64,000 bases of DNA from Variovorax terrae (GTDB lineage Bacteria > Pseudomonadota > Gammaproteobacteria > Burkholderiales > Burkholderiaceae_C), in assembly GCF_022809125.1 (NCBI RefSeq), contig NZ_JALGBI010000001.1, positions 1,860,001 to 1,924,000 on the forward strand, written 5' to 3'. Below are positions 1 to 64,000 of this stretch, in pieces (the stretch's first letter is position 1; each line of letters begins with the position of its first letter). A model generated the notes under the pieces. It had not been told where the DNA came from. It was given only the letters and a program-made list of their open reading frames with translations, and did no database searches. Made by a program: the position numbers and the translations under genes.

Positions 1-735
1 CGCTACCGGCTGCACATCGTCACCTCGCGCGGGCGCCACATCCTGGGCCGCGAAGGCTCGGCGCGCACGCCGCTGGGCTACCTTGGCGCCTTTCTCACCA
101 ACACCGTGCGCCGCAAGGCCATGGGCGCCTGGCTGGAGCGCGTGGTGTTTTCGGCGCCCGCGGGGGCGAGCCAGCCATCGGCTCCGCATGGCGCGCCGTT
201 GCCTTTTTCCACCAGCGACTACCGCACGCGCCAGGTGCGGCTGAGCGAGGCCAACTTCCAGCCGGCGCTGCAGGCGAGCTGCTCCATTCCCTTCGTGCTG
301 CAGGCGATCCACGACATTCCCGGCGCGCCGCCCGGCGCCTACTGGGACGGCGGCATCACCGACTACCACCTGCACCTGGACTACCGCCCGGCCGCGCCGC
401 CGCAATCTGCGGTGGGCGAGGGCGCGCCGGGCCTGGTGCTGTACCCGCACTTCCAGCGGAACGTGGTGCCCGGCTGGCTCGACAAGGGCCTGGCGTGGCG
501 CCACGGCGCCACGCCGTTCCTCGATTCCATGCTGGTGCTGGCGCCCGACCCTCAATGGGTGAAGCGCCTGCCCAACGGCAAGCTGCCCGACCGCACCGAT
601 TTCACGCGCTACGGCATGGACTGGCGCGCCCGCGCCAAGGCCTGGGGCGCGGCCGTGGCGGCCAGCCAGCAGCTGGCCGAGGAGTGGCAGGCCTGGCTGG
701 CGCAGCCCCGGCCGGAGCAGATCGCCGTGCTGTGA
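1..735 (+). CDS. Patatin-like phospholipase family protein (C-terminal part, cut by window start)
   Basis: The reading frame is open from base 1 to the TGA at 733-735, so the gene begins upstream of the window. The visible 244 residues include an A-S-C-S-I-P-F segment followed by YWDGGITDYHL, which matches the second catalytic motif (DGG/DGA, catalytic Asp) of patatin-like hydrolases. The nucleophile motif GxSxG would lie in the missing N-terminal part. Family members are acyl hydrolases of membrane lipids or lipid stores. The substrate cannot be told from this fragment. The next gene is convergent. Confidence 0.65.
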   Translation, partial: RYRLHIVTSRGRHILGREGSARTPLGYLGAFLTNTVRRKAMGAWLERVVFSAPAGASQPSAPHGAPLPFSTSDYRTRQVRLSEANFQPALQASCSIPFVLQAIHDIPGAPPGAYWDGGITDYHLHLDYRPAAPPQSAVGEGAPGLVLYPHFQRNVVPGWLDKGLAWRHGATPFLDSMLVLAPDPQWVKRLPNGKLPDRTDFTRYGMDWRARAKAWGAAVAASQQLAEEWQAWLAQPRPEQIAVL

Positions 736-760
736 GCGGCGCTCGTCCCTGCGCCCGGCT

Positions 761-1537
761 TCAGGGTTTCGGTATCACGAGCGGCGAGACACCGGGCGCC
801 AGCATGCCGTTGCGCGAGAGCGCGCCCTTGTAGGGATTGGTGTGCATGGACAGCTGCCAGAACGCGACGGTGGTCGAGAGCGCAAACAGGACCAGGATGA
901 GGCGCCCGGCCGGGGGCTTGTCCAGGTGCGCGGCCGCGATCATGAAGTAGACAAAGAACGCCAGCACCAGCACCACGGACCACTGGTTGTCGTCGGTGTG
1001 GTCGGCGCCGATCAGCAGGCGACGCAGGCGGGCCTCCTCGAGTTCGTCGACGGCGCGCAGCCACTGCGACACCAGCGCCGCCGGCGCCCCCTGGCGGCTC
1101 AGCGCCCCGGTCGCCAGGCGGAGTTCGCGCAGCGCTTCGCTGGCTTCCGGGTTCTCGACGCGGTTGGAGGCCGTGTCCCACTCCTGCGCGATCGCCTTGC
1201 GGTAGCGCAGCAGCATCGGGGCGCCGGCCGGCATGTTGAGGGCATCGGCCGAGGCCAGGTCCGTCAACCGGACCCAGGCGGCGCGCTCCTTGAGCGCTGC
1301 GTCCGTGGCCTGCCGCTGCTGGTTCCAGACATCGACGGCCAGAAACCCGAGGAACAGGGCGAACACGGTGGTCACCGGCACGAAGGCCGGCCCGACCGGC
1401 AGCAGCTTGGGGTTCAGGGCGAAGCGGCGATTCAGCAGGCCCAGCCAGAGGAAGCTGATGGCCAGCATGATGGCCGACAGGGCGCAGAACACGAGCAATT
1501 GCCAGAAGGCATCGAGATCGAAAAGGGTGTCAAACAT
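761..1537 (-). CDS. DUF4239 (bestrophin-like) membrane protein
   Basis: A 258-residue inner-membrane protein. Two hydrophobic helices lie near the N-terminus (after MFDTLFDLDAFW, and around FVPVTTVFALFLGFLAVDV). A soluble central part is rich in Arg/Glu, and two further helices lie near the C-terminus. This 2+2 layout with N-x-R/Q-x2-A after the second helix is typical of DUF4239 proteins, a family distantly related to bestrophin channels. The ATG at 1537 is chosen because it starts right before the first membrane segment; an in-frame upstream extension to 1585 is Ala/Pro/Arg-rich and unlike a leader. Function is unknown; an ion-channel role would be inference. Confidence 0.6.
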   Translation of the reverse strand: MFDTLFDLDAFWQLLVFCALSAIMLAISFLWLGLLNRRFALNPKLLPVGPAFVPVTTVFALFLGFLAVDVWNQQRQATDAALKERAAWVRLTDLASADALNMPAGAPMLLRYRKAIAQEWDTASNRVENPEASEALRELRLATGALSRQGAPAALVSQWLRAVDELEEARLRRLLIGADHTDDNQWSVVLVLAFFVYFMIAAAHLDKPPAGRLILVLFALSTTVAFWQLSMHTNPYKGALSRNGMLAPGVSPLVIPKP

Positions 1538-1671
1538 GGCGGCGGGGGCGCATCGGGCAGGCAGGCCACCTGCGGCGGTGCGCAATGATCAGAAAAAGAC
1601 GGGGAACCCATCGGCGAGGGTGCCAATGCTATGCGAATTCTGCGGCACGTGGCCGGCCCGTTGCCGCAGCC

Positions 1672-2808
1672 TCACATCGAGGCCGCCAGCATGGCCTCGT
1701 ACTCCTGCGCGCTGGCCAGCCGCGGATTGGTCTTGTGGCAATGGTCCGCCAGGGCGCCCTGGATGATCTGGCCGAACTGCTCGGGCCGCACGCCCATGGC
1801 CGCGAGGCCGGTGGGCAGGCCGAGGCGGGCGTTCATGTCGCGGATGGCGTCGGGGATGTCGCTGCCCGAAGCCAGCCCCATGGCCTGGGCTATGCGGTCG
1901 AGGCGCTGTTCGCGCTGCACCGAGTCGGCGCCGGCGTTGAAGCGCACCACGGCCGGCAGGAACATGGCGTTGAGCGTGCCATGGTGCAAGCGCGGGTCCA
2001 CGCCGCCCAGGCTGTGGCTCAGCGAGTGCACGCAGCCCAGGCCCTTCTGGAAGGCCATGGCGCCCTGCATGCTGGCGCTCATGAGATTGAGGCGGGCCTC
2101 GCGGTCGCTGCCATCCTTCGTGGCGCGCTCGATGTGGGCCCAGCCGCGGTGCAAGCCGTCGAGCGCGATGCCGTCGGCCGGCGGGTTGAAGGCCGGCGCC
2201 ATGAAGGTCTCCATGCAGTGCGCGATGGCGTCCATGCCGGTGGCCGCGGTCAGCTTCGGCGGCAGGCCGAGCGTGAGCTCGGGGTCGCAGATGGCCGTCC
2301 TGGGCACGAGATGCCAGGAGTGGAAGCCGAGCTTGCGGTGGTCGTCCACGATCAGGATGGCGCCGCGCGCCACTTCGCTGCCGGTGCCGCTGGTGGTGGG
2401 CACGGCAATCAGCGGCGCCACGCGCTCGGTGATCTTCGCGGAGCCGCCTTCGATGGTGGCGTAGGTGGTCAGCGGGCCCTCGTGCGTGGCGGCGATGGCC
2501 ACGCCCTTGGCGCAGTCGATCGCGCTGCCGCCACCCACGGCGATCAGGCCGTCGCAGGCATTCGCCTGGTAGACCTCGACCGCGGCGCGCACGGCGGCCT
2601 CGGTCGGGTTGGAGGGGGTCTGGTCGAACACCGCCACGGGCAGGCCGGGCAGGGCGTCGAGCGCCTTTTGCAAAATGCCGGCGGCCTTGACGCCGGGGTC
2701 GGTCACGATCAGCGGCCGGCTGATGCCGACGCGCCCGCATTCCTGCTTCAGCAGCTGGATCGCGCCGAAATCGAACTGAACCTGTGTCACGTAGTAGATG
2801 AATGCCAT
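1672..2808 (-). CDS. Iron-containing alcohol dehydrogenase
   Basis: A 378-residue cytoplasmic NAD(P)-dependent oxidoreductase of the Fe-ADH (group III) family, about usual length. The nucleotide-binding GGGSAIDCAKG motif follows a Rossmann-like N-terminal half. The metal ligands are visible in order: Asp and His in GMDAIAHCMETF, His in HSLSHSLGG and His in HHGTLNA, spaced as in FucO-type enzymes. Substrate is unknown; relatives act on alcohols, lactaldehyde, gamma-hydroxybutyrate or maleylacetate. It is followed divergently by the hydrolase gene at 2908, so the 100-bp gap holds both promoters. Confidence 0.85.
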   Translation of the reverse strand: MAFIYYVTQVQFDFGAIQLLKQECGRVGISRPLIVTDPGVKAAGILQKALDALPGLPVAVFDQTPSNPTEAAVRAAVEVYQANACDGLIAVGGGSAIDCAKGVAIAATHEGPLTTYATIEGGSAKITERVAPLIAVPTTSGTGSEVARGAILIVDDHRKLGFHSWHLVPRTAICDPELTLGLPPKLTAATGMDAIAHCMETFMAPAFNPPADGIALDGLHRGWAHIERATKDGSDREARLNLMSASMQGAMAFQKGLGCVHSLSHSLGGVDPRLHHGTLNAMFLPAVVRFNAGADSVQREQRLDRIAQAMGLASGSDIPDAIRDMNARLGLPTGLAAMGVRPEQFGQIIQGALADHCHKTNPRLASAQEYEAMLAASM

Positions 2809-2907
2809 GGCTGCCTGCGTTGTACGATCGATGGTTGAACTTTACGGCAGGACCGCGCCCTTGATCCGCAAGCAAACCCTCATGGCTGTCGCAGGAGCGA
2901 TAGCGGC

Positions 2908-3861
2908 ATGACCCCCGATTCCCCCTCCGCGCCGCTGACGCCGCAGATGCGCAGCGTGATCGACCGCATGGCGCGCGCCGGCCACCCGCCGCTCTACACG
3001 CTGACGCCGCAGCAGGCCAAGGCCGCCTACGAGGCGGGGGCGGGCGTGCTGGAGGTGCCCAAGGCCCCGCTGGCCCGGGTGGAGGACTTCAGCCTCCCCG
3101 CGCGCGACGGCGCGGCCTTGCCGGCGCGCCTGTATGCGCCGTCGCGCGAGGTGCTGCCGGTGCTGCTGTACTTTCACGGCGGCGGCTTCACCATCGGCAG
3201 CATCGCCTCGCACGACGTGCTGTGCCGCGAGCTGAGCCGGCTGGCCGGCTGCGCGGTGGTGTCGCTCGACTACCGGCTGGCGCCGGAGCACCGATTCCCG
3301 ACCGCGACGCAGGACGCCTGGGACGCGCTGGCCTGGCTGGCCGCGCAGGCCCCGGCGCTGGGCGTGGACGCCAGCCGCCTCGCCGTGGGCGGCGACAGCG
3401 CGGGCGGCACGCTGGCCGCGATGTGCGCCGTGCTGGCGCGCGATGCCGGCCTGCCGCTGGCGCTGCAACTGCTGTTCTACCCGGGCTGCGCCGCGCACCA
3501 GGACACGCCCTCGCACCAGCGCTTCGCCCAGGGCCTGGTGCTGGAGGAGCCGCTCATCACCTGGTTCTTCAACCAGTACATCCGCACGCCGGCCGACCGC
3601 GACGACTGGCGTTTCGCGCCGCTGAACGCGCCGGATGTGGACGGCGTGGCGCCGGCCTGGTTCGGCCTGGCCGAATGCGACCCGCTGGTGGACGAGGGTG
3701 TGATGTACGCCGACAAGCTGCGCGCCGCCGGCGTGGCCGTGGACCTGGAGATCTACCGCGGCGTGACCCATGAATTCATCAAGATGGGGCGAGCCCTCCC
3801 CGAGGCGCGGCAGGCTCATGCCGATGCCGCGCGCGCCCTGCAGACTGCTTTTTCACGCTGA
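2908..3861 (+). CDS. Alpha/beta hydrolase, hormone-sensitive lipase family
   Basis: A 317-residue esterase/lipase-type enzyme. HGGGF (residues 90-94) forms the HSL oxyanion motif, GDSAGG (162-167) contains the nucleophile Ser164, AECDPLVDEG carries the acid residue and GVTHEFI the catalytic His. Length and order match bacterial HSL-family carboxylesterases (family IV). No signal peptide, so cytoplasmic. The next gene starts 12 bp downstream on the same strand, suggesting co-transcription with the thioesterase-acetyltransferase fusion. Substrate not predictable from sequence. Confidence 0.85.
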   Translation: MTPDSPSAPLTPQMRSVIDRMARAGHPPLYTLTPQQAKAAYEAGAGVLEVPKAPLARVEDFSLPARDGAALPARLYAPSREVLPVLLYFHGGGFTIGSIASHDVLCRELSRLAGCAVVSLDYRLAPEHRFPTATQDAWDALAWLAAQAPALGVDASRLAVGGDSAGGTLAAMCAVLARDAGLPLALQLLFYPGCAAHQDTPSHQRFAQGLVLEEPLITWFFNQYIRTPADRDDWRFAPLNAPDVDGVAPAWFGLAECDPLVDEGVMYADKLRAAGVAVDLEIYRGVTHEFIKMGRALPEARQAHADAARALQTAFSR

Positions 3862-3873
3862 ACCGCGAACACC

Positions 3874-4740
3874 ATGAAACGACAGGACTTCCGATTCTTC
3901 CACCGCCTGCGCGTGCGCTGGGCCGAAGTGGACATGCAGAAAATCGTGTTCAACGCCCACTACCTGATGTACTTCGACACCGCGGTGGCCGACTACTGGC
4001 GTGCGCTGGCGCTGCCCTACGAGGAGGCCATGCACCGGCTCGGCGGCGACCTGTACGTGAAGAAGGCCACCGTGGAGTTCCACGCCTCGGCCCGCATGGA
4101 CGACCGGATCGACGTGGGCCTGCAGTGCGCGCGCATCGGCAATTCGTCCATGGTGTTCCTGGGCGGCATCTTCCGCGACGAGGAACTGCTGATCACCGGC
4201 GAGCTGATCTACGTGTTTGCCGACCCGGCCACGCAGACCTCCCGCCCCGTGCCGCCCGCGCTGCGCGAGTTGCTGGCGGGGTATGAAGCCGGCGAGACGG
4301 TCGCCGATGTCCGGCTGGGCTCCTGGGCCGAGCTGGGTGCCGACGCCGCCCAGGTGCGCACGGAGGTGTTCGTGCAGGAGCAGCGCATTCCCGCGGACAT
4401 GGAGTGGGACGCGGCCGACCAGACGGCGCTGCACGCCGTGGCCTGCAACCGGCTGGGCCAGCCGGTGGCCACCGGGCGCCTGCTGCAGCCCGCGCCCGGC
4501 GTGGGCCAGATCGGCCGCATGGCCGTGGCCCGGGTGTTGCGCGGAACGCACCTGGGCCGTGACATAGTGCACGCCCTGGTCGAGTTCGCCCGGCAGCGCG
4601 GCGACCACGAGGTGCTGCTGCACGCCCAGCGCAGCGCCGAGGGGTTCTATGCCCGGCAGGGCTTTGCGCCCCGGGGCGAGCCCTTCGAGGAAGTGGGCAT
4701 CGCGCACATCGAAATGGTGCTGCCGCTGCGCGCTGCATGA
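3874..4740 (+). CDS. Fusion of 4HBT acyl-CoA thioesterase (YbgC-like) and GNAT N-acetyltransferase
   Basis: A 288-residue two-domain protein. Residues 1-140 are a hot-dog-fold 4-hydroxybenzoyl-CoA thioesterase domain of the YbgC/FadM type: VRWAEVDMQKIVFNAHYLMY matches the D-x3-(I/V)-V-x2-x-x-Y-x2-(F/Y) active-site segment. Residues 150-288 are an ElaA-like GNAT domain (VRTEVFVQEQRIP, then IGRMAVARVLRGTHLGRDIV, the acetyl-CoA-binding region, and YARQGF). The join suggests hydrolysis or transfer of acyl/acetyl groups on a shared substrate, which is inference. No frameshift is visible. Weak SD; the start ATG gives a full hot-dog N-terminus. Confidence 0.8.
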   Translation: MKRQDFRFFHRLRVRWAEVDMQKIVFNAHYLMYFDTAVADYWRALALPYEEAMHRLGGDLYVKKATVEFHASARMDDRIDVGLQCARIGNSSMVFLGGIFRDEELLITGELIYVFADPATQTSRPVPPALRELLAGYEAGETVADVRLGSWAELGADAAQVRTEVFVQEQRIPADMEWDAADQTALHAVACNRLGQPVATGRLLQPAPGVGQIGRMAVARVLRGTHLGRDIVHALVEFARQRGDHEVLLHAQRSAEGFYARQGFAPRGEPFEEVGIAHIEMVLPLRAA

Positions 4741-4825
4741 GCGACTGGAAGCGTCACGCAAACCGGCGACAATAAAAGGTTGCCCGGCCCGATGCCGGAA
4801 TGCCCCGATCCGCAGTCTTTCACCT

Positions 4826-7111
4826 ATGGCCAAGAAAAAGCGCAGTCCTTCCAGCAAACCCTTTGATACCACCCAGGCCCCTTCACCGGCGCCTGCCGCC
4901 GCCCCGGCGGCGCAAGGCGTCAAGGCGCGCATCGCGGCGGCCACCCGGAGCACCCTGGCGCTGCCGGCCGAAATCGGCAAGGGCGACTGGACGGCCATCC
5001 TGCTGGCGCTCATGATGTTCTTCGCGCCGGCCATGGGCGTGCCGCACGAGGAGATGCTGCAGGACACGCTGAAGTCCATCATCGTGTCGCTGATCGCGCT
5101 GGTGGCCGGGCTGCTGCTGTTCTGGCACCAGCGCAACCGGCGCGACGCGCTGCGCTGGCACGCGCTGATGTGGTTGCCGCTGGCCCTGATGGCCTATGCG
5201 CTGGGCAGCATGGTCTGGTCCCACACCTACCTGGGCGGCGTGGAGGCGATCCGCTGGTTCATCTTCAGCCTGCTGCTGTGGCTCGGCCTGAACACCTTGT
5301 CGCGCGAGCGTGTGCCGGTGCTGGCCTGGGGCATCCATTGGGGCGCCGTGGTGGCCTCGCTCTGGACCGCGCTGCAGTTCTGGATCGATTTCCGCTTCTT
5401 CCCGCAGGGGCCGAATCCGGCTTCGACGTTCGTGAACCGAAACTTCGTGGCCGAGTTCGTGATCTGCACCATTCCGTTCTCGGTGCTGCTGCTGGCCCGG
5501 TCCCGCGATTCCGCCCAGCTCTGCCTGCTGGCGTTCACCATCGGGTTCAACATCGTGGCCATCATGATGACGGGCACGCGCTCGGCCCTGTCCGCGATGC
5601 TGGTCTTCGTCTTCGTGCTCCCGGTCATCCTGTATCTCTACCGCAGCCAGTTGGCGTTCCCGCGCTGGGACGCGGCCAAGCGCATCCTGGTGTTCGGCGT
5701 GCTGCTCGCCACCGTTCTCGGCCTTGGCATGATCAAGACCGGCAATGCCAAGATCATCGATGAAAACACGACCGAACATCGCGGCCTGACTGCGCTGGAG
5801 CGCGGGTTCTCGCGGATCCTGTCGGTGGGCCAGAAGGAGGAGTACACCGTGGGCTCCTTCTCGGTGCGCATGGTGATGTGGAAAGCCACCGCGCGCATCA
5901 TCAAGGCCCATCCCCTGAGCGGCGTGGGCGCTGGCGCCTGGGAGGTCGATATCCCCCTGTACCAGGCCGAGGGCTCGCAGCTCGAAACCGACTACTACGT
6001 GCACAACGAGATCCTGCAGCTATTGGCCGAATACGGGCTGGTGGGCTGGCTGTTCCTGCTGTGCCTGCTGGCCTACTTGGCGAACGCCGCCTGGCGGACC
6101 TGGCGCAACCGCACGCCCGAGGGGCAGGCCGAGGCGCCGCTGCGGGCGCTGGCGCTGCTCAGCCTGCTGGCGTTCCTGATCGTGAGCAATGCCGGCTTCC
6201 CGTGGCGCATGGCGAGCACGGGCGCGATCTTTGCCCTGGCGCTGGCGGTGCTGGCCGCCTCGGACGCGCGGCTCGGCTGGCGCGGCCCGTTCGCGGCCGG
6301 GCGGCTGGACTGGCGGCCCGCCTACTCGCAGGCCATGGCGGTGGCCATGATGCTGTGCCTGGCGCTGGGAGCCTACATCTCCCAGCAGGCCGCCGAATGC
6401 GAGAGCAAGATCGTGAGGGCCGTCAAGCTCGCGCTGAGCGTCTCCCAGTCGGGCGATCCGGGCAACCCCAAGTGGGACAAGACCCGGGCCGAGATGCTCA
6501 AGCTCATCAAGGAAGGCACCGACATCAACCCGCACTACCGCAAGATCACCCCGATGGTGGCCGACGAGCTGGCCAAATGGGGCGACTGGAAGAATGCGGT
6601 CTGGATCTGGGAGTCGGTGGTCGGTTCACGTCCCTACGTGGTGGCCATCCTCAGCAACATCGCGCGCGGCTACGCGCAGCTCGGCCAGAACGACAAGGCG
6701 CTCGACTACCTGCATCGCGCCCAGAAACTGCAGCCCAACGCGCCCGCCGTCGGCTCGCTCGAGGTGATCCTGCTGAGCCGCACCGGCAAGGAGCCCGAGG
6801 CGCTGCAGAAGGTCAAGAGCCATTACGCGAACAACGTCTACGACTTCGACATGGTGAATGCCGGCTACGTGCTGGGCGTTCGCGCCAAGGACTGGCCGCT
6901 GGCCGTGCGCAGCATGGAGATGCGCAACAAGGACTGGCCGGCCCAGGCCCCGGACGGCTGGATCAAGATCGGCAACATCTACGCCTCGACCGAGATCAAG
7001 GACGACGCCAAGGCCCTCGAAGCCTACAAGGCCGCGCTGGCCGCGGCGGCCGACAAGGACAAGGCCTCGGTGCGCCAGCAGATCCCGGCGGCCTACCAGC
7101 CCCGGCTTTGA
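4826..7111 (+). CDS. Wzy/O-antigen ligase family membrane protein with TPR tail
   Basis: 761 residues, starting at MAKKKRSPS. After a basic, Pro/Ala-rich cytoplasmic leader of about 50 residues come about 10-12 membrane helices with a Wzy_C-type region (MMTGTRSALSAMLVF, then a long periplasmic loop that includes YVHNEILQLLAEYG, a segment conserved in O-antigen ligases). After about residue 520 there is a soluble portion with TPR-like repeats (LSNIARGYAQLGQNDKALDY). The family transfers or polymerises undecaprenyl-linked glycans: WaaL ligases, Wzy polymerases or PglL protein O-oligosaccharyltransferases. It lies away from the LPS cluster at 26-33 kb, so a protein-glycosylation ligase role (pilin or general) is plausible but unproven. 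Confidence 0.7.
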   Translation: MAKKKRSPSSKPFDTTQAPSPAPAAAPAAQGVKARIAAATRSTLALPAEIGKGDWTAILLALMMFFAPAMGVPHEEMLQDTLKSIIVSLIALVAGLLLFWHQRNRRDALRWHALMWLPLALMAYALGSMVWSHTYLGGVEAIRWFIFSLLLWLGLNTLSRERVPVLAWGIHWGAVVASLWTALQFWIDFRFFPQGPNPASTFVNRNFVAEFVICTIPFSVLLLARSRDSAQLCLLAFTIGFNIVAIMMTGTRSALSAMLVFVFVLPVILYLYRSQLAFPRWDAAKRILVFGVLLATVLGLGMIKTGNAKIIDENTTEHRGLTALERGFSRILSVGQKEEYTVGSFSVRMVMWKATARIIKAHPLSGVGAGAWEVDIPLYQAEGSQLETDYYVHNEILQLLAEYGLVGWLFLLCLLAYLANAAWRTWRNRTPEGQAEAPLRALALLSLLAFLIVSNAGFPWRMASTGAIFALALAVLAASDARLGWRGPFAAGRLDWRPAYSQAMAVAMMLCLALGAYISQQAAECESKIVRAVKLALSVSQSGDPGNPKWDKTRAEMLKLIKEGTDINPHYRKITPMVADELAKWGDWKNAVWIWESVVGSRPYVVAILSNIARGYAQLGQNDKALDYLHRAQKLQPNAPAVGSLEVILLSRTGKEPEALQKVKSHYANNVYDFDMVNAGYVLGVRAKDWPLAVRSMEMRNKDWPAQAPDGWIKIGNIYASTEIKDDAKALEAYKAALAAAADKDKASVRQQIPAAYQPRL

Positions 7112-7156
7112 GTGAGGCGGGGCCTGCCTGCTGCGGCAGACCGTCGCCCCTGGTCC

Positions 7157-8077
7157 TCAGAGATCCTGCAGCAGAGGATAGGGCGCGGCCTGCACCGCCA
7201 GCGCCGCCCCCGCGGGCGAGCCCAGCCGCAGATCGCCGGCTCCGGCCGCTGCGATCTGCAGCGACACGATGGCCTCCCAGCCGCCGCCCGGCGCCGCCGC
7301 GGCCTGCGCCACGAGGCCGCAGGGCTGCGTGCCATCGTCGGAGGGCAGGAACAGCTCCTGCCCGGCCGCCATCGGCGCGTCGGCATGGGCCAGGTAGGCG
7401 CGGCGCTTGAGCGTGCCGCGGAACTGGCTGCGCGCCACCACCTCCTGGCCCGGGTAGCAGCCCTTCTTGAAGTTGACGCCGCCCACCGACTCGTAGTTGA
7501 GCATCTGCGGCACGAAGGCGTCGACGATCGCGGGCGTCACCGTGGCGATGCCGCTGCGCACCTCGCCCCATTGCCAGAGTGCCGTCTCCAGCGCGGGCCC
7601 CGTGGGCGCGGCGGTGCCGGCCGGCGCGACCCAGAGCGCGCGCGGCTGGCCGTCGGCGGGATACAGGTGAACCAGATTTTCAGAACCAAAAGTGCTTAAG
7701 GTCCAGGCCGGGTGGTCATCGGGCGCTATGGTTTTGAGAGCATTCCCGGCGATGCCGAAGAGCGCATGGTCGGCGCTGGCATCGCTGAGCCGCGCCTTGG
7801 CCCGCAGCACGAACATCGACAGCCGCTTGAGCGTGGGGGCCAGCAGGTCGCGGCTGCACACCAGCAGGATCTCGGCCGGGCCGCGCCTGAAGCCGACGAA
7901 GCTGGCCTGCATGCGGCCCTTGGGTGAACAGAACGCCGCCAGTCGCGCCTCGGACGGTTCCAGCAGCACGAAGTCCTGCGTCAACTGGCCCTGGAGGAAT
8001 TTGGCGGCGTCTTCGCCCTCGACACGGATGATGCCCAGGTGGGGCAGGGGGGCAATGCCGTTCAGTGGGTGCGTCAT
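7157..8077 (-). CDS. ygfZ: YgfZ folate-binding iron-sulfur/tRNA-modification protein
   Basis: A 306-residue cytoplasmic protein of the GcvT-like YgfZ family. The diagnostic KGCYPGQEVVAR motif with the conserved Cys is present in the right place (about residue 210). YgfZ uses tetrahydrofolate and supports some Fe-S enzymes, including MiaB-type tRNA methylthiolation. A dispersed mini-repeat (7676-7741) encodes residues around NALKTIAPDDHPAWTLS in frame, adding a linker-like segment mid-protein. Divergent from mltG, with about 54 bp between the starts. Confidence 0.9.
   Translation of the reverse strand: MTHPLNGIAPLPHLGIIRVEGEDAAKFLQGQLTQDFVLLEPSEARLAAFCSPKGRMQASFVGFRRGPAEILLVCSRDLLAPTLKRLSMFVLRAKARLSDASADHALFGIAGNALKTIAPDDHPAWTLSTFGSENLVHLYPADGQPRALWVAPAGTAAPTGPALETALWQWGEVRSGIATVTPAIVDAFVPQMLNYESVGGVNFKKGCYPGQEVVARSQFRGTLKRRAYLAHADAPMAAGQELFLPSDDGTQPCGLVAQAAAAPGGGWEAIVSLQIAAAGAGDLRLGSPAGAALAVQAAPYPLLQDL
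7676..7741 (-). repeat. Dispersed GCTAT-hairpin/CCTGGAC mini-repeat, copy 1 (inside ygfZ)
   Basis: Read on the minus strand it has GCTCTC..CCATAGC (degenerate hairpin), then CCCGATGACC, GGCCTGGAC and a CACTTTTGGTTCTGAAA tail. These blocks recur in the same order in the copies at 9473, 11202, 21857, 31100, 54291 and 57394. It is translated in frame within ygfZ. Confidence 0.6.
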
Positions 8078-8131
8078 GCGTGAATTATCATCGTCGCTTC
8101 AATCCATTTCACTTTGTGGGGCTGCAACCCG

Positions 8132-9127
8132 GTGCGTCGGCTATTCCTGTTCGTTTTCCTGTCAGCGGCGCTGGCGGCCCTGGCCGGCTCGGCCTGGGCG
8201 CTGTGGTGGGTGAACCAGCCGCTGGCGCTGCCGGCCGCCACCGTGGACCTGTCCATCGAGTCCGGCACCACCCCGCGCGGTGTGGCTCAGGCCGTGGCCG
8301 ACACCGGTACCCGCGTCAATGCGGACCTGCTGTACGGCTGGTTCCGTTTCTCGGGGCAGGGCCGCCAGATCAAGGCCGGCAGCTACGAGATCGAGGCCGG
8401 CACCACGCCGCGCAGCCTGCTGCAGAAACTGGTGCGCGGCGAGGAAGCCCTGCGCTCCGTCACCCTGGTCGAGGGCTGGACCTTCCGCCAGGTGCGCGAC
8501 GCGCTGGCCAAGGCCGACCAGCTCAAGCCGGAGGCCAGCGGCCTCTCGGACGAGGCCGTCATGAGCCTGCTGGGCCGGCCGGGCCAGCCGCCCGAAGGGC
8601 GTTTCTTCCCCGACACCTACACCTACGCCAAGGGCTCGACCGACCTGGCCGTGCTGCGCCGCGCCCTGCGCGCCATGGACAGGAAGCTCGAGGCCGCCTG
8701 GGCGCTGCGCGCGCCGGGCCTGCCGCTGAAGACCCCGGACGAGGCCCTGACCCTGTCGAGCATCGTCGAGAAGGAAACCGGCCGGGCGGCCGACCGCGCG
8801 CAGATCGCCGGCGTGTTCGTCAACCGCCTGCGCATCGGCATGCCGCTGCAGACCGACCCGACGGTGATCTATGGCCTGGGCGCCAGCTTCGACGGCAACC
8901 TGCGCAAGCGTGACCTGCAGGCCGACACGCCCTGGAACACCTACACCCGCACCGGCCTGCCACCCACGCCGATCGCCATGCCGGGCAAGGCGGCACTGCT
9001 GGCCGCCGTGCAGCCGGCCCGCACCAAGGCGCTCTATTTCGTGGCGCGCGGCGACGGCTCCAGCCACTTCAGCGATTCGCTGGACGAGCACAATCGGGCC
9101 GTCAACAAATTCCAGCGCGGGCAATGA
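8132..9127 (+). CDS. mltG: Endolytic murein transglycosylase MltG
   Basis: About 331 residues. An N-terminal signal-anchor ([18 protein letters not shown]) is followed by a LysM-like subdomain and the YceG/MltG catalytic domain. SIVEKETG carries the catalytic Glu, and DPTVIYGLG and [16 protein letters not shown] are family motifs. It cleaves nascent glycan strands at the inner membrane and sets chain length. The GTG at 8132 is chosen because the anchor follows it immediately and GGGG lies about 10 nt upstream; a TTG at 8114 is in frame but adds only WGCNP. It precedes tmk by 4 bp, the usual order in this group. Confidence 0.9.
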
Positions 9128-9131
9128 ACCG

Positions 9132-9809
9132 ATGAGCAAACCGGGCCTCTTCATCACTTTCGAAGGCATCGACGGCGCCGGCAAATCGACCCACATCGAA
9201 GGCCTTGCCACCGCCCTGCGCGCCCAGGGCCGCACCGTGACGCTCACGCGCGAGCCCGGCGGCACGCCGCTGGCCGAGAAGCTGCGCGCCCTGGTGCTCA
9301 ACGACGCCATGGACGCGCTGACCGAGGCGCTGCTGATCTTCGCCGCGCGGCGCGACCATCTGCAGCAGGTGATCGAGCCGGCGCTGGCACGCGGCGACGT
9401 GGTGCTGTGCGACCGCTTCACCGATGCCACCTTCGCCTACCAGGGCGGCGGGCGCGGCTTCGACTTCGCCGTGCTATCAAAACTGGAGCAATGGGTCCAG
9501 GCTGTTCCTGGACCTCAGCCGGATTTCGTGCGCCAACCCGACCTGACCGTGTGGTTCGACCTGGCGCCCGAGATCGCGGCCCAGCGGCTGGCCGGCGCCC
9601 GCCTGCCGGACCGCTTCGAGGCCCAGCCGATCGAGTTTTTCAGGCGCGTGGCCGAGGGCTACGGGCAACGCGCGGCGCAGGCGCCGCAGCGTTTCGCGCG
9701 CATCGACGCGGCGCAGGACCGGCACAAGGTCTGGCAGCAGCTCACCAGCGCCTTCGTGCGGCGCGGCTGGCTGGCCATCATGGTGGCTCCCAACGGGGGG
9801 CCGGCATGA
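9132..9809 (+). CDS. tmk: Thymidylate kinase
   Basis: A 225-residue dTMP kinase making dTDP from dTMP and ATP. P-loop GIDGAGKST near the N-terminus, TREPGGTP and [16 protein letters not shown] segments are all present. The segment [22 protein letters not shown] is encoded by a dispersed mini-repeat (9473-9530) and appears as an extra loop of about 10 residues just before [10 protein letters not shown], compared with what I expect for the family. The stop overlaps the holB start (ATGA at 9806-9809), so the two are translationally coupled. Confidence 0.93.
9473..9530 (+). repeat. Dispersed GCTAT-hairpin mini-repeat, copy 2 (inside tmk)
   Basis: GCTATCAAAACTGGAGC is a degenerate hairpin, followed by GGTCCAGGCTGTTCCTGGAC and CTCAGCCGGATTTCG, the same block order as the other copies. 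It is in frame and adds residues to thymidylate kinase. Confidence 0.55.
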
Positions 9810-10822
9810 CGGCGGCGGCCGGCGCTGCGCTGGCGCCGTGGCTGGGCGAGCAGCTCGGCGGCCTGCTGGCCCAGCGCGGCCATGCCTGGCTGCTGCAGGG
9901 CCCGTCGGGCCTGGGCCAGTACCGCCTGGGCTTCGAGCTGGCGCGCGCCTGGCTGTGCGAGCAGCCCACGGCCCAGGGTGCCTGCGGGCACTGCGGCAGC
10001 TGCCATGCGATCGAGGTGCGCACCCATGCCGACCTGTGCGTGCTGATGCCCGAAACCGCGATGCTGGAGCTCGGCTGGCCGCTCAGCGAGAAGGCCCAGG
10101 CCGACATCGACGACAAGAAGCGCAAGCCCAGCAAGGAGATCCGCGTCGAGGCCATGCGCGACGCCGTGGAGTTTGCCCAGCGCACCAGCGCCCGCGGCCG
10201 CGGCAAGGCCGTGCTGGTGTACCCGGCCGAGCGCATGAACACGGTGACGGCCAACGCCTTGCTCAAGACACTCGAGGAGCCGCCCGGCGACGTGAAATTC
10301 GTGCTCGCCAGCGAAGCCTCGCATCAACTGCTGCCCACCATCCGCAGCCGCTGCCTGGGCCACACCATGGTCTGGCCGGAGGCGCCCGCGGCGCTGGCCT
10401 GGCTGCAGCAGCAGGGCGTGGCCTCTGCCGACGCGCCGGCCCTGCTGCGCGCGGCCGGCGGCCGGCCCGACGACGCGCTGGGCTTCGCGCAGTCCGGGCG
10501 CGATCCCAAGCTGTGGGCGCTGCTGCCCCGGGCCATGGCGCGCGGCGATGCCGGCGCGCTGGCCAACTGGGCTCCGGCGCACGCCGTCGATGCCTTGCAA
10601 AAGCTCTGCCACGACCTGCTGGCGCTGCAGGCCGGCGCGCAGCCCCGCTTCTTCGCGGCAGCCGACCTGCCGGCCGCTCCCACCGCGTCGCTGGCGGCGC
10701 TGACCCGCTGGTCGCGCGACCTGGGCCAGGCCGCGCGCACCGTGGAACACCCGTTCAATGCCGGACTGATGCTGGAGGCGCTTGTGAGCCAGGCCCGCCT
10801 GGCCCTAAACTCGAGGCCCTGA
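9806..10822 (+). CDS. holB: DNA polymerase III subunit delta'
   Basis: 338 residues, part of the clamp loader that places the beta sliding clamp on primed DNA. The P-loop position is degenerate ([10 protein letters not shown], no Lys), as expected for delta', which does not hydrolyse ATP. The zinc module is clear (LCEQP, then [12 protein letters not shown]). LLKTLEEPP and the SRC region (TIRSRC) are the AAA+ family motifs. It starts inside the tmk stop codon and is followed 13 bp later by the PilZ gene. Confidence 0.92.
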
Positions 10823-10835
10823 GCCTTCGCTGCCC

Positions 10836-11198
10836 ATGAGCAATCCTTCTCCCACCACCCCGCGCCCCAGCGTCATCCAGCTCGCCATCAAGGAAAAGGC
10901 GGCCCTTTACGCCGCCTACATTCCCTTGTTCTCCGAAGGCGGCATCTTCATCCCGACGACGCGCGACTACCGGCTGGGCGATGATGTCTACGTGCTGCTG
11001 TCGCTGCCCGAAGACCCGCAGCGCTACCCGGTGGCCGGCAAGGTGGCCTGGGTCACGCCGCCGCGCGCCGCGGGCAACCGCACGCAGGGCGTGGGCATCC
11101 GGTTTCCGGCCGACGAGAAGTCGCGCCTGCTCAAGATCAGGATCGAAGAGCTGCTGGGCGGGCACCTGGCGTCGGAACGGCCGACCCAGACCATTTGA
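10836..11198 (+). CDS. pilZ: PilZ domain protein (type IV pilus assembly PilZ type)
   Basis: 120 residues, a single-domain PilZ protein. FSEGGIFIPTTRDYRLGDDVYVLLSLPE and VAGKVAWVTPP match the type IV pilus PilZ subgroup. The N-terminal RxxxR c-di-GMP-binding motif is not evident, as is common in this subgroup. Its position between holB and tatD is the conserved location of pilZ in beta- and gammaproteobacteria. Its likely role is pilus biogenesis through the PilB/FimX interaction, based on family knowledge. Confidence 0.85.
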   Translation: MSNPSPTTPRPSVIQLAIKEKAALYAAYIPLFSEGGIFIPTTRDYRLGDDVYVLLSLPEDPQRYPVAGKVAWVTPPRAAGNRTQGVGIRFPADEKSRLLKIRIEELLGGHLASERPTQTI

Positions 11199-11201
11199 TC
11201 T

Positions 11202-11256
11202 GCTACGGTTTTCGTAGCGCCCAATGACCGCAGCACCTGGACCTGCGGCCCTTTTC
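11202..11256 (+). repeat. Dispersed GCTAT-hairpin mini-repeat, copy 3 (pilZ-tatD gap)
   Basis: GCTACGGTTTTCGTAGC forms a 5-bp-arm hairpin, followed by CCCAATGACCGCAG, CACCTGGAC, and a CGGCCCTTTTCATTGATATT tail. It fills almost the whole intergenic space upstream of tatD, so it could act as an attenuator or mRNA-stability element there. Confidence 0.6.
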
Positions 11257-11267
11257 ATTGATATTCC

Positions 11268-12074
11268 ATGTTTGTCGACTCGCATTGCCACCTGAGCTTT
11301 CCCGAACTGGCCGCACAGCTGCCGCAGATCCGCCAGGCCATGGCCGAGGCGCAGGTGGACCGGGCGCTGTGCATCTGCACCACGCTGGAGGAGTTCGATT
11401 CGGTCCATGCGCTGGCCATGCGCTATGACAACTTCTGGGCCACCGTGGGCGTGCACCCCGACAACGAAGGCGTTACCGAGCCCAGCCTGCAGGACCTGCT
11501 CGAGCGCGCCGCGCAGCCGCGCGTGGTGGCCATCGGCGAAACCGGGCTCGACTACTACCAGATGGACGAGCGCAAGGGCGGCCGCACGCTGGCCGACATG
11601 GAGTGGCAGCGCGAGCGCTTTCGCACCCACATCCGCGCCGCGCGCCAGTGCGGCAAGCCGCTGGTGATCCACACCCGCAGCGCCTCGGCCGACACGCTGG
11701 CCATCCTGAAGGAGGAGGGCGAGGACGGCTCCCGTGGCGCGGCCGGCGGGGTGTTCCATTGCTTCACCGAAACCGCACAGGTGGCCCGGGCTGCGCTGGA
11801 CCTGGGGTTCTATATCTCGTTCTCCGGCATCCTGACCTTCAAGAACGCGCAGGACCTGCGCGACGTGGCGGCCTTCGTGCCGCTGGACCGCCTGCTGATC
11901 GAGACCGACAGCCCCTATCTGGCCCCCGTGCCTTACCGCGGCAAGACCAACAACCCCTCCTACGTGCCCTACGTGGCCCGTCAGGTGGCCGATCTGAAGC
12001 AGCTCCCGATGGAACAGATTGCCGAGGTTACGAGCGCCAATTTCGAGCGCCTGTTCAAGGGAGTTCAATCATGA
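11268..12074 (+). CDS. TatD family metal-dependent hydrolase
   Basis: A 268-residue TIM-barrel metallohydrolase. VDSHCHLSF (HxH metal ligands) at the N-terminus, GETGLDYY (Glu ligand), PLVIHTRSA and VFHCFTE (His ligands) and IETDSPYLAP (Asp) are all in order. The family includes 3'-5' DNA exonucleases and D-aminoacyl-tRNA deacylases. Its position after holB and pilZ is the standard one for the YcfH/TatD-like member. Its last codons overlap the ankyrin gene start (ATGA at 12071). Confidence 0.88.
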   Translation: MFVDSHCHLSFPELAAQLPQIRQAMAEAQVDRALCICTTLEEFDSVHALAMRYDNFWATVGVHPDNEGVTEPSLQDLLERAAQPRVVAIGETGLDYYQMDERKGGRTLADMEWQRERFRTHIRAARQCGKPLVIHTRSASADTLAILKEEGEDGSRGAAGGVFHCFTETAQVARAALDLGFYISFSGILTFKNAQDLRDVAAFVPLDRLLIETDSPYLAPVPYRGKTNNPSYVPYVARQVADLKQLPMEQIAEVTSANFERLFKGVQS

Positions 12075-12730
12075 GAAATTACTTTAAGAATTTAATTTAT
12101 TTGATTGTTTTAATTGGATTTAATGTTTGTCATGCCGGCTCCTACGAGGATTTTTTCGTTGCCATCAAGCAGGACAATGCGGCGGCCATGACGCGCCTGC
12201 TGCAGCGCGGCTTCGACCCCAATACGCCCGATCCGAAGGGGCAGAACGGCCTCTACCTCGCGCTGCGCGAACCGTCGCTCAAGGTGGCGCAGGTATTGAT
12301 CGACTGGCCCAAGACCGATGTCGATGTCCTCAACGCCCAGGGTGAAAGCCCGCTGATGATTGCGGCGCTCAAAGGGCAGCTCGACATCGCCCGAAAGCTG
12401 ATCGAGCGCGATGCCAGCGTCAACAAGACCGGCTGGGCGCCGCTGCACTACGCGGCCACCAACAGCCACCTCGACGTCATGCGGCTGCTGCTGGACAACA
12501 GCGCCTACATCGACGCCGCCTCGCCCAATGGCACCACGCCGCTGATGATGGCGGCGTTCTACGGCAGCGCCTCGGCGGTGAAGCTGCTGCTGGAAGAGGG
12601 CGCCGACCCGCTGCTCAAGAACCAGCAGGACCTCAGCGCCATCGACTTCGCCCAGCGCGCCAACCGCAAGGAATCGGCCGACATCATCGCCGCGTTCGTG
12701 CGCGGCCGGCAGCCCAAGGGCAAGTGGTGA
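12071..12730 (+). CDS. Secreted/periplasmic ankyrin-repeat protein
   Basis: 219 residues. A signal peptide (MRNYFKNLIYLIVLIGFNVCHAG, cleavage likely after CHA) precedes about five ankyrin repeats (for example GWAPLHYAATNSHLDVMRLLLDN and GTTPLMMAAFYGSASAVKLLLEEGADP). Ankyrin repeats bind protein partners; the target is unknown. The first 55 bases of the gene are strikingly AT-rich compared with the rest, a sharp composition switch at the signal-peptide boundary. Translationally coupled to tatD. Confidence 0.85.
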   Translation: MRNYFKNLIYLIVLIGFNVCHAGSYEDFFVAIKQDNAAAMTRLLQRGFDPNTPDPKGQNGLYLALREPSLKVAQVLIDWPKTDVDVLNAQGESPLMIAALKGQLDIARKLIERDASVNKTGWAPLHYAATNSHLDVMRLLLDNSAYIDAASPNGTTPLMMAAFYGSASAVKLLLEEGADPLLKNQQDLSAIDFAQRANRKESADIIAAFVRGRQPKGKW

Positions 12731-12731
12731 G

Positions 12732-13697
12732 ATGCGCAGCCTCAAGCTCAGGCATCTGAGGATCGTCCTGGCGGTCAGCGAAGCCGAGAGCCTGGCGCAG
12801 GCGGCCGAACGGCTTCACGTCACGGCGGCGGCCGTGTCGAAGGCGCTCGCCGAGGTGGAGGAGGTCTTTGGCGCTGCGGTGTTCGACCGGGGGCGCGGCT
12901 GGGTGCGGCTGACGCCGCTCGGGCGGGCCGTGCTGGCCTCGGCCCGCGTCGTGGGTTCCGAACTCGCGGGGCTGTCCGACGTGGTGCAGGGGCTGCAGGG
13001 GGGTTACCAGGGGGAACTGGCCATCGGCACCAAGGCGGTCTCGCTGCATCCTTTCCTGGCGAACACCATCAACGCCTTCGCCGCGCACTATCCGCAAGTG
13101 CGCATCAGCCTGGTCGAAGGCACGTCGAAGCACCTGCGCGATCTGCTCGATGACGGCCGGATCCAGCTGCTGTTTGCCCGGCTGAGCCCGGACATCGTCC
13201 ATTCCGGGCTGCAGAAGGCGGCGATCCTCACGGACGACGTGGTGGTGGCGGCCAGCGCCGACCATCCCCTGGCCGGCCGTGCGGATCTGGACTGGCCTGA
13301 ACTGGTGGGCCAACGCTGGTGCCTGCCGGTGCCCGGCACGCTGATGCGGGACCACCTGGAGCGCCTGCTCGGCGCGCGGCGCCTGGGCTTGCCGCAGCAG
13401 TATGTGGAAACCAGCGACATGACGATGGTGGCGCCGCTGTTCCGCCTGGGCCCCTACGTCACCCTGGTGCCCCGCCGGGTGGCCGAGCACCACCTGAAGC
13501 TGCCGGTCGGCTGCATCCTGCCGCTGGACGTGCCGGCCGCAACCGATTCAGTCGGCATGATCTGGAACGAAGCCCTGCCGACGCGGCCCACGGCGCGGCT
13601 GTTTCGCGAACTGGTCTTGCGGCAGCTTGCGGACCGGCCTGCTGTGCAGGCGCCATCCGCGCAAGCCGTGGAACTGTCTTCGCTCACTCGAAGCTGA
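12732..13697 (+). CDS. LysR family transcriptional regulator
   Basis: 321 residues. The N-terminal winged HTH (RHLRIVLAVSEAESLAQAAERL, then VTAAAVSKALAEVE) and a LysR substrate-binding domain are clear. It resembles the PcaQ/GbpR-like subgroup, which often controls aromatic or carboxylic acid catabolism. Its 3' end overlaps the convergent Bug binding protein gene by 14 bp. It sits one base after the ankyrin stop but is unrelated in function. The likely target is the transport/lyase cluster at 13.7-20.2 kb (inference). Confidence 0.85.
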   Translation: MRSLKLRHLRIVLAVSEAESLAQAAERLHVTAAAVSKALAEVEEVFGAAVFDRGRGWVRLTPLGRAVLASARVVGSELAGLSDVVQGLQGGYQGELAIGTKAVSLHPFLANTINAFAAHYPQVRISLVEGTSKHLRDLLDDGRIQLLFARLSPDIVHSGLQKAAILTDDVVVAASADHPLAGRADLDWPELVGQRWCLPVPGTLMRDHLERLLGARRLGLPQQYVETSDMTMVAPLFRLGPYVTLVPRRVAEHHLKLPVGCILPLDVPAATDSVGMIWNEALPTRPTARLFRELVLRQLADRPAVQAPSAQAVELSSLTRS

Positions 13698-14661
13698 TCT
13701 TTCTTTCGCGGATCAGTTTTCCCCACTTGGCCAGATCGGTCCGCACCCGCGCCTGCATGACATCGGCCGGGCCCAGGATCGGCTCGTAGCCCTGCCGGCG
13801 CAAGGCCTGCTCGACGGCCGGATCGGCCAGGGCGCCCTGCAGCGCACGGTGCACCCGGCTGCTGGCGTCAGCCGGCATGCGCGCCGGCCCCACCAGGGCA
13901 AACCACACGGTGGCGTCGTAGCCGGGATAGCCCTGCTCGGCCACCGTCGGCACCTCCGGCAGCACGGAACTGCGGCTGGCGGAGGTCACGGCCAGGGCGC
14001 GCATCTTTCCCGACTGAATGAAGGGCAGGGCCGTGCCCGTGGAGGCGAACAGCATGGGAATCTGGCCGCCCACCAGATCAACGGCAGCCGGGCTGCCGCC
14101 CTTGTAGGGAACATGCACCAGCTCCGTTCCCGTCATGGCCTGGAACAGCTCGCCCGAAAGATGAGCGGAGCCGCCAATACCCGAGGTGCCATACGTGAGG
14201 CTGCCGGGCCTGGCCTTTGCCATCTTCACCAGGTCGGCCAGATTTTTGGCCGGCACCGACGGATGGACGGCGATCACCGAGCAGCCTTCGCAGATCATGC
14301 CCAGCGGGGTGAAGGCCGAAGTCGGGTCGTAGCTCAGCTGCTTGCCGTTGGGCAGGATGGTCATCGGGCCGCTGTCGGTGATGTGGATCGTGTAGCCGTC
14401 GGCGGGGGCCTTGGCCGTCAGTCCTGCCGCCACGGTGGCGCCCGCGCCCGGCCGGTAGTCGAAGATCAGGGGCTGGCCCAGCGCCGCCTGCAGCCGGGGT
14501 TCCAGCGGGCGCATGACGCCGTCGGTGGCGCCACCCGTCTGGTAGCCAATCAGCAGCTTGATGGGCCGGTCGGGCCAGCCGCCGGCTTTCTGGGCCCAGG
14601 CTTGCGAGGCGGCGGCGGCCAGTGCGGCGCCCACAAGGCGGCGGCGGGAAATCGGGGTCAT
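13684..14661 (-). CDS. Bug family (TctC-type) periplasmic solute-binding protein 1
   Basis: 325 residues. A Tat-like/Sec leader (MTPISRRRLVGAALAAAASQAWA, twin-Arg region RRR) is followed by WPDRPIKLLIGYQTGGATD, the Bug/TctC N-terminal signature, and a C-terminal LRRQGYEPI. The family captures carboxylates for tripartite tricarboxylate transporters or acts as orphan sensors; no TctA/TctB membrane genes are visible nearby. The ATG at 14661 has AGGAG just upstream. It follows the lyase gene with the same orientation, so transcription probably runs lyase to binding protein. Confidence 0.87.
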   Translation of the reverse strand: MTPISRRRLVGAALAAAASQAWAQKAGGWPDRPIKLLIGYQTGGATDGVMRPLEPRLQAALGQPLIFDYRPGAGATVAAGLTAKAPADGYTIHITDSGPMTILPNGKQLSYDPTSAFTPLGMICEGCSVIAVHPSVPAKNLADLVKMAKARPGSLTYGTSGIGGSAHLSGELFQAMTGTELVHVPYKGGSPAAVDLVGGQIPMLFASTGTALPFIQSGKMRALAVTSASRSSVLPEVPTVAEQGYPGYDATVWFALVGPARMPADASSRVHRALQGALADPAVEQALRRQGYEPILGPADVMQARVRTDLAKWGKLIRERKISFE

Positions 14662-14715
14662 GGGAGTCTCCTGGTCTTGGTACTGAAGGGAAATGGGAAG
14701 TTGCATGAGAGCCGG

Positions 14716-16230
14716 TCAGCCGAGCAGGGCGTCGATTCCGGCCTCCAGCCGGTGCTGCGCCTCGGCCACCCGGGCCTGGGCGGCTTCGAGCCAGCGGAGG
14801 TCAGCCGCGAGGGCCTCTGCGTGAAGCGCCAGCGCTTCCTGGACGCGTTGCGGCGCCGGCCCGCCGGGCATCTGGTGCCGGCGAACCGACTCGGCGGGGT
14901 CCATGGCCGAGGCGATCACGGCGGGATCGAGGCCCAGGGGCTGGCCGGTGTGTTCGATGGCAGCGCGATCGACCAGGGCGGTATCGACATCCGCCGGAGT
15001 GCGGCCAGCCTCCAGCGACAGCCGGACCACGATGCCCGTGATCTGGTGCGCGGCACGCCAGGGCAGCCCGGTGGACCGGACGATGGCGGAGGCCAGGTCG
15101 GTGGCAGTCGCCCAATGGCGGCCGGCAGTGGACGCCATGGCGCCCGCGCGGACCGTCAGGCTGCCCAGGACGGCCGTCATCAGCGGAAGCGCGCCGCTCA
15201 TTTCGTCGTAGCTGCGCCAGGCGTCCGACATGGAGCGAACCCATTCGAACACCGGCACCGTCGAGGGGTTCTTGTGGATCATCGCGGTGCTCACGAAGTA
15301 GCCCGTGGACGTGGCCACCACGCCCTTGAGGCATTCGAGCGCGTTGGGATTCTTCTTCTGCGGCATGATGCTGCTCGTGCCGCAGAACCCGTCCGCACAC
15401 TCCACCAGCCCGAACTCGGGTGCGGACCACAGCATCAGGTCTTCGGCCAGGCGGTTGAAGTTGCCGGCCAGCAGCGTGGTGATCGCATGCGCCTCGATCT
15501 CCAGGTCGCGCCCCCAGACCGCATCGCGCGTGTTCAGCGCCAGGCCGTCGAATCCCAGCAGCGAGGCCGTGCGCTCCCGGTTCAAAGGGAATTCGGAGCC
15601 GTTCAGAATCGCCGCGCCGGCCGGGCTGGTGTTGAGCCTCGCAAAGTACTGGCGAATGCGCTGTGCATCACGGTCAAAGGCGCTGGCCCAGGAGAGCAGA
15701 TAGTGCGCGAAGCTTTCGGGCTGGGCGTGCTGCAGATGGGTGCAGCCGGGCATCACCGTGTCGATGTGCAATGGCACGAGGTCGAGCATCATCTGGCGCA
15801 GCTCGTTGAGCTGGGCGGCCACCAGCAGCAGCTTGCCGCGCAGCGTGTAGCGGAAAGACACCGCGAGCAGATCACCCGAACTGCGGCCCAGGTGCATTTT
15901 TCCGGCAACGTCCGGGCCGAGCGCCCCAGTCAGGATGGCTTCGCCCGAATGCATGTGCTCGGCCGTGGCCGCGCGGGCCTCGATCGCGCCCAGTTGCTCG
16001 ACCTTGCGCAGCTCGCGCAGCATCGCGGCGGCATCGGCTTTCGGCAGCAGGCCTTCCTCGGCCAGCATCAGGATGTGGGCCTTGTCAAAAGCATGGAATG
16101 CGGCCAACTGCGGGCCCATGCGGGCATACTGGCCCAGAACCGCCGCGTCAGGCCCAGGCAGGCAGACCCGGGCCAGCTCCGGGCGCACGTTTTCGGACAA
16201 TCGGATCTTGGCAGCGCGGTAGACAGACAT
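14716..16230 (-). CDS. Argininosuccinate lyase-like C-N lyase (fumarase superfamily)
   Basis: 504 residues, somewhat longer than housekeeping ArgH. The superfamily signature SSIMPQKKNPNALE carries the catalytic Ser loop. HSGEAILTGALG and TVMPGCTHLQHAQPES correspond to the other two active-site regions. The superfamily eliminates an amine from a succinyl-type substrate to give fumarate. Its neighbours are Bug carboxylate-binding proteins and regulators, not arginine genes. An aminopolycarboxylate or N-succinyl-amine lyase (as in the EDDS/iminodisuccinate lyases) is therefore more likely than arginine synthesis. That is inference. Confidence 0.75.
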   Translation of the reverse strand: MSVYRAAKIRLSENVRPELARVCLPGPDAAVLGQYARMGPQLAAFHAFDKAHILMLAEEGLLPKADAAAMLRELRKVEQLGAIEARAATAEHMHSGEAILTGALGPDVAGKMHLGRSSGDLLAVSFRYTLRGKLLLVAAQLNELRQMMLDLVPLHIDTVMPGCTHLQHAQPESFAHYLLSWASAFDRDAQRIRQYFARLNTSPAGAAILNGSEFPLNRERTASLLGFDGLALNTRDAVWGRDLEIEAHAITTLLAGNFNRLAEDLMLWSAPEFGLVECADGFCGTSSIMPQKKNPNALECLKGVVATSTGYFVSTAMIHKNPSTVPVFEWVRSMSDAWRSYDEMSGALPLMTAVLGSLTVRAGAMASTAGRHWATATDLASAIVRSTGLPWRAAHQITGIVVRLSLEAGRTPADVDTALVDRAAIEHTGQPLGLDPAVIASAMDPAESVRRHQMPGGPAPQRVQEALALHAEALAADLRWLEAAQARVAEAQHRLEAGIDALLG

Positions 16231-16354
16231 GGTTTCCTCGATGAATCACTTGGCGCCGCAGTGTAGGGAGGCGTGTGGGAAACAAAAAGGGAAATAAATG
16301 GAAATGAAATCAACCATTTGCTCTTTTTTATTGATTTTAACTTTATACGATGTA

Positions 16355-16371
16355 TATTATGTTAAATAATA
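16355..16371. promoter_or_regulatory. AT-rich inverted repeat upstream of the lyase gene
   Basis: TATTAT-N5-ATAATA is a perfect 6-bp-arm inverted repeat about 125 bp upstream of the lyase start, in a 248-bp AT-rich gap (16231-16478) without a gene. It could be part of the promoter or a regulator site. Only the symmetry is seen. Confidence 0.3.
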
Positions 16372-16478
16372 AAGACGGCAGTGCAATGATCGCTGCGCGG
16401 TAGCCCAGCCCCCTCTCTCTGAACGGCTGTTCTGGGCAATTGATCATCGACACGCAGCCAGTGAGAAATGCTATCGCT

Positions 16479-17270
16479 TCAGGGATGCCAGGTCGACACA
16501 ACTTTTGGCGTTTGGTGCGAGCGCGCCCCCGCCAGCGCATATGACAGCTGGGTGGCCGCATCCATCACCGTTTTTGCGTGCTTGACGAGCTTGGGGCGCG
16601 TCAGGCGGGCTGTCGGTCCCGAGATGCACATCGAGCCCAGCAGTCTCCAGTTGAGGCCGAATACCGGTGCCGCCACGCTGCTGACCTCGGGCTCGCGTTC
16701 ACCCAGGGACATGTGGTAGCCGCGCTGCCTGATTTCCTCGTAGACCTTGCCGCTGGCGCCCGAGAACGCCAGGATCACGCGGCCCGGCGCTCCCTTGTCC
16801 AGCGGCAGCCGCTCGCCCATGCGCACATGGTGGCGCACCGATTGCGGCCCCTCCACCCGGGAGATGCAGGCCCGGATGTCGCCTTCACGGACGTAGAACG
16901 AGGCACTTTCGCCGGTGGTGCGCGAGAGTTCGCGCAGGGTGGGCTCGACCACGTTGTTGACATCAAAGCCTGACTGGTAGCGCATGCCCAGCCAGCCCGC
17001 GGCCGGCCCCAGGCGCCAGTCGCCGTCCTCGCGCTGCACCATGTAGCCGGATTGCGCGAGTGTGCGTGCCAGGCGCAGCACCGTGGTCTTGTGCATGCCG
17101 CAGCGCCGGCTCAGCTCCGCGAGCGAGAGATGGGCTTCGGCCACCCCGAAGGCTTCCATGATCTGCAGCGCGCGTGTCACCGCGATCACGCCAGAGGCTG
17201 ACGCGTCGAACACCGGCGCCGCGACAGGGGCTTGGGTCAACCCCTTTTTGACAATGTTGTTTCGTACCAT
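16479..17270 (-). CDS. IclR family transcriptional regulator
   Basis: 263 residues. The N-terminal winged HTH (ALQIMEAFG, then LSLAELSRRCGMHKTTVLRL) precedes an IclR effector-binding domain. IclR proteins bind a small-molecule effector and commonly repress a divergent catabolic operon and themselves. The gene diverges from the second Bug binding protein. An inverted repeat TGTTTC-N7-GAAACA covers its own start codon. ATG 17270 is chosen because the HTH follows a short variable leader; longer in-frame extensions are less family-like. Confidence 0.87.
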   Translation of the reverse strand: MVRNNIVKKGLTQAPVAAPVFDASASGVIAVTRALQIMEAFGVAEAHLSLAELSRRCGMHKTTVLRLARTLAQSGYMVQREDGDWRLGPAAGWLGMRYQSGFDVNNVVEPTLRELSRTTGESASFYVREGDIRACISRVEGPQSVRHHVRMGERLPLDKGAPGRVILAFSGASGKVYEEIRQRGYHMSLGEREPEVSSVAAPVFGLNWRLLGSMCISGPTARLTRPKLVKHAKTVMDAATQLSYALAGARSHQTPKVVSTWHP

Positions 17271-17276
17271 GAAACA
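17258..17276. promoter_or_regulatory. Candidate IclR operator (TGTTTC-N7-GAAACA)
   Basis: This perfect 6-bp-arm inverted repeat overlaps the IclR start codon and lies about 112 bp upstream of the divergent Bug gene. Two further TGAAAC half-sites follow within 40 bp. IclR regulators typically bind such GAAAC-type palindromes and autoregulate. Confidence 0.45.
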
Positions 17277-17387
17277 TGATCTGAGAAATGAAACAGCATT
17301 GTATGGAATGAAACCCGAACTTAAAGTCTCGTTCCCATGCAGGCAGCCATGCCTGCCTTGTTCAGAGACGAAAAGACGGAGACATCC

Positions 17388-18377
17388 ATGCATTCCATGA
17401 CCCGGTCATTCAGCCGACGCACGGCCCTCGTTTTCCTGCTGGCCGCTGCCGCCACGGGGGCAGCGCTGGCCCAGGCGCCCTACCCGGCCAAGCCCATCAA
17501 GCTGGTCGTGCCGTTCCCCCCCGGAGGCGGCACCGACCTGCTGGCGCGCACGGTGGCGCAGAAGCTCTCCGACACGCTCAAATGGACCATCGTCATCGAC
17601 AACCGCCCTGGCGCGGGCGGCAACATCGGCGTCGATGCCGTGGCCAAGGCCGCCCCCGATGGCTACACACTCGTGATGGGGCAGACCAGCAATCTCGCGG
17701 TCAACCCGACGCTCTACCCCAAGCTGCCCTATGACCCGCTGAAAGATCTGGTGCCGGTGGCGCTGGTGGCTTCCTCGCCGATTGCCATCGTGGTGCCCAT
17801 GCAGTCACCCTACAAGACGTTTGCCGATATCGTGGCTGCCGCCAAGGCTCGGCCGGATGCGCTGACGCTCGGCTTCTCCGGCAACGGCACGGTGGCGCAC
17901 CTGGCGGGCGAGCAAGTCAAGAAGGCCGCCGGCATCCAGATGCAGAACGTGCCCTACAAGGGCGCGGCCCAGGCCATGACCGACGTAATGAGCGGCCAGG
18001 TCGGCATCTACATGTCTTCGGTGCCCACGCTGCTGGGCCATGTGAACAACGGCAAGCTGCGCGCCATTGCCGTTACCTCGCTGCGGCGCTCGAGCGAGCT
18101 GCCGCAGGCGCCCACGCTGGCGGAGTCGGGTTACCCGGGCTTCGATGCCTCCACCTGGTTCGGCATCCTGGCCCCCGCCGGCACGCCCGCGGCCATCGTG
18201 CAGACGCTCAATGCCGAGATCAACAAGGTGCTCAAACAGTCCGACGTGGCTGCCAAGCTCAAGTCGGAGGGCGGCGATGTACTGGGCGGCACGTCCGAGC
18301 AGTTTGCGGCTCTGCTCAAGACCGACATCGTGCGCTGGGGGCAGATCGTGCGCGATTCGGGCGCGCGCATCGACTAA
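17388..18377 (+). CDS. Bug family (TctC-type) periplasmic solute-binding protein 2
   Basis: 329 residues. A Sec/Tat-like leader (TRSFSRRTALVFLLAAAATGAALAQ) is followed by YPAKPIKLVVPFPPGGGTDLLAR, the classic Bug N-terminal motif, and DNRPGAGGNIG. The protein binds a carboxylate in the periplasm. GGAG lies 7 nt before ATG 17388. It is first in the plus-strand run Bug-RraA-dehydrogenase, so the bound ligand is probably related to the substrates of those enzymes. No transporter membrane subunits are in the window. Confidence 0.88.
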   Translation: MHSMTRSFSRRTALVFLLAAAATGAALAQAPYPAKPIKLVVPFPPGGGTDLLARTVAQKLSDTLKWTIVIDNRPGAGGNIGVDAVAKAAPDGYTLVMGQTSNLAVNPTLYPKLPYDPLKDLVPVALVASSPIAIVVPMQSPYKTFADIVAAAKARPDALTLGFSGNGTVAHLAGEQVKKAAGIQMQNVPYKGAAQAMTDVMSGQVGIYMSSVPTLLGHVNNGKLRAIAVTSLRRSSELPQAPTLAESGYPGFDASTWFGILAPAGTPAAIVQTLNAEINKVLKQSDVAAKLKSEGGDVLGGTSEQFAALLKTDIVRWGQIVRDSGARID

Positions 18378-18558
18378 TCCTCAGGCTACGCACTTCGTGT
18401 CTTCGCCAACCTCTTTGCAAGGGGCAATACCTGCCGCCGTGCCGTTCTCGGCTGGCACAGGGCGACCACTAGCGATGCTGCCAGCCGATGCCTTTGACTG
18501 CCACATACGAGTGACGTCGCACGTGCCTTCCGCCACCCCCTCTTCGTAACCCACCTCC

Positions 18559-19257
18559 ATGACACACGCCATGAGCACCCTCCCCGACATCATCCGTGAC
18601 ATCGAACGCGTTTCCCCCGACGTCGTCGCCAAGGCCCGCACCTTCCAGGCCGCCATCCTCGCCGACGTGGCCGGCCGCCGCGGCACCATGCACGCCCGCG
18701 TGGCGCCGGTGCACCATGGCATGCAGCTGGCCGGCCCCGCCTTCACCGTGGAAGTGCGCCCCGGTGACAACCTGATGATCCACGCCGCCATCGCGCTGGC
18801 CCGCCCCGGCGACGTGATCGTCGTGGACGGCAAGGGCGACCAGACCGCCGCGCTGATGGGCACGCTGATGCTCAGCGCCTGCAAGAAGCTGGGCATCGCT
18901 GGCGTGGTGGTCGACGGCGCGATCCGGGACCGGCTGGAGCTGCTGGATCTGGGCTTCCCGGTGTTCAGCGCCGGCTTCAACCCGGCTGGCCCGACCAAGC
19001 TCGTGCCCGGCCGCATCAACCACCCGATCTCGGCTGGCGGCACCGTGGTGAACCCGGGCGACTTGATCGTGGCCGACGCCGACGGCGTGGTGGTGATCGA
19101 GCGCGAGAAAGCCCCCGCCATGCTGGCGCTGGCCGACAAGAAGGTGGATGACGAGGCCGCCCGCCTGGACGCCATCGCGCGCGGCGACACCGCCTCCAAG
19201 TGGCTGCCCGCCGCCCTGCGCGCGGCCGGCGTGCTGAAGGAAGGCGAGGAACTGTGA
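18559..19257 (+). CDS. RraA-like / 4-hydroxy-4-methyl-2-oxoglutarate aldolase family protein
   Basis: 232 residues with RraA-fold motifs: GPAFTVEVRPGDNLMIHAAI, KLGIAGVVVDGAIRD and GDLIVADADGVVVI. The DG-x-IRD segment carries the Arg and Asp that bind pyruvate and divalent metal in HMG/CHA aldolases and oxaloacetate decarboxylases, so an aldolase is more likely than the RNase E inhibitor. Its stop overlaps the start of the dehydrogenase (GTGA), showing coupling. It likely cleaves or decarboxylates a 2-oxo acid made by the neighbouring enzymes. The 181 bp upstream hold no gene that I recognise. Confidence 0.82.
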   Translation: MTHAMSTLPDIIRDIERVSPDVVAKARTFQAAILADVAGRRGTMHARVAPVHHGMQLAGPAFTVEVRPGDNLMIHAAIALARPGDVIVVDGKGDQTAALMGTLMLSACKKLGIAGVVVDGAIRDRLELLDLGFPVFSAGFNPAGPTKLVPGRINHPISAGGTVVNPGDLIVADADGVVVIEREKAPAMLALADKKVDDEAARLDAIARGDTASKWLPAALRAAGVLKEGEEL

Positions 19258-20186
19258 GCAGCATCGTCGTCACGGGCGCCGACCTGGCGCAGCAGGCGCT
19301 GGACCTGCTCAAGGACTACGAGATCGTCTACGCCGGCAAGACGCCGACCGAAGCCGACCTGGTGGCGCTGTGCGGCGCGCACGACCCGGTGGCCATGATC
19401 GTGCGCTACGGCAAAGTCGGCGCCGCGGTGATGGACGCCGCGCCCTCGCTCAAGGTCATCTCCAAGCACGGCAGCGGCACCGACACTATCGACAAGGCAG
19501 CAGCCCAGGCGCGCGACATCGAGGTAGTGGCCGCCGTCGGCGCCAACGCCGCGGCCGTGGCCGAGCAGGCGCTGGCGCTGCTGCTGGCCTGCGCCAAGTC
19601 GGTCGTTCCGCTGGACGCGCGCATGCACGCCGGCCACTGGGACAAGGCCACGCACAAGAGCCTGGAGTTGGGCGGCCGCACCATCGGCCTGGTGGGCCTG
19701 GGCGCCATCGGCCTGCGCTTTGCGCGCATGGCCGACGCCCTGGGCATGCGCGTGATCGGCTTCGACCCGTTCGCGAAAGACCTGCCGGCCTACGTGAAGA
19801 GCGTGGACCTGGAGACGGTCTGGCGCGAGTCCGACGCGATCTCGCTGCACTGCCCGCTGACCGACGACAACCGCGGCATGCTCAACGCCAACACGCTGGG
19901 CTGGTGCAAGCGCGGCGTGATCGTGGTCAACACCGCGCGCGGCGGCCTCGTCGACGAGGCCGCGCTGCTGGCGGCCGTGCGCTCGGGCCAGGTCATGGCC
20001 GCCGGCTTGGACAGCTTCGCGGTGGAACCGATGACGGCCGGCCACCCGTTCCAGGGCCAGGAGCGCATCGTGCTGAGCCCGCATATCGGCGGCGTCACCA
20101 GCGACGCCTACGTCAACATGGGCGTGGGCGCCGCGAAGAACCTGCTGGCGGTGCTGGCATGTCAGCCGGCCTTGGCCAACACCTGA
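19254..20186 (+). CDS. D-isomer-specific 2-hydroxyacid dehydrogenase
   Basis: 310 residues. The NAD-binding core shows GLVGLGAIGLRFARMADALGM, an Arg in VNTARGGLVDE, and the catalytic His in LSPHIGG. It belongs to the D-lactate/phosphoglycerate dehydrogenase superfamily and interconverts a 2-hydroxy acid and a 2-oxo acid. GTG at 19254 is preferred: it overlaps the RraA stop and immediately precedes the first beta strand (SSIVVTGADLA). The partner aldolase suggests that a branched or dicarboxylic hydroxy acid is handled; the specific substrate is unknown. Confidence 0.85.
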   Translation: MSSIVVTGADLAQQALDLLKDYEIVYAGKTPTEADLVALCGAHDPVAMIVRYGKVGAAVMDAAPSLKVISKHGSGTDTIDKAAAQARDIEVVAAVGANAAAVAEQALALLLACAKSVVPLDARMHAGHWDKATHKSLELGGRTIGLVGLGAIGLRFARMADALGMRVIGFDPFAKDLPAYVKSVDLETVWRESDAISLHCPLTDDNRGMLNANTLGWCKRGVIVVNTARGGLVDEAALLAAVRSGQVMAAGLDSFAVEPMTAGHPFQGQERIVLSPHIGGVTSDAYVNMGVGAAKNLLAVLACQPALANT

Positions 20187-20271
20187 ATGCAAAGCTGGTC
20201 AGGGCCCTGGCCACTGTGGGCAAAAAAATGCGCACAATCCCGAAAAATCAGGCGGCGTAGCTCACCATGAT

Positions 20272-20288
20272 TGCTATATTTTCGATAG
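20272..20288. repeat. Dispersed mini-repeat, copy 4 (hairpin part only)
   Basis: TGCTAT-ATTTTCG-ATAGCA is the hairpin of the dispersed family without the CCTGGAC block. It lies beside the tRNA-Lys terminator. Confidence 0.5.
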
Positions 20289-20300
20289 CAAAAAACAAAA

Positions 20301-20321
20301 GCCCTGCAATGATTGCAGGGC
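20301..20321 (-). terminator. Rho-independent terminator downstream of tRNA-Lys
   Basis: GCCCTGCAA-TGA-TTGCAGGGC is a perfect 9-bp stem. On the minus strand it is followed by TTTTGTTTTTT. It would end the minus-strand transcript from tRNA-Lys and perhaps the convergent dehydrogenase transcript. Confidence 0.8.
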
Positions 20322-20331
20322 CTCGTGTTTT

Positions 20332-20407
20332 TGGTAGGACGTACAAGATTCGAACTTGTGACCAACGGATTAAAAGTCCGCTGCTCTACCAACTGAGCTA
20401 ACGTCCC
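20332..20407 (-). tRNA. tRNA-Lys (anticodon UUU)
   Basis: The minus strand folds as a 76-nt tRNA with encoded CCA. The acceptor stem is GGGACGT/ACGTCCT (one G-U pair). The D-arm has AGCTCAGTTGGTAGAGC, the anticodon loop is CTTTTAA (anticodon TTT), and the T-arm has GTTCGAATC. It lies about 50 bp downstream of tcdA in the same direction. Confidence 0.97.
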
Positions 20408-20458
20408 GTTTTGCTCCACCCACCGGGTGGCTGCAAAGCCTATGATTATAACGTGGAT

Positions 20459-21256
20459 TTACTCGCTGTTCGCCCGTCTGGACAGCTGATCCAGAACCCA
20501 GCCCGCCGCGCATTGGCCGAAGGTGGCCGTGACGCTGACCACCGAGCCATAGCCGTGGCAATTCAGCGAGCCGTCGCCCTCCACGGCACACGAGGCGTCA
20601 GGCGGCGCTACCGCTTCGCGGCTGAAGACGCAGGCGACTCCGATCTTCTTGCCTTCACGCGGCGCGCCATGCTCCTTGCGCAAGCGGTAGCGCAACTGCG
20701 CCAGCAGCGGGTCGTGCGTGGTCTCGGCGAGATCCCCGACATCCACGCGGTGCGCGAGCCGTTTGCCGCCCGCCGCACCGGCGGTCACGAACAGGGTTCC
20801 ACTCTGCCGCGCCCACACGGCCATGGCGGTCTTGGCCTTGACCTGGTCGCAGGCGTCGATCACGGCATCCACCCCTGCTGGCAACAACCGGGGCCAGTTG
20901 CCGGGCTCAACGAACTCTTCGATGCAAATGACTTCACACGCCGGGTTGATCTGGGCAATGCGCTCGCGCATTGCCTGCACCTTCGCCTGCCCCACCGTCG
21001 TGTCCAGCGCCTGAATCTGCCGGTTGATGTTCGACTCGGCGACATGGTCGAGATCGATCAGTGTCAGCCGCCCTACCCCGCTGCGTGCCAGCGCCTCAGC
21101 CGCCCAGGAGCCAACGCCGCCGAGGCCGACGATAGCGACATGCGCCTGGCGGATGCGCGCCGCCCCCGCCACCCCGTACAAGCGCTCCAGGCCGCTGAAA
21201 CGGCGTGCAAGGTCCGGGGCCAAAGCGGCCTCAATGACGCTCGTCACGGCGCTCAT
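20459..21256 (-). CDS. tcdA: tRNA threonylcarbamoyladenosine dehydratase
   Basis: 265 residues of the ThiF/E1 superfamily (YgdL/CsdL). RRFSGLERLYG is the TcdA N-terminal signature. Also present are the ATP-binding GLGGVGSWAAEALARSGVG and LIDLDHVAESNINRQI, and a Cys-rich later half. It cyclises t6A37 to ct6A in tRNAs reading ANN codons. It begins 2 bp after yeeE and precedes tRNA-Lys(UUU), itself a t6A-bearing tRNA. ATG 21256 is chosen because it gives the standard family N-terminus. Confidence 0.9.
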   Translation of the reverse strand: MSAVTSVIEAALAPDLARRFSGLERLYGVAGAARIRQAHVAIVGLGGVGSWAAEALARSGVGRLTLIDLDHVAESNINRQIQALDTTVGQAKVQAMRERIAQINPACEVICIEEFVEPGNWPRLLPAGVDAVIDACDQVKAKTAMAVWARQSGTLFVTAGAAGGKRLAHRVDVGDLAETTHDPLLAQLRYRLRKEHGAPREGKKIGVACVFSREAVAPPDASCAVEGDGSLNCHGYGSVVSVTATFGQCAAGWVLDQLSRRANSE

Positions 21257-21258
21257 GC

Positions 21259-22380
21259 TCAGGCCATTCGGTCCAGGCGCCAGACCTGGTATTTGAAGGC
21301 GGCAACCGCCCCCGCCAGAATGGCCGCCACGGCCACGAAACTGGTGGCACTGAGCGTGGAAATGCCGCTCAGCCCCTGGCCGATCGTGCAGCCCATGGCG
21401 GTGACGCCGCCCACGCCCATGAGCACCGCGCCGGCCAGGTGGTTGGCCACGTCTTCGGTGCTGCCAAACCCCTCCCAGCGGAAGGTGCGCGTGGCGATGG
21501 CGCAGAGCGCCGAGCCCGCGATCACGCCGAACACCGAAACGATGCCGAGCGTGAGCACCTTGCTTTTGTCGCTGAAGAACATGAGCCAGTCCAGCGTGTA
21601 GGCCACGGGCGAGACGAAGCTCAGGGCTTCGGCGCGCCCGGAGTTGGTGGCGAGAAAGGCTTCCTGCAGGGTCTCGGGGTGCTCGGCCACATAGCCCAGG
21701 TGTCCGCTGACCCACCACATGGCCGCCACCACCGCGCCGATGCCTAGGCCCGCCAGCAGGTTGTTCGGCAGTTCGCCGGAACGCCGGAAGCCCACGAAGG
21801 CCCACGCCATCAGGCCGCCGCCGAGCACCAGTGCCCAAAGCAGCCCCGCGATCGAGGTTCTGATGCCAAAAGCGGCCGATGTCCAGGCGGGTAGGTTCGC
21901 TCCCGCTACAAAATCAATAGCAACCCGGTCGACCGTGGCCACCCGGATCACGGCCGTGACGCCCTTGAGCGTGGCGAACGCAGCCACGCCCATGACGACA
22001 AACACCACCAGCGACTTGAGGCTGCCGCCGCCGATGCGCACCAGCGTCTTGCTGCCGCAGCCCGAGGCCAGCACCATGCCGAAGCCGAACATCAATCCGC
22101 CCACCGCAGCCGACAGCCAGATCCATCGGTTCGAGGCGTAGAGGGTCTTGGCTGGATCGATCAGGCCGGCGAAGGCCAGCGCCGCGAAGCCGATCATGGC
22201 CACGCCGATGGCCATGCCCCACTGGCGCATGCGGGTCCAGTCGCCCATGTTGACCACGTCGCTGACGGCCCCCATGGTGCAGAAGTGCGTGCGCTGGGCG
22301 ATCGCGCCAAACACCACGGACAGGAAGAAAGCGGCCCACAGCACCTGGGTGGTGAGCGAAGACAAATCAGAGGATTGCAT
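21259..22380 (-). CDS. YeeE/YedE (TsuA-like) sulfur-compound transporter
   Basis: A 373-residue polytopic inner-membrane protein with about 9-10 helices. Three Cys motifs define the family: RTHFCTMG near the N-terminus, SGCGSKTL in the middle and GCTIGQGLSG near the C-terminus; these pass thiosulfate or related sulfur through the membrane in TsuA. A dispersed mini-repeat (21857-21923) encodes VAIDFVAGANLPAWTSAAFG in frame, probably in a periplasmic or cytoplasmic loop. It lies between cpoB and tcdA, all on the minus strand. Confidence 0.85.
   Translation of the reverse strand: MQSSDLSSLTTQVLWAAFFLSVVFGAIAQRTHFCTMGAVSDVVNMGDWTRMRQWGMAIGVAMIGFAALAFAGLIDPAKTLYASNRWIWLSAAVGGLMFGFGMVLASGCGSKTLVRIGGGSLKSLVVFVVMGVAAFATLKGVTAVIRVATVDRVAIDFVAGANLPAWTSAAFGIRTSIAGLLWALVLGGGLMAWAFVGFRRSGELPNNLLAGLGIGAVVAAMWWVSGHLGYVAEHPETLQEAFLATNSGRAEALSFVSPVAYTLDWLMFFSDKSKVLTLGIVSVFGVIAGSALCAIATRTFRWEGFGSTEDVANHLAGAVLMGVGGVTAMGCTIGQGLSGISTLSATSFVAVAAILAGAVAAFKYQVWRLDRMA
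21857..21923 (-). repeat. Dispersed GCTAT-hairpin mini-repeat, copy 5 (inside yeeE)
   Basis: Minus strand: GCTATTGATTTTGTAGC hairpin, a CGGGAGCGAACC spacer, CCCGCCTGGACATCGGCC and CTTTTGGCATCAGAACC. It is nearly the same as copy 6 at 31100 and is read in frame by the transporter gene. Confidence 0.65.
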
Positions 22381-22421
22381 CCCCTGATTTTAGATGCCTG
22401 CTCACAGCCTCTTAGGCTCCG

Positions 22422-23216
22422 CTACTTGAGGCGGGTCAGCCGGTCCTTGGCCGCTTGTGCGGCCTCCGACTGCGGGTAGGCCTTGACCAGGTCTTCCAGC
22501 GTCTTGCGGGCCGAGCGGCTGTCCTTGAGCTCGATCTGGCAGTTGGCAATGGACAGCGCGGCATCCGGTGCACGTGCGTGATCGGGCGCCTGGGCGAGCA
22601 ACGAGCGGAAATTGGCGATGGCTTCCTTGTAGTCGCGCGTGGCGTACTGCGCATTGCCCAGCCAGAACAGCGCGGACGGCCCGTAGCCGCTTTGCGGGTA
22701 GCGCTTCACGAAGTCCACGAAGGCCGTCTGGGCCGCAGGGAAGTCGCCCTTGCGAAAGACCGCCAGCGCCGCTTCGAAATCCCGCTTCTCCGCCGGGTCC
22801 GCGGTGAACTCCCGGCCATCCACCGCCACCTTGGTCGGTTCGAATTTGCGCAGGCGATCGTCCACCCCTTGCGCGATGTCCTTCTGGCGGCGCTGCAATT
22901 CGGAAACGTCGCGCGCCAGCTGCTCGTTCTGGCCGGTCATCTTCGCCAGGTCGGCGCGCAGGCTTTCGATCTGGCTTTGCAGGTCGACCAGGCTGCGGCG
23001 CATCTGCGCGTTGTCGTCATTGGACTTGCGCAAGTCCTCGCGAGTGGACTCGACGCGCTGGCGCAGGTCCAGGATGGCCTTGCGCGCCTCATCGTCATCG
23101 AACAGCCCCGCATGGGCCGCAGACAGCCAGAGGCAGGCCAGGGACACGAGGGCTGCGCGGCCAAGCCGCGCACGCGACAGGGAAAACCGCTTCACGGTGA
23201 GGCTTAGGCTGGACAT
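22422..23216 (-). CDS. cpoB: Cell division coordinator CpoB (YbgF, Tol-Pal system)
   Basis: 264 residues. A signal peptide (ending about AHAGLFDDD) precedes a long N-terminal trimerisation coiled coil (VESTREDLRKSNDDNAQMRR through QRRQKDIAQG) and C-terminal TPRs (YGPSALFWLGNAQYATRDYKEAIANF). CpoB links PBP1B activity to Tol-driven outer-membrane constriction in the periplasm. Its ATG shares one base with the pal stop. Confidence 0.92.
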   Translation of the reverse strand: MSSLSLTVKRFSLSRARLGRAALVSLACLWLSAAHAGLFDDDEARKAILDLRQRVESTREDLRKSNDDNAQMRRSLVDLQSQIESLRADLAKMTGQNEQLARDVSELQRRQKDIAQGVDDRLRKFEPTKVAVDGREFTADPAEKRDFEAALAVFRKGDFPAAQTAFVDFVKRYPQSGYGPSALFWLGNAQYATRDYKEAIANFRSLLAQAPDHARAPDAALSIANCQIELKDSRSARKTLEDLVKAYPQSEAAQAAKDRLTRLK

Positions 23217-23749
23217 CAGCGGTAGGCGATTTCAGCGCGGCGGTTCTTGGCCATGGCCGCTTCGTCATGGCCTGGCACGGCGGGCTTCTCCTTGCCGAAG
23301 CTGACCGCTTCGACCTGGCTGTCCGTCACCCCCAGCAGGCCGAGCGCGCGCCGGACGGCTTCGGACCGCTTCTGGCCGAGCGCCAGGTTGTACTCGCGGC
23401 CGCCGCGCTCGTCGGTATGGCCTTCAATCACGACCTTGCGGTTCTTGTCGGCCTTGATGAAGCGCGCATGCGCGTCCAGCAGGCTCTGGAATTCGGGCTT
23501 GATGACGTAGCTGTCGTAATCGAAGTAAACGATGCGGGCCACGCCGGCCGGGCCGGCCTTGTCCTCTGTTGACTTGCTCAGATCGACCGGTTCGACGCCG
23601 CTTTTGGTCGTGGCGCTGCCGTCGTTCTGACCGGACATGACCGCATTGCCGGTCTTGTCTTCGACCGGCACGTTGTCCAGCTTGACGCCGGAACTGCAGC
23701 CAGCCATCAAAGCGGTCATGGCAAGCATCAACAAGATTCGTTTCATCAT
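23216..23749 (-). CDS. pal: Peptidoglycan-associated lipoprotein
   Basis: 177 residues. The lipoprotein signal MKRILLMLAMTALMAGC has the lipobox Cys at residue 18. An OmpA-like domain follows (IVYFDYDSYVIKPEFQSLLDAHARF and IEGHTDERGGREYNLALGQKR), with the Asp and Arg that bind meso-DAP. It anchors the outer membrane to peptidoglycan and works with TolB. SD AGGAGATAG lies just upstream. It is 31 bp after tolB. Confidence 0.95.
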   Translation of the reverse strand: MMKRILLMLAMTALMAGCSSGVKLDNVPVEDKTGNAVMSGQNDGSATTKSGVEPVDLSKSTEDKAGPAGVARIVYFDYDSYVIKPEFQSLLDAHARFIKADKNRKVVIEGHTDERGGREYNLALGQKRSEAVRRALGLLGVTDSQVEAVSFGKEKPAVPGHDEAAMAKNRRAEIAYR

Positions 23750-23780
23750 CTATCTCCTGGGAATGACAAGTCTTAAATAG

Positions 23781-25070
23781 TCAGGGTTTCTGGAACGGGC
23801 CCCAGTCGGGTTCGCGGATGTCACCGCCCTGCCCGGCCAGGCGCGCCTTGATCTTTCCGTCCAGCGTGGTGGTCATCAGCGCTTCGCGGCCTTGTTGCTG
23901 GGTGGCATAGACGATGAGCCGGCCGTTGGGAGAGAAGCTCGGGCTTTCATCCGCGGAGGTCTCCGTGATGGCCTGCACGGCACCGCCCGAGAGCTCCATC
24001 ACCTGCAGCTTGAAGGCCCCGTTGACCCGGGAAATGTAGGCCAGCCAGCGTCCATCGGGACTGACGGCCGGCGAAATGTTGTAACTCCCGGTAAAGGTCA
24101 CGCGCTCTGCGGAGCCGCCAGCGGCCGGCATGCGGTAGATCTGCGGCGCGCCGCCGCGGTCGCTCACGAAATAGATGCTCTTGCCATCGGGCGAAAAGGC
24201 CGGCTCGGTGTCGATGCTGGAAGACTGGATCAACCGGCGCGGCTCGCCGCCGTTGGCGTCGATCGTGTAGAGCTGCGAGCCGCCGTCGCGGCTCAGCGTC
24301 ACGGCCAGCGTGCGGCCGTCGGGTGACCAGGCCGGTGCGCTATTGGAGCCGCGGAAATTGGCAATCAGCCGGCGTTTGCCGCTGGCGACGTCGTGCACGT
24401 ACACCACGGGCTTGCGCGACTCGAAGGAGACGTAGGCGAGCTGCGCTCCATTGGGCGACCAGGCCGGCGAGATGATGGGCTCGGGGCTGGTCAGGGCGGT
24501 TTGCGCGTTCTCTCCATCGGCATCGGCCACCCAGAGATTGAAGCGCTGTCCCGCCTTGGTGACGTAGGCAATGCGGGTCGAGAACACGCCCTTCTCGCCC
24601 GTGAGCTTTTCGTAGATGAAGTCTGCGATGCGATGCGCGGCCAGCCGCAGATCGCCTTGCGTCACGGCGTAGCTCTGGCCCCCCAGATCCTGCCCGCGCA
24701 CCACGTCCCAGAGACGAAAGCGCACGTCGAACCGGCCGTCAGCCAGCCGGGCCACGCTGCCGGTGACCAGCGAATCCGCATTCTTCTGGCGCCACAGGGC
24801 CACGTCGGGGCGGGAGGTTTCGTCCAGCCCGCCGACGCCTGCCGTGTCCACCGCGCGAAACTGGCCGCTGCGCTCCAGATCGGCCTGCACGATCGCGCCC
24901 AATTTCTGGGGAGACGACTCATCGCCGCGGAAGGCCGCCACGGCAATCGGCAGTTGGGTCAGCCCCACGCCCGAGACCTCGACCCGGAACTGGCTCCAGG
25001 CGGGCAGGCTCCCTGCCATCAGCAACCCCGCAAGACATGTTCTGCGCCGAATGGAAATATCAGTACCCAT
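23781..25070 (-). CDS. tolB: Tol-Pal system beta-propeller protein TolB
   Basis: 429 residues. Signal peptide (RRRTCLAGLLMAGSLPAWSQ), N-terminal TolB domain, then a six-bladed propeller with repeated SPAWSPNGAQLAYVS, APAWSPDGRTLAVT and EPAFSPDGKSIYFVSDR motifs. It is a periplasmic adaptor between TolA and Pal. tolQRA are not upstream as is usual: a glycosyltransferase gene ends 33 bp before it. Confidence 0.95.
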   Translation of the reverse strand: MGTDISIRRRTCLAGLLMAGSLPAWSQFRVEVSGVGLTQLPIAVAAFRGDESSPQKLGAIVQADLERSGQFRAVDTAGVGGLDETSRPDVALWRQKNADSLVTGSVARLADGRFDVRFRLWDVVRGQDLGGQSYAVTQGDLRLAAHRIADFIYEKLTGEKGVFSTRIAYVTKAGQRFNLWVADADGENAQTALTSPEPIISPAWSPNGAQLAYVSFESRKPVVYVHDVASGKRRLIANFRGSNSAPAWSPDGRTLAVTLSRDGGSQLYTIDANGGEPRRLIQSSSIDTEPAFSPDGKSIYFVSDRGGAPQIYRMPAAGGSAERVTFTGSYNISPAVSPDGRWLAYISRVNGAFKLQVMELSGGAVQAITETSADESPSFSPNGRLIVYATQQQGREALMTTTLDGKIKARLAGQGGDIREPDWGPFQKP

Positions 25071-25103
25071 AACTTGCGTCTATCCTCCAACAAATAGGGT
25101 GTC

Positions 25104-25889
25104 TCAGCGTTTCAGGATGTTTTTCCACTGCTCGGCCCACTGTTCCTCATGGGCCAGCTCGACCGCCTTGGCATAGCGGTAGAACGTGACTTCGAAATAG
25201 GACAGGGCAATGACAAACCCGGGCCATCCATCCAGGAAGCCGCGCTTGAACAGGTAGTGCTTCCAGAACGCCCACAGGGCGTGCGTGAAGGCCTTGCCGT
25301 AGCTCGAACCGGCCTGGCGGCGTTTGGTTGCGCCCAGGGTCGAGTAGCGATTCATCTTGCCGATTACTTCGGCCAGGTCCTTGAACGGCAATTGCCAGAT
25401 GGCGTGCCGAAGATAGCCGACCGTGACACCGTCGGCCAGTTCAAAGCCTTCGTGCACGGGACTCATCTCATAGCGCATGGCTTCTTTCCGGAACAGCTGG
25501 GGCTGGCGGTAATTGGGATACCAGCCCGAGTGACGGATTTCGCGGCCAAGAAAAAAGTTCCGGCGCGGCACGAAAAAAGCGCCATGCTCGGCCCGGGCTG
25601 CGAGGTCCCTGATTTCCTGGCCGACCTCGGGCGTGCAACGCTCGTCCGAGTCCAGGCTGAAGATCCACTCGTGCGTGCAGGCCGCCACGGCATCGTTGCG
25701 CAACGCACCAAAGCCGTTGAAGGGGATCTGGACCACCCGGGCCCCCAGCGATTCGGCGATCCTGGCGGTGTCGTCCGTGCTGTGGGAGTCCGCGACCACG
25801 ACCTCGTCGGCCCAGCTCACACTGCGAATCGCATCGGCGACCTTGGCAGCTTCGTTGTAGGCAATGATATAGGCTGAAATCTGGGGCAC
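25104..25889 (-). CDS. Family 2 glycosyltransferase (WaaE/KdtX-like LPS core)
   Basis: 261 residues, GT-A fold. The N-terminal ISAYIIAYNEAAKVADAIRSV, nucleotide-sugar motif EVVVADSHSTDDT, acceptor metal motif SLDSDERC, and the later R-x-F-x5-HEGF segment resemble the WaaE beta-1,4-glucosyltransferase subgroup acting on heptose of the LPS core. Amphipathic C-terminal helices suggest peripheral membrane attachment. It is divergent from the O-antigen ligase gene and codirectional with tolB. Confidence 0.82.
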   Translation of the reverse strand: MPQISAYIIAYNEAAKVADAIRSVSWADEVVVADSHSTDDTARIAESLGARVVQIPFNGFGALRNDAVAACTHEWIFSLDSDERCTPEVGQEIRDLAARAEHGAFFVPRRNFFLGREIRHSGWYPNYRQPQLFRKEAMRYEMSPVHEGFELADGVTVGYLRHAIWQLPFKDLAEVIGKMNRYSTLGATKRRQAGSSYGKAFTHALWAFWKHYLFKRGFLDGWPGFVIALSYFEVTFYRYAKAVELAHEEQWAEQWKNILKR

Positions 25890-25996
25890 AGGTCACGATC
25901 TCCGAAGCAATCGAGCATAGCAGAGCGCCTACCCCTCGAAGGAGGCGCCGGGCGCAACACGGATAATGCGGGCCTGAATGTTCGCCACCCGTTCCC

Positions 25997-27238
25997 ATGT
26001 CCGCATTTTCCCTGAAGAACAAGCCCAACCCCCGCCTCCTGATCGTCTGCGCGGCGGCCACCTCCGTGGGGCTTGCCATGGCAGTCATCAGTCTCGCCAA
26101 GGCCCTGCTGCTGGTGGGCGGCGTCATCGTGCTGGGGTCCGCCTGGCTCCGCAAGGACGCTGCGGGCGCCCTGCCCCGGTGGCTCTGGACGCCGCCGGCT
26201 GTGCTGCTGGCCCTGGCGGGCCTGGGCCTGACCCTGTTCTGGACCGCCGCACCGATGGGTGAGGCGCTGGTCGCACTCGCCAAGCACGGCAAGCTGCTGG
26301 TCATCCCGTTGCTGATCTGCCTGATCCACACGCGGCGCGAGGCGGTGCTGGCCCTGGCCTGCTTCGCGGGCGCGCAGCTGTTCACCGTGCTCAGCTCCTG
26401 GATGCTGATCCTGGAGTGGCCGGTGCCCTGGGCCAGCGCCGGCAGCGCACTGGTCGATCATTCGGTGTTCACCAGCCACCTGGATCAGCCCATCATGATG
26501 AGCGTCTTCGCAGCCCTGTGCTGGCAACTGCGCGGCCTGGTGCCGGGCCGCCACAGCCTCTATCTGGTTGGCGCGGTGATCTTGCTGACCTTGGGCAACG
26601 TGCTGTTCTTCATGGAGGGGCGCACCGGCCATGTCGCGGCCATCGGCCTGCTGTCGCTGGCCCTGATCTGGGAGTTTCCGCGCCGGTACAAGTTTGCCGC
26701 GGTGGCCGTGCCGTTCGTGGTCGTGCTGGTGCTGCTGGCCGGTTCGCCGCATCTGCGCGAGCGCCTGTCGCTGATCGTCACCGAAGTCAATCTGTATGAA
26801 CAGACCGCCAATGTCGACACCTCGTCGAGCCAGCGCCTGAACTTCTGGCGCCGCTCCCTTCAGTCGATCGAGGAGCGGCCGCTGACGGGCCATGGCGTGG
26901 GCAGCTGGAACCTCGAATACAACCGCCTGGAAGGCGGCAAGGGACGCTCGGGCACCGACGTGGTCCGCAACCCGCACCAGGAGTACCTGCTGTGGGGGGT
27001 CGAGGCCGGCATCGGCGGCCTGCTGCTGTTCTGCGGCGTGCTGCTCGCGCTGCTGCGCGATGCGCTGCGGCTGCCCACGCAGGAGCACCGCGCCGCCCTG
27101 TCAGTGCTGGCGGCCATGGCCTTGTCGTGCCTGTTCAACTCCTCGCTGTTCGACGCCACCATCGGCGACTTCTTTTGCGTCGCCATGGGCCTGACCCTGG
27201 CCCTCGGACTGCGAAGCACGGCGCGCCATGACGGCTGA
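25997..27238 (+). CDS. O-antigen ligase family protein
   Basis: A 413-residue membrane protein with about 10 helices. The Wzy_C/WaaL core is around MEGRTGHVAAIGLLSLALIW, and the large periplasmic loop ends with GHGVGSWNLEY and NPHQEYLLWGVEAG, the conserved His/Glu region of ligases. It joins O-antigen or another undecaprenyl-linked glycan to lipid A-core. Its stop overlaps the GT9 gene start. It is one of two ligase-type proteins in the window. Confidence 0.82.
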   Translation: MSAFSLKNKPNPRLLIVCAAATSVGLAMAVISLAKALLLVGGVIVLGSAWLRKDAAGALPRWLWTPPAVLLALAGLGLTLFWTAAPMGEALVALAKHGKLLVIPLLICLIHTRREAVLALACFAGAQLFTVLSSWMLILEWPVPWASAGSALVDHSVFTSHLDQPIMMSVFAALCWQLRGLVPGRHSLYLVGAVILLTLGNVLFFMEGRTGHVAAIGLLSLALIWEFPRRYKFAAVAVPFVVVLVLLAGSPHLRERLSLIVTEVNLYEQTANVDTSSSQRLNFWRRSLQSIEERPLTGHGVGSWNLEYNRLEGGKGRSGTDVVRNPHQEYLLWGVEAGIGGLLLFCGVLLALLRDALRLPTQEHRAALSVLAAMALSCLFNSSLFDATIGDFFCVAMGLTLALGLRSTARHDG

Positions 27239-28379
27239 AGGATTCCTGCAACGTCAGGCCCGCAGCTGTCTGGTGCAGCCCCTGTCGGCGCCGGTGGCCT
27301 CGAACAGCGACGCCTTCGCTGCGGAGCTGGGCCTGCGCAAGCTCGGCTGGCGCGTTGCCCGCCGCAAGCTGATCTATGCCGGCCTCGGGCAGGAGCGCCA
27401 TCGGCTGGACGCGCTGCCGCCCGGCGGCCGCAGGATCCTGTGGATCTACGACGGCATGGCGCAGATTGGCGATGCCCTGATGGACCTCGCGCCGCGCTCG
27501 CTGTTGGCGGAGCAAGGTTACGAGGTTTCGCTGCTGACCTCGCCTGCGCTGGCCGCGGTGTTTCGCGGCGATGCCTGGCTCCAGGGGGTGCATGACGAAC
27601 ACCACCCGCCCGACGCGGTGTTCGATGGTGCCCTCGTCCTCAATTTCATGCGCCGCTCGTTCCCGCTGAAGCGGCGGCTGTTCCCGCGTCTGCCCTGGGT
27701 CTGCCTGCAGCAGCACTATGTGGGGCCGGACTTCCATCGCGCGGAATTCGCAACACGCCGCCTGGCCGATCTCACGGGAAGCCCCCTCTCCGTCTCCGCG
27801 TTCCAGCGGCACGCGCGGCAGAAGCTGGACACACCGGCCGTCGCTTCGCCCTCGGTGGATCGCCCCGGCCTTGCGCCGGGTTACGTGGTGCTGGGCCTCG
27901 GCGGCGTGGACCCGGTGCGCACCTACACGCAGTGGACAGCGCTGGCACGCTGGATCCTGGACGGCACGCCCCTGGGCGTGGCCCTCACCGGCAGCGACAA
28001 CGGTCGGCAGGCCGCCAGCGATCTGATCGAGGCCCTGCCCCCGGCGCTGCGCGCCAGGGTGGCCGACTTCACCGGCCGGACCACGCTGGCCCAGAGCCAG
28101 GCCCTGATGCGGCAGGCGGCGCTGGTGGTTTGCGCCGACGGCGGCTTGATGCACCTGGCATTCACCACCTCCACCCCCGTGGTGGCGCTGTTCCACCGCA
28201 GCATCGATCCCGCTTGGCGGCTGCCCCGCGATCCGCATATCATCGCCCTGCGATCCACCGGGGCCGTCAGCGAGCTGTCGGCGCAGCAGATCGGCCAGGC
28301 CTGCCGGCTCCTGCTTGAGCCGGCCCTGGCCACCCTCCACGGATTTCACGAGTCAACCGCTGTCCGCGCCCATGCCTGA
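27228..28379 (+). CDS. Family 9 glycosyltransferase (LPS heptosyltransferase-like)
   Basis: 383 residues. The GT-B fold begins after a variable 60-residue leader at RILWIYDGMAQIGDALM, the modified GT9 nucleotide-sugar fold entry. The C-terminal domain has VALTGSDNGRQAA and the conserved DGGLMHLAF, where GT9 enzymes bind ADP-heptose. It probably adds a core heptose or related sugar in the cytoplasm. Coupled by overlap to the ligase upstream (ATGACGGCTGA) and to msbA downstream. Confidence 0.8.
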   Translation: MTAEGFLQRQARSCLVQPLSAPVASNSDAFAAELGLRKLGWRVARRKLIYAGLGQERHRLDALPPGGRRILWIYDGMAQIGDALMDLAPRSLLAEQGYEVSLLTSPALAAVFRGDAWLQGVHDEHHPPDAVFDGALVLNFMRRSFPLKRRLFPRLPWVCLQQHYVGPDFHRAEFATRRLADLTGSPLSVSAFQRHARQKLDTPAVASPSVDRPGLAPGYVVLGLGGVDPVRTYTQWTALARWILDGTPLGVALTGSDNGRQAASDLIEALPPALRARVADFTGRTTLAQSQALMRQAALVVCADGGLMHLAFTTSTPVVALFHRSIDPAWRLPRDPHIIALRSTGAVSELSAQQIGQACRLLLEPALATLHGFHESTAVRAHA

Positions 28380-30171
28380 ACCCATGTCCCCAGAACCGCC
28401 GGCCCCGCCGGACATCAAGACCCGGCTGCGGCGCGTCTGGCCTTACTTCGGCCGCTCCTGGGGTTCGTGGGCGATCGCAGTGCTGGCCACCGTCGTCGCC
28501 TCGGCGACCGAGCCCATGATCCCGGCCCTGCTCAAGCCGCTGCTGGACCGCGGCTTCAACCAGGGCTCGCTGAAGCTGTGGGTGGTGCCGGCCTCGCTGC
28601 TGCTGCTGTTCGGCATACGGGGGCTGGCCGGATTTCTCGCCCAGATGGCCCTGGCCAAGGTCACCAACGAGGGTTTGCAAACCCTGCGCCGGCGCATGTT
28701 CGAAAAATTGCTCGATGCGCGCCTCGCGCTGTTCGGCGGCCAGTCCTCCAGCAAGCTGGCCAACACCATCGTCTACGAGGTCTACAACGGCAGCTCGATG
28801 CTGGTCAACTCGCTGATGAGCCTGGCGCGCGACAGCCTGACCCTGCTGGCGCTGGTGGGCTATCTGCTGTACCTCAACTGGAAGCTCACGCTGATCGTGG
28901 CGCTGCTGTTCCCCGCTATCGCGGTGGTGATGAAGACGCTATCGCGCCGGCTGTACCGGCTGACGCGCGCCAGCCAGCAGGCCACCGACAGCCTGGCCTA
29001 CGTGGTGGAAGAAAACGTGCTGGCCCACCGCGACGTGCGGCTGCACGGCGCGCAGGCCTCGCAGTCGTTCCGCTTCGGCGAACTCAGCGAGTCGCTGCGC
29101 CGGCTGTCGATGAAGACCACGGTGGCCTCGGCCGCCATGACGCCGATCACCCAGATGCTGGCCGCGGTGGCGCTGTCGGCGGTAATCTCGGTGGCGCTGC
29201 TGCAGAGCACCAGTGAGGGCGCCACGGTGGGCGACTTCGTGGCCTTCGTGACCGCGATGCTGATGCTGGTGGCACCGATCAAGCACCTGTCCGAGGTGGC
29301 CAGCCCGATCACCCGCGGCCTCGCCGCGCTGGAGCGCGGCATGGACCTGGTGGAAGGCACGCCCAGCGAAGCCGGGGGCACCTACACCAGCCCCCGCGCG
29401 CAGGGAGACATCCGCTTCAGCGGGGTGACGGTGGTCTATACCCCTGAAGGCGGGCCCGCGGTCGATGCGCTGGACCTCTCGATCCATCCCGGTGAAACCG
29501 TGGCGCTGGTCGGCGCCTCGGGCTCGGGCAAGACCACCCTGGTCAACCTGCTGCCGCGCTTCATCGAGCCCACCAGCGGCGACATCCTGCTCGACGGCGT
29601 GCGGATCGACCAGTGGGACCTGGCCTCGCTGCGCGCGCAGTTTGCGGTGGTCAGCCAGCATGTGATCATGCTCAACGACACCATTGCCGCCAACGTGGTG
29701 CTGGGCCGCCCGCTGGACCGCGCCAAGGTCGAGCGCTGCCTGCAGGCCGCCAACCTGGCGCAGATGGTGGCCGGCCTGCCGCAGGGCCTGGACACGCTGG
29801 TCGGACACAACGCCACCCAGCTCTCGGGCGGCCAGCGCCAGCGGCTGGCGATTGCACGCGCCCTCTACAAGGACGCGCCGGTGCTGATCCTGGACGAAGC
29901 CACGTCGGCGCTGGACGCCGAGTCCGAGCGCGCGGTGCAGGAGGCGCTGGAGCGGCTCATGGCCAACCGCACCACGCTGGTCATCGCCCACCGCCTGTCC
30001 ACGGTGCAGCATGCCAACCGCATCGTGGTCATGGAGGCCGGCCGCATCGTCGAGACCGGCAGCCACGCCGACCTGCTGCTGCAGGATGGCCTCTACGCCC
30101 GCCTGTACCGGCTGGGCCTGCATTCACCCGAAAGCCCTTCGGCTTCACCGACCGAGCTCGCCCCCTCATGA
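28372..30171 (+). CDS. msbA: Lipid A export ATP-binding/permease protein
   Basis: A 599-residue half-transporter: six membrane helices, then an ABC ATPase with GASGSGKTTL (Walker A), LSGGQRQRLAIARALYKDAP (signature), and LILDEATSALD (Walker B). It flips lipid A-core or other phospholipid-linked substrates. ATG 28372 overlaps the GT9 stop, and its own stop overlaps the next glycosyltransferase. ATG 28384 is an alternative start. Confidence 0.9.
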   Translation: MPEPMSPEPPAPPDIKTRLRRVWPYFGRSWGSWAIAVLATVVASATEPMIPALLKPLLDRGFNQGSLKLWVVPASLLLLFGIRGLAGFLAQMALAKVTNEGLQTLRRRMFEKLLDARLALFGGQSSSKLANTIVYEVYNGSSMLVNSLMSLARDSLTLLALVGYLLYLNWKLTLIVALLFPAIAVVMKTLSRRLYRLTRASQQATDSLAYVVEENVLAHRDVRLHGAQASQSFRFGELSESLRRLSMKTTVASAAMTPITQMLAAVALSAVISVALLQSTSEGATVGDFVAFVTAMLMLVAPIKHLSEVASPITRGLAALERGMDLVEGTPSEAGGTYTSPRAQGDIRFSGVTVVYTPEGGPAVDALDLSIHPGETVALVGASGSGKTTLVNLLPRFIEPTSGDILLDGVRIDQWDLASLRAQFAVVSQHVIMLNDTIAANVVLGRPLDRAKVERCLQAANLAQMVAGLPQGLDTLVGHNATQLSGGQRQRLAIARALYKDAPVLILDEATSALDAESERAVQEALERLMANRTTLVIAHRLSTVQHANRIVVMEAGRIVETGSHADLLLQDGLYARLYRLGLHSPESPSASPTELAPS

Positions 30172-31040
30172 CCATTTCCATCAGCGGTTTCACCTTCATT
30201 CGCAACGGCGTCGAACTGGGGTTCCCGTTCGAAGCCTCGATCCGCTCCCTGCTGCCGCTGGTCGACGAGTTCGTGGTCGCCGTCGGTGCGGGCAGCGACG
30301 ACACGCTGGCACGCGTGCGCGCCATCGGCGACCCGAAGATCCGCATCATCGAAACGCGCTGGAACGAGCGCATGGCCGACCGCGGCTTCGTCTACGCCCA
30401 GCAGAAGATGATCGCGCAGTACGCCTGCATCGGCGACTGGGCCTTCTACCTCGAAGGCGACGAGGTGGTGCACGAAGACGATCTGGCTACCATCCGCGCC
30501 AGCGTCGAGCTGCACCATGGCAACCCGGCCGTCGAGGCGCTGGTGTTCGACTACATCCACTTCTACGGTTCGCCGCAGTGGATCTCCATCAGCCCGGGCT
30601 GGTACCGGCGCGAGTGCCGGCTGATCCGCAACACGATCCGCAGCTACGCCCCCGATGGCCAGTACTGGCTCGTGACCCACGAACACAAGCGTCCGCGCAA
30701 CCCGCACGCGGCACTGGCCAACGCCCACATCTACCACTATGGCTGGATCCGCCGCAACGAGGACATGCAGAAGAAGCTGGACCAGGTCAGCAAGTACTGG
30801 GGCTCCGACACCGCCACGAAGGTGACCTACAGCCGCTTCGACAAGCGCGCGCTGGCACCGTTCACCGGCACGCACCCGCAGGCCGTGCGGGAGTGGCTGC
30901 GCACCGGCGCCGAGCAGGAACTGCACATCGACCCGGCCTACCAGCCCACGCCCAAAGAAAACAAGTACCACTTCATGCGCCGGCTCGAAAGCCTGACCGG
31001 GCTCGACTTCAGCCGCAAGCACTTCAAGCTGGTGGCCTGA
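30168..31040 (+). CDS. Family 2-like glycosyltransferase
   Basis: 290 residues, GT-A type. SGFTFIRNGVELGFPFEASIRS, VDEFVVAVGAGSDDT and FYLEGDEVVHEDDL (metal-binding acidic motif) form the donor site. The acidic motif is EGDE rather than the usual DADE. The conserved YGWIRRNEDMQKK region near the C-terminus is typical of this subgroup of Burkholderiales envelope glycosyltransferases. Overlaps the msbA stop (ATGA), so it belongs to the same operon. Sugar and acceptor unknown. Confidence 0.75.
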   Translation: MTISISGFTFIRNGVELGFPFEASIRSLLPLVDEFVVAVGAGSDDTLARVRAIGDPKIRIIETRWNERMADRGFVYAQQKMIAQYACIGDWAFYLEGDEVVHEDDLATIRASVELHHGNPAVEALVFDYIHFYGSPQWISISPGWYRRECRLIRNTIRSYAPDGQYWLVTHEHKRPRNPHAALANAHIYHYGWIRRNEDMQKKLDQVSKYWGSDTATKVTYSRFDKRALAPFTGTHPQAVREWLRTGAEQELHIDPAYQPTPKENKYHFMRRLESLTGLDFSRKHFKLVA

Positions 31041-31099
31041 GGCGCCTCCGCGCCGGGCCGGCCCCTCCGCAGCCCGGAAAAGGGTCTGTCACCCGGAAT

Positions 31100-31163
31100 T
31101 TCAAGCCAAAATGGCCCGATGTCCAGGCCAGCTGGTTCTTTGTAGCTATAAAAACAATAGCAA
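31100..31163 (-). repeat. Dispersed GCTAT-hairpin mini-repeat, copy 6 (intergenic)
   Basis: Minus strand: TTGCTATTGTTTTTATAGC hairpin, then CTGGCCTGGACATCGGGCCATTTTGGCTTGAAATT. It is the cleanest copy. It lies between two convergent glycosyltransferase genes, where it may act as a terminator-like element. Confidence 0.7.
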
Positions 31164-31170
31164 CCCCAGC

Positions 31171-32352
31171 TCAGTCGGAGCCAGGCGCGCTCCGCCCTGC
31201 CACGTCGCGGTACACCGCCTCTTGCAGGCGCGCCTGCTGCGGCCAGGCATGGGCGCGCGCGAAAGCCAGCGCCGCGGCGCGCACCGCCTGGGTTGCGGCC
31301 GTGCCGGAGAGCGCCTCGGCCAGCGCCTGCCGCAGCGCGGCGACGTCGCGCGGCTCGGGCAGCACCCAGGCATCGCGCCCCGGCGACAGCAGGCCGGCGA
31401 TGCCGCAGAAAGCCGGTCCGCTCACCACCACGGGCAGGCCCTGGGCCATGGCTTCGAGCACCACCATGGCAAAGGTGTCTTCCAACGTCGGATGCGCCAG
31501 CGCGTCGGCGGCCACATAGGCCGGCGTCACCTCCTGCAGCGGGCCGGCAAAGTGCACGCGGCCCGCCACGCCCAGCGCCTCGGCCTGCGCCTGGAAAGCG
31601 CCCTGCTGCCCCGGGTGGCCCACCACGGCCAGCCAGACATCGGGCGGGAGCCCGGCCAGGGCCTGCAGCAATGCGTCGAGCCCCTTCTTGCGGTAGTCGT
31701 TGCCGACGAACAGCACGCAGCGCCCCTCGGTGGGCCAACCGAGCTGCTCACGCGCGGCGCACTGCTGCGCCAGCGTGGCGGGCGCAGCAGCCACCTCGGC
31801 CACGCCAGGGGAAATCACCACGGTGGCGTTGCGCGACGCCGGGTAGCTCTCGGCCAGCACCTCGCGCAGCGTGTCGGACGCAGCCACGATGCAGCGATCA
31901 GGCCGCGGCGCCAGACGCAGGCGTTCCAGCCACAGGTAGCTGCCCAGGCGCGGGCTCAGAACCACCTTGAGCCAGCGCGCCAGGCGCGCCGCGCCGCTGC
32001 GGCCACGAAACAGGTTGTACTTGACGGGCAGCACATGCACCGTCTGCACCTGCCCGTGCCAAGTGTTCTCGTGCGAATGCACCACGTCGAAGCCCTGGCG
32101 CGTGGCGCGCCACGTAGCCCAGGCGTACCAGAGCTGGTTCACCCAGCGCGGCTTGGCGCAGGGCTGGCTCACGCGGTGGTAGTGCACGCCCGGCCAGGCA
32201 TGGTCGATCTGCTGGGCGAACACATGGATGTCGTGGCGCGCCGCCAGTTGCTCCACCAGCGCGATGGAATAGCGCTCAGCCCCGCCGCCCGTGGGTGCGA
32301 ACACGCGGTTGAGCACGGCAATGCGCAGCCGGCGCGAAGAGGAATCGGTCAT
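31171..32352 (-). CDS. Family 4 glycosyltransferase (GT-B, LPS-type)
   Basis: 393 residues. N-terminal RIAVLNRVFAPTGGGAERYSIAL, the Gly-rich acceptor loop; FDVVHSHENTWHG; and the C-terminal PTLEDTFAMVVLEAMAQGLPVVVS with the E-x7-E donor motif. Cytoplasmic sugar transfer to an LPS core or surface glycan is likely. ATG 32352 is chosen because the fold starts soon after; the frame is open to 32394, which would overlap the deacetylase gene by 26 bp. Confidence 0.85.
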   Translation of the reverse strand: MTDSSSRRLRIAVLNRVFAPTGGGAERYSIALVEQLAARHDIHVFAQQIDHAWPGVHYHRVSQPCAKPRWVNQLWYAWATWRATRQGFDVVHSHENTWHGQVQTVHVLPVKYNLFRGRSGAARLARWLKVVLSPRLGSYLWLERLRLAPRPDRCIVAASDTLREVLAESYPASRNATVVISPGVAEVAAAPATLAQQCAAREQLGWPTEGRCVLFVGNDYRKKGLDALLQALAGLPPDVWLAVVGHPGQQGAFQAQAEALGVAGRVHFAGPLQEVTPAYVAADALAHPTLEDTFAMVVLEAMAQGLPVVVSGPAFCGIAGLLSPGRDAWVLPEPRDVAALRQALAEALSGTAATQAVRAAALAFARAHAWPQQARLQEAVYRDVAGRSAPGSD

Positions 32353-32368
32353 CAGGTGCTCTGCTCGG

Positions 32369-33103
32369 TCAACGGCCACGCCGCCGGTCTTCATAGGCCG
32401 TGGCGAGCTTGAGCCAGAACACCGGCCACGCCGTGGACAGGAGCACCGGCACGCGCGGCAGCTCGAACAGGTCGTCGCTGGTCATCGCACGGCCGCGCTG
32501 CGTGGTGGTGGCGCAGGCATAGCCGGCCGCGCGCGCCATGGCCGCGTGCTGCGCGCCGTAGTGGCCGTAGGGATAGCAGAACTGGCGCACCGGGGCGTCC
32601 AGCACCGCTTCAAGGTCGCGGCGGCTGCCTTCGATCTCCTCGCGCGCATGGGTCTCGTCCAGCGCGCTCAAGTCCACATGATGGCGCGTGTGCGCCCCCA
32701 CCTCCTGGCCGCCCGCCACCCAGGCGCGCAACTGCGCGGCATCCATCAGCGGCGACGCCGGCACGCCCTTGTCCGCGTCCCACACATTGCTGCCACCCAG
32801 TTGGCCGCTCACCATGTAGCAAGTGGACGAGAAGCCATGCCGGCGCAGCGCGGGCAGCGCGTGCGTGAGGTTGTTCACATAGCCGTCGTCCAGCGTGATG
32901 CCCACCACCCGGCCCGCCTTCTCGCCACGCAGATAGGGCTCCAGCGCCGACATCGACAGCCCCTGGTAACCCAGCGCCTTGAGCAGCCCCATCTGCCGCG
33001 CGAACGCCGCGGGCGCCACCACCAGGCTGCGGTACGGCGTGCCCTGGGGCGGAGGCGCATCGACCTGATGGTAGGTCAGGATGGGGATGGGGGGGCGGGT
33101 CAT
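32369..33103 (-). CDS. Polysaccharide deacetylase family protein (NodB-type)
   Basis: 244 residues, carbohydrate esterase 4 fold. ILTYHQVD near the start, VGITLDDGYVNNL (catalytic Asp and metal Asp), VGAHTRHHVDLS (metal His residues) and CYPYGHY are in order. No signal peptide, so cytoplasmic or loosely attached. Such genes often lie in LPS or exopolysaccharide loci and remove N-acetyl groups. It is 16 bp upstream of the GT4 gene, same operon. ATG 33103 gives the standard start before the first strand. Confidence 0.85.
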   Translation of the reverse strand: MTRPPIPILTYHQVDAPPPQGTPYRSLVVAPAAFARQMGLLKALGYQGLSMSALEPYLRGEKAGRVVGITLDDGYVNNLTHALPALRRHGFSSTCYMVSGQLGGSNVWDADKGVPASPLMDAAQLRAWVAGGQEVGAHTRHHVDLSALDETHAREEIEGSRRDLEAVLDAPVRQFCYPYGHYGAQHAAMARAAGYACATTTQRGRAMTSDDLFELPRVPVLLSTAWPVFWLKLATAYEDRRRGR

Positions 33104-33409
33104 GCGGATCGGCGGGAGAAACAAGCCGCTATCGTACTGGCTGCGGGGAGCGGGCCCCTCTCGGTGCTGAGACCATAGTGGAAGTAGCGGGTCTGCCCCC
33201 TTAAGTTGGTTCAACAGGCGAATCGAGATCCAAAACAGGTATGCCGGGTTTGCTGGGGTTGTTTAGGCTTGGGTTGTTGAATAGTATTTCGACCGCAAAC
33301 CCAAGCTGCATGCCACTTTCAGGGGGAGACCGTGACCAAGATACCCCGCAGCGTCTAGCTTATTTCGCAACATTCCGTGGGCTTCAAAATTTCGCTCCAA
33401 AATAGTCAA
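33104..33409. other. Intergenic, no gene seen
   Basis: 306 bp with lower GC than the flank on its left. It must contain the promoter of the deacetylase/GT4 operon (minus strand) and probably that of the lipoprotein gene (plus strand). I see no convincing ORF, tRNA or strong terminator. Confidence 0.5.
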
Positions 33410-33802
33410 ATGAGAAACAAGTACCAGCACCTTAAGTATCCGGTTTGCTCCATCATTTTTCTTCTTGGTGGTTGCGCTTCAACTCACGACCTAAGCAAAG
33501 GCCCCGGAGCTTTTGGCGGCGGCGTTATGCACTCAGAAGTAAAGCCCGGACTTTTTTTTGTTCGTTCGCAGACCAACTGGGCGCCATGGCCCAACCTTCG
33601 TTCGGCAAGGAGCGCGTGGGAAGCTGAGGCAACAAAGGCATGCCAGCAAAAGCCTTGGAAAGAACTCAATGTTCGGGAAGAAACCCGCGATACGGGCCTT
33701 CCTAACATGGGAGTATTGCGGTACTTAGTAAGCGAAAAGCAGGGGTATGCACTCTGTGAAGGCGCTGAAACGTCTGAAGAAGCGTTGAAAGCAGCTATGT
33801 AA
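33410..33802 (+). CDS. Putative small lipoprotein, unknown function
   Basis: 130 residues. Basic start (MRNKYQHLKYPVC), hydrophobic IIFLLGGC with a plausible lipobox Cys, then a soluble domain with two or more further Cys. I do not recognise the family. Base composition is lower GC than the LPS genes. The in-frame GTG at 33377 is an alternative start. It lies 91 bp upstream of another small exported protein, outside the attachment repeat that bounds the island. Confidence 0.55.
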   Translation: MRNKYQHLKYPVCSIIFLLGGCASTHDLSKGPGAFGGGVMHSEVKPGLFFVRSQTNWAPWPNLRSARSAWEAEATKACQQKPWKELNVREETRDTGLPNMGVLRYLVSEKQGYALCEGAETSEEALKAAM

Positions 33803-33893
33803 ACGATCCGAGCAATTGCTGCAAAAGCTACGAAATGGATGCCATGCAGAATTTCCGTTCATCTTTGAGTAAAAAAGCTCCAAAAACCCAAGT

Positions 33894-34307
33894 ATGAGAA
33901 AACTGATCGCCGTGCTGCTGTTGTCAGCCACTCTGCCTTTGGTTTTTGCGGCTGAGCCTGTGCGAGACTGGACTTGGTCCGAATCAACTTGCTCGGCTAC
34001 TGGTAACTGGCTTACTTACAAAGGAACCGCCTCGGTGGTGTTCACTGGCAGCAGCCTGGTTGCTGAACTACACGAAAAGGAAATGGGCATGGGCCTCCGC
34101 CACAGGATTGATGGGAAAGTATCTCGTGGCAAAGTTAAAGCGGTTCTGTCCACTATGAACACGGACTCTGGTGACGTATTGATGACCGGTAAATACTCCC
34201 GCAAGGCTTTGAAGGAATTTGCCGAAACGCCGGTGTTCGAGTACATCGCTTTGACCGAGGGATGTTCATTCATCGGGCTGACTCGAACCACAGGGGTTGC
34301 GAAGTGA
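33894..34307 (+). CDS. Small secreted protein, unknown function
   Basis: 137 residues with a clear signal peptide (MRKLIAVLLLSATLPLVFA, cleavage before AEP) and a compact beta-rich-looking mature domain with two Cys that could pair (STCSATG and TEGCSFIG). No family recognised. Same strand as the lipoprotein gene and similar low-GC codon use. Confidence 0.6.
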   Translation: MRKLIAVLLLSATLPLVFAAEPVRDWTWSESTCSATGNWLTYKGTASVVFTGSSLVAELHEKEMGMGLRHRIDGKVSRGKVKAVLSTMNTDSGDVLMTGKYSRKALKEFAETPVFEYIALTEGCSFIGLTRTTGVAK

Positions 34308-34463
34308 TCTTTAACCCGTCGATCCAGAGGCGACAGCCTTTGGCAGCACTTGGCTTCCAACGTTAAACGGTGCTGGGGCTGTGGTGATGAGAAGGGCAAT
34401 TGCCGTCCCTTCGAGTTAAAAACGCACACCCCGAGCCAGTCCGCAACAACCCCTCACAGCAGC
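34308..34463. other. Intergenic stretch, probably the original rng downstream sequence
   Basis: No gene seen. On the minus strand, directly next to the repeat at 34464-34475, it reads GCTGCTGTGA, which completes the codons Val-Leu-Leu-stop for a Y-D-I-V ending, as expected for the displaced end of rng. Confidence 0.5.
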
Positions 34464-34475
34464 ACGATGTCGTAC
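34464..34475. other. attL: Attachment site, left copy of the island direct repeat
   Basis: ACGATGTCGTAC is identical to 50921-50932 at the 3' end of rng. On the minus strand, the repeat plus flanking chromosome reads as codons Y-D-I-V-L-L-stop, the form expected for an uninterrupted rng end. Together the two copies bound a 16,457-bp segment carrying an integrase next to the right copy. Confidence 0.7.
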
Positions 34476-34512
34476 ATGTCTGGTTTAATGTCCTAAATTC
34501 ATTAAAAATCAA

Positions 34513-34764
34513 TCACTTGCAAATCAAGAACGGCTCGCAACACACTTCTCCAGCTACCCTTTCTTTGTGAGCTTGTGTGAAACAAGGTCGCCCCCTTCGC
34601 TGCAGCAGCTCACCCACTTGATACCGACAGAGGACTGACAGCCATCCACGATTTACCTCACCAATTGCTATCGCTGCAGAACCATCCTTGGCTATCGCGA
34701 TGTCGTCATCAGACTGAGAGTCGGCATCAAATTCTGGCCATACGGTATCTACTGATGTAGTCAT
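34513..34764 (-). CDS. Possible small hypothetical protein
   Basis: 83 residues if started at ATG 34764 (MTTSVDTVWPEFDADSQSDDD, then a more hydrophobic part). It lies between jetD and the left attachment site, same strand as jetD. No recognised family, no strong SD; included because the composition is protein-like and the region is otherwise empty. Confidence 0.3.
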   Translation of the reverse strand: MTTSVDTVWPEFDADSQSDDDIAIAKDGSAAIAIGEVNRGWLSVLCRYQVGELLQRRGRPCFTQAHKERVAGEVCCEPFLICK

Positions 34765-34945
34765 CGTTCTTAACCGGAAGGAACAAGACAAGCCGTGATA
34801 GCCCAACTGGTCAAGAGAAGGGAATCGGTATTCTTTCTTGAGTCATGATCCTGGGCAGCCGGACGTTTTGAGAGACGGAGCAACTGCTATCAAGTTTCAG
34901 TCACTGATTCGGCAGACCTACCAAACCCCGAGTCACCCTGCGGAG

Positions 34946-36142
34946 CTAGACCCCAGTGTAAAGACAGTCACGGCCAAGGGCCTCCGTCAGTTGTTTCAAC
35001 GAAGTGCTCCACTCCAGTCGCTCCTGCTCAAGTCGCACACGACCACCCCATGTGCCCGCACGCAGGTGCTCGTAGACCGATTTCTCCCCAGGGGTCAGCT
35101 CGTCGTAGGCCACATTGGCGCACAACGCCGGCTCCTCGACCCACAGCGGTCGGTGAGCCAAAAGCGTTGCTTCGTCCATCAGAACGGATCGAATCTGAGG
35201 AACAGCCTTGCGGGCGCGGTCCAGGATTGCAAAGCCATGGGAGTCAATGTCTCCCCAATACACAACGTCAGCACTCTGCAACCAGGGAAGTGCCCCAAGA
35301 GCGCTCACCGCATTTCCGAGCTTCATGACGAGCACAGTGTTCGCGACATCGGGAAGTGCCAGCCCTGTTTCGAGGTTCTCGACAATCACGACAGTTGCCG
35401 GAGAAATGGGCAATCTGCCGAGATCCCCTACCGGTGCTTCAATGTCACCCAAGCCTCCGACGCGGCTGCGCAGCATAGGACAGAGCAATCGGATGCGTAC
35501 TCGGTGAGCAGGCTTCTTGAGGCCAACCAACGCATGAAAGTCACCGCCCTCATCCCCAATACCCCGTATCGCGCGAAGAAGACCAGCCACAAGCCCCGTG
35601 CGCTTCTCCAACCACTTTGTATCTAGCCCCTCCACCGGGAGCTGCCGTAGATACAGGCCCGAGACGGGATTCGCGGTCAACCACGCAAGCAGGGTCACCA
35701 AGCGTTCAAAATCCTCGGCAGAATAGTCCGCGAGCACATCGAACCGAGAAACCAAGACACTGCCATGAGCAAGTATCGGCCACCGGCTCGACATCCGTTG
35801 ATATCGCTCGCGGGCAATCTCCCACCGCCTGGACTGACCAACCGCAGCGGCCACGACGGCAGCGCTTTCAAAGCTCAGCCGGCTGGGTAGCCGATGCCTG
35901 CCGAATCGCGCAAATTGCCGCTCTTCGAACAGAACCGCCCCTGGGCCAGTCCGTGACTGCCAAGCGGCCGCCCACGCCCTGACCGCGGAAGCATCCTCCG
36001 CGATGTCCTTCTCGGTTGGAACGCCCAGCGCCACAACCAGCGGCCAGGTTCCTTCCCCGGCCAGCCAGTTCTGATGCTGGTTGTTGAAGCGACGAACCAA
36101 GAAATCGCGCGCAGCCTCAGGAGACAGTAATTTCTTCGACAT
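34946..36142 (-). CDS. jetD: Wadjet anti-plasmid system protein JetD
   Basis: 398 residues. The N-terminal DUF3322-like part (SPEAARDFLVRRFNNQHQNWL) is followed by a C-terminal DUF2220/toprim nuclease domain: VIVENLETGLALP with the catalytic Glu, then VVYWGDIDSHGFAILDRAR with the metal-binding DxD. JetD cleaves circular DNA after loop extrusion by the JetABC motor. Its ATG lies 26 bp inside the jetC 3' end, so translation is coupled. Last gene of the operon. Confidence 0.92.
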   Translation of the reverse strand: MSKKLLSPEAARDFLVRRFNNQHQNWLAGEGTWPLVVALGVPTEKDIAEDASAVRAWAAAWQSRTGPGAVLFEERQFARFGRHRLPSRLSFESAAVVAAAVGQSRRWEIARERYQRMSSRWPILAHGSVLVSRFDVLADYSAEDFERLVTLLAWLTANPVSGLYLRQLPVEGLDTKWLEKRTGLVAGLLRAIRGIGDEGGDFHALVGLKKPAHRVRIRLLCPMLRSRVGGLGDIEAPVGDLGRLPISPATVVIVENLETGLALPDVANTVLVMKLGNAVSALGALPWLQSADVVYWGDIDSHGFAILDRARKAVPQIRSVLMDEATLLAHRPLWVEEPALCANVAYDELTPGEKSVYEHLRAGTWGGRVRLEQERLEWSTSLKQLTEALGRDCLYTGV

Positions 36143-39100
36143 CGCGCACGTCCTGGGTCAGTTTCAGTCGATGAGACTCGCTGTCGTATTCGATGGGGAT
36201 GACCGCCGACTTTTTGCGGTCCTTGATGTGCACAAAGCATGCGCCGCCGATGAACGGCTCCAGCGTCATCACGGACTTCAACGGCGTCGCCACAATCATC
36301 TGAAATCCGAAGGTCTTGAAAATGTTCATGGCCATGGCCGTGAATTCCGCGTCAGCCTTGTCAAAAGCCTCATCCAGCACAACAGTGGAGTAGCGGGGAA
36401 GTGCCCTGTCCTGGCCGCCAAGCTGGTACCGAAGCGCTGCCGCCAAACACGTTGCCGCCAGTTTCTGGCGCTGACCACCGGACTTGCCGGCGCCACTGCG
36501 GTAGACCTCGACCTCCAGGTCGTCCTCGTCCAGTTCACGGGCAACGAACTCCACGTGTTGCCGCACGTCGAGCACAAAATTCCGCCAATTCTTGTCTGCG
36601 GTTTCCTGGCTCGCGAGACGCTTTACGAGGGAAGCCAAAGCTTTGAAGCGTTCCTCGGCCAAGTCGCGGTCGTTGGAGAACGAGTGGCTGAGCGATTCCT
36701 TGAGGCTCGCGCGGAACAGGCGCACATCCTCGATGGCCTTGTCGGTCGTGTCGATGACGAGGTGCGTACCTGGATTGAACGGCGCCGTCCGCAGGCTTTC
36801 ATTGACGAGTTCCATGCGCGACCGAATGGCAGAGCGCTCCTCGTCCAGCTTCGTGGTGAGCAGCGTGAGATTCTGGTCGCTCTGCTCCCGCAGAAGGCTA
36901 AAGAACCGGTCCTCGAACGCAGGCAGGTTGTCGTCCTCCAGCCGCTTGAGCTTCGCCAGATAGTCGTCGGCGCTTTCGAGCGTCGCATCAAGGCCGCCAG
37001 CAAGCGCAGGCCACACGCGGTTGAAATCCGCAAAACGCTGCACAATGGAATTGCGAAGGTCCGACAACCGACTTTCCAGTGTCCGCAGCTCCGAGTTCAG
37101 GCCGCGCTCAACCAGCGTGGTCACATGGTCAAGGCTCTCCAAGGTGACAGCCTTCTCCGTGGCCTCGTACCGGACGGCAATCTGCGCGGCGAACGCAGGC
37201 GGACGGTCCGAAGTCGGCCACAGCCGGGCAAGCTCTTCCAGCTTCCCTTTCAAACGATTGATTTCGGCAGAAATGGACTGCCCTTTGCCGTCTTCAGTGT
37301 TCTTCTTTCCGACAGCCTTGGAATGCGCATCTTCTTGCTTCCGAATGCTGTCGTTCAACGCTGCAAGGTCCGGACGTGCCTCACGCTCAGCCTTCAACCG
37401 GAGAGTCAGGTCGTTGATGCGCGTCAACAGAGACCCGACATCCACATCGTTCCAAGTCAGGTTCGACAGGTTTTGGCAGTTCAGCATCTGCACCTGTTGA
37501 GCATCTTCCTCTTTCCCAATCTTGCGAACGGTCTCTTCCAGCTCGCTGATGCGACCACCGATTTCCGCAGCCTGCTGCTTGAAGAGGGCCAGTTTTTCCT
37601 TGTTGTCGAACCCCAGGACCCACTGATTACGATCGTTGACCGAGTGGCGGTCATTCTTCTCATGCCGCATCGTGCTGTGCTTGACCTGCCCCTCCCGGGT
37701 GACCGCACGCGAAGCATTGCGGAACGCCTGCAGGGTGTCGGCGCACTCGAAGTCGAAGGAATGCTTGAGCTCCTCCCGAACCCAGTCCCCGAAACTACCC
37801 GATGCCATGTTGAGCTTGCGCACCAAGGAGTTGGGCCCGGGGGACCGCCCCGAGGTCTGGGGAATGGTACGGAAGTACACCAACCGCTCACCGATGTTTC
37901 GCTCGTTCAGGTAAGCCGATACCGCAGAGTAGTGCTTCTCGTCCACGAGGATAGAACGTGCGAAGCCACCAAGGACACGCTCGATGGCACCACGCCACGC
38001 CGTCTCCTCGGCTCGCACCTCGACCAGTTCGCCAACGAACGGCAGCTTCTCTTCGGGAATCGAGAGGTCCCGTGCCATGCGCTCCCGCAGGTCGACCAGC
38101 CGTGCCGGCAAGTTCGATTTCTGGCGTTCAAGCGCCTTGACCTCAGCGACGACCTTCTGGAACCTTTCATTTGCCTTGCGCAGTTCTTCCTTGACACCGT
38201 CCTTCCGTTCTTCAACCTCTTTCTTCAAGTCGCGCGCCTTCAACACCCGCTGCTTGGCGGCTTCGACACGCTGGACAAACCACACCACGGAATCAGGAAC
38301 AGCCCATCCCATGGCTTCGCATGCTGCTGCGGCCAGGTCGCGCTTGCCGATACGGATTGGCTTTTCAGCTTCGGCGGCCTTGATGTCATCTTCAAGCCGC
38401 ACAAGAACATCGGCCCCCATGTTGAGCTTCTGCCGCTGAAGGTCAGTCAGCTTCTGGAACTCGTTCTCGACAATGGAGGCGAGACGCAACGTTTCTTGCC
38501 TCGACCCCTCCCTGTCCACTTCGAGTTCGGCAATGCGCTCGTCGAGAAGAAGCTTGCGCCGGTGTTCTCGATATTGGTCAATGGCGGTCTGTATGGCCTG
38601 CAAGCCATTGCTCTCAAGCTTTACCCTGTCCAGTTCTCCGTGTTCATCGCGCGCCGGAACCAGCGTCTGAATTTGCTTGCGAGCAGCGACGACCTCTTGG
38701 TGCGCCTCGTTGAGCTCCCCGAATTCATTGACCAGGCTAGCGGCGATGCCGAAGGTTTCGGGTTCATCCAACATGAAGTCCCGCAAGAACACGTTGAGGT
38801 CGCCCAGGTTCTTGGCGGACTGCGTCTTGTGCAGCAAGCGCAACGCGCGCTCGTTCTCGATGCCCAGCAGCCGGCGGAAACGCTCTTGGTAGGCACTGAA
38901 CTCCGTATGCACCTTTGCATCAGGCAAATCGTGCTTGAAGCGGCGAGCATCGAATTCGTTCTTCGCGAAGAACTCCAGCTCCTGAACATCAAACTCCCGC
39001 TCAAGCGTCAGGTACACCCGCTTGGCATCACCGGGGGCGGTCGAGTTTCCCTTCACCCACAGAACTTGGGCGAGCACCACCACACGCCCCAGTTCATCAC

Positions 39101-39473
39101 GGTAGGTTTCCGCAATGGCCGACCACGTCGTGCCGCCACGCAGGTACTGCGACACATATTCGCCAGCCTCGCCAGTCTGCTGCGCCCAAGCCCCACGAAG
39201 GTAGGTCATGACGCTGCGGTCCCGGCCATTGCGCTCGGCCTCGCGCGCAGCAACGTTGAAGTCCACCCACTTCGGAGGCGTCAGAAGTGCAGCATGCGCA
39301 TCCAGGACTGTCGACTTGCCAGACCCCGAGGGGCCGACGAAGAGGTAGCCCTCTTTCGGGATGGGGAAGTCGAAGACATTCGAGAACGTCCCCCAGTTGA
39401 ACGTCTGAATCCGTGCGAGACGGAATTGGTCACTGCTGCCGCCCAGCAGTTCGGCTTGAGAAAACGGGTTCAT
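36117..39473 (-). CDS. jetC: Wadjet system SMC-like ATPase JetC
   Basis: 1118 residues, MukB/SMC-like. Walker A GPSGSGKST at residues 47-55, long coiled coils with a hinge region in the middle (Arg/Glu/Lys-rich heptads from about 250-500 and 620-960), ABC signature SGGQRQK at 998-1004, and Walker B VVLDEAF at about 1031-1037. It drives DNA loop extrusion with JetA (kleisin) and JetB (KITE). Its start overlaps the jetB stop (ATGA). Full length with no frameshift, so likely functional. Confidence 0.95.
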   Translation of the reverse strand: MNPFSQAELLGGSSDQFRLARIQTFNWGTFSNVFDFPIPKEGYLFVGPSGSGKSTVLDAHAALLTPPKWVDFNVAAREAERNGRDRSVMTYLRGAWAQQTGEAGEYVSQYLRGGTTWSAIAETYRDELGRVVVLAQVLWVKGNSTAPGDAKRVYLTLEREFDVQELEFFAKNEFDARRFKHDLPDAKVHTEFSAYQERFRRLLGIENERALRLLHKTQSAKNLGDLNVFLRDFMLDEPETFGIAASLVNEFGELNEAHQEVVAARKQIQTLVPARDEHGELDRVKLESNGLQAIQTAIDQYREHRRKLLLDERIAELEVDREGSRQETLRLASIVENEFQKLTDLQRQKLNMGADVLVRLEDDIKAAEAEKPIRIGKRDLAAAACEAMGWAVPDSVVWFVQRVEAAKQRVLKARDLKKEVEERKDGVKEELRKANERFQKVVAEVKALERQKSNLPARLVDLRERMARDLSIPEEKLPFVGELVEVRAEETAWRGAIERVLGGFARSILVDEKHYSAVSAYLNERNIGERLVYFRTIPQTSGRSPGPNSLVRKLNMASGSFGDWVREELKHSFDFECADTLQAFRNASRAVTREGQVKHSTMRHEKNDRHSVNDRNQWVLGFDNKEKLALFKQQAAEIGGRISELEETVRKIGKEEDAQQVQMLNCQNLSNLTWNDVDVGSLLTRINDLTLRLKAEREARPDLAALNDSIRKQEDAHSKAVGKKNTEDGKGQSISAEINRLKGKLEELARLWPTSDRPPAFAAQIAVRYEATEKAVTLESLDHVTTLVERGLNSELRTLESRLSDLRNSIVQRFADFNRVWPALAGGLDATLESADDYLAKLKRLEDDNLPAFEDRFFSLLREQSDQNLTLLTTKLDEERSAIRSRMELVNESLRTAPFNPGTHLVIDTTDKAIEDVRLFRASLKESLSHSFSNDRDLAEERFKALASLVKRLASQETADKNWRNFVLDVRQHVEFVARELDEDDLEVEVYRSGAGKSGGQRQKLAATCLAAALRYQLGGQDRALPRYSTVVLDEAFDKADAEFTAMAMNIFKTFGFQMIVATPLKSVMTLEPFIGGACFVHIKDRKKSAVIPIEYDSESHRLKLTQDVRDVEEITVS

Positions 39474-40177
39474 TGGGCCTCCTCCTCATCTGCAGGCTGC
39501 TCGTCGTCATCGCCATCAGGCTCCCCACTGGGACCGACTCCTCCGGGGCAGGCAGCCAAAGTGGCATACGTGCGCGTGAGCTCCTGAATTTCCTCGGCGG
39601 AGAACAGGAGCTTGAGTGTTGGTGAGACCTCGTAGCGTTCCCCCGACCCGCGGATGGACTGCAGCAGGCTCAGCTTCTTCGCCTTGTCGATCGCATTGAT
39701 GACCTGCCGTCCGAACTTGGCGTGGTCGGGGTTGTTCTCTTTTTCGAACACCGCCAGATGTTCTTGCATGTCTTCGCGCGACACAACCGCCCGCTCGCCC
39801 TGTGCATCGGCCTGCGTCAGCCGCTGCCGCAGGAAAAGCAGCAATGCGGTTTCCAGGAATGTGAGCGAAGCCTTGCGCAGCAAGATGGGGACATCCAGGT
39901 CTTCAGAAACAACTTGCCTTGTGAAGGCGACCTTCTGCTCATGGTCGATGACGACTTCAAGAAAGAGGTCATGCATGCGCGAACGGATGGCAGCCTCATC
40001 TCGCAACAGAACCGGCCAGAGCTTCGATTGACGCCGGGCGTCCACCGAGGGCCCCAGAAGGAGCTGGACCAGGACCCGCCGGGTGTCGATGGGCAGCGCC
40101 CCCGTATCTCCTTGGAAGGTTGCAGCTTCGGCAACAGGGGAGTCCGCCCCCGCGTCGTCTACAAGAGACTCACCCAT
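39470..40177 (-). CDS. jetB: Wadjet system protein JetB (DUF4194)
   Basis: 235 residues, a winged-helix KITE-like subunit. LRKASLTFLETALLLFLRQRL and VSREDMQEHLAVFEKE are family segments. The C-terminal tail is strongly acidic (GEPDGDDDEQPADEEEAQ). ATG 40177 follows the jetA stop by 4 bases; a TTG at 40198 would overlap jetA instead. Acts with JetA and JetC in the loop-extruding complex. Confidence 0.88.
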   Translation of the reverse strand: MGESLVDDAGADSPVAEAATFQGDTGALPIDTRRVLVQLLLGPSVDARRQSKLWPVLLRDEAAIRSRMHDLFLEVVIDHEQKVAFTRQVVSEDLDVPILLRKASLTFLETALLLFLRQRLTQADAQGERAVVSREDMQEHLAVFEKENNPDHAKFGRQVINAIDKAKKLSLLQSIRGSGERYEVSPTLKLLFSAEEIQELTRTYATLAACPGGVGPSGEPDGDDDEQPADEEEAQ

Positions 40178-40181
40178 CGTG

Positions 40182-41645
40182 TCAGTCAACGAATTCAAGA
40201 TAGCGCTCCCTCATGAAATAGATGGTGGGAACCTTGGCGCGGCGCTGCACCTCGTCGTCCCCTTCCCAGACCACAAGCTCTGTCCCGTCAGTCACTTCCC
40301 CATGCTTGGAGCCCAGGGCGACATAGCCGACAACACTTCCCAAACCCTGCTCCGCGGGGTACTCAGCAAGCACCTGCGCAATGGAAACCTGAGATTGCCG
40401 CTCCAAGATGGCTCGCACGTGGGCCTTGAGCGTTCGAAAGTCGATTTCCGATTGCCGAACCAGCTCGCTCACCGTTTCGAGGTCCAACTCGGATGGCTCC
40501 GCGGCCTGCATTGATGAGTCAGTCACACGCTCAGCCGGGTCATACAGCGCCCATTGAGACACCGACCTGATGCGGCTGCTGGACTGCATGAGCTCGAAGC
40601 CCACTTGCTCGTTTGGCCGGACCTCGTCCTTGGCGCCCAGCGCAGCCTGCGTCGCCGCCTTGAGGAGGCCATGCAGCCGGCGGTGCTCGAGGAATTCCCG
40701 GCTCTGGACAAAGCTCTTGAGGCTACGCGCGAAATGCTGCAGCACATCGTGCACCCCTCGTCCTTCATTCAACAAGGCCCCCGTCAGCCCCAACAAAAAT
40801 TTGCGCTCCTGCGACTCCAGCTGTCGTGCGAAGGGACGACCAGTCACCTCATCCAACGACTCGCGCAGCGTCGCGGCCTGCTCGCTATCTGTCAGCAACC
40901 GCCAGAAAGCATGGAAAGTTCGGCCGGCATCGCTTTCACCGATGAGGTCAACCCCGGCAAAGAGCTGCTCAAGCACATCGCCGCGGCTCCCTTCGTTCTC
41001 CATCAAGCTCTGACGAAGACCTCGGTTCAACCTCTCGAATTCATCACGAACGCTTCGAAAGTCGGCTGCGAGTTCCTGCGCCAAGGCGATGACTTCGCGC
41101 GCCCGCTCCACAGCACGGTCTGGGGCAAGCGCTTTGACCCCACCACGTTCGACCTCAGCAATCGCCCGGTCAATGCGGTCGCGCTCGGCGTGCAGAGCAG
41201 CCAGACGCGATTGCGGATTGGTGTTGGTCTCCTCCGCCAGTCGTGACAGCTGGTGAATCACAACGGATAGCCGACTCTCTGTCGCGGTGGTACGAGGCTT
41301 CAAAAGCCCTGTCACAAAGCGCAGTGCCGTCAGCGCGTCCACGGACAGCTCGTACTCCTCCTCGGACGCGCCGGCAGGAAATCGACGCGTCAACCACCCC
41401 TGGCTGAGCCACTCTGCGACATACGCCTGCGGCGTTTGCGGAAGCTCCTCCCCTACAGCGCGTAGCGCCTCGATATCCCGGGTCAAGCGCTCATGAAGCA
41501 CTGAACTTGGAAGCGTTTGCTCGGACTCCACAAACAAGGACTGCAGCAGGGCAATCACAACAGGCCCCTTGTTGGCGGCCAGCAGGCGCCATAGGGGTTG
41601 CTCGCGAAGATTGCGGAGGGCGGCCGCACCGCGAAGGGCTTTCAT
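40182..41645 (-). CDS. jetA: Wadjet system protein JetA (DUF3375, kleisin-like)
   Basis: 487 residues of the DUF3375 family, first gene of jetABCD. Motifs include LRNLREQPLWRLLAANKGP and a C-terminal VPTIYFMRERYLEFVD. It is the kleisin-like subunit bridging the JetC heads. The DUF3375 plus DUF4194 pair identifies a type I Wadjet system. Its promoter must lie in the 147-bp gap shared with the divergent WYL regulator. Confidence 0.92.
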   Translation of the reverse strand: MKALRGAAALRNLREQPLWRLLAANKGPVVIALLQSLFVESEQTLPSSVLHERLTRDIEALRAVGEELPQTPQAYVAEWLSQGWLTRRFPAGASEEEYELSVDALTALRFVTGLLKPRTTATESRLSVVIHQLSRLAEETNTNPQSRLAALHAERDRIDRAIAEVERGGVKALAPDRAVERAREVIALAQELAADFRSVRDEFERLNRGLRQSLMENEGSRGDVLEQLFAGVDLIGESDAGRTFHAFWRLLTDSEQAATLRESLDEVTGRPFARQLESQERKFLLGLTGALLNEGRGVHDVLQHFARSLKSFVQSREFLEHRRLHGLLKAATQAALGAKDEVRPNEQVGFELMQSSSRIRSVSQWALYDPAERVTDSSMQAAEPSELDLETVSELVRQSEIDFRTLKAHVRAILERQSQVSIAQVLAEYPAEQGLGSVVGYVALGSKHGEVTDGTELVVWEGDDEVQRRAKVPTIYFMRERYLEFVD

Positions 41646-41704
41646 GTCCCCTGCCCGACAACTTCAAACCTGCCGACTTCTCCCACAGAGACCTCCAAGT
41701 TTGC

Positions 41705-41716
41705 TGACCAAGGTCA
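41705..41716. promoter_or_regulatory. Candidate operator between jetA and the WYL regulator
   Basis: TGACC-AA-GGTCA is a short inverted repeat near the middle of the divergent 147-bp region, a natural place for a WYL-regulator site. The region next to it (41725-41765) is AT-rich and could hold both promoters. Confidence 0.35.
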
Positions 41717-41792
41717 CCAGCATACATCTATTTACTATTTGCGTCTATTTTTTATTCCCATCTAATTTCTGTACCCGTGAGACAATCGCGGA

Positions 41793-42707
41793 ATGACACA
41801 GCCAGACGCCAAGCCGCCAACCAAAGCGGAACAAGCCCCAGGTCGCTCCTCTGGTCGGTGGAGCCAAGACCGTCGCTTGGAATTCATAGACTTCCGCCTG
41901 CGCTGGGACGGTCGACTCAACCGCAGCGACCTCATGGAGTTCTTCGGCATCTCCGTCCCTCAAGCGTCACTGGACATCGCCAAGTACACCAGCCTGGCGC
42001 CAGGCAACCTCGTGTATGACCGCAGTTCTCGGGTCTACACCGCTTCCTCTGGGTTCCAGCCGCTCTATTCCTCCAGCGATGCAGGTCGTTTCCTGAACGA
42101 GCTGCTTGAAAACAGTGCAGGACTGCAGGCGAAAGAAAGCAGCTTTTTGGCTTGGGCCCCTCCGGTGGCAACGGTACCGACACCCAGTCGGAATTTTCGG
42201 ACCGACGTTCTGCTCGCACTATTGCGCGCCATCAGAGAAGGAGCAGCCATCAGCGTGCAATACCAGTCCCTGACACGTCCGCAGCCCACCGTGCGCACGA
42301 TTGCGCCACATGCCTTGGCCCATGACGGGTTTCGCTGGCACGCACGCGCGTTCTGTCATACGCGCAAGGAATTTCGCGACTTCGTCATCGCACGCATGCT
42401 GGAAGTCACTGGAACCGAGCCTGGTCTAGCCGACCCGGCGGAAGACTCGGAATGGCACACCATCGTCCCGTTGATTTTGATTCCTCACCCCCGACTGTCC
42501 GAATCCCACAAGCGCGCGATTGAGCTTGACTTCGGCATGGAAGATGGGCGGGTGGAGTTCCGTTGCCGGCAAGCATTTCTCTTCTATGCGATGCGCCACC
42601 TTCGGCTTGAACTGGCTGAATCCGCCAAGCCCGAAGCACAACAAATCGCGCTCAGGAACCGTGCGGAAGTCGAGGCCTTGATGCCAGGATTCGTCCGGCA
42701 GACATAG
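41793..42707 (+). CDS. WYL-domain transcriptional regulator (CapW/BrxR-like)
   Basis: 304 residues. N-terminal winged HTH (RRLEFIDFRLRWDGRLNRSDLMEFFGIS), a WYL domain in the middle (AAISVQYQSLTRP, then IAPHALAHDGFRWHARAFC), and a C-terminal WCX-like part. This architecture matches the CapW/BrxR repressors that control CBASS, BREX and other defence operons. Divergent from jetA, so it likely represses the Wadjet genes and itself until ligand binding. The exact ligand is unknown. Confidence 0.88.
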   Translation: MTQPDAKPPTKAEQAPGRSSGRWSQDRRLEFIDFRLRWDGRLNRSDLMEFFGISVPQASLDIAKYTSLAPGNLVYDRSSRVYTASSGFQPLYSSSDAGRFLNELLENSAGLQAKESSFLAWAPPVATVPTPSRNFRTDVLLALLRAIREGAAISVQYQSLTRPQPTVRTIAPHALAHDGFRWHARAFCHTRKEFRDFVIARMLEVTGTEPGLADPAEDSEWHTIVPLILIPHPRLSESHKRAIELDFGMEDGRVEFRCRQAFLFYAMRHLRLELAESAKPEAQQIALRNRAEVEALMPGFVRQT

Positions 42708-42787
42708 CGATTTCCCAGCCTTTACCACTTCCAGAAACCATTGGATACATGTATGGTGGAGCTCTATACAGCCGGGAAGAGCCCACC

Positions 42788-42886
42788 ATGTCCGAGGGAA
42801 AGAACGTCTCCGTCAGTTTTCGCGTATCCATGCGCTTCAAACCGTTGCTGGAAGTCACTTGCCCTCTTCAGGTATACCAATGCTGA
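42788..42886 (+). pseudogene. Ribbon-helix-helix antitoxin-like remnant
   Basis: A 32-codon ORF that begins MSEGKNVSVSFRVSMRFKPLLEV, resembling the N-terminal beta strand and first helix of Arc/MetJ-type regulators, then loses similarity and stops. A palindrome ATACATGTAT lies about 38 bp upstream, as expected for an RHH operator. It appears truncated by a deletion or recombination within the island. The following 128 bp hold nothing else that I recognise. Confidence 0.4.
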
Positions 42887-43014
42887 GTTAGCAAGCCCAA
42901 GGTTTTGGAGATTGCAAGATCTCCTGTGATTACCGGTCGTCGCCAGCGCACTGGCTATGACCGGCAAATTTGTGTTGTGCGCCATGGCTAACGACTGCCG
43001 CTTGATCAAAGGGA

Positions 43015-43641
43015 TCAGGCAATGGTCTCGGGCAATTTCTTTGCGAGACGCCTCAAGCTTGGACATGACACGACGTTGGCCGCGCCGATTTGTTCGACGA
43101 CCCAATCGAACTGCTGTGCCCAAACCTGCATTCTCGCCAGACGGAGCGCGTCGAGGACGGCTGTGGAGAGCCCTTCTTGTCCTAAGGCGAGCCTCACAGG
43201 GGTATGCGCGAGGATATCGATAGTGGTTGCTATTCTTAGCGAACCAAAACGCTCAGCGGCAACGCGAGTGGCCTTCCTTTCGTCAATAGCCGCAATCCGT
43301 CCATTGCGATGAGCGAAAGCCAGTGTGGCAGCCTCTCCGTCACCCAGGGAGTCCGACGCCGAACCAGACACGATGCCGATGAAGCTTTCGAGTGCCTCCT
43401 CGTCCAACTCTACAACCTCAAGGCGCCCGCGCTCAATGAGATCAAAAAGCTTCTTCGATTCTGGGCGGCCGTTCTCCGCACCACCCTTGATTTCGACGAC
43501 CACGTTTTCCGTGACGCAGGAAGCCCCGGGCAGAGCCTGCAGAATTGTGTCCACATGTCCCGTCGCCAGCAGGTTGATGATGACGCTGGCATCTAGAACG
43601 ATTGGGGGTGATTGCTCAACTAGGCAGCTTGAAAAGGTCAT
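43015..43641 (-). CDS. PIN-domain nuclease-like protein
   Basis: 208 residues. Acidic PIN residues are in place: IVLDASVIINLL (Asp17), a Glu near residue 50, LGDGEAATLAFA (Asp101/Glu103) and RIAAIDERKATR (Asp120). PIN domains are metal-dependent RNases or DNases, often toxins. Its ATG lies 26 bp inside the 3' end of the XRE-ImmA/IrrE gene, so translation is coupled. It is the last gene of the four-gene operon. The C-terminal extension of about 75 residues is not assigned. Confidence 0.85.
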   Translation of the reverse strand: MTFSSCLVEQSPPIVLDASVIINLLATGHVDTILQALPGASCVTENVVVEIKGGAENGRPESKKLFDLIERGRLEVVELDEEALESFIGIVSGSASDSLGDGEAATLAFAHRNGRIAAIDERKATRVAAERFGSLRIATTIDILAHTPVRLALGQEGLSTAVLDALRLARMQVWAQQFDWVVEQIGAANVVSCPSLRRLAKKLPETIA

Positions 43642-44785
43642 CTACCTCATCCTCTTGCGCCTCATCAAGCAGTTCTCGGACCATCTCACGGTTCAGCTTG
43701 AGCAAGTCCGACATCTGTCCCTCACTAATTAGCTCCTTTTTCCAAGCCTCAATTGCCAAAAGATAAAGTCTTGATGATTGAGGTGATTGGACAGCAGGAG
43801 TTTCGTCTGCGTCACTTCCAAGCACCTGACGAACTTGATCATCGGTGATACCGCCGTTATCAACGAACCAATCCCACGTTCCCTTCTTCGTTAGTCCTAG
43901 GTCTTCAAGTCTCATCACCATGGCCTGGCGCGATACGCCGAAGAAATTGGCTAGCAAGATGATATGCCGGCGCGTGAGGTGCGTGGACCCAATGGTCACC
44001 TCCCTGAACTTCTCCATGACCGCCCTCGCTGGCGTCAGGAACGCTCGTGCAAATGAATTTGCATACCGCTCCTCACGAGAGTTTTCATACACATCATCCT
44101 GGTAAATTTCAGGCTTACGGCGAGTTGCAATGAAATGACCCAGCTCATGGCTTCCCGTTTGGGCCCGCCGGTCTTTTCGATGACTAGCATTGATGAGCAT
44201 GCAAGCCCCAACTGCATCATCATAAGCAAATAGTCCGGAAACCTTGGCGTCGAGTTTTCGCGTGTAAACCCGGATGCCGAGTTGTAATTCAAGGATTGCA
44301 TAAAGGTCGTGAATCGGCCCTTCCCCCAACCCCAACCAGTTACGCAAGCTCAGTGCGTCTTGCTCCGCTTGTTGGCGCACATCTCCAGGAAGTATGTTCT
44401 TTTCAGCGGGGTAGTTGTAGGTCTTCTGAATACCCAGAATGTTCTCGAGTTCGACCTCGGCTTTGACCAAGTCACTGAGCATTTTTGCGGCTTGGTCGAT
44501 TCCTGCATCGCCGGTTTCTGCGAACGTGCGAAAGCGAGGGACAAGGTCCACATGAACGGACTCGCGACGCAACATGGAATTGACTGACACGCCGTATGAC
44601 CTGCATAGGTCTTGTAGTTCCTTGAGCTTGGCTGCGCGTTGGCCCTTCTCGATGGCTACCAGCGTCGTTCGAGCAATGCCAACAGCCTTTGCTGCGACGT
44701 CCTGGGTAAGGTTTGCGGTTTCACGCGCGCTCCTAAGTCGTTCGCCGAGCTCAAGTTGGCTCAGTTCATAGTTGTCTTTGGTCAT
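43616..44785 (-). CDS. XRE regulator fused to ImmA/IrrE metallopeptidase
   Basis: 389 residues. Residues 15-70 are an XRE HTH (LGERLRSARETANLTQDVAA, then IARTTLVAIEKGQ). Residues about 140-300 are an ImmA/IrrE (COG2856) zinc peptidase with SHELGHFIATR (HELGH 213-217) and EERYANSFARAFLTP holding the third ligand Glu. In relatives the peptidase cleaves a repressor or partner on DNA damage or other cues. Here the HTH is on the same chain, so self-cleavage or autoregulation at the operon promoter is plausible. Overlaps QueC-like upstream and PIN downstream. Confidence 0.9.
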   Translation of the reverse strand: MTKDNYELSQLELGERLRSARETANLTQDVAAKAVGIARTTLVAIEKGQRAAKLKELQDLCRSYGVSVNSMLRRESVHVDLVPRFRTFAETGDAGIDQAAKMLSDLVKAEVELENILGIQKTYNYPAEKNILPGDVRQQAEQDALSLRNWLGLGEGPIHDLYAILELQLGIRVYTRKLDAKVSGLFAYDDAVGACMLINASHRKDRRAQTGSHELGHFIATRRKPEIYQDDVYENSREERYANSFARAFLTPARAVMEKFREVTIGSTHLTRRHIILLANFFGVSRQAMVMRLEDLGLTKKGTWDWFVDNGGITDDQVRQVLGSDADETPAVQSPQSSRLYLLAIEAWKKELISEGQMSDLLKLNREMVRELLDEAQEDEVDDLFKLPS

Positions 44786-46149
44786 GATGATTCATCTATC
44801 CATTGCCTCACGAAGGACCTCGGCCCGAGGTCCTTCGTGAACGCCGACCACTCCTTGGCGTGTTGCAGCAGAAGCCTATCCAGCTTCTGTGAAACATCTT
44901 GAGGGTCCTGCCCTAAGGAACGAGCCAGCTCGTAAGTCTTCAAGCGCTTGATGAGCTGGTACTGAGAGGAGCCCGGAAGCGCTGCAAGGTGCTCGAAGTG
45001 GAGAACTCCGGCAATCGAGTATTCATGCAAGGCCTTCGTGAACTGAGAGAACTGCTTAGCAGCACCTTCCTTCCACGTTTCAGCACTCAACGATTCCCAC
45101 ACATAGACGTCCGGGGACTCAACAAGGCCTGCCGCATGCACACTCAGGCGACGGAGTATGCACGCTGCGCAGACCCCACACTGCCTTCTGGCCCGTCCAA
45201 CGGAGACCTGTCGTGAGTTTTGCCAGCATGACCTGGTCTTCTGCCATTTAGCTCCAGCGTCACAGCTCTCGACGAACTCCCGCAGGGTTTCTCCCTTGGT
45301 CGCCCACAGGCGCGGAAACTGAAACTTGACACGATAGTTCAAGAGCGCAAAAAAGAAGCGCTCCATGTGCGAAGTGAAGGCCGGGTGGTTGCGATAGTCC
45401 TCGTAACCATGACCAACGGGCAAAAACACAGGAGCCAAGGCACCTTGCCCACTTTCCGGAACGATAGCGGCCGGAGCTTCAATCAGGTAAGCCGCAACGG
45501 CAGACACCACGCTGAACTTGAAGCCACGACTGCGCGCACTGGACTCACCGTTTTTCTTGTTTAGCTTTACGTCATAAGGAACTGCCTTGAAAGGCATCTC
45601 TCTTCGCTCAATCCTCGAGATGTCGTGCTGCTTGCTGCCGACACGAACCCGGACTAGGCGTTTTCCTAACCTGTTGCCTTCTAAAGCCGCAACTGCCTGT
45701 GAGTCCATACCATCGCTGTACGCGATTACAGCTTCTGCATCTGCAGGAAACGTCATTCGCTCTTGAGCAGGACGGGGCGCTGGCGCTTTTCGCGCGCGAA
45801 ACTCGAGGTGCCAGTCATCACCGGTCAGAAGATTCAATGCCTCGGTCAACGCTCTGCCAACGGACGCCTCCTTCCATCGATAGGGTTCATGAACGGGAAT
45901 GTGCAATTTGAATCGACGACCCCAATTCATGGAGCTACGCACAAGAGTACGGTCACAGAATTCCACCGCGGCGGCCAGAAGCAGCAAGTCATAAACCAAT
46001 GGCTGCCATCTACGCGACGAAAAGGACTCGAGAGCCCCTATGTCAAAGGTGATGTTGTTGTTGATCCGGCAAGGTTCCGCGCCTCGGCGGCAGCGCCCGT
46101 TCGGCTCTACAACGTCGACAATGAGTTCTTTTAGGGCAAGCATATTCAT
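44782..46149 (-). CDS. QueC-like PP-loop enzyme (defence-type, long form)
   Basis: 455 residues, about twice canonical QueC. An unassigned N-terminal domain (1-130) precedes an N-type ATP-pyrophosphatase core: AYSDGMDSQA (PP-loop, residues 143-152), RGFKFSVVSAVAAY, PESGQGA, and a four-Cys zinc site C308, C324, C327, C330 (QCGVCAAC) spaced as in QueC. QueC makes preQ0 by ATP-dependent amide and nitrile formation. QueC-like enzymes in Qat and type IV CBASS systems are reported to act on a protein partner rather than in queuosine synthesis. No other queuosine genes are nearby. Start overlaps the upstream ORF (ATGA); the 3' end contains a 33-bp perfect inverted repeat. Confidence 0.8.
   Translation of the reverse strand: MNMLALKELIVDVVEPNGRCRRGAEPCRINNNITFDIGALESFSSRRWQPLVYDLLLLAAAVEFCDRTLVRSSMNWGRRFKLHIPVHEPYRWKEASVGRALTEALNLLTGDDWHLEFRARKAPAPRPAQERMTFPADAEAVIAYSDGMDSQAVAALEGNRLGKRLVRVRVGSKQHDISRIERREMPFKAVPYDVKLNKKNGESSARSRGFKFSVVSAVAAYLIEAPAAIVPESGQGALAPVFLPVGHGYEDYRNHPAFTSHMERFFFALLNYRVKFQFPRLWATKGETLREFVESCDAGAKWQKTRSCWQNSRQVSVGRARRQCGVCAACILRRLSVHAAGLVESPDVYVWESLSAETWKEGAAKQFSQFTKALHEYSIAGVLHFEHLAALPGSSQYQLIKRLKTYELARSLGQDPQDVSQKLDRLLLQHAKEWSAFTKDLGPRSFVRQWIDESS
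44808..44840. repeat. 33-bp perfect inverted repeat in the 3' end of the QueC-like gene
   Basis: Arms TCACGAAGGACCTCGG and CCGAGGTCCTTCGTGA (16 bp each) with a 1-nt centre. It is fully coding (residues around FTKDLGPRSFV) and ends 22 nt upstream of the XRE gene start codon. No T-run follows, so it is not a simple terminator. It could shape the mRNA between the two genes or be a protein-binding site. Confidence 0.8.
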
Positions 46150-46718
46150 GCTATCTGCACTCCATCATCGAGCCCGCTCTTACGTTTACGCGATTGAGAG
46201 ATTGCTGACCGGGCATCTATGAGCAGTGTGCCAAGGCTGCTCTCGGAAAAGCTAACAACGGCGCTTTTAATCCGGCTGGCCACGTTATTTGCTCTCTTTA
46301 CCGTGGATTTGCGGAGATAGTGCTCCTCTACCGCCTTTGCGTTGGCCAACCCTCGCATCTTGGCGGCAAGACCGATAGCGTCATAGAACGCCGGTAGTTC
46401 AAGCCGGCCCTCGGCTACGAGTACCTCGCTACAGGACACCGCGTTTTGTCCAAATACGGACCCACCAGCCAGAGCGCGCGCATCGTTCAGCTGCTGCAAA
46501 GCGATTTCCGGCGAGCCCAATGAATTGTCACTGCAGCTGAAGATGGACTTCAGCATGTTAAGCAACTTCCAAGAGACCTCGTTGATGAAGTCGCTCGCCA
46601 AGGCTGTAGCGGCCGCTTGCGCGACTTCAACATTGGCGTAAGCCTGGTTGTCGCCGACCTCGGCCAGCTTCTTCCATTGCTTCCTCAGGTCCAAACTTCT
46701 GTGCGGTCCGTCACTCAT
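46146..46718 (-). CDS. Unknown protein, first gene of the QueC-like/ImmA/PIN operon
   Basis: 190 residues, mostly predicted helical, no family recognised. The start is secure: GGAGG lies 8 nt before the ATG, and a near-consensus promoter lies just upstream. Features: VEVAQAAATALASDF, a central Cys-containing segment (IFSCSDNSLG), a basic stretch (SISQSRKRKSG-like near the C-terminus) and no signal or membrane segment. Its position directly before a QueC-like gene parallels QatB before QatC in Qat systems, so it may be the protein substrate. That is inference. Confidence 0.6.
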   Translation of the reverse strand: MSDGPHRSLDLRKQWKKLAEVGDNQAYANVEVAQAAATALASDFINEVSWKLLNMLKSIFSCSDNSLGSPEIALQQLNDARALAGGSVFGQNAVSCSEVLVAEGRLELPAFYDAIGLAAKMRGLANAKAVEEHYLRKSTVKRANNVASRIKSAVVSFSESSLGTLLIDARSAISQSRKRKSGLDDGVQIA

Positions 46719-46731
46719 TGGATGCCTCCAT

Positions 46732-46768
46732 TTGTCAGATTTTATTTTATTTTTTCTGACAATGTCAA
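46732..46768 (-). promoter_or_regulatory. Promoter and palindromic operators of the four-gene operon
   Basis: Minus strand: -35 TTGACA (46763-46768), 18-bp spacer, -10 TAAAAT (46739-46744). Two symmetric elements overlap it: TGACAATGTCA (46757-46767) on the -35, and arms TTGTCAGA (46732-46739) and TCTGACAA (46755-46762) spanning the -10. This is the layout of an autoregulated XRE operon. Confidence 0.65.
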
Positions 46769-47189
46769 ATCCTCACTGAGGTGACATGGCGGGGAGACAA
46801 GTGTGGTTCGCACAAAGGCCATCACCATGCCGAGGTCGTGGTGGACCTGATCAGTCGCCAAGGGCTGCGGATCGGCAGGGAAGCTGCCGGGAGGACGATG
46901 CACTGCTTTCAACCTGGCGCCAGCGGCCATAGGACGGATCAAGTACGACTGTGGTGGTAGCGATCAACGTCGAGATCGACCGCCTGCTCTTCTCGGACGC
47001 GTTGGTCGAACTCCCGGGGAGCTTCAACGTCAGGTTTCGGCAGCAGTTGCCCTTCCACGCCCCCAATCCCACCGGCAGCAATCAACCTGAGGGCTAAGTG
47101 CGCGCGCGGTAGCCACTTCGGCAGCGTTGGTTGTTGATCGATCCAGCAATCCTGCCACCGTTGAGCAGCGAGGCGCTCGGGCCCAACCT
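46769..47189. other. Unassigned stretch between the operon promoter and hipA
   Basis: About 420 bp with no gene I can defend. Short coding-like segments occur on the plus strand (around 46799-46900, and around 46945-47095 ending at a TAA) but without a full ORF or a known motif. This may be decayed cargo from an earlier insertion. Confidence 0.35.
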
Positions 47190-48551
47190 TCAGAAGAGAT
47201 CGTCGCTGAACCGAGGGATCTCCATCACCTGTCCCAACAGAAAATCCGCCCTGGCCACAACGTAGTCCGCCAGAGCGCGAACAAAGGGCCGCTCCGCCTC
47301 CACGTACACGGGATCTTGGGCCTGCGCCCTCGCCTCCTCCCGCGCCCACTCGCAGAGCTGCTTCAGTTCGCGCGCAAACGTTCGCCGGGGGAATCCCAGT
47401 CGCTCGCAGAAGTCAGCCAGCGCGAACGACTTCACGGCCGGCAGCACGAACTCATCGCCGAACGCCATCGCCAGTTCCTGATCGATGTGGCGGGCGTCGT
47501 ACACGGCCACGCTGACCAGGTCGTAGAACGGTGCCACTGCCAAGGCATCGCCCCGTCCGAAGAAGGAGATGTTCTTGCCATGCGCATCGCTGTTGCCCAG
47601 CAGCAGCGTGGTGATTGCCCACAGAGCCATCTGCCGGATGCCGATGGCTGCATTCGACAGATGCGGTCGCAGCGTGGCCAAGGCATCGAAGCTGGCCCCG
47701 TCGCGGATGTGCCGAACGTCCTCTGCGTTGCCCAGTGGACGCTCGTACTTGTGCGATACGGGGAGGTTCAGCGCATGGCAGCCGTCGATGACGTGCACTC
47801 TCCGCACATCCCCGCCGTCACGCACCCGGTCGAAGCGCTCGACGCACAGGACCGGCGCGGGCACGCGCAGGATCTCCACCTCGGCCGCCCAGTTTTCCTT
47901 CAAGCGCCGCTGGCCGAGCCGGTTGATGAGCTGCATGCAGAAATGCTCGTTGGCCACCATGCAGGGCAGCTTGTCGTTCAACGGCTCGGGCTTGAGGATG
48001 TGCGTCGAAGAGAGCGAGCCATCCGCTAGGAACAAGGCTTCTCCTTCGCGCAGCACCAGCAGCTTGTCCTGGTATCCCGCTACCGACATGCGTACCTTGT
48101 CGTCCCATATCGCGAACGGAATCCTGTTGCGGTCATCGATGCGCTGCTGCAACTCGGCAAGCGCCACGGGCCGCCGCTGCGCCTCTTGCGCCCGGGGCTG
48201 CTGCCCTGCGGGCAACAAACTCAGGGCGCCCGCCGTCTCGCGGCCCAGCACCCGGATCAGGCCGAAGAGGTTGCTTTTCTGAACGTGGGTGAAACTGGAG
48301 ACCACGTCCAGCGCCCGCCCTTCGGGCAACAGGTTGTCGATGAAGCGCCGCACGGCCACCGCAGATACTTCGCCGTCGAGAGGAATATGTGGCGACAGTT
48401 GGAATCGGTGTGCACGCTGGCGCCAAGGTGCGCTGTACACGAAGCTGAATTGATCCAGTTCTGGATCGAACGCGAGCCGCCCGACCAAGTCGGTGCCGAA
48501 GAACACGTCCAGTGCGAGATCCAGGCCCTGGGCAGGGAACGCACTGCTCAT
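47190..48551 (-). CDS. hipA: HipA-family Ser/Thr kinase toxin
   Basis: 453 residues, usual length. N-terminal subdomain, then MSVAGYQDKLLV (Ser156 near the position autophosphorylated in E. coli HipA), STHILKPEP (ATP Lys), CVERFDR, GNSDAHGKNISF (catalytic Asp322) and APFYDLVS (metal Asp). E. coli HipA phosphorylates GltX and induces persistence. All key residues are kept, so the kinase should be active. It starts 4 bp inside the hipB stop, standard for hipBA. Confidence 0.92.
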   Translation of the reverse strand: MSSAFPAQGLDLALDVFFGTDLVGRLAFDPELDQFSFVYSAPWRQRAHRFQLSPHIPLDGEVSAVAVRRFIDNLLPEGRALDVVSSFTHVQKSNLFGLIRVLGRETAGALSLLPAGQQPRAQEAQRRPVALAELQQRIDDRNRIPFAIWDDKVRMSVAGYQDKLLVLREGEALFLADGSLSSTHILKPEPLNDKLPCMVANEHFCMQLINRLGQRRLKENWAAEVEILRVPAPVLCVERFDRVRDGGDVRRVHVIDGCHALNLPVSHKYERPLGNAEDVRHIRDGASFDALATLRPHLSNAAIGIRQMALWAITTLLLGNSDAHGKNISFFGRGDALAVAPFYDLVSVAVYDARHIDQELAMAFGDEFVLPAVKSFALADFCERLGFPRRTFARELKQLCEWAREEARAQAQDPVYVEAERPFVRALADYVVARADFLLGQVMEIPRFSDDLF

Positions 48552-48841
48552 TCGGACTCCTGCTGCTGCGCCAAGTCCTTGAGCTTCAGGGCCTGTTCCC
48601 TGGAAACGACCAACACCTCCAGCCCAAGTCCGTCCAGGACCTTGAACAGGCGATCGGTGGTGATCGACTTCCCGTTTTCCAAGCGCGACAGCACATCGGC
48701 CGAGACGCCGCAGAACGCGGCTGCATCGTCGATGCGCATGCGGGCCTGCGCCCGCGCGTTGCGTACGGCCGCACCCAGCCCTTCAAGGCTTTCAACCCGG
48801 GGATCGCTGGCGTGATGTGTAGAGGGAAGACGCCGTGCCAT
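48548..48841 (-). CDS. hipB: HipB-family XRE antitoxin
   Basis: 97 residues. HTH: LGAAVRNARAQARMRIDDAAAFCGVSADVLSRLENGK, followed by TTDRLFKVLDGLGLEV, the typical HipB dimer strand region. It neutralises HipA and represses the operon by binding operators upstream. ATG 48841 is chosen; a TTG two codons earlier is in frame. Three repeated operator-like sites lie just upstream. Confidence 0.9.
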   Translation of the reverse strand: MARRLPSTHHASDPRVESLEGLGAAVRNARAQARMRIDDAAAFCGVSADVLSRLENGKSITTDRLFKVLDGLGLEVLVVSREQALKLKDLAQQQESE

Positions 48842-48853
48842 GTTCAACCATAA

Positions 48854-48966
48854 TTCCGGAATGACGAAACTATAGTTAATAACCAGGGATTTGTCGAGAT
48901 TATTCCGAAATCACGGAACTATTAGAGAATCCATGGAGGAATGCCAATTATTCCGTCATTCCGAAA
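48854..48966. promoter_or_regulatory. Three phased HipB-type operators (TTCCG-N6-CGRAA)
   Basis: Sites at 48854-48869, 48903-48918 and 48951-48966 share TTCCG-N6-CG(A/G)AA; the middle one is a perfect inverted repeat. Centres are 49 and 48 bp apart, which suits binding and bending by several HipB dimers. AT-rich promoter sequence lies between sites 1 and 2. Confidence 0.7.
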
Positions 48967-49030
48967 CAACGCAAATAAGCCCCCTCGTGGGTCGCAAGCT
49001 GAGACCGAGACATCGCGGCCCCGATAGAGT

Positions 49031-49460
49031 TTACGAAGGCCGTTGCCTGGCAGGCCGGGCAGAGACGCCAGGCGGCTGCGCAGAGTGGGCCACACGCGCA
49101 CGTGCAGGTCTACGCGCGTGATTGCGCTGGAGCTCATCAGCATTTCTCGTATCACTGGCAGCCTGTGTGCGCGGCGTCGCACGCACACGCTTGTACGACC
49201 CGCCGCTCTGCGACGCCGAGCTCGCACCACCCTGGGCCTCAATCCAGTGGCGAACATCATCGACCCGCCAAGCGGTCACGCCAAAAAACAGTTTGACCGG
49301 CGCAGGGAAGGCCCCGGACGCGACATGACGCCACAGTGTCGACTTCGAGACGGGAACCAAGGCCAGGACTTGCGGCATGCGCAAAAAAGCCGGTCAAAGA
49401 TCCGTCAGGGGCCACGATGCCAGTGGCATCGATGGAATTGAGAGAAGGGAGTTGAGACAT
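49031..49460 (-). pseudogene. AlpA-like excisionase/regulator, frameshifted at a T6 run
   Basis: The downstream frame (ATG 49378 to 49031) encodes MPQVLALVPVSKSTLWRHVA and AWRVDDVRHWIEAQ, a classic AlpA HTH. The upstream frame starting at ATG 49460 encodes MSQLPSLNSIDATG and ends ..GSLTGFF. One fewer T in the six-base run (A6 at 49383-49388 on plus) would join them as GFLRMPQVLALVP. The short form may still be made from ATG 49378 or TTG 49384. AlpA proteins control integrase expression and excision of genomic islands. Confidence 0.6.
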
Positions 49461-49510
49461 CCGGAGATTTTCTCAGCGCGGTCGCCACTGGCAGTCGTTG
49501 TGCCCCTTGT

Positions 49511-50752
49511 CTATGAAACCACCTCAGGCTCCACGCTCGGGGCGCTCTTGGCTCCAGCTTCACACGCCTCCAGGAAGGTCGCCCAGGTCAGCAACGCCTG
49601 CCGACGTTCCGCAAAGTAGTTGTGCTGGTCGTAGATGCCTTCAACGCCCGTCAGCTTGTGGTTCAAGCACATCTCGGAAGTATCCCTTGGCACACCCAGC
49701 GTGCGCATGTGGGACTTCATCGTGCTGCGCAGGTCGTGGGGCGTGAAGCGGCGAGTTGGCGGGTGGTACTGGTTGATCCAGTAGTCGATCGATTCGTGGA
49801 TGGTGTCCTCGCCGACGTGCATGTCTCCCCCGTTTCGCTGAGCACGGCTGCGTATCCTCGCGGGCAAGACATAGGCGGATCGATAAGCATAGGCACGCAG
49901 CTCTTTGAACCACCGAACGACGATCGGTGCCAGTGGGATGTCCATGGCGGCGCCGGTCTTGCTCGCCGGAATGTGCCAACGGGCGTCGTCAAGGTGCACG
50001 TCCTGCCACTTGGCCATGTACAGTTCGCCCCCTCGCACGCCGGTGCCCAACAGGACCCGAATGGCCAGCGCGTTGGGACGGCGCATCTCGGCGTTCAACA
50101 ACAGATGCAGTTCCCCACGGGTGAGCATCAAACGCTTGCGGATCGGCGGCCTCGGTCCCAACAGGGCCGAAAGCATGATCCCGACGCAGGGGTTCACGTT
50201 GATCAGCCGCTTGCCACAAGCATGCGTAAACAGGCACTTGGTCGTGACGAGCAGCAGGTTTGACTCTCCCCATGTCAGCGCAGCGTCTTCAATCAAGGAA
50301 ACGACGTCCCCCGGCTCGACCTCGCGCACTCCGAGCGAACCCAGCCTGTGCTCGACCCGCTTGAGATGCCGCGTGTAGCAGACCTGCGTGCTCTTGGCGA
50401 GCGTCACGAGCTTCTTCTGCTTGTAGTCTTGGATCAAGGTACGGACGGTCATGTCCTTGACGGCCGTGGCCTTTGCCTTGACCTTTTCCGCCGCGGGGTT
50501 GGCCCCCTTGAGCACATCGGCTCGCTTGATCGCGGCAGTCGTCCGCGCCTCCGACAGGCCGATGTCAGGATAGCGTCCCAGCGTCAGTTCGTAGCGGCGC
50601 CCACCGTGGCGGTATCGAAGGATCCAAGTCGCGTATCCATTGGCCGAGACGGTAAAAGTCAGGCCGCCGCCATCGCTCTTTGCCAGAGGCTGCGCCTCCT
50701 TCGTCCAATGCCTCAGTTGCAGGTCTGAGAGCAAACCGTTCTTGATCGCCAT
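49511..50752 (-). CDS. Tyrosine-type site-specific integrase (P4-like)
   Basis: 413 residues. N-terminal DUF4102-like arm-binding domain (LTFTVSANGYATWILRYRHGGRR), then the catalytic domain with TGVRGGELYMAKW (first Arg), FTPHDLRSTMKSH (His and second Arg), a weaker second His region (CLNHKL), and nucleophile Tyr in GIYDQHNYFAERRQALL. The gene starts about 170 bp from the right attachment repeat in the rng end. It would integrate and excise the 16.5-kb island. Promoter-proximal direct repeats lie just upstream. Confidence 0.92.
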   Translation of the reverse strand: MAIKNGLLSDLQLRHWTKEAQPLAKSDGGGLTFTVSANGYATWILRYRHGGRRYELTLGRYPDIGLSEARTTAAIKRADVLKGANPAAEKVKAKATAVKDMTVRTLIQDYKQKKLVTLAKSTQVCYTRHLKRVEHRLGSLGVREVEPGDVVSLIEDAALTWGESNLLLVTTKCLFTHACGKRLINVNPCVGIMLSALLGPRPPIRKRLMLTRGELHLLLNAEMRRPNALAIRVLLGTGVRGGELYMAKWQDVHLDDARWHIPASKTGAAMDIPLAPIVVRWFKELRAYAYRSAYVLPARIRSRAQRNGGDMHVGEDTIHESIDYWINQYHPPTRRFTPHDLRSTMKSHMRTLGVPRDTSEMCLNHKLTGVEGIYDQHNYFAERRQALLTWATFLEACEAGAKSAPSVEPEVVS

Positions 50753-50771
50753 GTGTTTCTCCTTGTTGAGC

Positions 50772-50793
50772 TAGCTACCCAGGTAGCTACCCA
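50772..50793. repeat. Tandem TAGCTACCCA direct repeats upstream of the integrase
   Basis: TAGCTACCCA occurs at 50772-50781 and 50784-50793, a 12-bp period, and the junction contains the palindrome GGTAGCTACC. It may be an integrase arm site or an AlpA-type regulator site. Confidence 0.45.
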
Positions 50794-50910
50794 ATCCTGC
50801 AGCACACGGATGGGACTTCAAGACACGCGGCGATGCTCTCCTGACGAAATTCCCTGCTACGACAACCACTTACGCGTGGCGTTTGGGACTACTTGGGGTG
50901 CCCTGAAACC

Positions 50911-52386
50911 TCACATTAAAACGATGTCGTACTGCTCCTGCCCCATCGCGCTCTCGCTCTGCAGCGAGATCGGCTTGCCGATGAAGTCCGACAGGCCCGC
51001 CAGGTGCTGGCTTTCCTCGTCCAAAAACAGCTCGACCACGCGCGGCGAGGCCACCACGCGGAATTCGCGCGGGTTGAACTGGCGCGCCTCGCGCAGGATC
51101 TCGCGCAGGATGTCGTAGCAGACGCTGCGCGCGGTCTTGACGATGCCCTTGCCCTGGCAGGCTTCGCAGGGCTCGCACAGCATGTGGGCCAGCGACTCGC
51201 GGGTGCGCTTGCGTGTCATTTCCACCAGGCCGAGCTGCGAGAAGCCGCCCGACATGGTCTTGACGCGGTCGCGCGCGAGCTGTTTGCGGAACTCAGCCAG
51301 CACGGCTTCGCGGTGGTCCTCGCGCATCATGTCGATGAAATCCACGATGACGATGCCGCCCAGGTTGCGCAGCCGCAGCTGGCGCGCGATGGCGCCGGCG
51401 GCTTCCAGGTTGGTCTTGAAGATGGTGTCGTCGAAGTTGCGCGCGCCGACGAAGCCGCCGGTGTTCACGTCCACTGTGGTCAGCGCCTCGGTCTGGTCCA
51501 CGATCAGGTAGCCGCCAGACTTGAGTTCGACCCGGCGGCCCAGCGCCTTGGCGATCTCTTCGTCGATCGAAAACAGGTCGAAGATCGGCCGCTCGCCCTT
51601 GTAGAGCTGCAGCTTGGTGGCGGCGGCCGGCATGAACTCGCGGCCGAAGGCCTGCAGCATGTCGAACTGCTCGCGCGAATCGAGCCGGATGGTCTGGGTT
51701 TCATCGCCCACCAAGTCGCGCAGCACGCGCTGCAGCAGGTTCAGGTCCTGGTGCAGCAGCGAGGTGGAAGGCAGGCGCAGCGAGGCCTCCTTGATGCGCG
51801 CCCAGGTCTTGCGCAGGTAGGCGATGTCTTCCGCCAGCTCGGCATCGGAGGCGTCTTCGCCATTGGTGCGCAGGATGAAGCCGCCGCCGTCCCCGCCCAC
51901 CAGGGTCTGCAGCCGCCGGCGCAACTCGTCGCGCTGGGCCGGTGGAATCTTCTGGGACACGCCCACATGGTCGTCCTGCGGCAGGAACACCAGCAGCCGG
52001 CCCGCAATGCTGATCTGGGTGGACAGCCGCGCCCCTTTGGTGCCGATGGGGTCCTTGATGACCTGCACCATCAGCGACTGGCCCTCGAACACCTGCTTCT
52101 CGATGGGCACCTGCGGCTGGGTGTTGCGCGCCATGCTGGGGGGCTCGCCATCGGGCTGGCGGTGCCAGACGTCGGCCACGTGCAGGAAGGCGGCGCGCTC
52201 CAGCCCGATGTCGATGAAGGCCGACTGCATGCCAGGCAGCACGCGCGCCACCTTGCCCAGGTACACGTTGCCCACGAGGCCGCGCTCGAGCGCGCGTTCC
52301 ACGTGCAATTCCTGCACGGCGCCGTTCTCCACCACGGCCACGCGCGTTTCCTGGGGCGACCAGTTGATCAGAATGTCTTGTTGCAT
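50911..52386 (-). CDS. rng: Ribonuclease G (3' end altered by island insertion)
   Basis: 491 residues. N-terminal S1-like domain (VYLGKVARVLPGMQSAFIDIG), RNase E/G catalytic core (VDVNTGGFVGARN, VIVDFIDMM) with metal-binding Asp, and a zinc-link (LCEPCEACQGKG). It matures 16S rRNA 5' ends and turns over mRNA. The last residues read QYDIVLM; the final codons come from the integrated element, whose repeat starts at the Y-D-I-V codons. The predicted original end was YDIVLL. Confidence 0.93.
   Translation of the reverse strand: MQQDILINWSPQETRVAVVENGAVQELHVERALERGLVGNVYLGKVARVLPGMQSAFIDIGLERAAFLHVADVWHRQPDGEPPSMARNTQPQVPIEKQVFEGQSLMVQVIKDPIGTKGARLSTQISIAGRLLVFLPQDDHVGVSQKIPPAQRDELRRRLQTLVGGDGGGFILRTNGEDASDAELAEDIAYLRKTWARIKEASLRLPSTSLLHQDLNLLQRVLRDLVGDETQTIRLDSREQFDMLQAFGREFMPAAATKLQLYKGERPIFDLFSIDEEIAKALGRRVELKSGGYLIVDQTEALTTVDVNTGGFVGARNFDDTIFKTNLEAAGAIARQLRLRNLGGIVIVDFIDMMREDHREAVLAEFRKQLARDRVKTMSGGFSQLGLVEMTRKRTRESLAHMLCEPCEACQGKGIVKTARSVCYDILREILREARQFNPREFRVVASPRVVELFLDEESQHLAGLSDFIGKPISLQSESAMGQEQYDIVLM
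50921..50932. other. attR: Attachment site, right copy of the island direct repeat
   Basis: ACGATGTCGTAC, on the minus strand coding the Y-D-I-V end of rng. Identical to 34464-34475. The CGA..TCG core symmetry fits a tyrosine recombinase crossover region. Confidence 0.7.
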
Positions 52387-52389
52387 GGG

Positions 52390-52992
52390 TCAGCGCCTGA
52401 AGCCGAGAGCCTGGAGCAATTGTGCCGTCTCGAACATCGGCAGGCCCATGATGCCAGAGTAGCTGCCGCTGATGTGCGCAATGAAGGCTGCCGCCCTGCC
52501 CTGCACCGCATAGGCACCGGCCTTGCCCAGGGGCTCGCCGCTGGCGACATAGGCCCGCACCTGCGCGGGCGTCAGCGCCGCGAAGGTCACGCGCGAGTCG
52601 CTCAGCGCCTCCAGCCGCTGGCGCCCGTGCTGCACGGCCACGGCCGTGAGCACGCGGTGGGTGGAGCCCGACAGTTCGCGCAGCATGCGAGCGGCGTCGC
52701 GCGCATCGGCCGGCTTGCCGTAGATCGTGCGGCCCAGGGCCACCGTGGTGTCCGAGCACAGAACGGGTGCCGGCGGCAGGCCGCGCCGACGCAGCCGCTG
52801 CAGGGCCGCGTCCAGCTTGAGCCGCGTGACGCGCTTCACGTAAGTGGCCGGGGCTTCGTTCGGCAGCACGGCCTCGATGGCTTCGGCGTCCTCGTCGGCG
52901 CCCGGGAGCAGCAATTCGTGGCGAATGCCCATCTGCTCCAGCAACTGGCGGCGGCGCGGGCTCTGCGAGGCGAGGTAGATGAAGTCGGCCAT
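52390..52992 (-). CDS. maf: Maf-family nucleoside triphosphate pyrophosphatase
   Basis: 200 residues. [16 protein letters not shown] is the Maf signature, then SDTTVALG with the catalytic acidic residue, and [16 protein letters not shown] near the end. Hydrolyses dTTP/UTP or modified pyrimidine nucleotides to monophosphates; the Maf subtype is not resolved. It ends 3 bp before rng starts. ATG 52992 gives the standard start. Confidence 0.92.
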
Positions 52993-53038
52993 GGTGGAGG
53001 CCCGGCACGCCCGATGGCGGGCGCGCCGGACGAGGTGT

Positions 53039-53506
53039 CTATTCCCGGTGGTAGGGATGGTTGGCGTTGATCGACCAGGCGCGGTAGAGCTGCTCGACCA
53101 GCAGCACCCGCACCATGGCATGAGGCAAGGTCAGGTCCGACAGGCGGATGCGCTCATGCGCGGCCTGCCGGAAGGCGGGGTCCAGCCCGTCGGGCCCGCC
53201 GATCACCAGCGCCACGTCATCGGCTTCCAGTTGCCAGGTCTTGAGCTTGGCCGCCAGCGCCACGGTGCTGAGCGAGGTGCCGCGCTCGTCCAGCGCCACC
53301 ACGCGGCAACCCTTCGGAATGGCCGCCTCGATGCGCTCGCGCTCGGCCGCATAGAGGGTTTCGAGGGTCTTGGAGCCGCGCGGCTCGGTCTTGACGGCCT
53401 TGAGCTCCACCCGCAGCTCGGGCGGAAAGCGCTTGGCGTAGTCGTCCCAGGCCGTCTGCGCCCAGTCGGGCACGCGCTGGCCGACGGCCACCACCAGCAG
53501 CTTCAT
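53039..53506 (-). CDS. rlmH: 23S rRNA (pseudouridine1915-N3)-methyltransferase
   Basis: 155 residues, SPOUT fold. [15 protein letters not shown] start, [22 protein letters not shown] (SAM-binding knot) and [15 protein letters not shown] tail are all typical. It methylates pseudouridine 1915 in 23S helix 69. ATG overlaps the rsfS stop (ATGA). Confidence 0.95.
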
Positions 53507-54132
53507 GCCTTGCGGGCGGCGGTCTTGCTGGCGGGGGTTTTGCGGGCCGGCGCCTTCGCGGCCGCTGTTTTCCGGGCGGGCGTCTTGCCGGGGGCGGCCG
53601 CCTTCTTGGCCGCCGGCTTGCGCTTGGGCGGCGCCGTCTTCTTGGCAGCCTGCTCGGCCGCCTTGATCGCGGTCTTGGCGGCGCTGCTGCGGCGGATCGA
53701 GGTCTTGGCCGCGGGCTGCTTGGCGGCAGGCTCCTTGGAGGGCGAGGTCAGCACGGGCTTGACCGCGCCGAACTTCAGGCGCACCGGCTTGTCGCCCCAG
53801 ATTTCCTCGAGATGGTAGTAGGTGCGGATAGCGGGCTGCATGATGTGGGCCACGGCGGCCCCGCAGTCCACGATGATCCATTCGCCGTTTTCCTCACCCT
53901 CGATGCGCGGCTTGGGAAAGCCCGCCTCGCGCACCGCGTCGCGCACGCTGGCCGCCAGCGCCTTGGTCTGGCGGTTGGAGGTGCCCGAGGCCACGATGAC
54001 CCGCTCGAACAGGGGGGACAGATGCTCGGTGTTGAACACCTGGATGTCCTGCGCCTTCACGTCCTCCATGCCATCGACGATGGCGCGCTGGAGTTTCTGG
54101 ATGTCTTTTTTGGCGGCGGTTTCTGTTGTCAT
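53503..54132 (-). CDS. rsfS: Ribosomal silencing factor RsfS with long Ala/Lys-rich tail
   Basis: 209 residues. The first 120 are a standard RsfS/DUF143 domain ([46 protein letters not shown]), which binds L14 and prevents subunit joining. About 85 C-terminal residues are made almost only of Ala, Lys, Pro, Thr and Arg in histone H1-like repeats (for example [14 protein letters not shown]). Such tails occur in some betaproteobacterial homologues and probably bind RNA; that is inference. nadD stop and rsfS start share one base. Confidence 0.9.
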
Positions 54133-54746
54133 CAAGCGGTTTGGTAGAGGTGATGTTGTTCAATATAGCGCGCAACGGATTCCGGAACCAGATGGGCTAT
54201 CCCTTGAGCGGCGGCGGCGCGGTGGCGGACTTCGGTGGCGCTCACGGACAAGGCCGGGAGCTGCAGCGCCTGCCAGCGTGCGCCGGCCAGGTTTTGAGGG
54301 TCAAACTGGCCTGAGGTCCCCGCTACATGGACGCGTCCAGCTATGGAAATTATAGCAAGCTGCAAAATCTCCTGAAACCGGTGCCAGTTCGGCAGCGCGG
54401 CCGCCTGGTCGGCTCCCATGATGAGGAAGAGCTGGGCCTGCGGCTCTGCGGCCTGCAGCTCCTGCAATGTGTCGAAGGTGTAGGTCGGCCCGGCCCGCTG
54501 GATTTCCCGGTCGTCCACCACCACCCGCGGCAGGCCCTCGAAAGCGAGCCGCGCCATGGCCAGCCGGTGTTGCGGCGGGCTGAGCCGGTGCGGTTTGTGC
54601 CAGGCCTGGCCGGTGGGAAACACGCGCAGTTCGTCCAGCGCCAGTTGCTCCACGGCGGCGCGCACCAGCGCCACATGGGCGTTGTGCGGCGGATCGAAGG
54701 CGCCGCCGAAGACGCCCAGCCGCCTGGCGGGCACGGTCACACCCAT
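54132..54746 (-). CDS. nadD: Nicotinate-nucleotide adenylyltransferase
   Basis: 204 residues. [20 protein letters not shown] is the nucleotidyltransferase signature (HxGH-like PHNAH), [11 protein letters not shown] and [10 protein letters not shown] follow. Makes deamido-NAD from NaMN and ATP. A dispersed mini-repeat (54291-54358) encodes the segment from [17 protein letters not shown] to FDPQN, an in-frame insertion near the C-terminal third. ATG 54746 overlaps the hemF 3' end by 10 bp. Confidence 0.92.
54291..54358 (-). repeat. Dispersed GCTAT-hairpin mini-repeat, copy 7 (inside nadD)
   Basis: Minus strand: GCTATAATTTCCATAGC hairpin, TGGACGCGTCCATGTAGCGG, GGACCTCAGGCCAGTTTGA and CCCTCAAAA tail. 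It is read in frame and adds about 20 residues to NadD. Confidence 0.6.
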
Positions 54747-55651
54747 TCCCGGCGCACCAGGAAGCGGCTGTACAGCGCATCCTCGGGCGAGCCCTTGCGG
54801 GTCTTGCGGTTGTAGGCCCAGCTTGCCAGCGGCGGCATGGACATCAGGATCGACTCGGTGCGCCCGCCCGACTGCAGCCCGAAATGCGTGCCGCGGTCCC
54901 ACACCAAGTTGAACTCGACATAGCGGCCGCGCCGGTAGAGCTGGAAGCTGCGTTCGCGCTCGCCGTAAGGCATGTCCTTGCGGCGGTCCACGATCGGCAG
55001 GTAGGCGTCGAGGAACGAATCCCCCACCGAGCTCATCATGGCGAAGCTCAGGTCGAAGCCGAGTTCGGAGAAGTCATCGAAGAACACGCCGCCGATGCCG
55101 CGCTGCTCGTCGCGGTGCTTGAGGTAGAAATACTCGTCGCACCATTTCTTGAAGCGCGGGTACTTGTCGGCGCCGAACGGCAGCAGCGCGTTGCGGCACA
55201 CGCTGTGGAAGTGGATGGCGTCCTCGTCGAAGCCGTAGAACGGCGTGAGGTCCATGCCGCCGCCGAACCAGCACACCGGCTCGCCGCCCGGCGGGGTGGC
55301 CGCCAGCATGCGCACGTTCATGTGCACGGTGGGCACATAGGGGTTGCGCGGATGGAACACCAGCGAAACGCCCATGGCCTCGAACGGCGCGCCGGCCAGC
55401 TCCGGCCGGTGCTGCGTCGCCGACGGCGGGAGCTGCGCGCCGCGCACGTGCGAAAAGCCGCAGCCGGCGCGCTCGAACACCTGGCCGCCTTCCAGGATCC
55501 GGGTGATGCCGCTGCCCTGCAGCGGCTCGCTCCGGCTCTTCTTCCAGGGGTCGGAGGTGAAGCCCGCCGTGCCGTGGTCCACGGCGGCAATGGTGGAGGT
55601 GATGCGGTCCTGCAGGTCGAGCAGGTAGTCGCGAACGGTGATGACGCTCAT
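54737..55651 (-). CDS. hemF: Oxygen-dependent coproporphyrinogen III oxidase
   Basis: 304 residues, full length. Signatures: [18 protein letters not shown] (substrate Arg region), [35 protein letters not shown], and [28 protein letters not shown]. Converts coproporphyrinogen III to protoporphyrinogen IX in haem synthesis. It heads the conserved hemF-nadD-rsfS-rlmH-maf-rng run. Confidence 0.96.
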
Positions 55652-56229
55652 TTCACTATGGTATCGGTTCGGGGAACGGCCGCGTCCAGCAGCCGGATCG
55701 GGGCCGCCAGCGCCGGCCTGAGGCCCTCGCGCCCGGCATAGGCCCGCGCGATGCGCTGCAGGTCGGCGCTTTCGTCGCCACCGGGCAGAAAGAATTCGGT
55801 CACCCCGACCCGCTTGTGCGCGTAGTCGAGGTAGGCCATGCCCAGCGGCACGCCGGCCTGCAGGGCCAGCCGGTAGAAGCCGCTGCGCCAGCCCGGCAGC
55901 AGGCGGCGCGTGCCCTCGGGCGACAGCGCCAGCCAGAAATGCTGGTGCGCCAGCATCTGCTGCGCCATGCCGGCCACCGCACCCCGGGAACTGGTGCGGT
56001 CCACCGGCACGCCGCCGACCCAGCGCAGCCAGCGCCCGAACAGCGGCACGCGAAACAGGCTGTCCTTGCCCCAGAAGCGCACCGGCAGGCCGATCGCCCA
56101 TTTCGCCAGGATGCCGATGCAGAAATCCCAGTTCGAGGTGTGCGGGTAGACCAGCAGCACGCCGCGCGGCGCGGGCAGGCCCCTGAAGTCCACACGCCAG
56201 CCGAGCAGGCGCAGCAGCGCGCGTGCCAT
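55648..56229 (-). CDS. 1-acyl-glycerol-3-phosphate acyltransferase family protein
   Basis: 193 residues from ATG 56229. PHTSNWDF replaces the usual N-H-x4-D block (His and Asp kept), [10 protein letters not shown] and [10 protein letters not shown] (EGTR motif) follow: PlsC-like membrane-associated acyltransferase. Homologues as I recall them begin a little earlier, and residues before this ATG (ALQFRGSR) look native, so a non-ATG start near 56290 next to the purD stop is possible. Confidence 0.78.
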
Positions 56230-56291
56230 CCGGCTGCCGCGGAACTGGAGGGCGAACGGCGGCGCCAGCTCGCCGGGCAGCGGAACGGCGC

Positions 56292-57584
56292 TCAGGATCC
56301 GGCCTGCGGCTTGACGGCGCGAAAACCGATGTCGCGGCGGTATTGCGCGCCGTCGAAGTGGATGCGCTGCACCACCTCGTAGGCGCGCTGCTGGGCCGCC
56401 TTGACCGAGTCGCCCAGCGCCGTGACGCACAGCACGCGGCCGCCGGACGTGACCGTGGCGCCATCGCGGGCCGCGGTGCCGGCGTGGAACACCACCGCAT
56501 CGTCCTCGTCGCCCGGCAGGCCGCCGATGACGTCGCCCTTGCGCGGCGCCAGCGGATAGCCGTGCGCGGCCATCACCACGCCCAAGGCGGGGCGGCGGTC
56601 CCATTGCAGCTCGAGCTGGTCGAGCCCCTGCGCGGTGGCCGCCATCAGCACGTCGAACAGGTCGGACTTGAGCCGCATCATGATGGGCTGGGTCTCCGGG
56701 TCGCCCAGGCGGCAGTTGAACTCCAGCGTCTTGACCTGACCCGACGGGCTGATCATGAGCCCGGCGTAGAGGAAACCGGTGTACGGAATGCCGTCTTTTT
56801 CCATGCCCTTGAGCGTCGGCAGGATGACTTCGCGCATGGCGCGCGCATGGATGTCGGGCGTGACGACGGGCGCCGGCGAGTAGGCCCCCATGCCGCCGGT
56901 GTTGGGGCCCTGGTCGGCGTCGAGCAGGCGCTTGTGGTCCTGGCTGGTGGCGAGCGGCGTGACGTTCCTGCCGTCGCACAGCACGATGAAGCTGGCTTCC
57001 TCGCCGGTAAGGAACTCCTCGATGACGACGCGCGCCCCGCCCTCGTTGTGCGTCACGCCCAGCGTGTTGTCCAGCAGCATGAAGTCGATCGCCTCATGGG
57101 CCTCGGCGGCGGTCATCGCCACCACCACGCCCTTGCCGGCGGCCAGCCCGTCGGCCTTGACCACGATGGGCGCGCCCTGCGCGTCCACGTAGGCATGCGC
57201 GGCCTGGGCGTCGGAAAAGGTTTCGTAGGCCGCCGTCGGAATGCCGTGGCGCTTCATGAAGGCCTTGGAGAAGGCCTTGGAGCTTTCGAGCTGGGCCGCG
57301 GCCTGCGTCGGGCCGAAGATCCGCAGGCCGTGGCGGCGGAACTCGTCCACCACGCCGGCGGCCAGCGGCGCTTCCGGGCCCACCACCGTCAGCGCTATCT
57401 TTTCTGTAGCAGCCCATGACCGCAGGGCCTGGACATCCGTGATATTGATGTTCTCAAGCCGGGAATTGAGCGCGGTGCCGCCGTTGCCCGGCGCCACGTA
57501 GACCGCCTGCACTTTGGGAGAGGCGCTGAGCTTCCAGGCCAGCGCATGTTCGCGGCCGCCGCCGCCAATAACCAATACTTTCAT
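56292..57584 (-). CDS. purD: Phosphoribosylamine-glycine ligase (GAR synthetase)
   Basis: 430 residues, ATP-grasp. [17 protein letters not shown] start, [21 protein letters not shown] (ATP-binding), [20 protein letters not shown] and [13 protein letters not shown] (metal binding) are all present. Second step of purine synthesis. Its mini-repeat copy (57394-57459) codes [20 protein letters not shown] without changing the expected alignment length. Confidence 0.96.
57394..57459 (+). repeat. Dispersed GCTAT-hairpin mini-repeat, copy 8 (inside purD)
   Basis: GCTATCTTTTCTGTAGC hairpin, CCCATGACCGCAG, GGCCTGGACATCC, TTGATGTTCTCAAGC. It shares the ATGACCGCAG..CCTGGAC core with copy 3 at 11202. Unlike others it seems to replace rather than lengthen coding sequence. 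Confidence 0.5.
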
Positions 57585-57679
57585 CGCTCTTCTTTCTCAG
57601 GCCACCGCGGAACCGGCTTTGCCGGGCCGCTGGCGGCGCCCCCTGGAGGGGAAGGCGCCGCAGGTGCCTCGGGGGTGGT

Positions 57680-58399
57680 TCAAATATTTGCGTTGTGGAA
57701 GACGTTCTGGACGTCGTCCAGGTCTTCCAGAATGTCGAGCAGCTTCTGCATCCGGGCGGCGTCCTCGCCGGCCAGTTCGATGGTGTTTTCGGGGCGCATC
57801 GTGACTTCGGCCACCTCGGGGGTGAAGCCGGCGGCCTCCAGCGCGTTCTTCACGGCTTCGAAGTCGCCGGGGCTGGTCAGCACCTCGATGGCGCCGTCCT
57901 CGTCCGCCACCACGTCCTCGGCACCGGCCTCCAGAGCCGCGTCCATCACCTTGTCTTCGCTGGTGCCGGGCGCGAACACCAGTTGCCCGCAGTGCTTGAA
58001 CTGGAACGCCACCGAGCCCTCGGTGCCCATGTTGCCGCCATGCTTGCTGAACGCATGGCGCACCTCGGCCACGGTGCGGACCTTGTTGTCCGTCATGGTG
58101 TCCACGATGATCGCGGCGCCGCCGATGCCATAGCCCTCGTAGCGGATTTCCTCATAGTGCACGCCTTCGAGGTTGCCGGTGGCCTTGTCGATGTTGCGCT
58201 TGACGGTGTCGGCCGGCATGTTGGCGGCCTTGGCCTTCTCAACGGCCAGCCGCAGGCGCGGGTTGGCGGACAGGTCGCCGCCGCCCTGGCGCGCCGCCAC
58301 CATGATTTCGCGGATCACGCGCGTCCAGACCTTCCCCCGCTTCTCATCCTGGCGCCCCTTGCGGTGCTGAATATTCGCCCATTTGCTGTGGCCAGCCAT
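57680..58399 (-). CDS. YebC/PmpR-family transcription/translation factor
   Basis: 239 residues. [21 protein letters not shown] start is diagnostic, then [20 protein letters not shown] and [19 protein letters not shown]. Family members act as DNA-binding regulators; some assist ribosomes on Pro stretches. The ATG at 58399 is standard. 95 bp from the purD start. Confidence 0.93.
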
Positions 58400-58477
58400 A
58401 GGAATCCTCTGGTATTGATTTAATCTACAGACTCCGATTTTACTTTTCCACCTCCAGGAAGCCCGAGGAACCCCGAT

Positions 58478-59983
58478 ATGGCCGAGCCGCTGCTGATTGC
58501 CAAGAACGCCACCACCGAGTGCCTGCTGCTGCCGGGCCTCGCCAACCGCCACGGCCTGATCACCGGCGCCACCGGCACCGGCAAGACCGTCACCCTGCAG
58601 ACGCTGGCCGAGAACTTCTCGAACATCGGCGTGCCGGTGTTCATGGCCGACGTCAAGGGCGACCTGGCCGGCATCAGCCAGGCCGGCCGCATCGGCGACA
58701 AGCTGGCCGCTACGCTCAAGGAGCGCGGCATCGAGCCGCCGCAGCCGCAGGCCTGCCCCGCCACGCTGTGGGACGTGTTCGGCGAGCAGGGCCACCCGGT
58801 GCGCGCCACCATTTCCGACATGGGCCCGCTGCTGCTGGGCCGCATGCTCAACCTCAACGACACCCAGGCCGGCGTGCTGAACCTGGTGTTCAAGATCGCC
58901 GACGACAACGGCCTGCTGCTGCTCGACCTGAAGGACCTGCGCGCCATGCTGCAGCACGTGGGCGACCACGCCAGCCAGTTCACCACCGAGTACGGCAACA
59001 TCAGCCCGGCCAGCATCGGCGCGATCCAGCGCGGGCTGCTGCAAATTGAAACCCAGGGCGGCGACAAGTTCTTCGGCGAGCCCATGCTCAACATCGGCGA
59101 CCTGATGCAGACGGTCGACGGCAAGGGCGTCATCAACATCCTGGCGGCCGACAAGCTGATGAACGCGCCGCGCCTGTACGCCACCTTCCTGCTGTGGCTG
59201 CTGTCGGAGCTGTTCGAGCACCTGCCCGAGATCGGCGACCCGGAGGCGCCGAAGCTGGTGTTCTTCTTCGACGAGGCGCACCTGCTGTTCAACGACGCGC
59301 CCAAGGCGCTGCTCGAGCGCATCGAGCTGGTGGTGCGCCTGGTGCGCTCCAAGGGCGTGGGCGTGTATTTCGTGACGCAGAACCCGCTAGACGTGCCCGA
59401 CACCGTGCTGGCCCAGCTCGGCAACCGGGTGCAGCATGCCCTGCGCGCCTTCACCCCGCGCGACCAGAAGGCCGTCAAGGCCACGGCCCAGACCATGCGC
59501 CAGAACCCGGGCCTGGACATCGAGACCGCCATCACCGAACTCGCCGTGGGCGAGGCGCTGGTGAGCCTGCTCGATGCCAAGGGCCGGCCCGGCGTCACCG
59601 AGCGCGTGTTCGTGCTGCCGCCGGGCAGCCAGATCGGCCCGGTCACCCCAGAGCAGCGCCAGGCGCTGATGCAGGGCTCCCTGGTGGCCGGCGTCTACGA
59701 AACGATGGTGGACCGCGAATCGGCCTACGAAAAACTCAAGGGCCGGGCCGAGAACGCGCCAGCCCCGGGCCCGGCGGGCGCCGGCGGACAGGCAGCGCAG
59801 GACGGCGGCGGCCTGCTGGGCGGCCTGGGCGACGTGTTGTTCGGCTCCACTGGGCCGCGCGGCGGCAAGCGCGACGGCCTGGCGCAGGCCATGGCCAAAT
59901 CGGCCGTGCGCACCATGGGCACCACCGTGGGCCGCGAAATCATCCGCGGCGTGCTCGGTAGCATTTTTGGAAAGAAGCGCTGA
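58478..59983 (+). CDS. HerA/YjgR-type ATPase (DUF853)
   Basis: 501 residues. Walker [12 protein letters not shown] near residue 32, [26 protein letters not shown] (Walker B) and [12 protein letters not shown] (sensor) follow: FtsK/HerA-superfamily ATPase of the YjgR/DUF853 group. A Gly/Ala/Pro-rich hinge (about residues 430-460) precedes a basic C-terminal helix. Cellular role unknown. Its stop shares a base with the next start. Confidence 0.88.
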
Positions 59984-60948
59984 TGGCCCTGCAACTGCCC
60001 ACCTACGACGACGTGGCCGCCGCGGCCCGGCGGCTCGAAGGCCACGCGCATCGCACGCCGGTGCTGCGCTCCAGCACGGCCGATGCCCTGCTCGGCGCCC
60101 GGCTGTTCTTCAAGTGCGAGAATTTCCAGCGCATGGGCGCCTTCAAGTTCCGCGGCGCCTTCAACGCGCTGGCCCAGTTCACGCCCGGGCAGCGCCGCGG
60201 CGGCGTGCTGGCGTTCTCCTCGGGCAACCATGCCCAGGCCATTGCGCTGTCGGCCCGCCTGCTGGGCATGCCGGCCGTCATCGTGATGCCGCAGGACGCG
60301 CCCGCGGCCAAGCTCGCGGCCACCCGCGGCTACGGCGCCGAGGTCGTGACCTACGACCGCTTCACCGAAGACCGCCAGGCGCTCAGCGAGCGGCTGGCCG
60401 CCGAGCGCGGCATGACGCTGATCCCGCCGTTCGACCACCCCCATGTGCTGGCGGGCCAGGGCACGGCGGCCCAGGAGCTGTTCGACGAGGCCGGCGAACT
60501 CGATCACCTGTTCGTGTGCCTGGGCGGCGGCGGCCTGCTGTCGGGCTGCGCGCTGGCCGCGCGGGCACTGTCGCCGCACTGCAAGGTCTATGGCGTCGAG
60601 CCCGAGGCCGGCAACGACGGCCAGCAGTCGCTGCGCGCCGGCAGGATCGTGCACATCCCCACGCCCCGCACCCTCGCCGACGGCGCGCAGACCCAGCACC
60701 TGGGCGAGTACACCTTCGGCATCATCCGCCGCGACGTGGACGACATCCTCACCGTGAGCGACGCGCAGCTGGTGGAGAGCCTGCAGTTCTATGCCGAGCG
60801 CATGAAGATGGTGGTCGAGCCCACGGGCTGCCTGTCGCTGGCCGGCGCCCGGCATGGCGGCGTGGACCTGCGCGGCGCCCGCGTCGGCGTGATCATCAGC
60901 GGCGGCAACGTGGACTTGCCGCGCTACGGCGAGCTTCTGGCCCATTGA
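59983..60948 (+). CDS. PLP-dependent threonine/serine dehydratase family protein
   Basis: 321 residues, fold type II PLP enzyme. FKCENFQRMGAFKFRGAFNA holds the Schiff-base Lys, SSGNHAQAIAL the substrate loop and CLGGGGLLSG the phosphate-binding Gly loop. The QRMGAFKFRGA form is typical of serine racemase and threo-3-hydroxyaspartate ammonia-lyase rather than biosynthetic IlvA, and no ACT domain is present. Overlaps the ATPase stop by one base. Confidence 0.85.
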   Translation: MALQLPTYDDVAAAARRLEGHAHRTPVLRSSTADALLGARLFFKCENFQRMGAFKFRGAFNALAQFTPGQRRGGVLAFSSGNHAQAIALSARLLGMPAVIVMPQDAPAAKLAATRGYGAEVVTYDRFTEDRQALSERLAAERGMTLIPPFDHPHVLAGQGTAAQELFDEAGELDHLFVCLGGGGLLSGCALAARALSPHCKVYGVEPEAGNDGQQSLRAGRIVHIPTPRTLADGAQTQHLGEYTFGIIRRDVDDILTVSDAQLVESLQFYAERMKMVVEPTGCLSLAGARHGGVDLRGARVGVIISGGNVDLPRYGELLAH

Positions 60949-61020
60949 CCGCGGGGCTTTGGGCGCGGGGCTTGTCAGCCCCCGGGCAGATCGGTACATT
61001 GCATTTTTTGAGGATATGCC

Positions 61021-62294
<1,274 letters not shown>

Positions 62295-62298
<4 letters not shown>

Positions 62299-63566
62299 GG
62301 GGCACCGAAGCCACCAGCGACCCGCAGCGCCCCGAAGGCGCGGCCGCCCTGCTGCGCACCACGCAGACGATCCGCGAACGCGCCCAGGCGCTGCTGGCCC
62401 GCGCGCGCGCCGGCCAGTCGGCCTGGTTCGCCGTGGACGATGCCGCCCTCGACGGCGCCGCGGCGCAGGTGGCGGCGGTCACGCGGGCCCGCTACCCGCA
62501 CCTGCGGATTCCGTACCACAGCCGCTGGCGCCACTTCGAGGCCGGCGGCATCGACCGCCGGGCCGAGCTCGACCGCCAGCTGGGCGACGCGCATCCGTCC
62601 GAGCGCGCCCGAGCCTACATCGACCTCGCCGTGGTCAGCGTGCTGCTCGACGCCGGCGCCGGGCCGCAGTGGCGCTACGCCGAGCCGGCCAGCGGCCAGA
62701 GCTTCACGCGCTCCGAAGGCCTGGGCGTGGCGAGCTTCCACGCCTTCATGGCCGGCATGTTCTCCAGCGACATGAACCATCCGCTGCGCGCCGACTCGGT
62801 CGGGCTGCGCGCGCTGACGGCCGACCGGCTCGCCGAGGCATTCCAGGCCGGCGCGGCCAACCCGCTGGTCGGGCTGGAGGGCCGCGTGCTGCTGCTGCGC
62901 CGGCTCGGCGAGGTGCTGCACGAGCAGCCCGAGGTGTTCGGCGCCGACGCGGCGCGGCCGGGCGGCCTGTTCGACATGCTGATCAAGCCCTACGGCCCCG
63001 ACACGCCGCCCACGGCCGACGTGGCCGCGCATGACATCCTGTCGCAGCTGCTGATGTCGCTGTCGCCGATCTGGCCCGCGCACAACGCCATCGGCGGGTT
63101 GCCGCTGGGCGACTGCTGGCGGCATGCGGCCGTGCGCGGCGACGGCCTGACCGACGGCTGGATGCCCTTTCACAAGCTGTCGCAATGGCTCACCTATTCG
63201 CTGATCGAGCCGTTCCAGTGGGGCGGCGTCCAGGTGCGCGGGCTGGACGCGCTGACCGGCCTGCCCGAGTACCGCAACGGCGGGCTGATGCTCGATGCCG
63301 GCGTGCTGCGCCTGCGCGACGCGGCCCAGGCCGCCCGCCCGCACGCGGCCGGCGACGAATTCATCGTCGAATGGCGGGCCCTCACGGTGGCCCTGCTCGA
63401 CGAGCTCGCCCCCCGGGTGCGCCAGCAGTTAGGATTGGCCGCTTCGCAGATGCCGCTGGCCTGCGTGCTCGAAGGCGGCACCTGGGCCGCCGGCCGGGTG
63501 CTGGCACAGCGCCTGCGGGGCGGGCTGCCGCCCCTGCAGATCGACAGCGACGGAACCGTTTTTTAA
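62295..63566 (+). CDS. URC4/DUF1688 uracil catabolism protein
   Basis: 423 residues, DUF1688. Segments [48 protein letters not shown] and [16 protein letters not shown] are characteristic. Biochemical role in uracil degradation is not fully known. It starts within the URC1 stop (ATGA) and precedes upp by 31 bp, giving the URC1-URC4-UPP order seen in fungi and some bacteria. Confidence 0.9.
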
Positions 63567-63597
63567 AGTCAAGAGAAGAAAAGGCACAAGAACCGCC

Positions 63598-64000
<403 letters not shown>

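Follow-up and report, generated by a model that had tools for sequence, protein, structure and literature searches.

A conserved four-gene operon in Variovorax terrae that couples a QatC-like enzyme to an XRE-ImmA/IrrE protease and a PIN-like nuclease: a candidate immune system

Gene order and operator

The DNA analysed here (the window) is a 64,000-nt stretch from Variovorax terrae in which four overlapping genes lie on the minus strand. In 5' to 3' order they encode B190, a protein of 190 aa (46146..46718); QLC, a QatC-like enzyme of the QueC family (455 aa; 44782..46149); XRE-M78, an HTH repressor fused to an ImmA/IrrE zinc protease (389 aa; 43616..44785); and a PIN-like nuclease (208 aa; 43015..43641). 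We recovered all four reading frames at the coordinates given in an earlier note on this DNA, together with the junctions it had described: two 4-nt ATGA junctions, one at 46146-46149 and the other at 44782-44785, together with a longer overlap of 26 nt at 43616-43641.

A promoter-operator region, also on the minus strand, occupies positions 46732..46768, the promoter being assigned by eye. It contains the operator TTGACATTGTCAGA (46755-46768) and a second half-site, TCTGACA (46733-46739); the inverted repeat TTGTCAGA-N15-TCTGACAA ends 13 nt ahead of the B190 ATG. By eye, the TTGACA within the operator can also be taken for a -35 box, followed 18 nt later by TAAAAT. We observed that a match to TTGACAWTGTCA is exact in 59 of 78 upstream stretches (from 77 of the 80 loci described below, and the window) and has one mismatch or less in 73 of them, compared with 1 of 1560 shuffled stretches; the second half-site is found in 72 of the 78. 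The sequence TTGACAWTGTCAGA occurs once in its own genome, and a single operator precedes all four genes. The operator-rich promoter claimed previously is borne out, its inverted repeat being both present and conserved.

Conservation and genomic setting

Related loci (L009-L088) were collected with a QLC profile, 80 being kept out of 209 relatives; they contain near-copies (several from Pseudomonas), and some are metagenome-assembled genomes whose phylum may be wrong through mis-binning. In these loci, found via QLC, the order of the four genes is the same in 78 of 80, the other 2 ending at a contig edge, and it is fixed across several phyla. The XRE-M78 gene of L065 is split over two ORFs, and the PIN gene of L069, counted within the 78, appears only as a 94-aa stretch (18 bits). 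With that partial case included, the same PIN family stands beside B190-QLC in every one of the 78 loci whose contig reaches that far. Since the 80 loci had been selected by QLC, a survey of 398 genomes provided an unbiased check on co-occurrence; with up to 4 candidates scored per genome, the XRE-M78 subfamily was found in 4 genomes, and always adjoining QLC. The first of these counts answers the doubt that the four families might rarely occur together, and the second the doubt that the XRE/PIN pair might be an independent unit elsewhere.

The operon had been placed in a mobile island between Wadjet and hipBA. Its surroundings include JetA, the Wadjet gene scanned, at 40182-41645 (677.7 bits); a HipA/HTH pair at 47190-48847; and an integrase at 49511-50752. 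Between 32 and 50 kb the G+C content of 2-kb bins is 0.54-0.61, as against 0.63-0.72 outside. The commonest flanking family among the 80 loci resembles an integrase (12 loci, by eye), and copies of the operon lie on plasmids typed as conjugative; none was found in any phage record or viral contig searched. For 20 of the 80 loci we also took the 7 closest ORFs with lengths of 110-700 aa and compared them with those around queC in 20 regions from the same genomes. Defence models were in surplus among the neighbours of the operon, as judged from the first 25 PADLOC models listed per set, the counts being of models, which are redundant, and not of proteins; the control queC regions also contain defence models (RtcR, mads, DpdF and PsyrT). 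Defence is quite probably the function of the operon.

The QueC-family enzyme

As had been claimed, QLC carries the PP-loop motif SDGMDS (45700-45717, minus strand) and a four-Cys zinc site (C308, C324, C327 and C330), and is about twice as long as canonical QueC. Alignment points to Y249 and D251 (45397-45405, minus strand) as a putative nucleobase pair, the Tyr being present in 80 of 81 rows (80 loci and the window) and the Asp in all 81. The second residue of the PP-loop, Gly in canonical enzymes, is Asp, Glu or Asn in 80 of the 81 rows. QLC scored only 16.5 bits against the QueC model TIGR00364, far under the cut-off of 150.3, and 130.5 bits against the NCBIfam equivalog model for QatC (cut-off 280). 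With the latter model, 5 other members of the QLC family scored 113.8-140.8 bits; of 4 QatC proteins, 3 scored 384-547 bits and the fourth (L114) 256. QLC forms a separate clade, split from 11 QatC at 100/100, and its predicted fold is that of QatC with both extensions. Judged by its score against the QueC model, QLC is thus not a standard preQ0 synthase. The earlier statement that other queuosine genes are missing holds for the neighbourhood at most, where a Pfam scan of 4 neighbouring proteins found neither queD nor queE; elsewhere, the genome does have a canonical QueC (C2:351532-352203, 227 bits to PF06508).

We searched for QueC in the genomes of 50 of the 80 loci; 20 of these genomes were also searched for QueE and QueD. 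In 10 of the 50 no canonical QueC exceeded the cut-off, and three QueE models detected no QueE above background in any of these 10; among 10 QueC-bearing comparison genomes, 2 were without QueE and 1 had only a 46-bit candidate. Hosts of QLC are therefore not enriched for QueC (40 of 50, compared with 172 of 200 sampled Pseudomonadota). In the 10 QueC-lacking hosts QLC retains the Tyr in 9 cases and the Asp in all 10. With neither QueC over the cut-off nor QueE above background, CDG, the Cap9 substrate, could hardly be made by these 10 hosts, which counts against the explanation that we favour below.

B190, the candidate substrate

B190 is predicted to be all-helical and is the putative substrate of QLC. 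Its AF2 model has a pLDDT of 87.3, falling to about 50 in the first 10 residues. This N-terminal tail, MSDGPHRSL (46692-46718, minus strand), is the likely site of modification: S2-D3-G4-P5 is found in 80 of 81 rows, and the row without this stretch is probably that of L064, whose ORF is short. In a divergent group B190 begins MRDG, and the Met is expected to stay on; 2 such Arg2 members were examined together with their QLC, which lacked the Tyr in both and the Asp also in one. B190 belongs to no PADLOC or NCBIfam family, its sole Pfam match is below the cut-off (E 0.021), no fold match was found for its predicted structure, and comparison with QatB gave no homology (hhalign probability 0.3). 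We infer that QLC binds B190, and modification of the B190 N-terminus by QLC appears rather likely by analogy. Of the earlier interpretation as a whole, the co-occurrence of the genes and the distinction from a standard preQ0 synthase have held; modification of the 190-aa protein by the QueC-like enzyme, at the B190 N-terminus, is supported by analogy only.

The XRE-M78 protease and the PIN-like nuclease

XRE-M78 matches Pfam Peptidase_M78 (59.3 bits) and HTH_3 (48.9 bits). In its zinc protease motif, HELGH (44135-44149, minus strand), H213, E214 and H217 are present in 81 of 81 rows. A C-terminal stretch (43655-43765, minus strand) resembles UPF0175 at 17.5 bits, under the Pfam cut-off of 27.9, and UPF0175 was matched at E<=0.01 in 10 of 17 XRE-M78 members. 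The PIN-like protein scored 22.8 bits against PF01850, slightly under the cut-off of 23.6; a Pfam PIN match was obtained with only 2 of 18 members, and the best match of a PDB profile was a VapC at E 1.2. By these two measures the PIN assignment is weak, and it rests on a match to PDC-S70 in 18 of 18 members and on four aligned acids: D17 (79 of 79 rows), E50 and D101 (78 of 79 each) and D120 (76 of 79). At the level of sequence, the motifs of QLC, XRE-M78 and the PIN-like protein are all intact.

A proposed mechanism and its alternatives

The four co-travelling genes with their private switch look like an undescribed immune system built around an enzyme recruited from the synthesis of a tRNA base. 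As the best explanation, to which we give somewhat less than even credence, we propose a self-contained, horizontally mobile immune operon made of two coupled halves. In one half, QLC with its QatC fold would bind B190, the flexible tail of which would enter the QLC active site after removal of Met (S2-D3-G4-P5...); QLC would use ATP to activate a carboxylated 7-deazaguanine-like molecule and would join the activated base to the B190 N-terminus, in the way that Cap9 modifies the CD-NTase of type IV CBASS. In the other half, the XRE-ImmA/IrrE protein would repress the operon via its private operator and restrain the PIN-like nuclease, probably through the UPF0175-like C-terminus. Infection would alter the state of the B190-QLC complex (B190 modified or unmodified), and the altered state would activate the protease to cut its own repressor/antitoxin part, thereby releasing the nuclease and lifting repression of the operon, and growth would stop or the cell die before phage maturation. 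Protease-gated release of the PIN nuclease has, in our estimation, a nearly even chance of being correct. It is somewhat unlikely that a 7-deazaguanine-type base on the N-terminal serine of B190 is what signals the HTH-protease to release the PIN ribonuclease, in a distinct immune system whose base is possibly phage-supplied in pathway-less hosts. The MRDG group, the lack of a Cap10-like reader, the failure to find homology of B190 to QatB or any fold match for it, the weak PIN assignment and the lack of hits in the phage records and viral contigs searched count against the best explanation.

Against some phages, QatB and QatC suffice for protection (PMC13279940), and Xre-COG2856/PIN pairs are predicted, in passages of PMC2701414, to be stand-alone toxin-antitoxin units. 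Possibly B190-QLC is the antiviral core, like QatBC in qatABCD, and XRE-M78/PIN a built-in guard for anti-anti-defence that causes cell death when this core is blocked or degraded by a phage, with no direct signalling via modification; the one operator ahead of all four genes is consistent with such an arrangement. An exchangeable toxin-antitoxin part would, however, imply other toxins, and we saw the same PIN family throughout (78 of 78, L069 being partial), and within the limits of the 398-genome survey XRE-M78 was never apart from QLC. We regard this alternative as unlikely. A further, improbable alternative is that QLC uses a carboxylate other than CDG, e.g. a guanine-related or phage-derived 7-deazaguanine molecule, and reports a foreign 7-deazaguanine pathway or a phage-made metabolic change. 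The QLC ligand is purely putative, the absence of QueC from 10 of 50 hosts was counted in genomes of unstated completeness, and QueE types beyond the three models would be missed, as the QueC-bearing comparison genomes with no QueE or a 46-bit candidate illustrate; yet the lack of QueC over the cut-off and of recognisable QueE in those 10 hosts, the near-complete retention of Tyr and Asp in them, and the departure from Gly in the PP-loop argue for it.

The signs of mobility, namely integrase-like flanks, the integrase near the window unit and the conjugative-type plasmids, would also fit an ordinary XRE-protease/PIN addiction module that has captured a QatC-like pair and stabilises the mobile island without being antiviral. 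Capture leaves the near-invariant B190 tail, the intact QLC active site, the gene order across phyla and the surplus of defence neighbours unexplained, however, and this origin seems to us quite improbable. Many public records label QLC '7-cyano-7-deazaguanine synthase', as would suit a standard preQ0 synthase or a QatC ortholog in a trivial association; given scores below both cut-offs, the well-supported split from QatC and a canonical QueC already in the genome, we consider that reading to be extremely improbable.

Relation to known systems

Protein deazaguanylation has been discovered only very recently, and PMC13279940 names the QatC reaction and its route to defence as open questions. 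The operon provides a further QueC-based setting, one that retains the base-reading Tyr/Asp which QatC lost, and it pairs a short, hardly varying candidate acceptor sequence with recognisable output machinery; four small genes therefore suffice for testing what role the modification plays. The operon also points to QueC-type enzymes as a modular front end that several immune effectors may share.

A literature search gave no named system joining these four families, in agreement with the earlier claim. The nearest likeness to qatABCD is the predicted QatC fold of QLC with both extensions, but QLC does not reach the QatC equivalog cut-off, lies in a separate clade, carries S[DEN]G where the PP-loop of QatC has SGG and, by alignment, has GYxDYR at the site of the QatC Thr/Thr pair (STRTTHP-type stretch). 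The partner proteins are unrelated by sequence, QatB having an MGTS N-terminus and B190 the tail MSDGP, and profiles of QatA, QatB and QatD made from 11 operons gave no matches at E<=1e-5 to any ORF of these 80 loci. According to PMC11996544 and PMC13279940, Cap9-CdnD of type IV CBASS combines an enzyme of the QueC family, in which Tyr/Asp are the nucleobase residues, with a partner whose N-terminus is conserved. QLC shares these residues by alignment, but Cap9 is about 185 aa in length (PMC13329287) and QLC 455 aa, position 2 of the partner is Gly in the former case and Ser in B190, and no CD-NTase or Cap10 match was present among the PADLOC, Pfam and NCBIfam matches listed for the four operon proteins.

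The XRE-M78/PIN half, a fused HTH and HExxH zinc protease that shares its operon with a PIN gene, resembles the COG2856-Xre/PIN kind of toxin-antitoxin system predicted by Makarova in 2009, with the idea of a LexA-like autoprotease, in PMC2701414; neither QueC nor COG0603 is mentioned in the main text of that article. Because of that prediction, the novelty is limited to the four-gene unit, in which this half is coupled with a QatC-like enzyme and a new partner. XRE-M78 also resembles RmrA, the antitoxin of RosmerTA, which accounted for 14 of the best 25 models listed (top score 85 bits, with no curated cut-off). RosmerTA combines RmrA with diverse RmrT toxins, and passages of PMC10440598 note PIN partners for the ImmA zone. 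RosmerTA is described as a two-gene toxin-antitoxin pair, whereas in 78 of 80 loci here B190 and QLC accompany the RmrA-type protein and its adjacent toxin-like gene.

The four genes and their genomic setting

The four minus-strand reading frames described in the earlier note, and their overlaps, are all present at the positions assigned to them: B190, a 190-aa protein predicted to be all-helical (46146-46718); QLC, a 455-aa QatC-like protein of the QueC family (44782-46149); XRE-M78, an HTH protein with an ImmA/IrrE zinc protease domain (43616-44785); and a putative PIN-like nuclease of 208 aa (43015-43641). B190 matched no family above cut-off in Pfam, PADLOC or NCBIfam. QLC scored 114.9 bits as QatC-like in PADLOC and 130.5 bits with the NCBIfam QatC model, which is below the cut-off of 280, and reached 16.5 bits with the NCBIfam QueC model (cut-off 150.3). 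XRE-M78 consists of HTH and Peptidase_M78 domains, on which the RmrA (RosmerTA) models reach 85 bits (Pfam, PADLOC), and the last gene scored 22.8 bits with Pfam PIN, slightly below the cut-off of 23.6, and also matched the candidate defence family PDC-S70.

As had been proposed, the unit is flanked by Wadjet on one side and a hipBA-like pair on the other; an integrase is close by, and G+C is low across the stretch. This island (32000-51000) carries Wadjet JetA (40182-41645), a WYL regulator (41793-42707), the hipBA-like pair (47190-48847) and the integrase (49511-50752). Among the 7 nearest neighbours of the unit in 20 of the 80 loci gathered with a QLC profile (140 proteins), 264 PADLOC models were matched at E<=1e-10, compared with 29 among 140 proteins around canonical queC of these genomes. 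The matches listed include AbiEii, AbiEi, PDC-M01, AriA, HEC-06 and RTasHel near the unit, to which Pfam added GmrSD, BrxL and Fic, and RtcR, mads, DpdF and PsyrT near canonical queC. Shedu and AbiEii adjoin plasmid copies of the unit.

Conservation and spread

Built on 21 sequences, the QLC profile retrieved 209 relatives across the genome collection; 80 loci from this set were retained. The predicted co-occurrence of the four families was borne out: by four protein profiles, B190, QLC, XRE-M78 and PIN stand on one strand and in that order in 78 of the 80 loci, and the remaining two (L016 and L033) reach a contig end before the unit is complete. Taking the first possible QLC start, the B190 and QLC genes overlap by 4 nt in 62/80 loci and by 1 nt in 12/80. 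Profiles for QatA, QatB and QatD found no match in the 80 loci. The most recurrent flanking family, integrase-like by eye, occurs at 12/80. Beyond Pseudomonadota, hosts as named in the records include Acidobacteria, Caldilineaceae, Nitrospirales, Geomonas, Candidatus Entotheonella, Candidatus Binatia and a Planctomycetales MAG. In four annotated plasmid records the annotation gives the identical gene order, and the QLC of three of these is just 37-38% identical to that of the window; in a fifth, unannotated record all four proteins were matched by profile.

Close relatives mostly do not carry the unit, since QLC matches occurred in 6 of 149 genomes chosen as relatives, a set that contains the own genome (the six are the own genome, one with a divergent unit at L145, three with a match of the qatABCD type, and one more). 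Full-length QLC was found in 4/398 sampled Pseudomonadota genomes, own included, and the XRE-M78 subfamily (E<=1e-30, up to 4 candidates scored per genome) in the same four, adjoining QLC each time. The unit is rare, yet in these data inseparable. In two copies one gene is split into two ORFs: XRE-M78 at L065:1983-3218 and QLC at L092:6010-7369 (a Mesorhizobium huakuii plasmid).

In XRE-M78, the HELGH residues H213, E214 and H217 are present in 81/81 alignment rows (80 loci and the window), and the acidic residues of the PIN-like protein are kept in 79 (D17), 78 (E50), 78 (D101) and 76 (D120) of 79 rows. A UPF0175-like stretch was seen in the XRE-M78 C-terminus of 10/17 members at E<=0.01. Makarova 2009 (PMC2701414) lists the UPF0175-type family (COG2886) among PIN toxin partners, and predicts that Xre-COG2856 with PIN or RelE genes forms three-component toxin-antitoxin systems under LexA-like control; later work on RosmerTA demonstrated a part for ImmA-type antitoxins in phage defence (PMC10440598).

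Operator

The region upstream of B190 could be scored in the window and 77 loci, 78 sequences in all: TTGACAWTGTCA was exact in 59 and had at most one mismatch in 73, as against 1/1560 stretches in a shuffled control. It starts 47-52 nt upstream of the ATG in 62/78, and a second half-site follows after 18-20 nt in 72/78. TTGACAWTGTCAGA has a single occurrence in the 4.93-Mb genome, at the promoter of the unit. Autoregulation of the operon by the XRE-M78 HTH domain, through this operator, is the natural inference. Among the B190 relatives, the most divergent (L145:6525-7079, 14.9 bits) starts with MRDD, and TTGACATTGTCAG is still conserved upstream of it.

The B190 tail and the QLC active site

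B190 is predicted to fold entirely into helices (pLDDT 87.3), and its first ten residues are modelled at low confidence; despite this, S2, D3, G4 and P5 are present in all 80 rows that hold the stretch, of 81. MSDGP starts 104 of 120 database homologues among the matches listed, and the distant members at L091, L092, L093 and L148 have MTDGP or MSDGP. By profile comparison B190 is unrelated to QatB (probability 0.3), which starts with MGTS in 11/11 operons (one after a shift of the annotated start) and reportedly requires its N-terminal Gly (PMC13279940). The unit thus has a conserved, flexible N-terminus encoded beside a QueC-family gene, as do both type IV CBASS and qatABCD; the residue is Ser here and Gly there.

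One clade deviates. B190 of Roseomonas (L090) starts MRDGIWKGLPL, and among 18 database hits, query included, 13 start with MRDG, four have it internally (one as VRDG) and one is truncated. In QLC of L090 and L145, Ala replaces Y249 of the putative nucleobase pair, and D251 is also missing in L145. Over 87 pairs, Ser/Thr2 of B190 occurs with Tyr in 83 and with His in one, Arg2 with Ala in two, and the tail is absent in one. This pairing is compatible with an active site that reads the B190 tail, the Arg2 pairs being few (n=2); Arg2 also argues against the MRDG clade having a simple acceptor from which Met is removed.

The earlier note's statement that other queuosine genes are lacking can apply to the neighbourhood at most, as the host genome encodes a canonical QueC separate from QLC. 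Canonical QueC is above cut-off in 40 of 50 host genomes, representing 50 of the 80 loci, compared with 172/200 Pseudomonadota; the ten others are the hosts of L032, L046, L048, L057, L072, L073, L075, L078, L081 and L087. QueE is not recognisable in these ten (three models at <=26 bits, the level of other radical-SAM proteins), whereas in ten QueC-bearing comparison genomes it was above a cut-off in seven, a 46-bit candidate in one and not found in two. As QLC of the ten QueC-less hosts keeps the Asp in 10/10 and the Tyr in 9/10, and B190 has SDGP in 10/10, either the substrate there is other than host-made CDG (carboxylated deazaguanine, the substrate of Cap9) or it has an outside source, e.g. 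a phage with its own pathway. Of the loose ends this one is the most interesting, and it gives the chief ground for caution on deazaguanylation as such. In the hosts of L054 (G174) and L084 (G191), canonical QueC is present, the three QueE models are at background and QueD reaches just 31-33 bits; perhaps another QueE type operates there.

Relation to known systems

No published description of the four-gene unit was recognised among the papers listed in the open literature on QatBC, deazaguanylation, or QueC with ImmA, PIN or toxin-antitoxin (subscription journals and preprints fall mostly outside this scope), and the portion covered of a QueC-family cluster map names no ImmA or PIN partner (PMC13329287). 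The parts are known; their combination is new and robust. We file the unit as a QueC-based immune system distinct from qatABCD, CBASS and RosmerTA. That the four genes act jointly is near certain and a role in defence is likely; as to mechanism, we propose that QLC would modify the B190 N-terminus and that the protease would then release the PIN nuclease.

Two other QueC-like proteins were encountered. L149:5218-7263 encodes a 681-aa QatC-like ORF (198 bits to QatC, 182 to QLC), with no match to QatB, B190, XRE-M78 or PIN profiles in 14 kb. The 338-aa QueC-like product of L154:5250-6266 scores 83.8 bits with the QLC profile and 22.4 with QatC; B190, XRE-M78 and PIN partners are unmatched within 6.4 kb, and an uncharacterised 858-aa ORF adjoins its gene.
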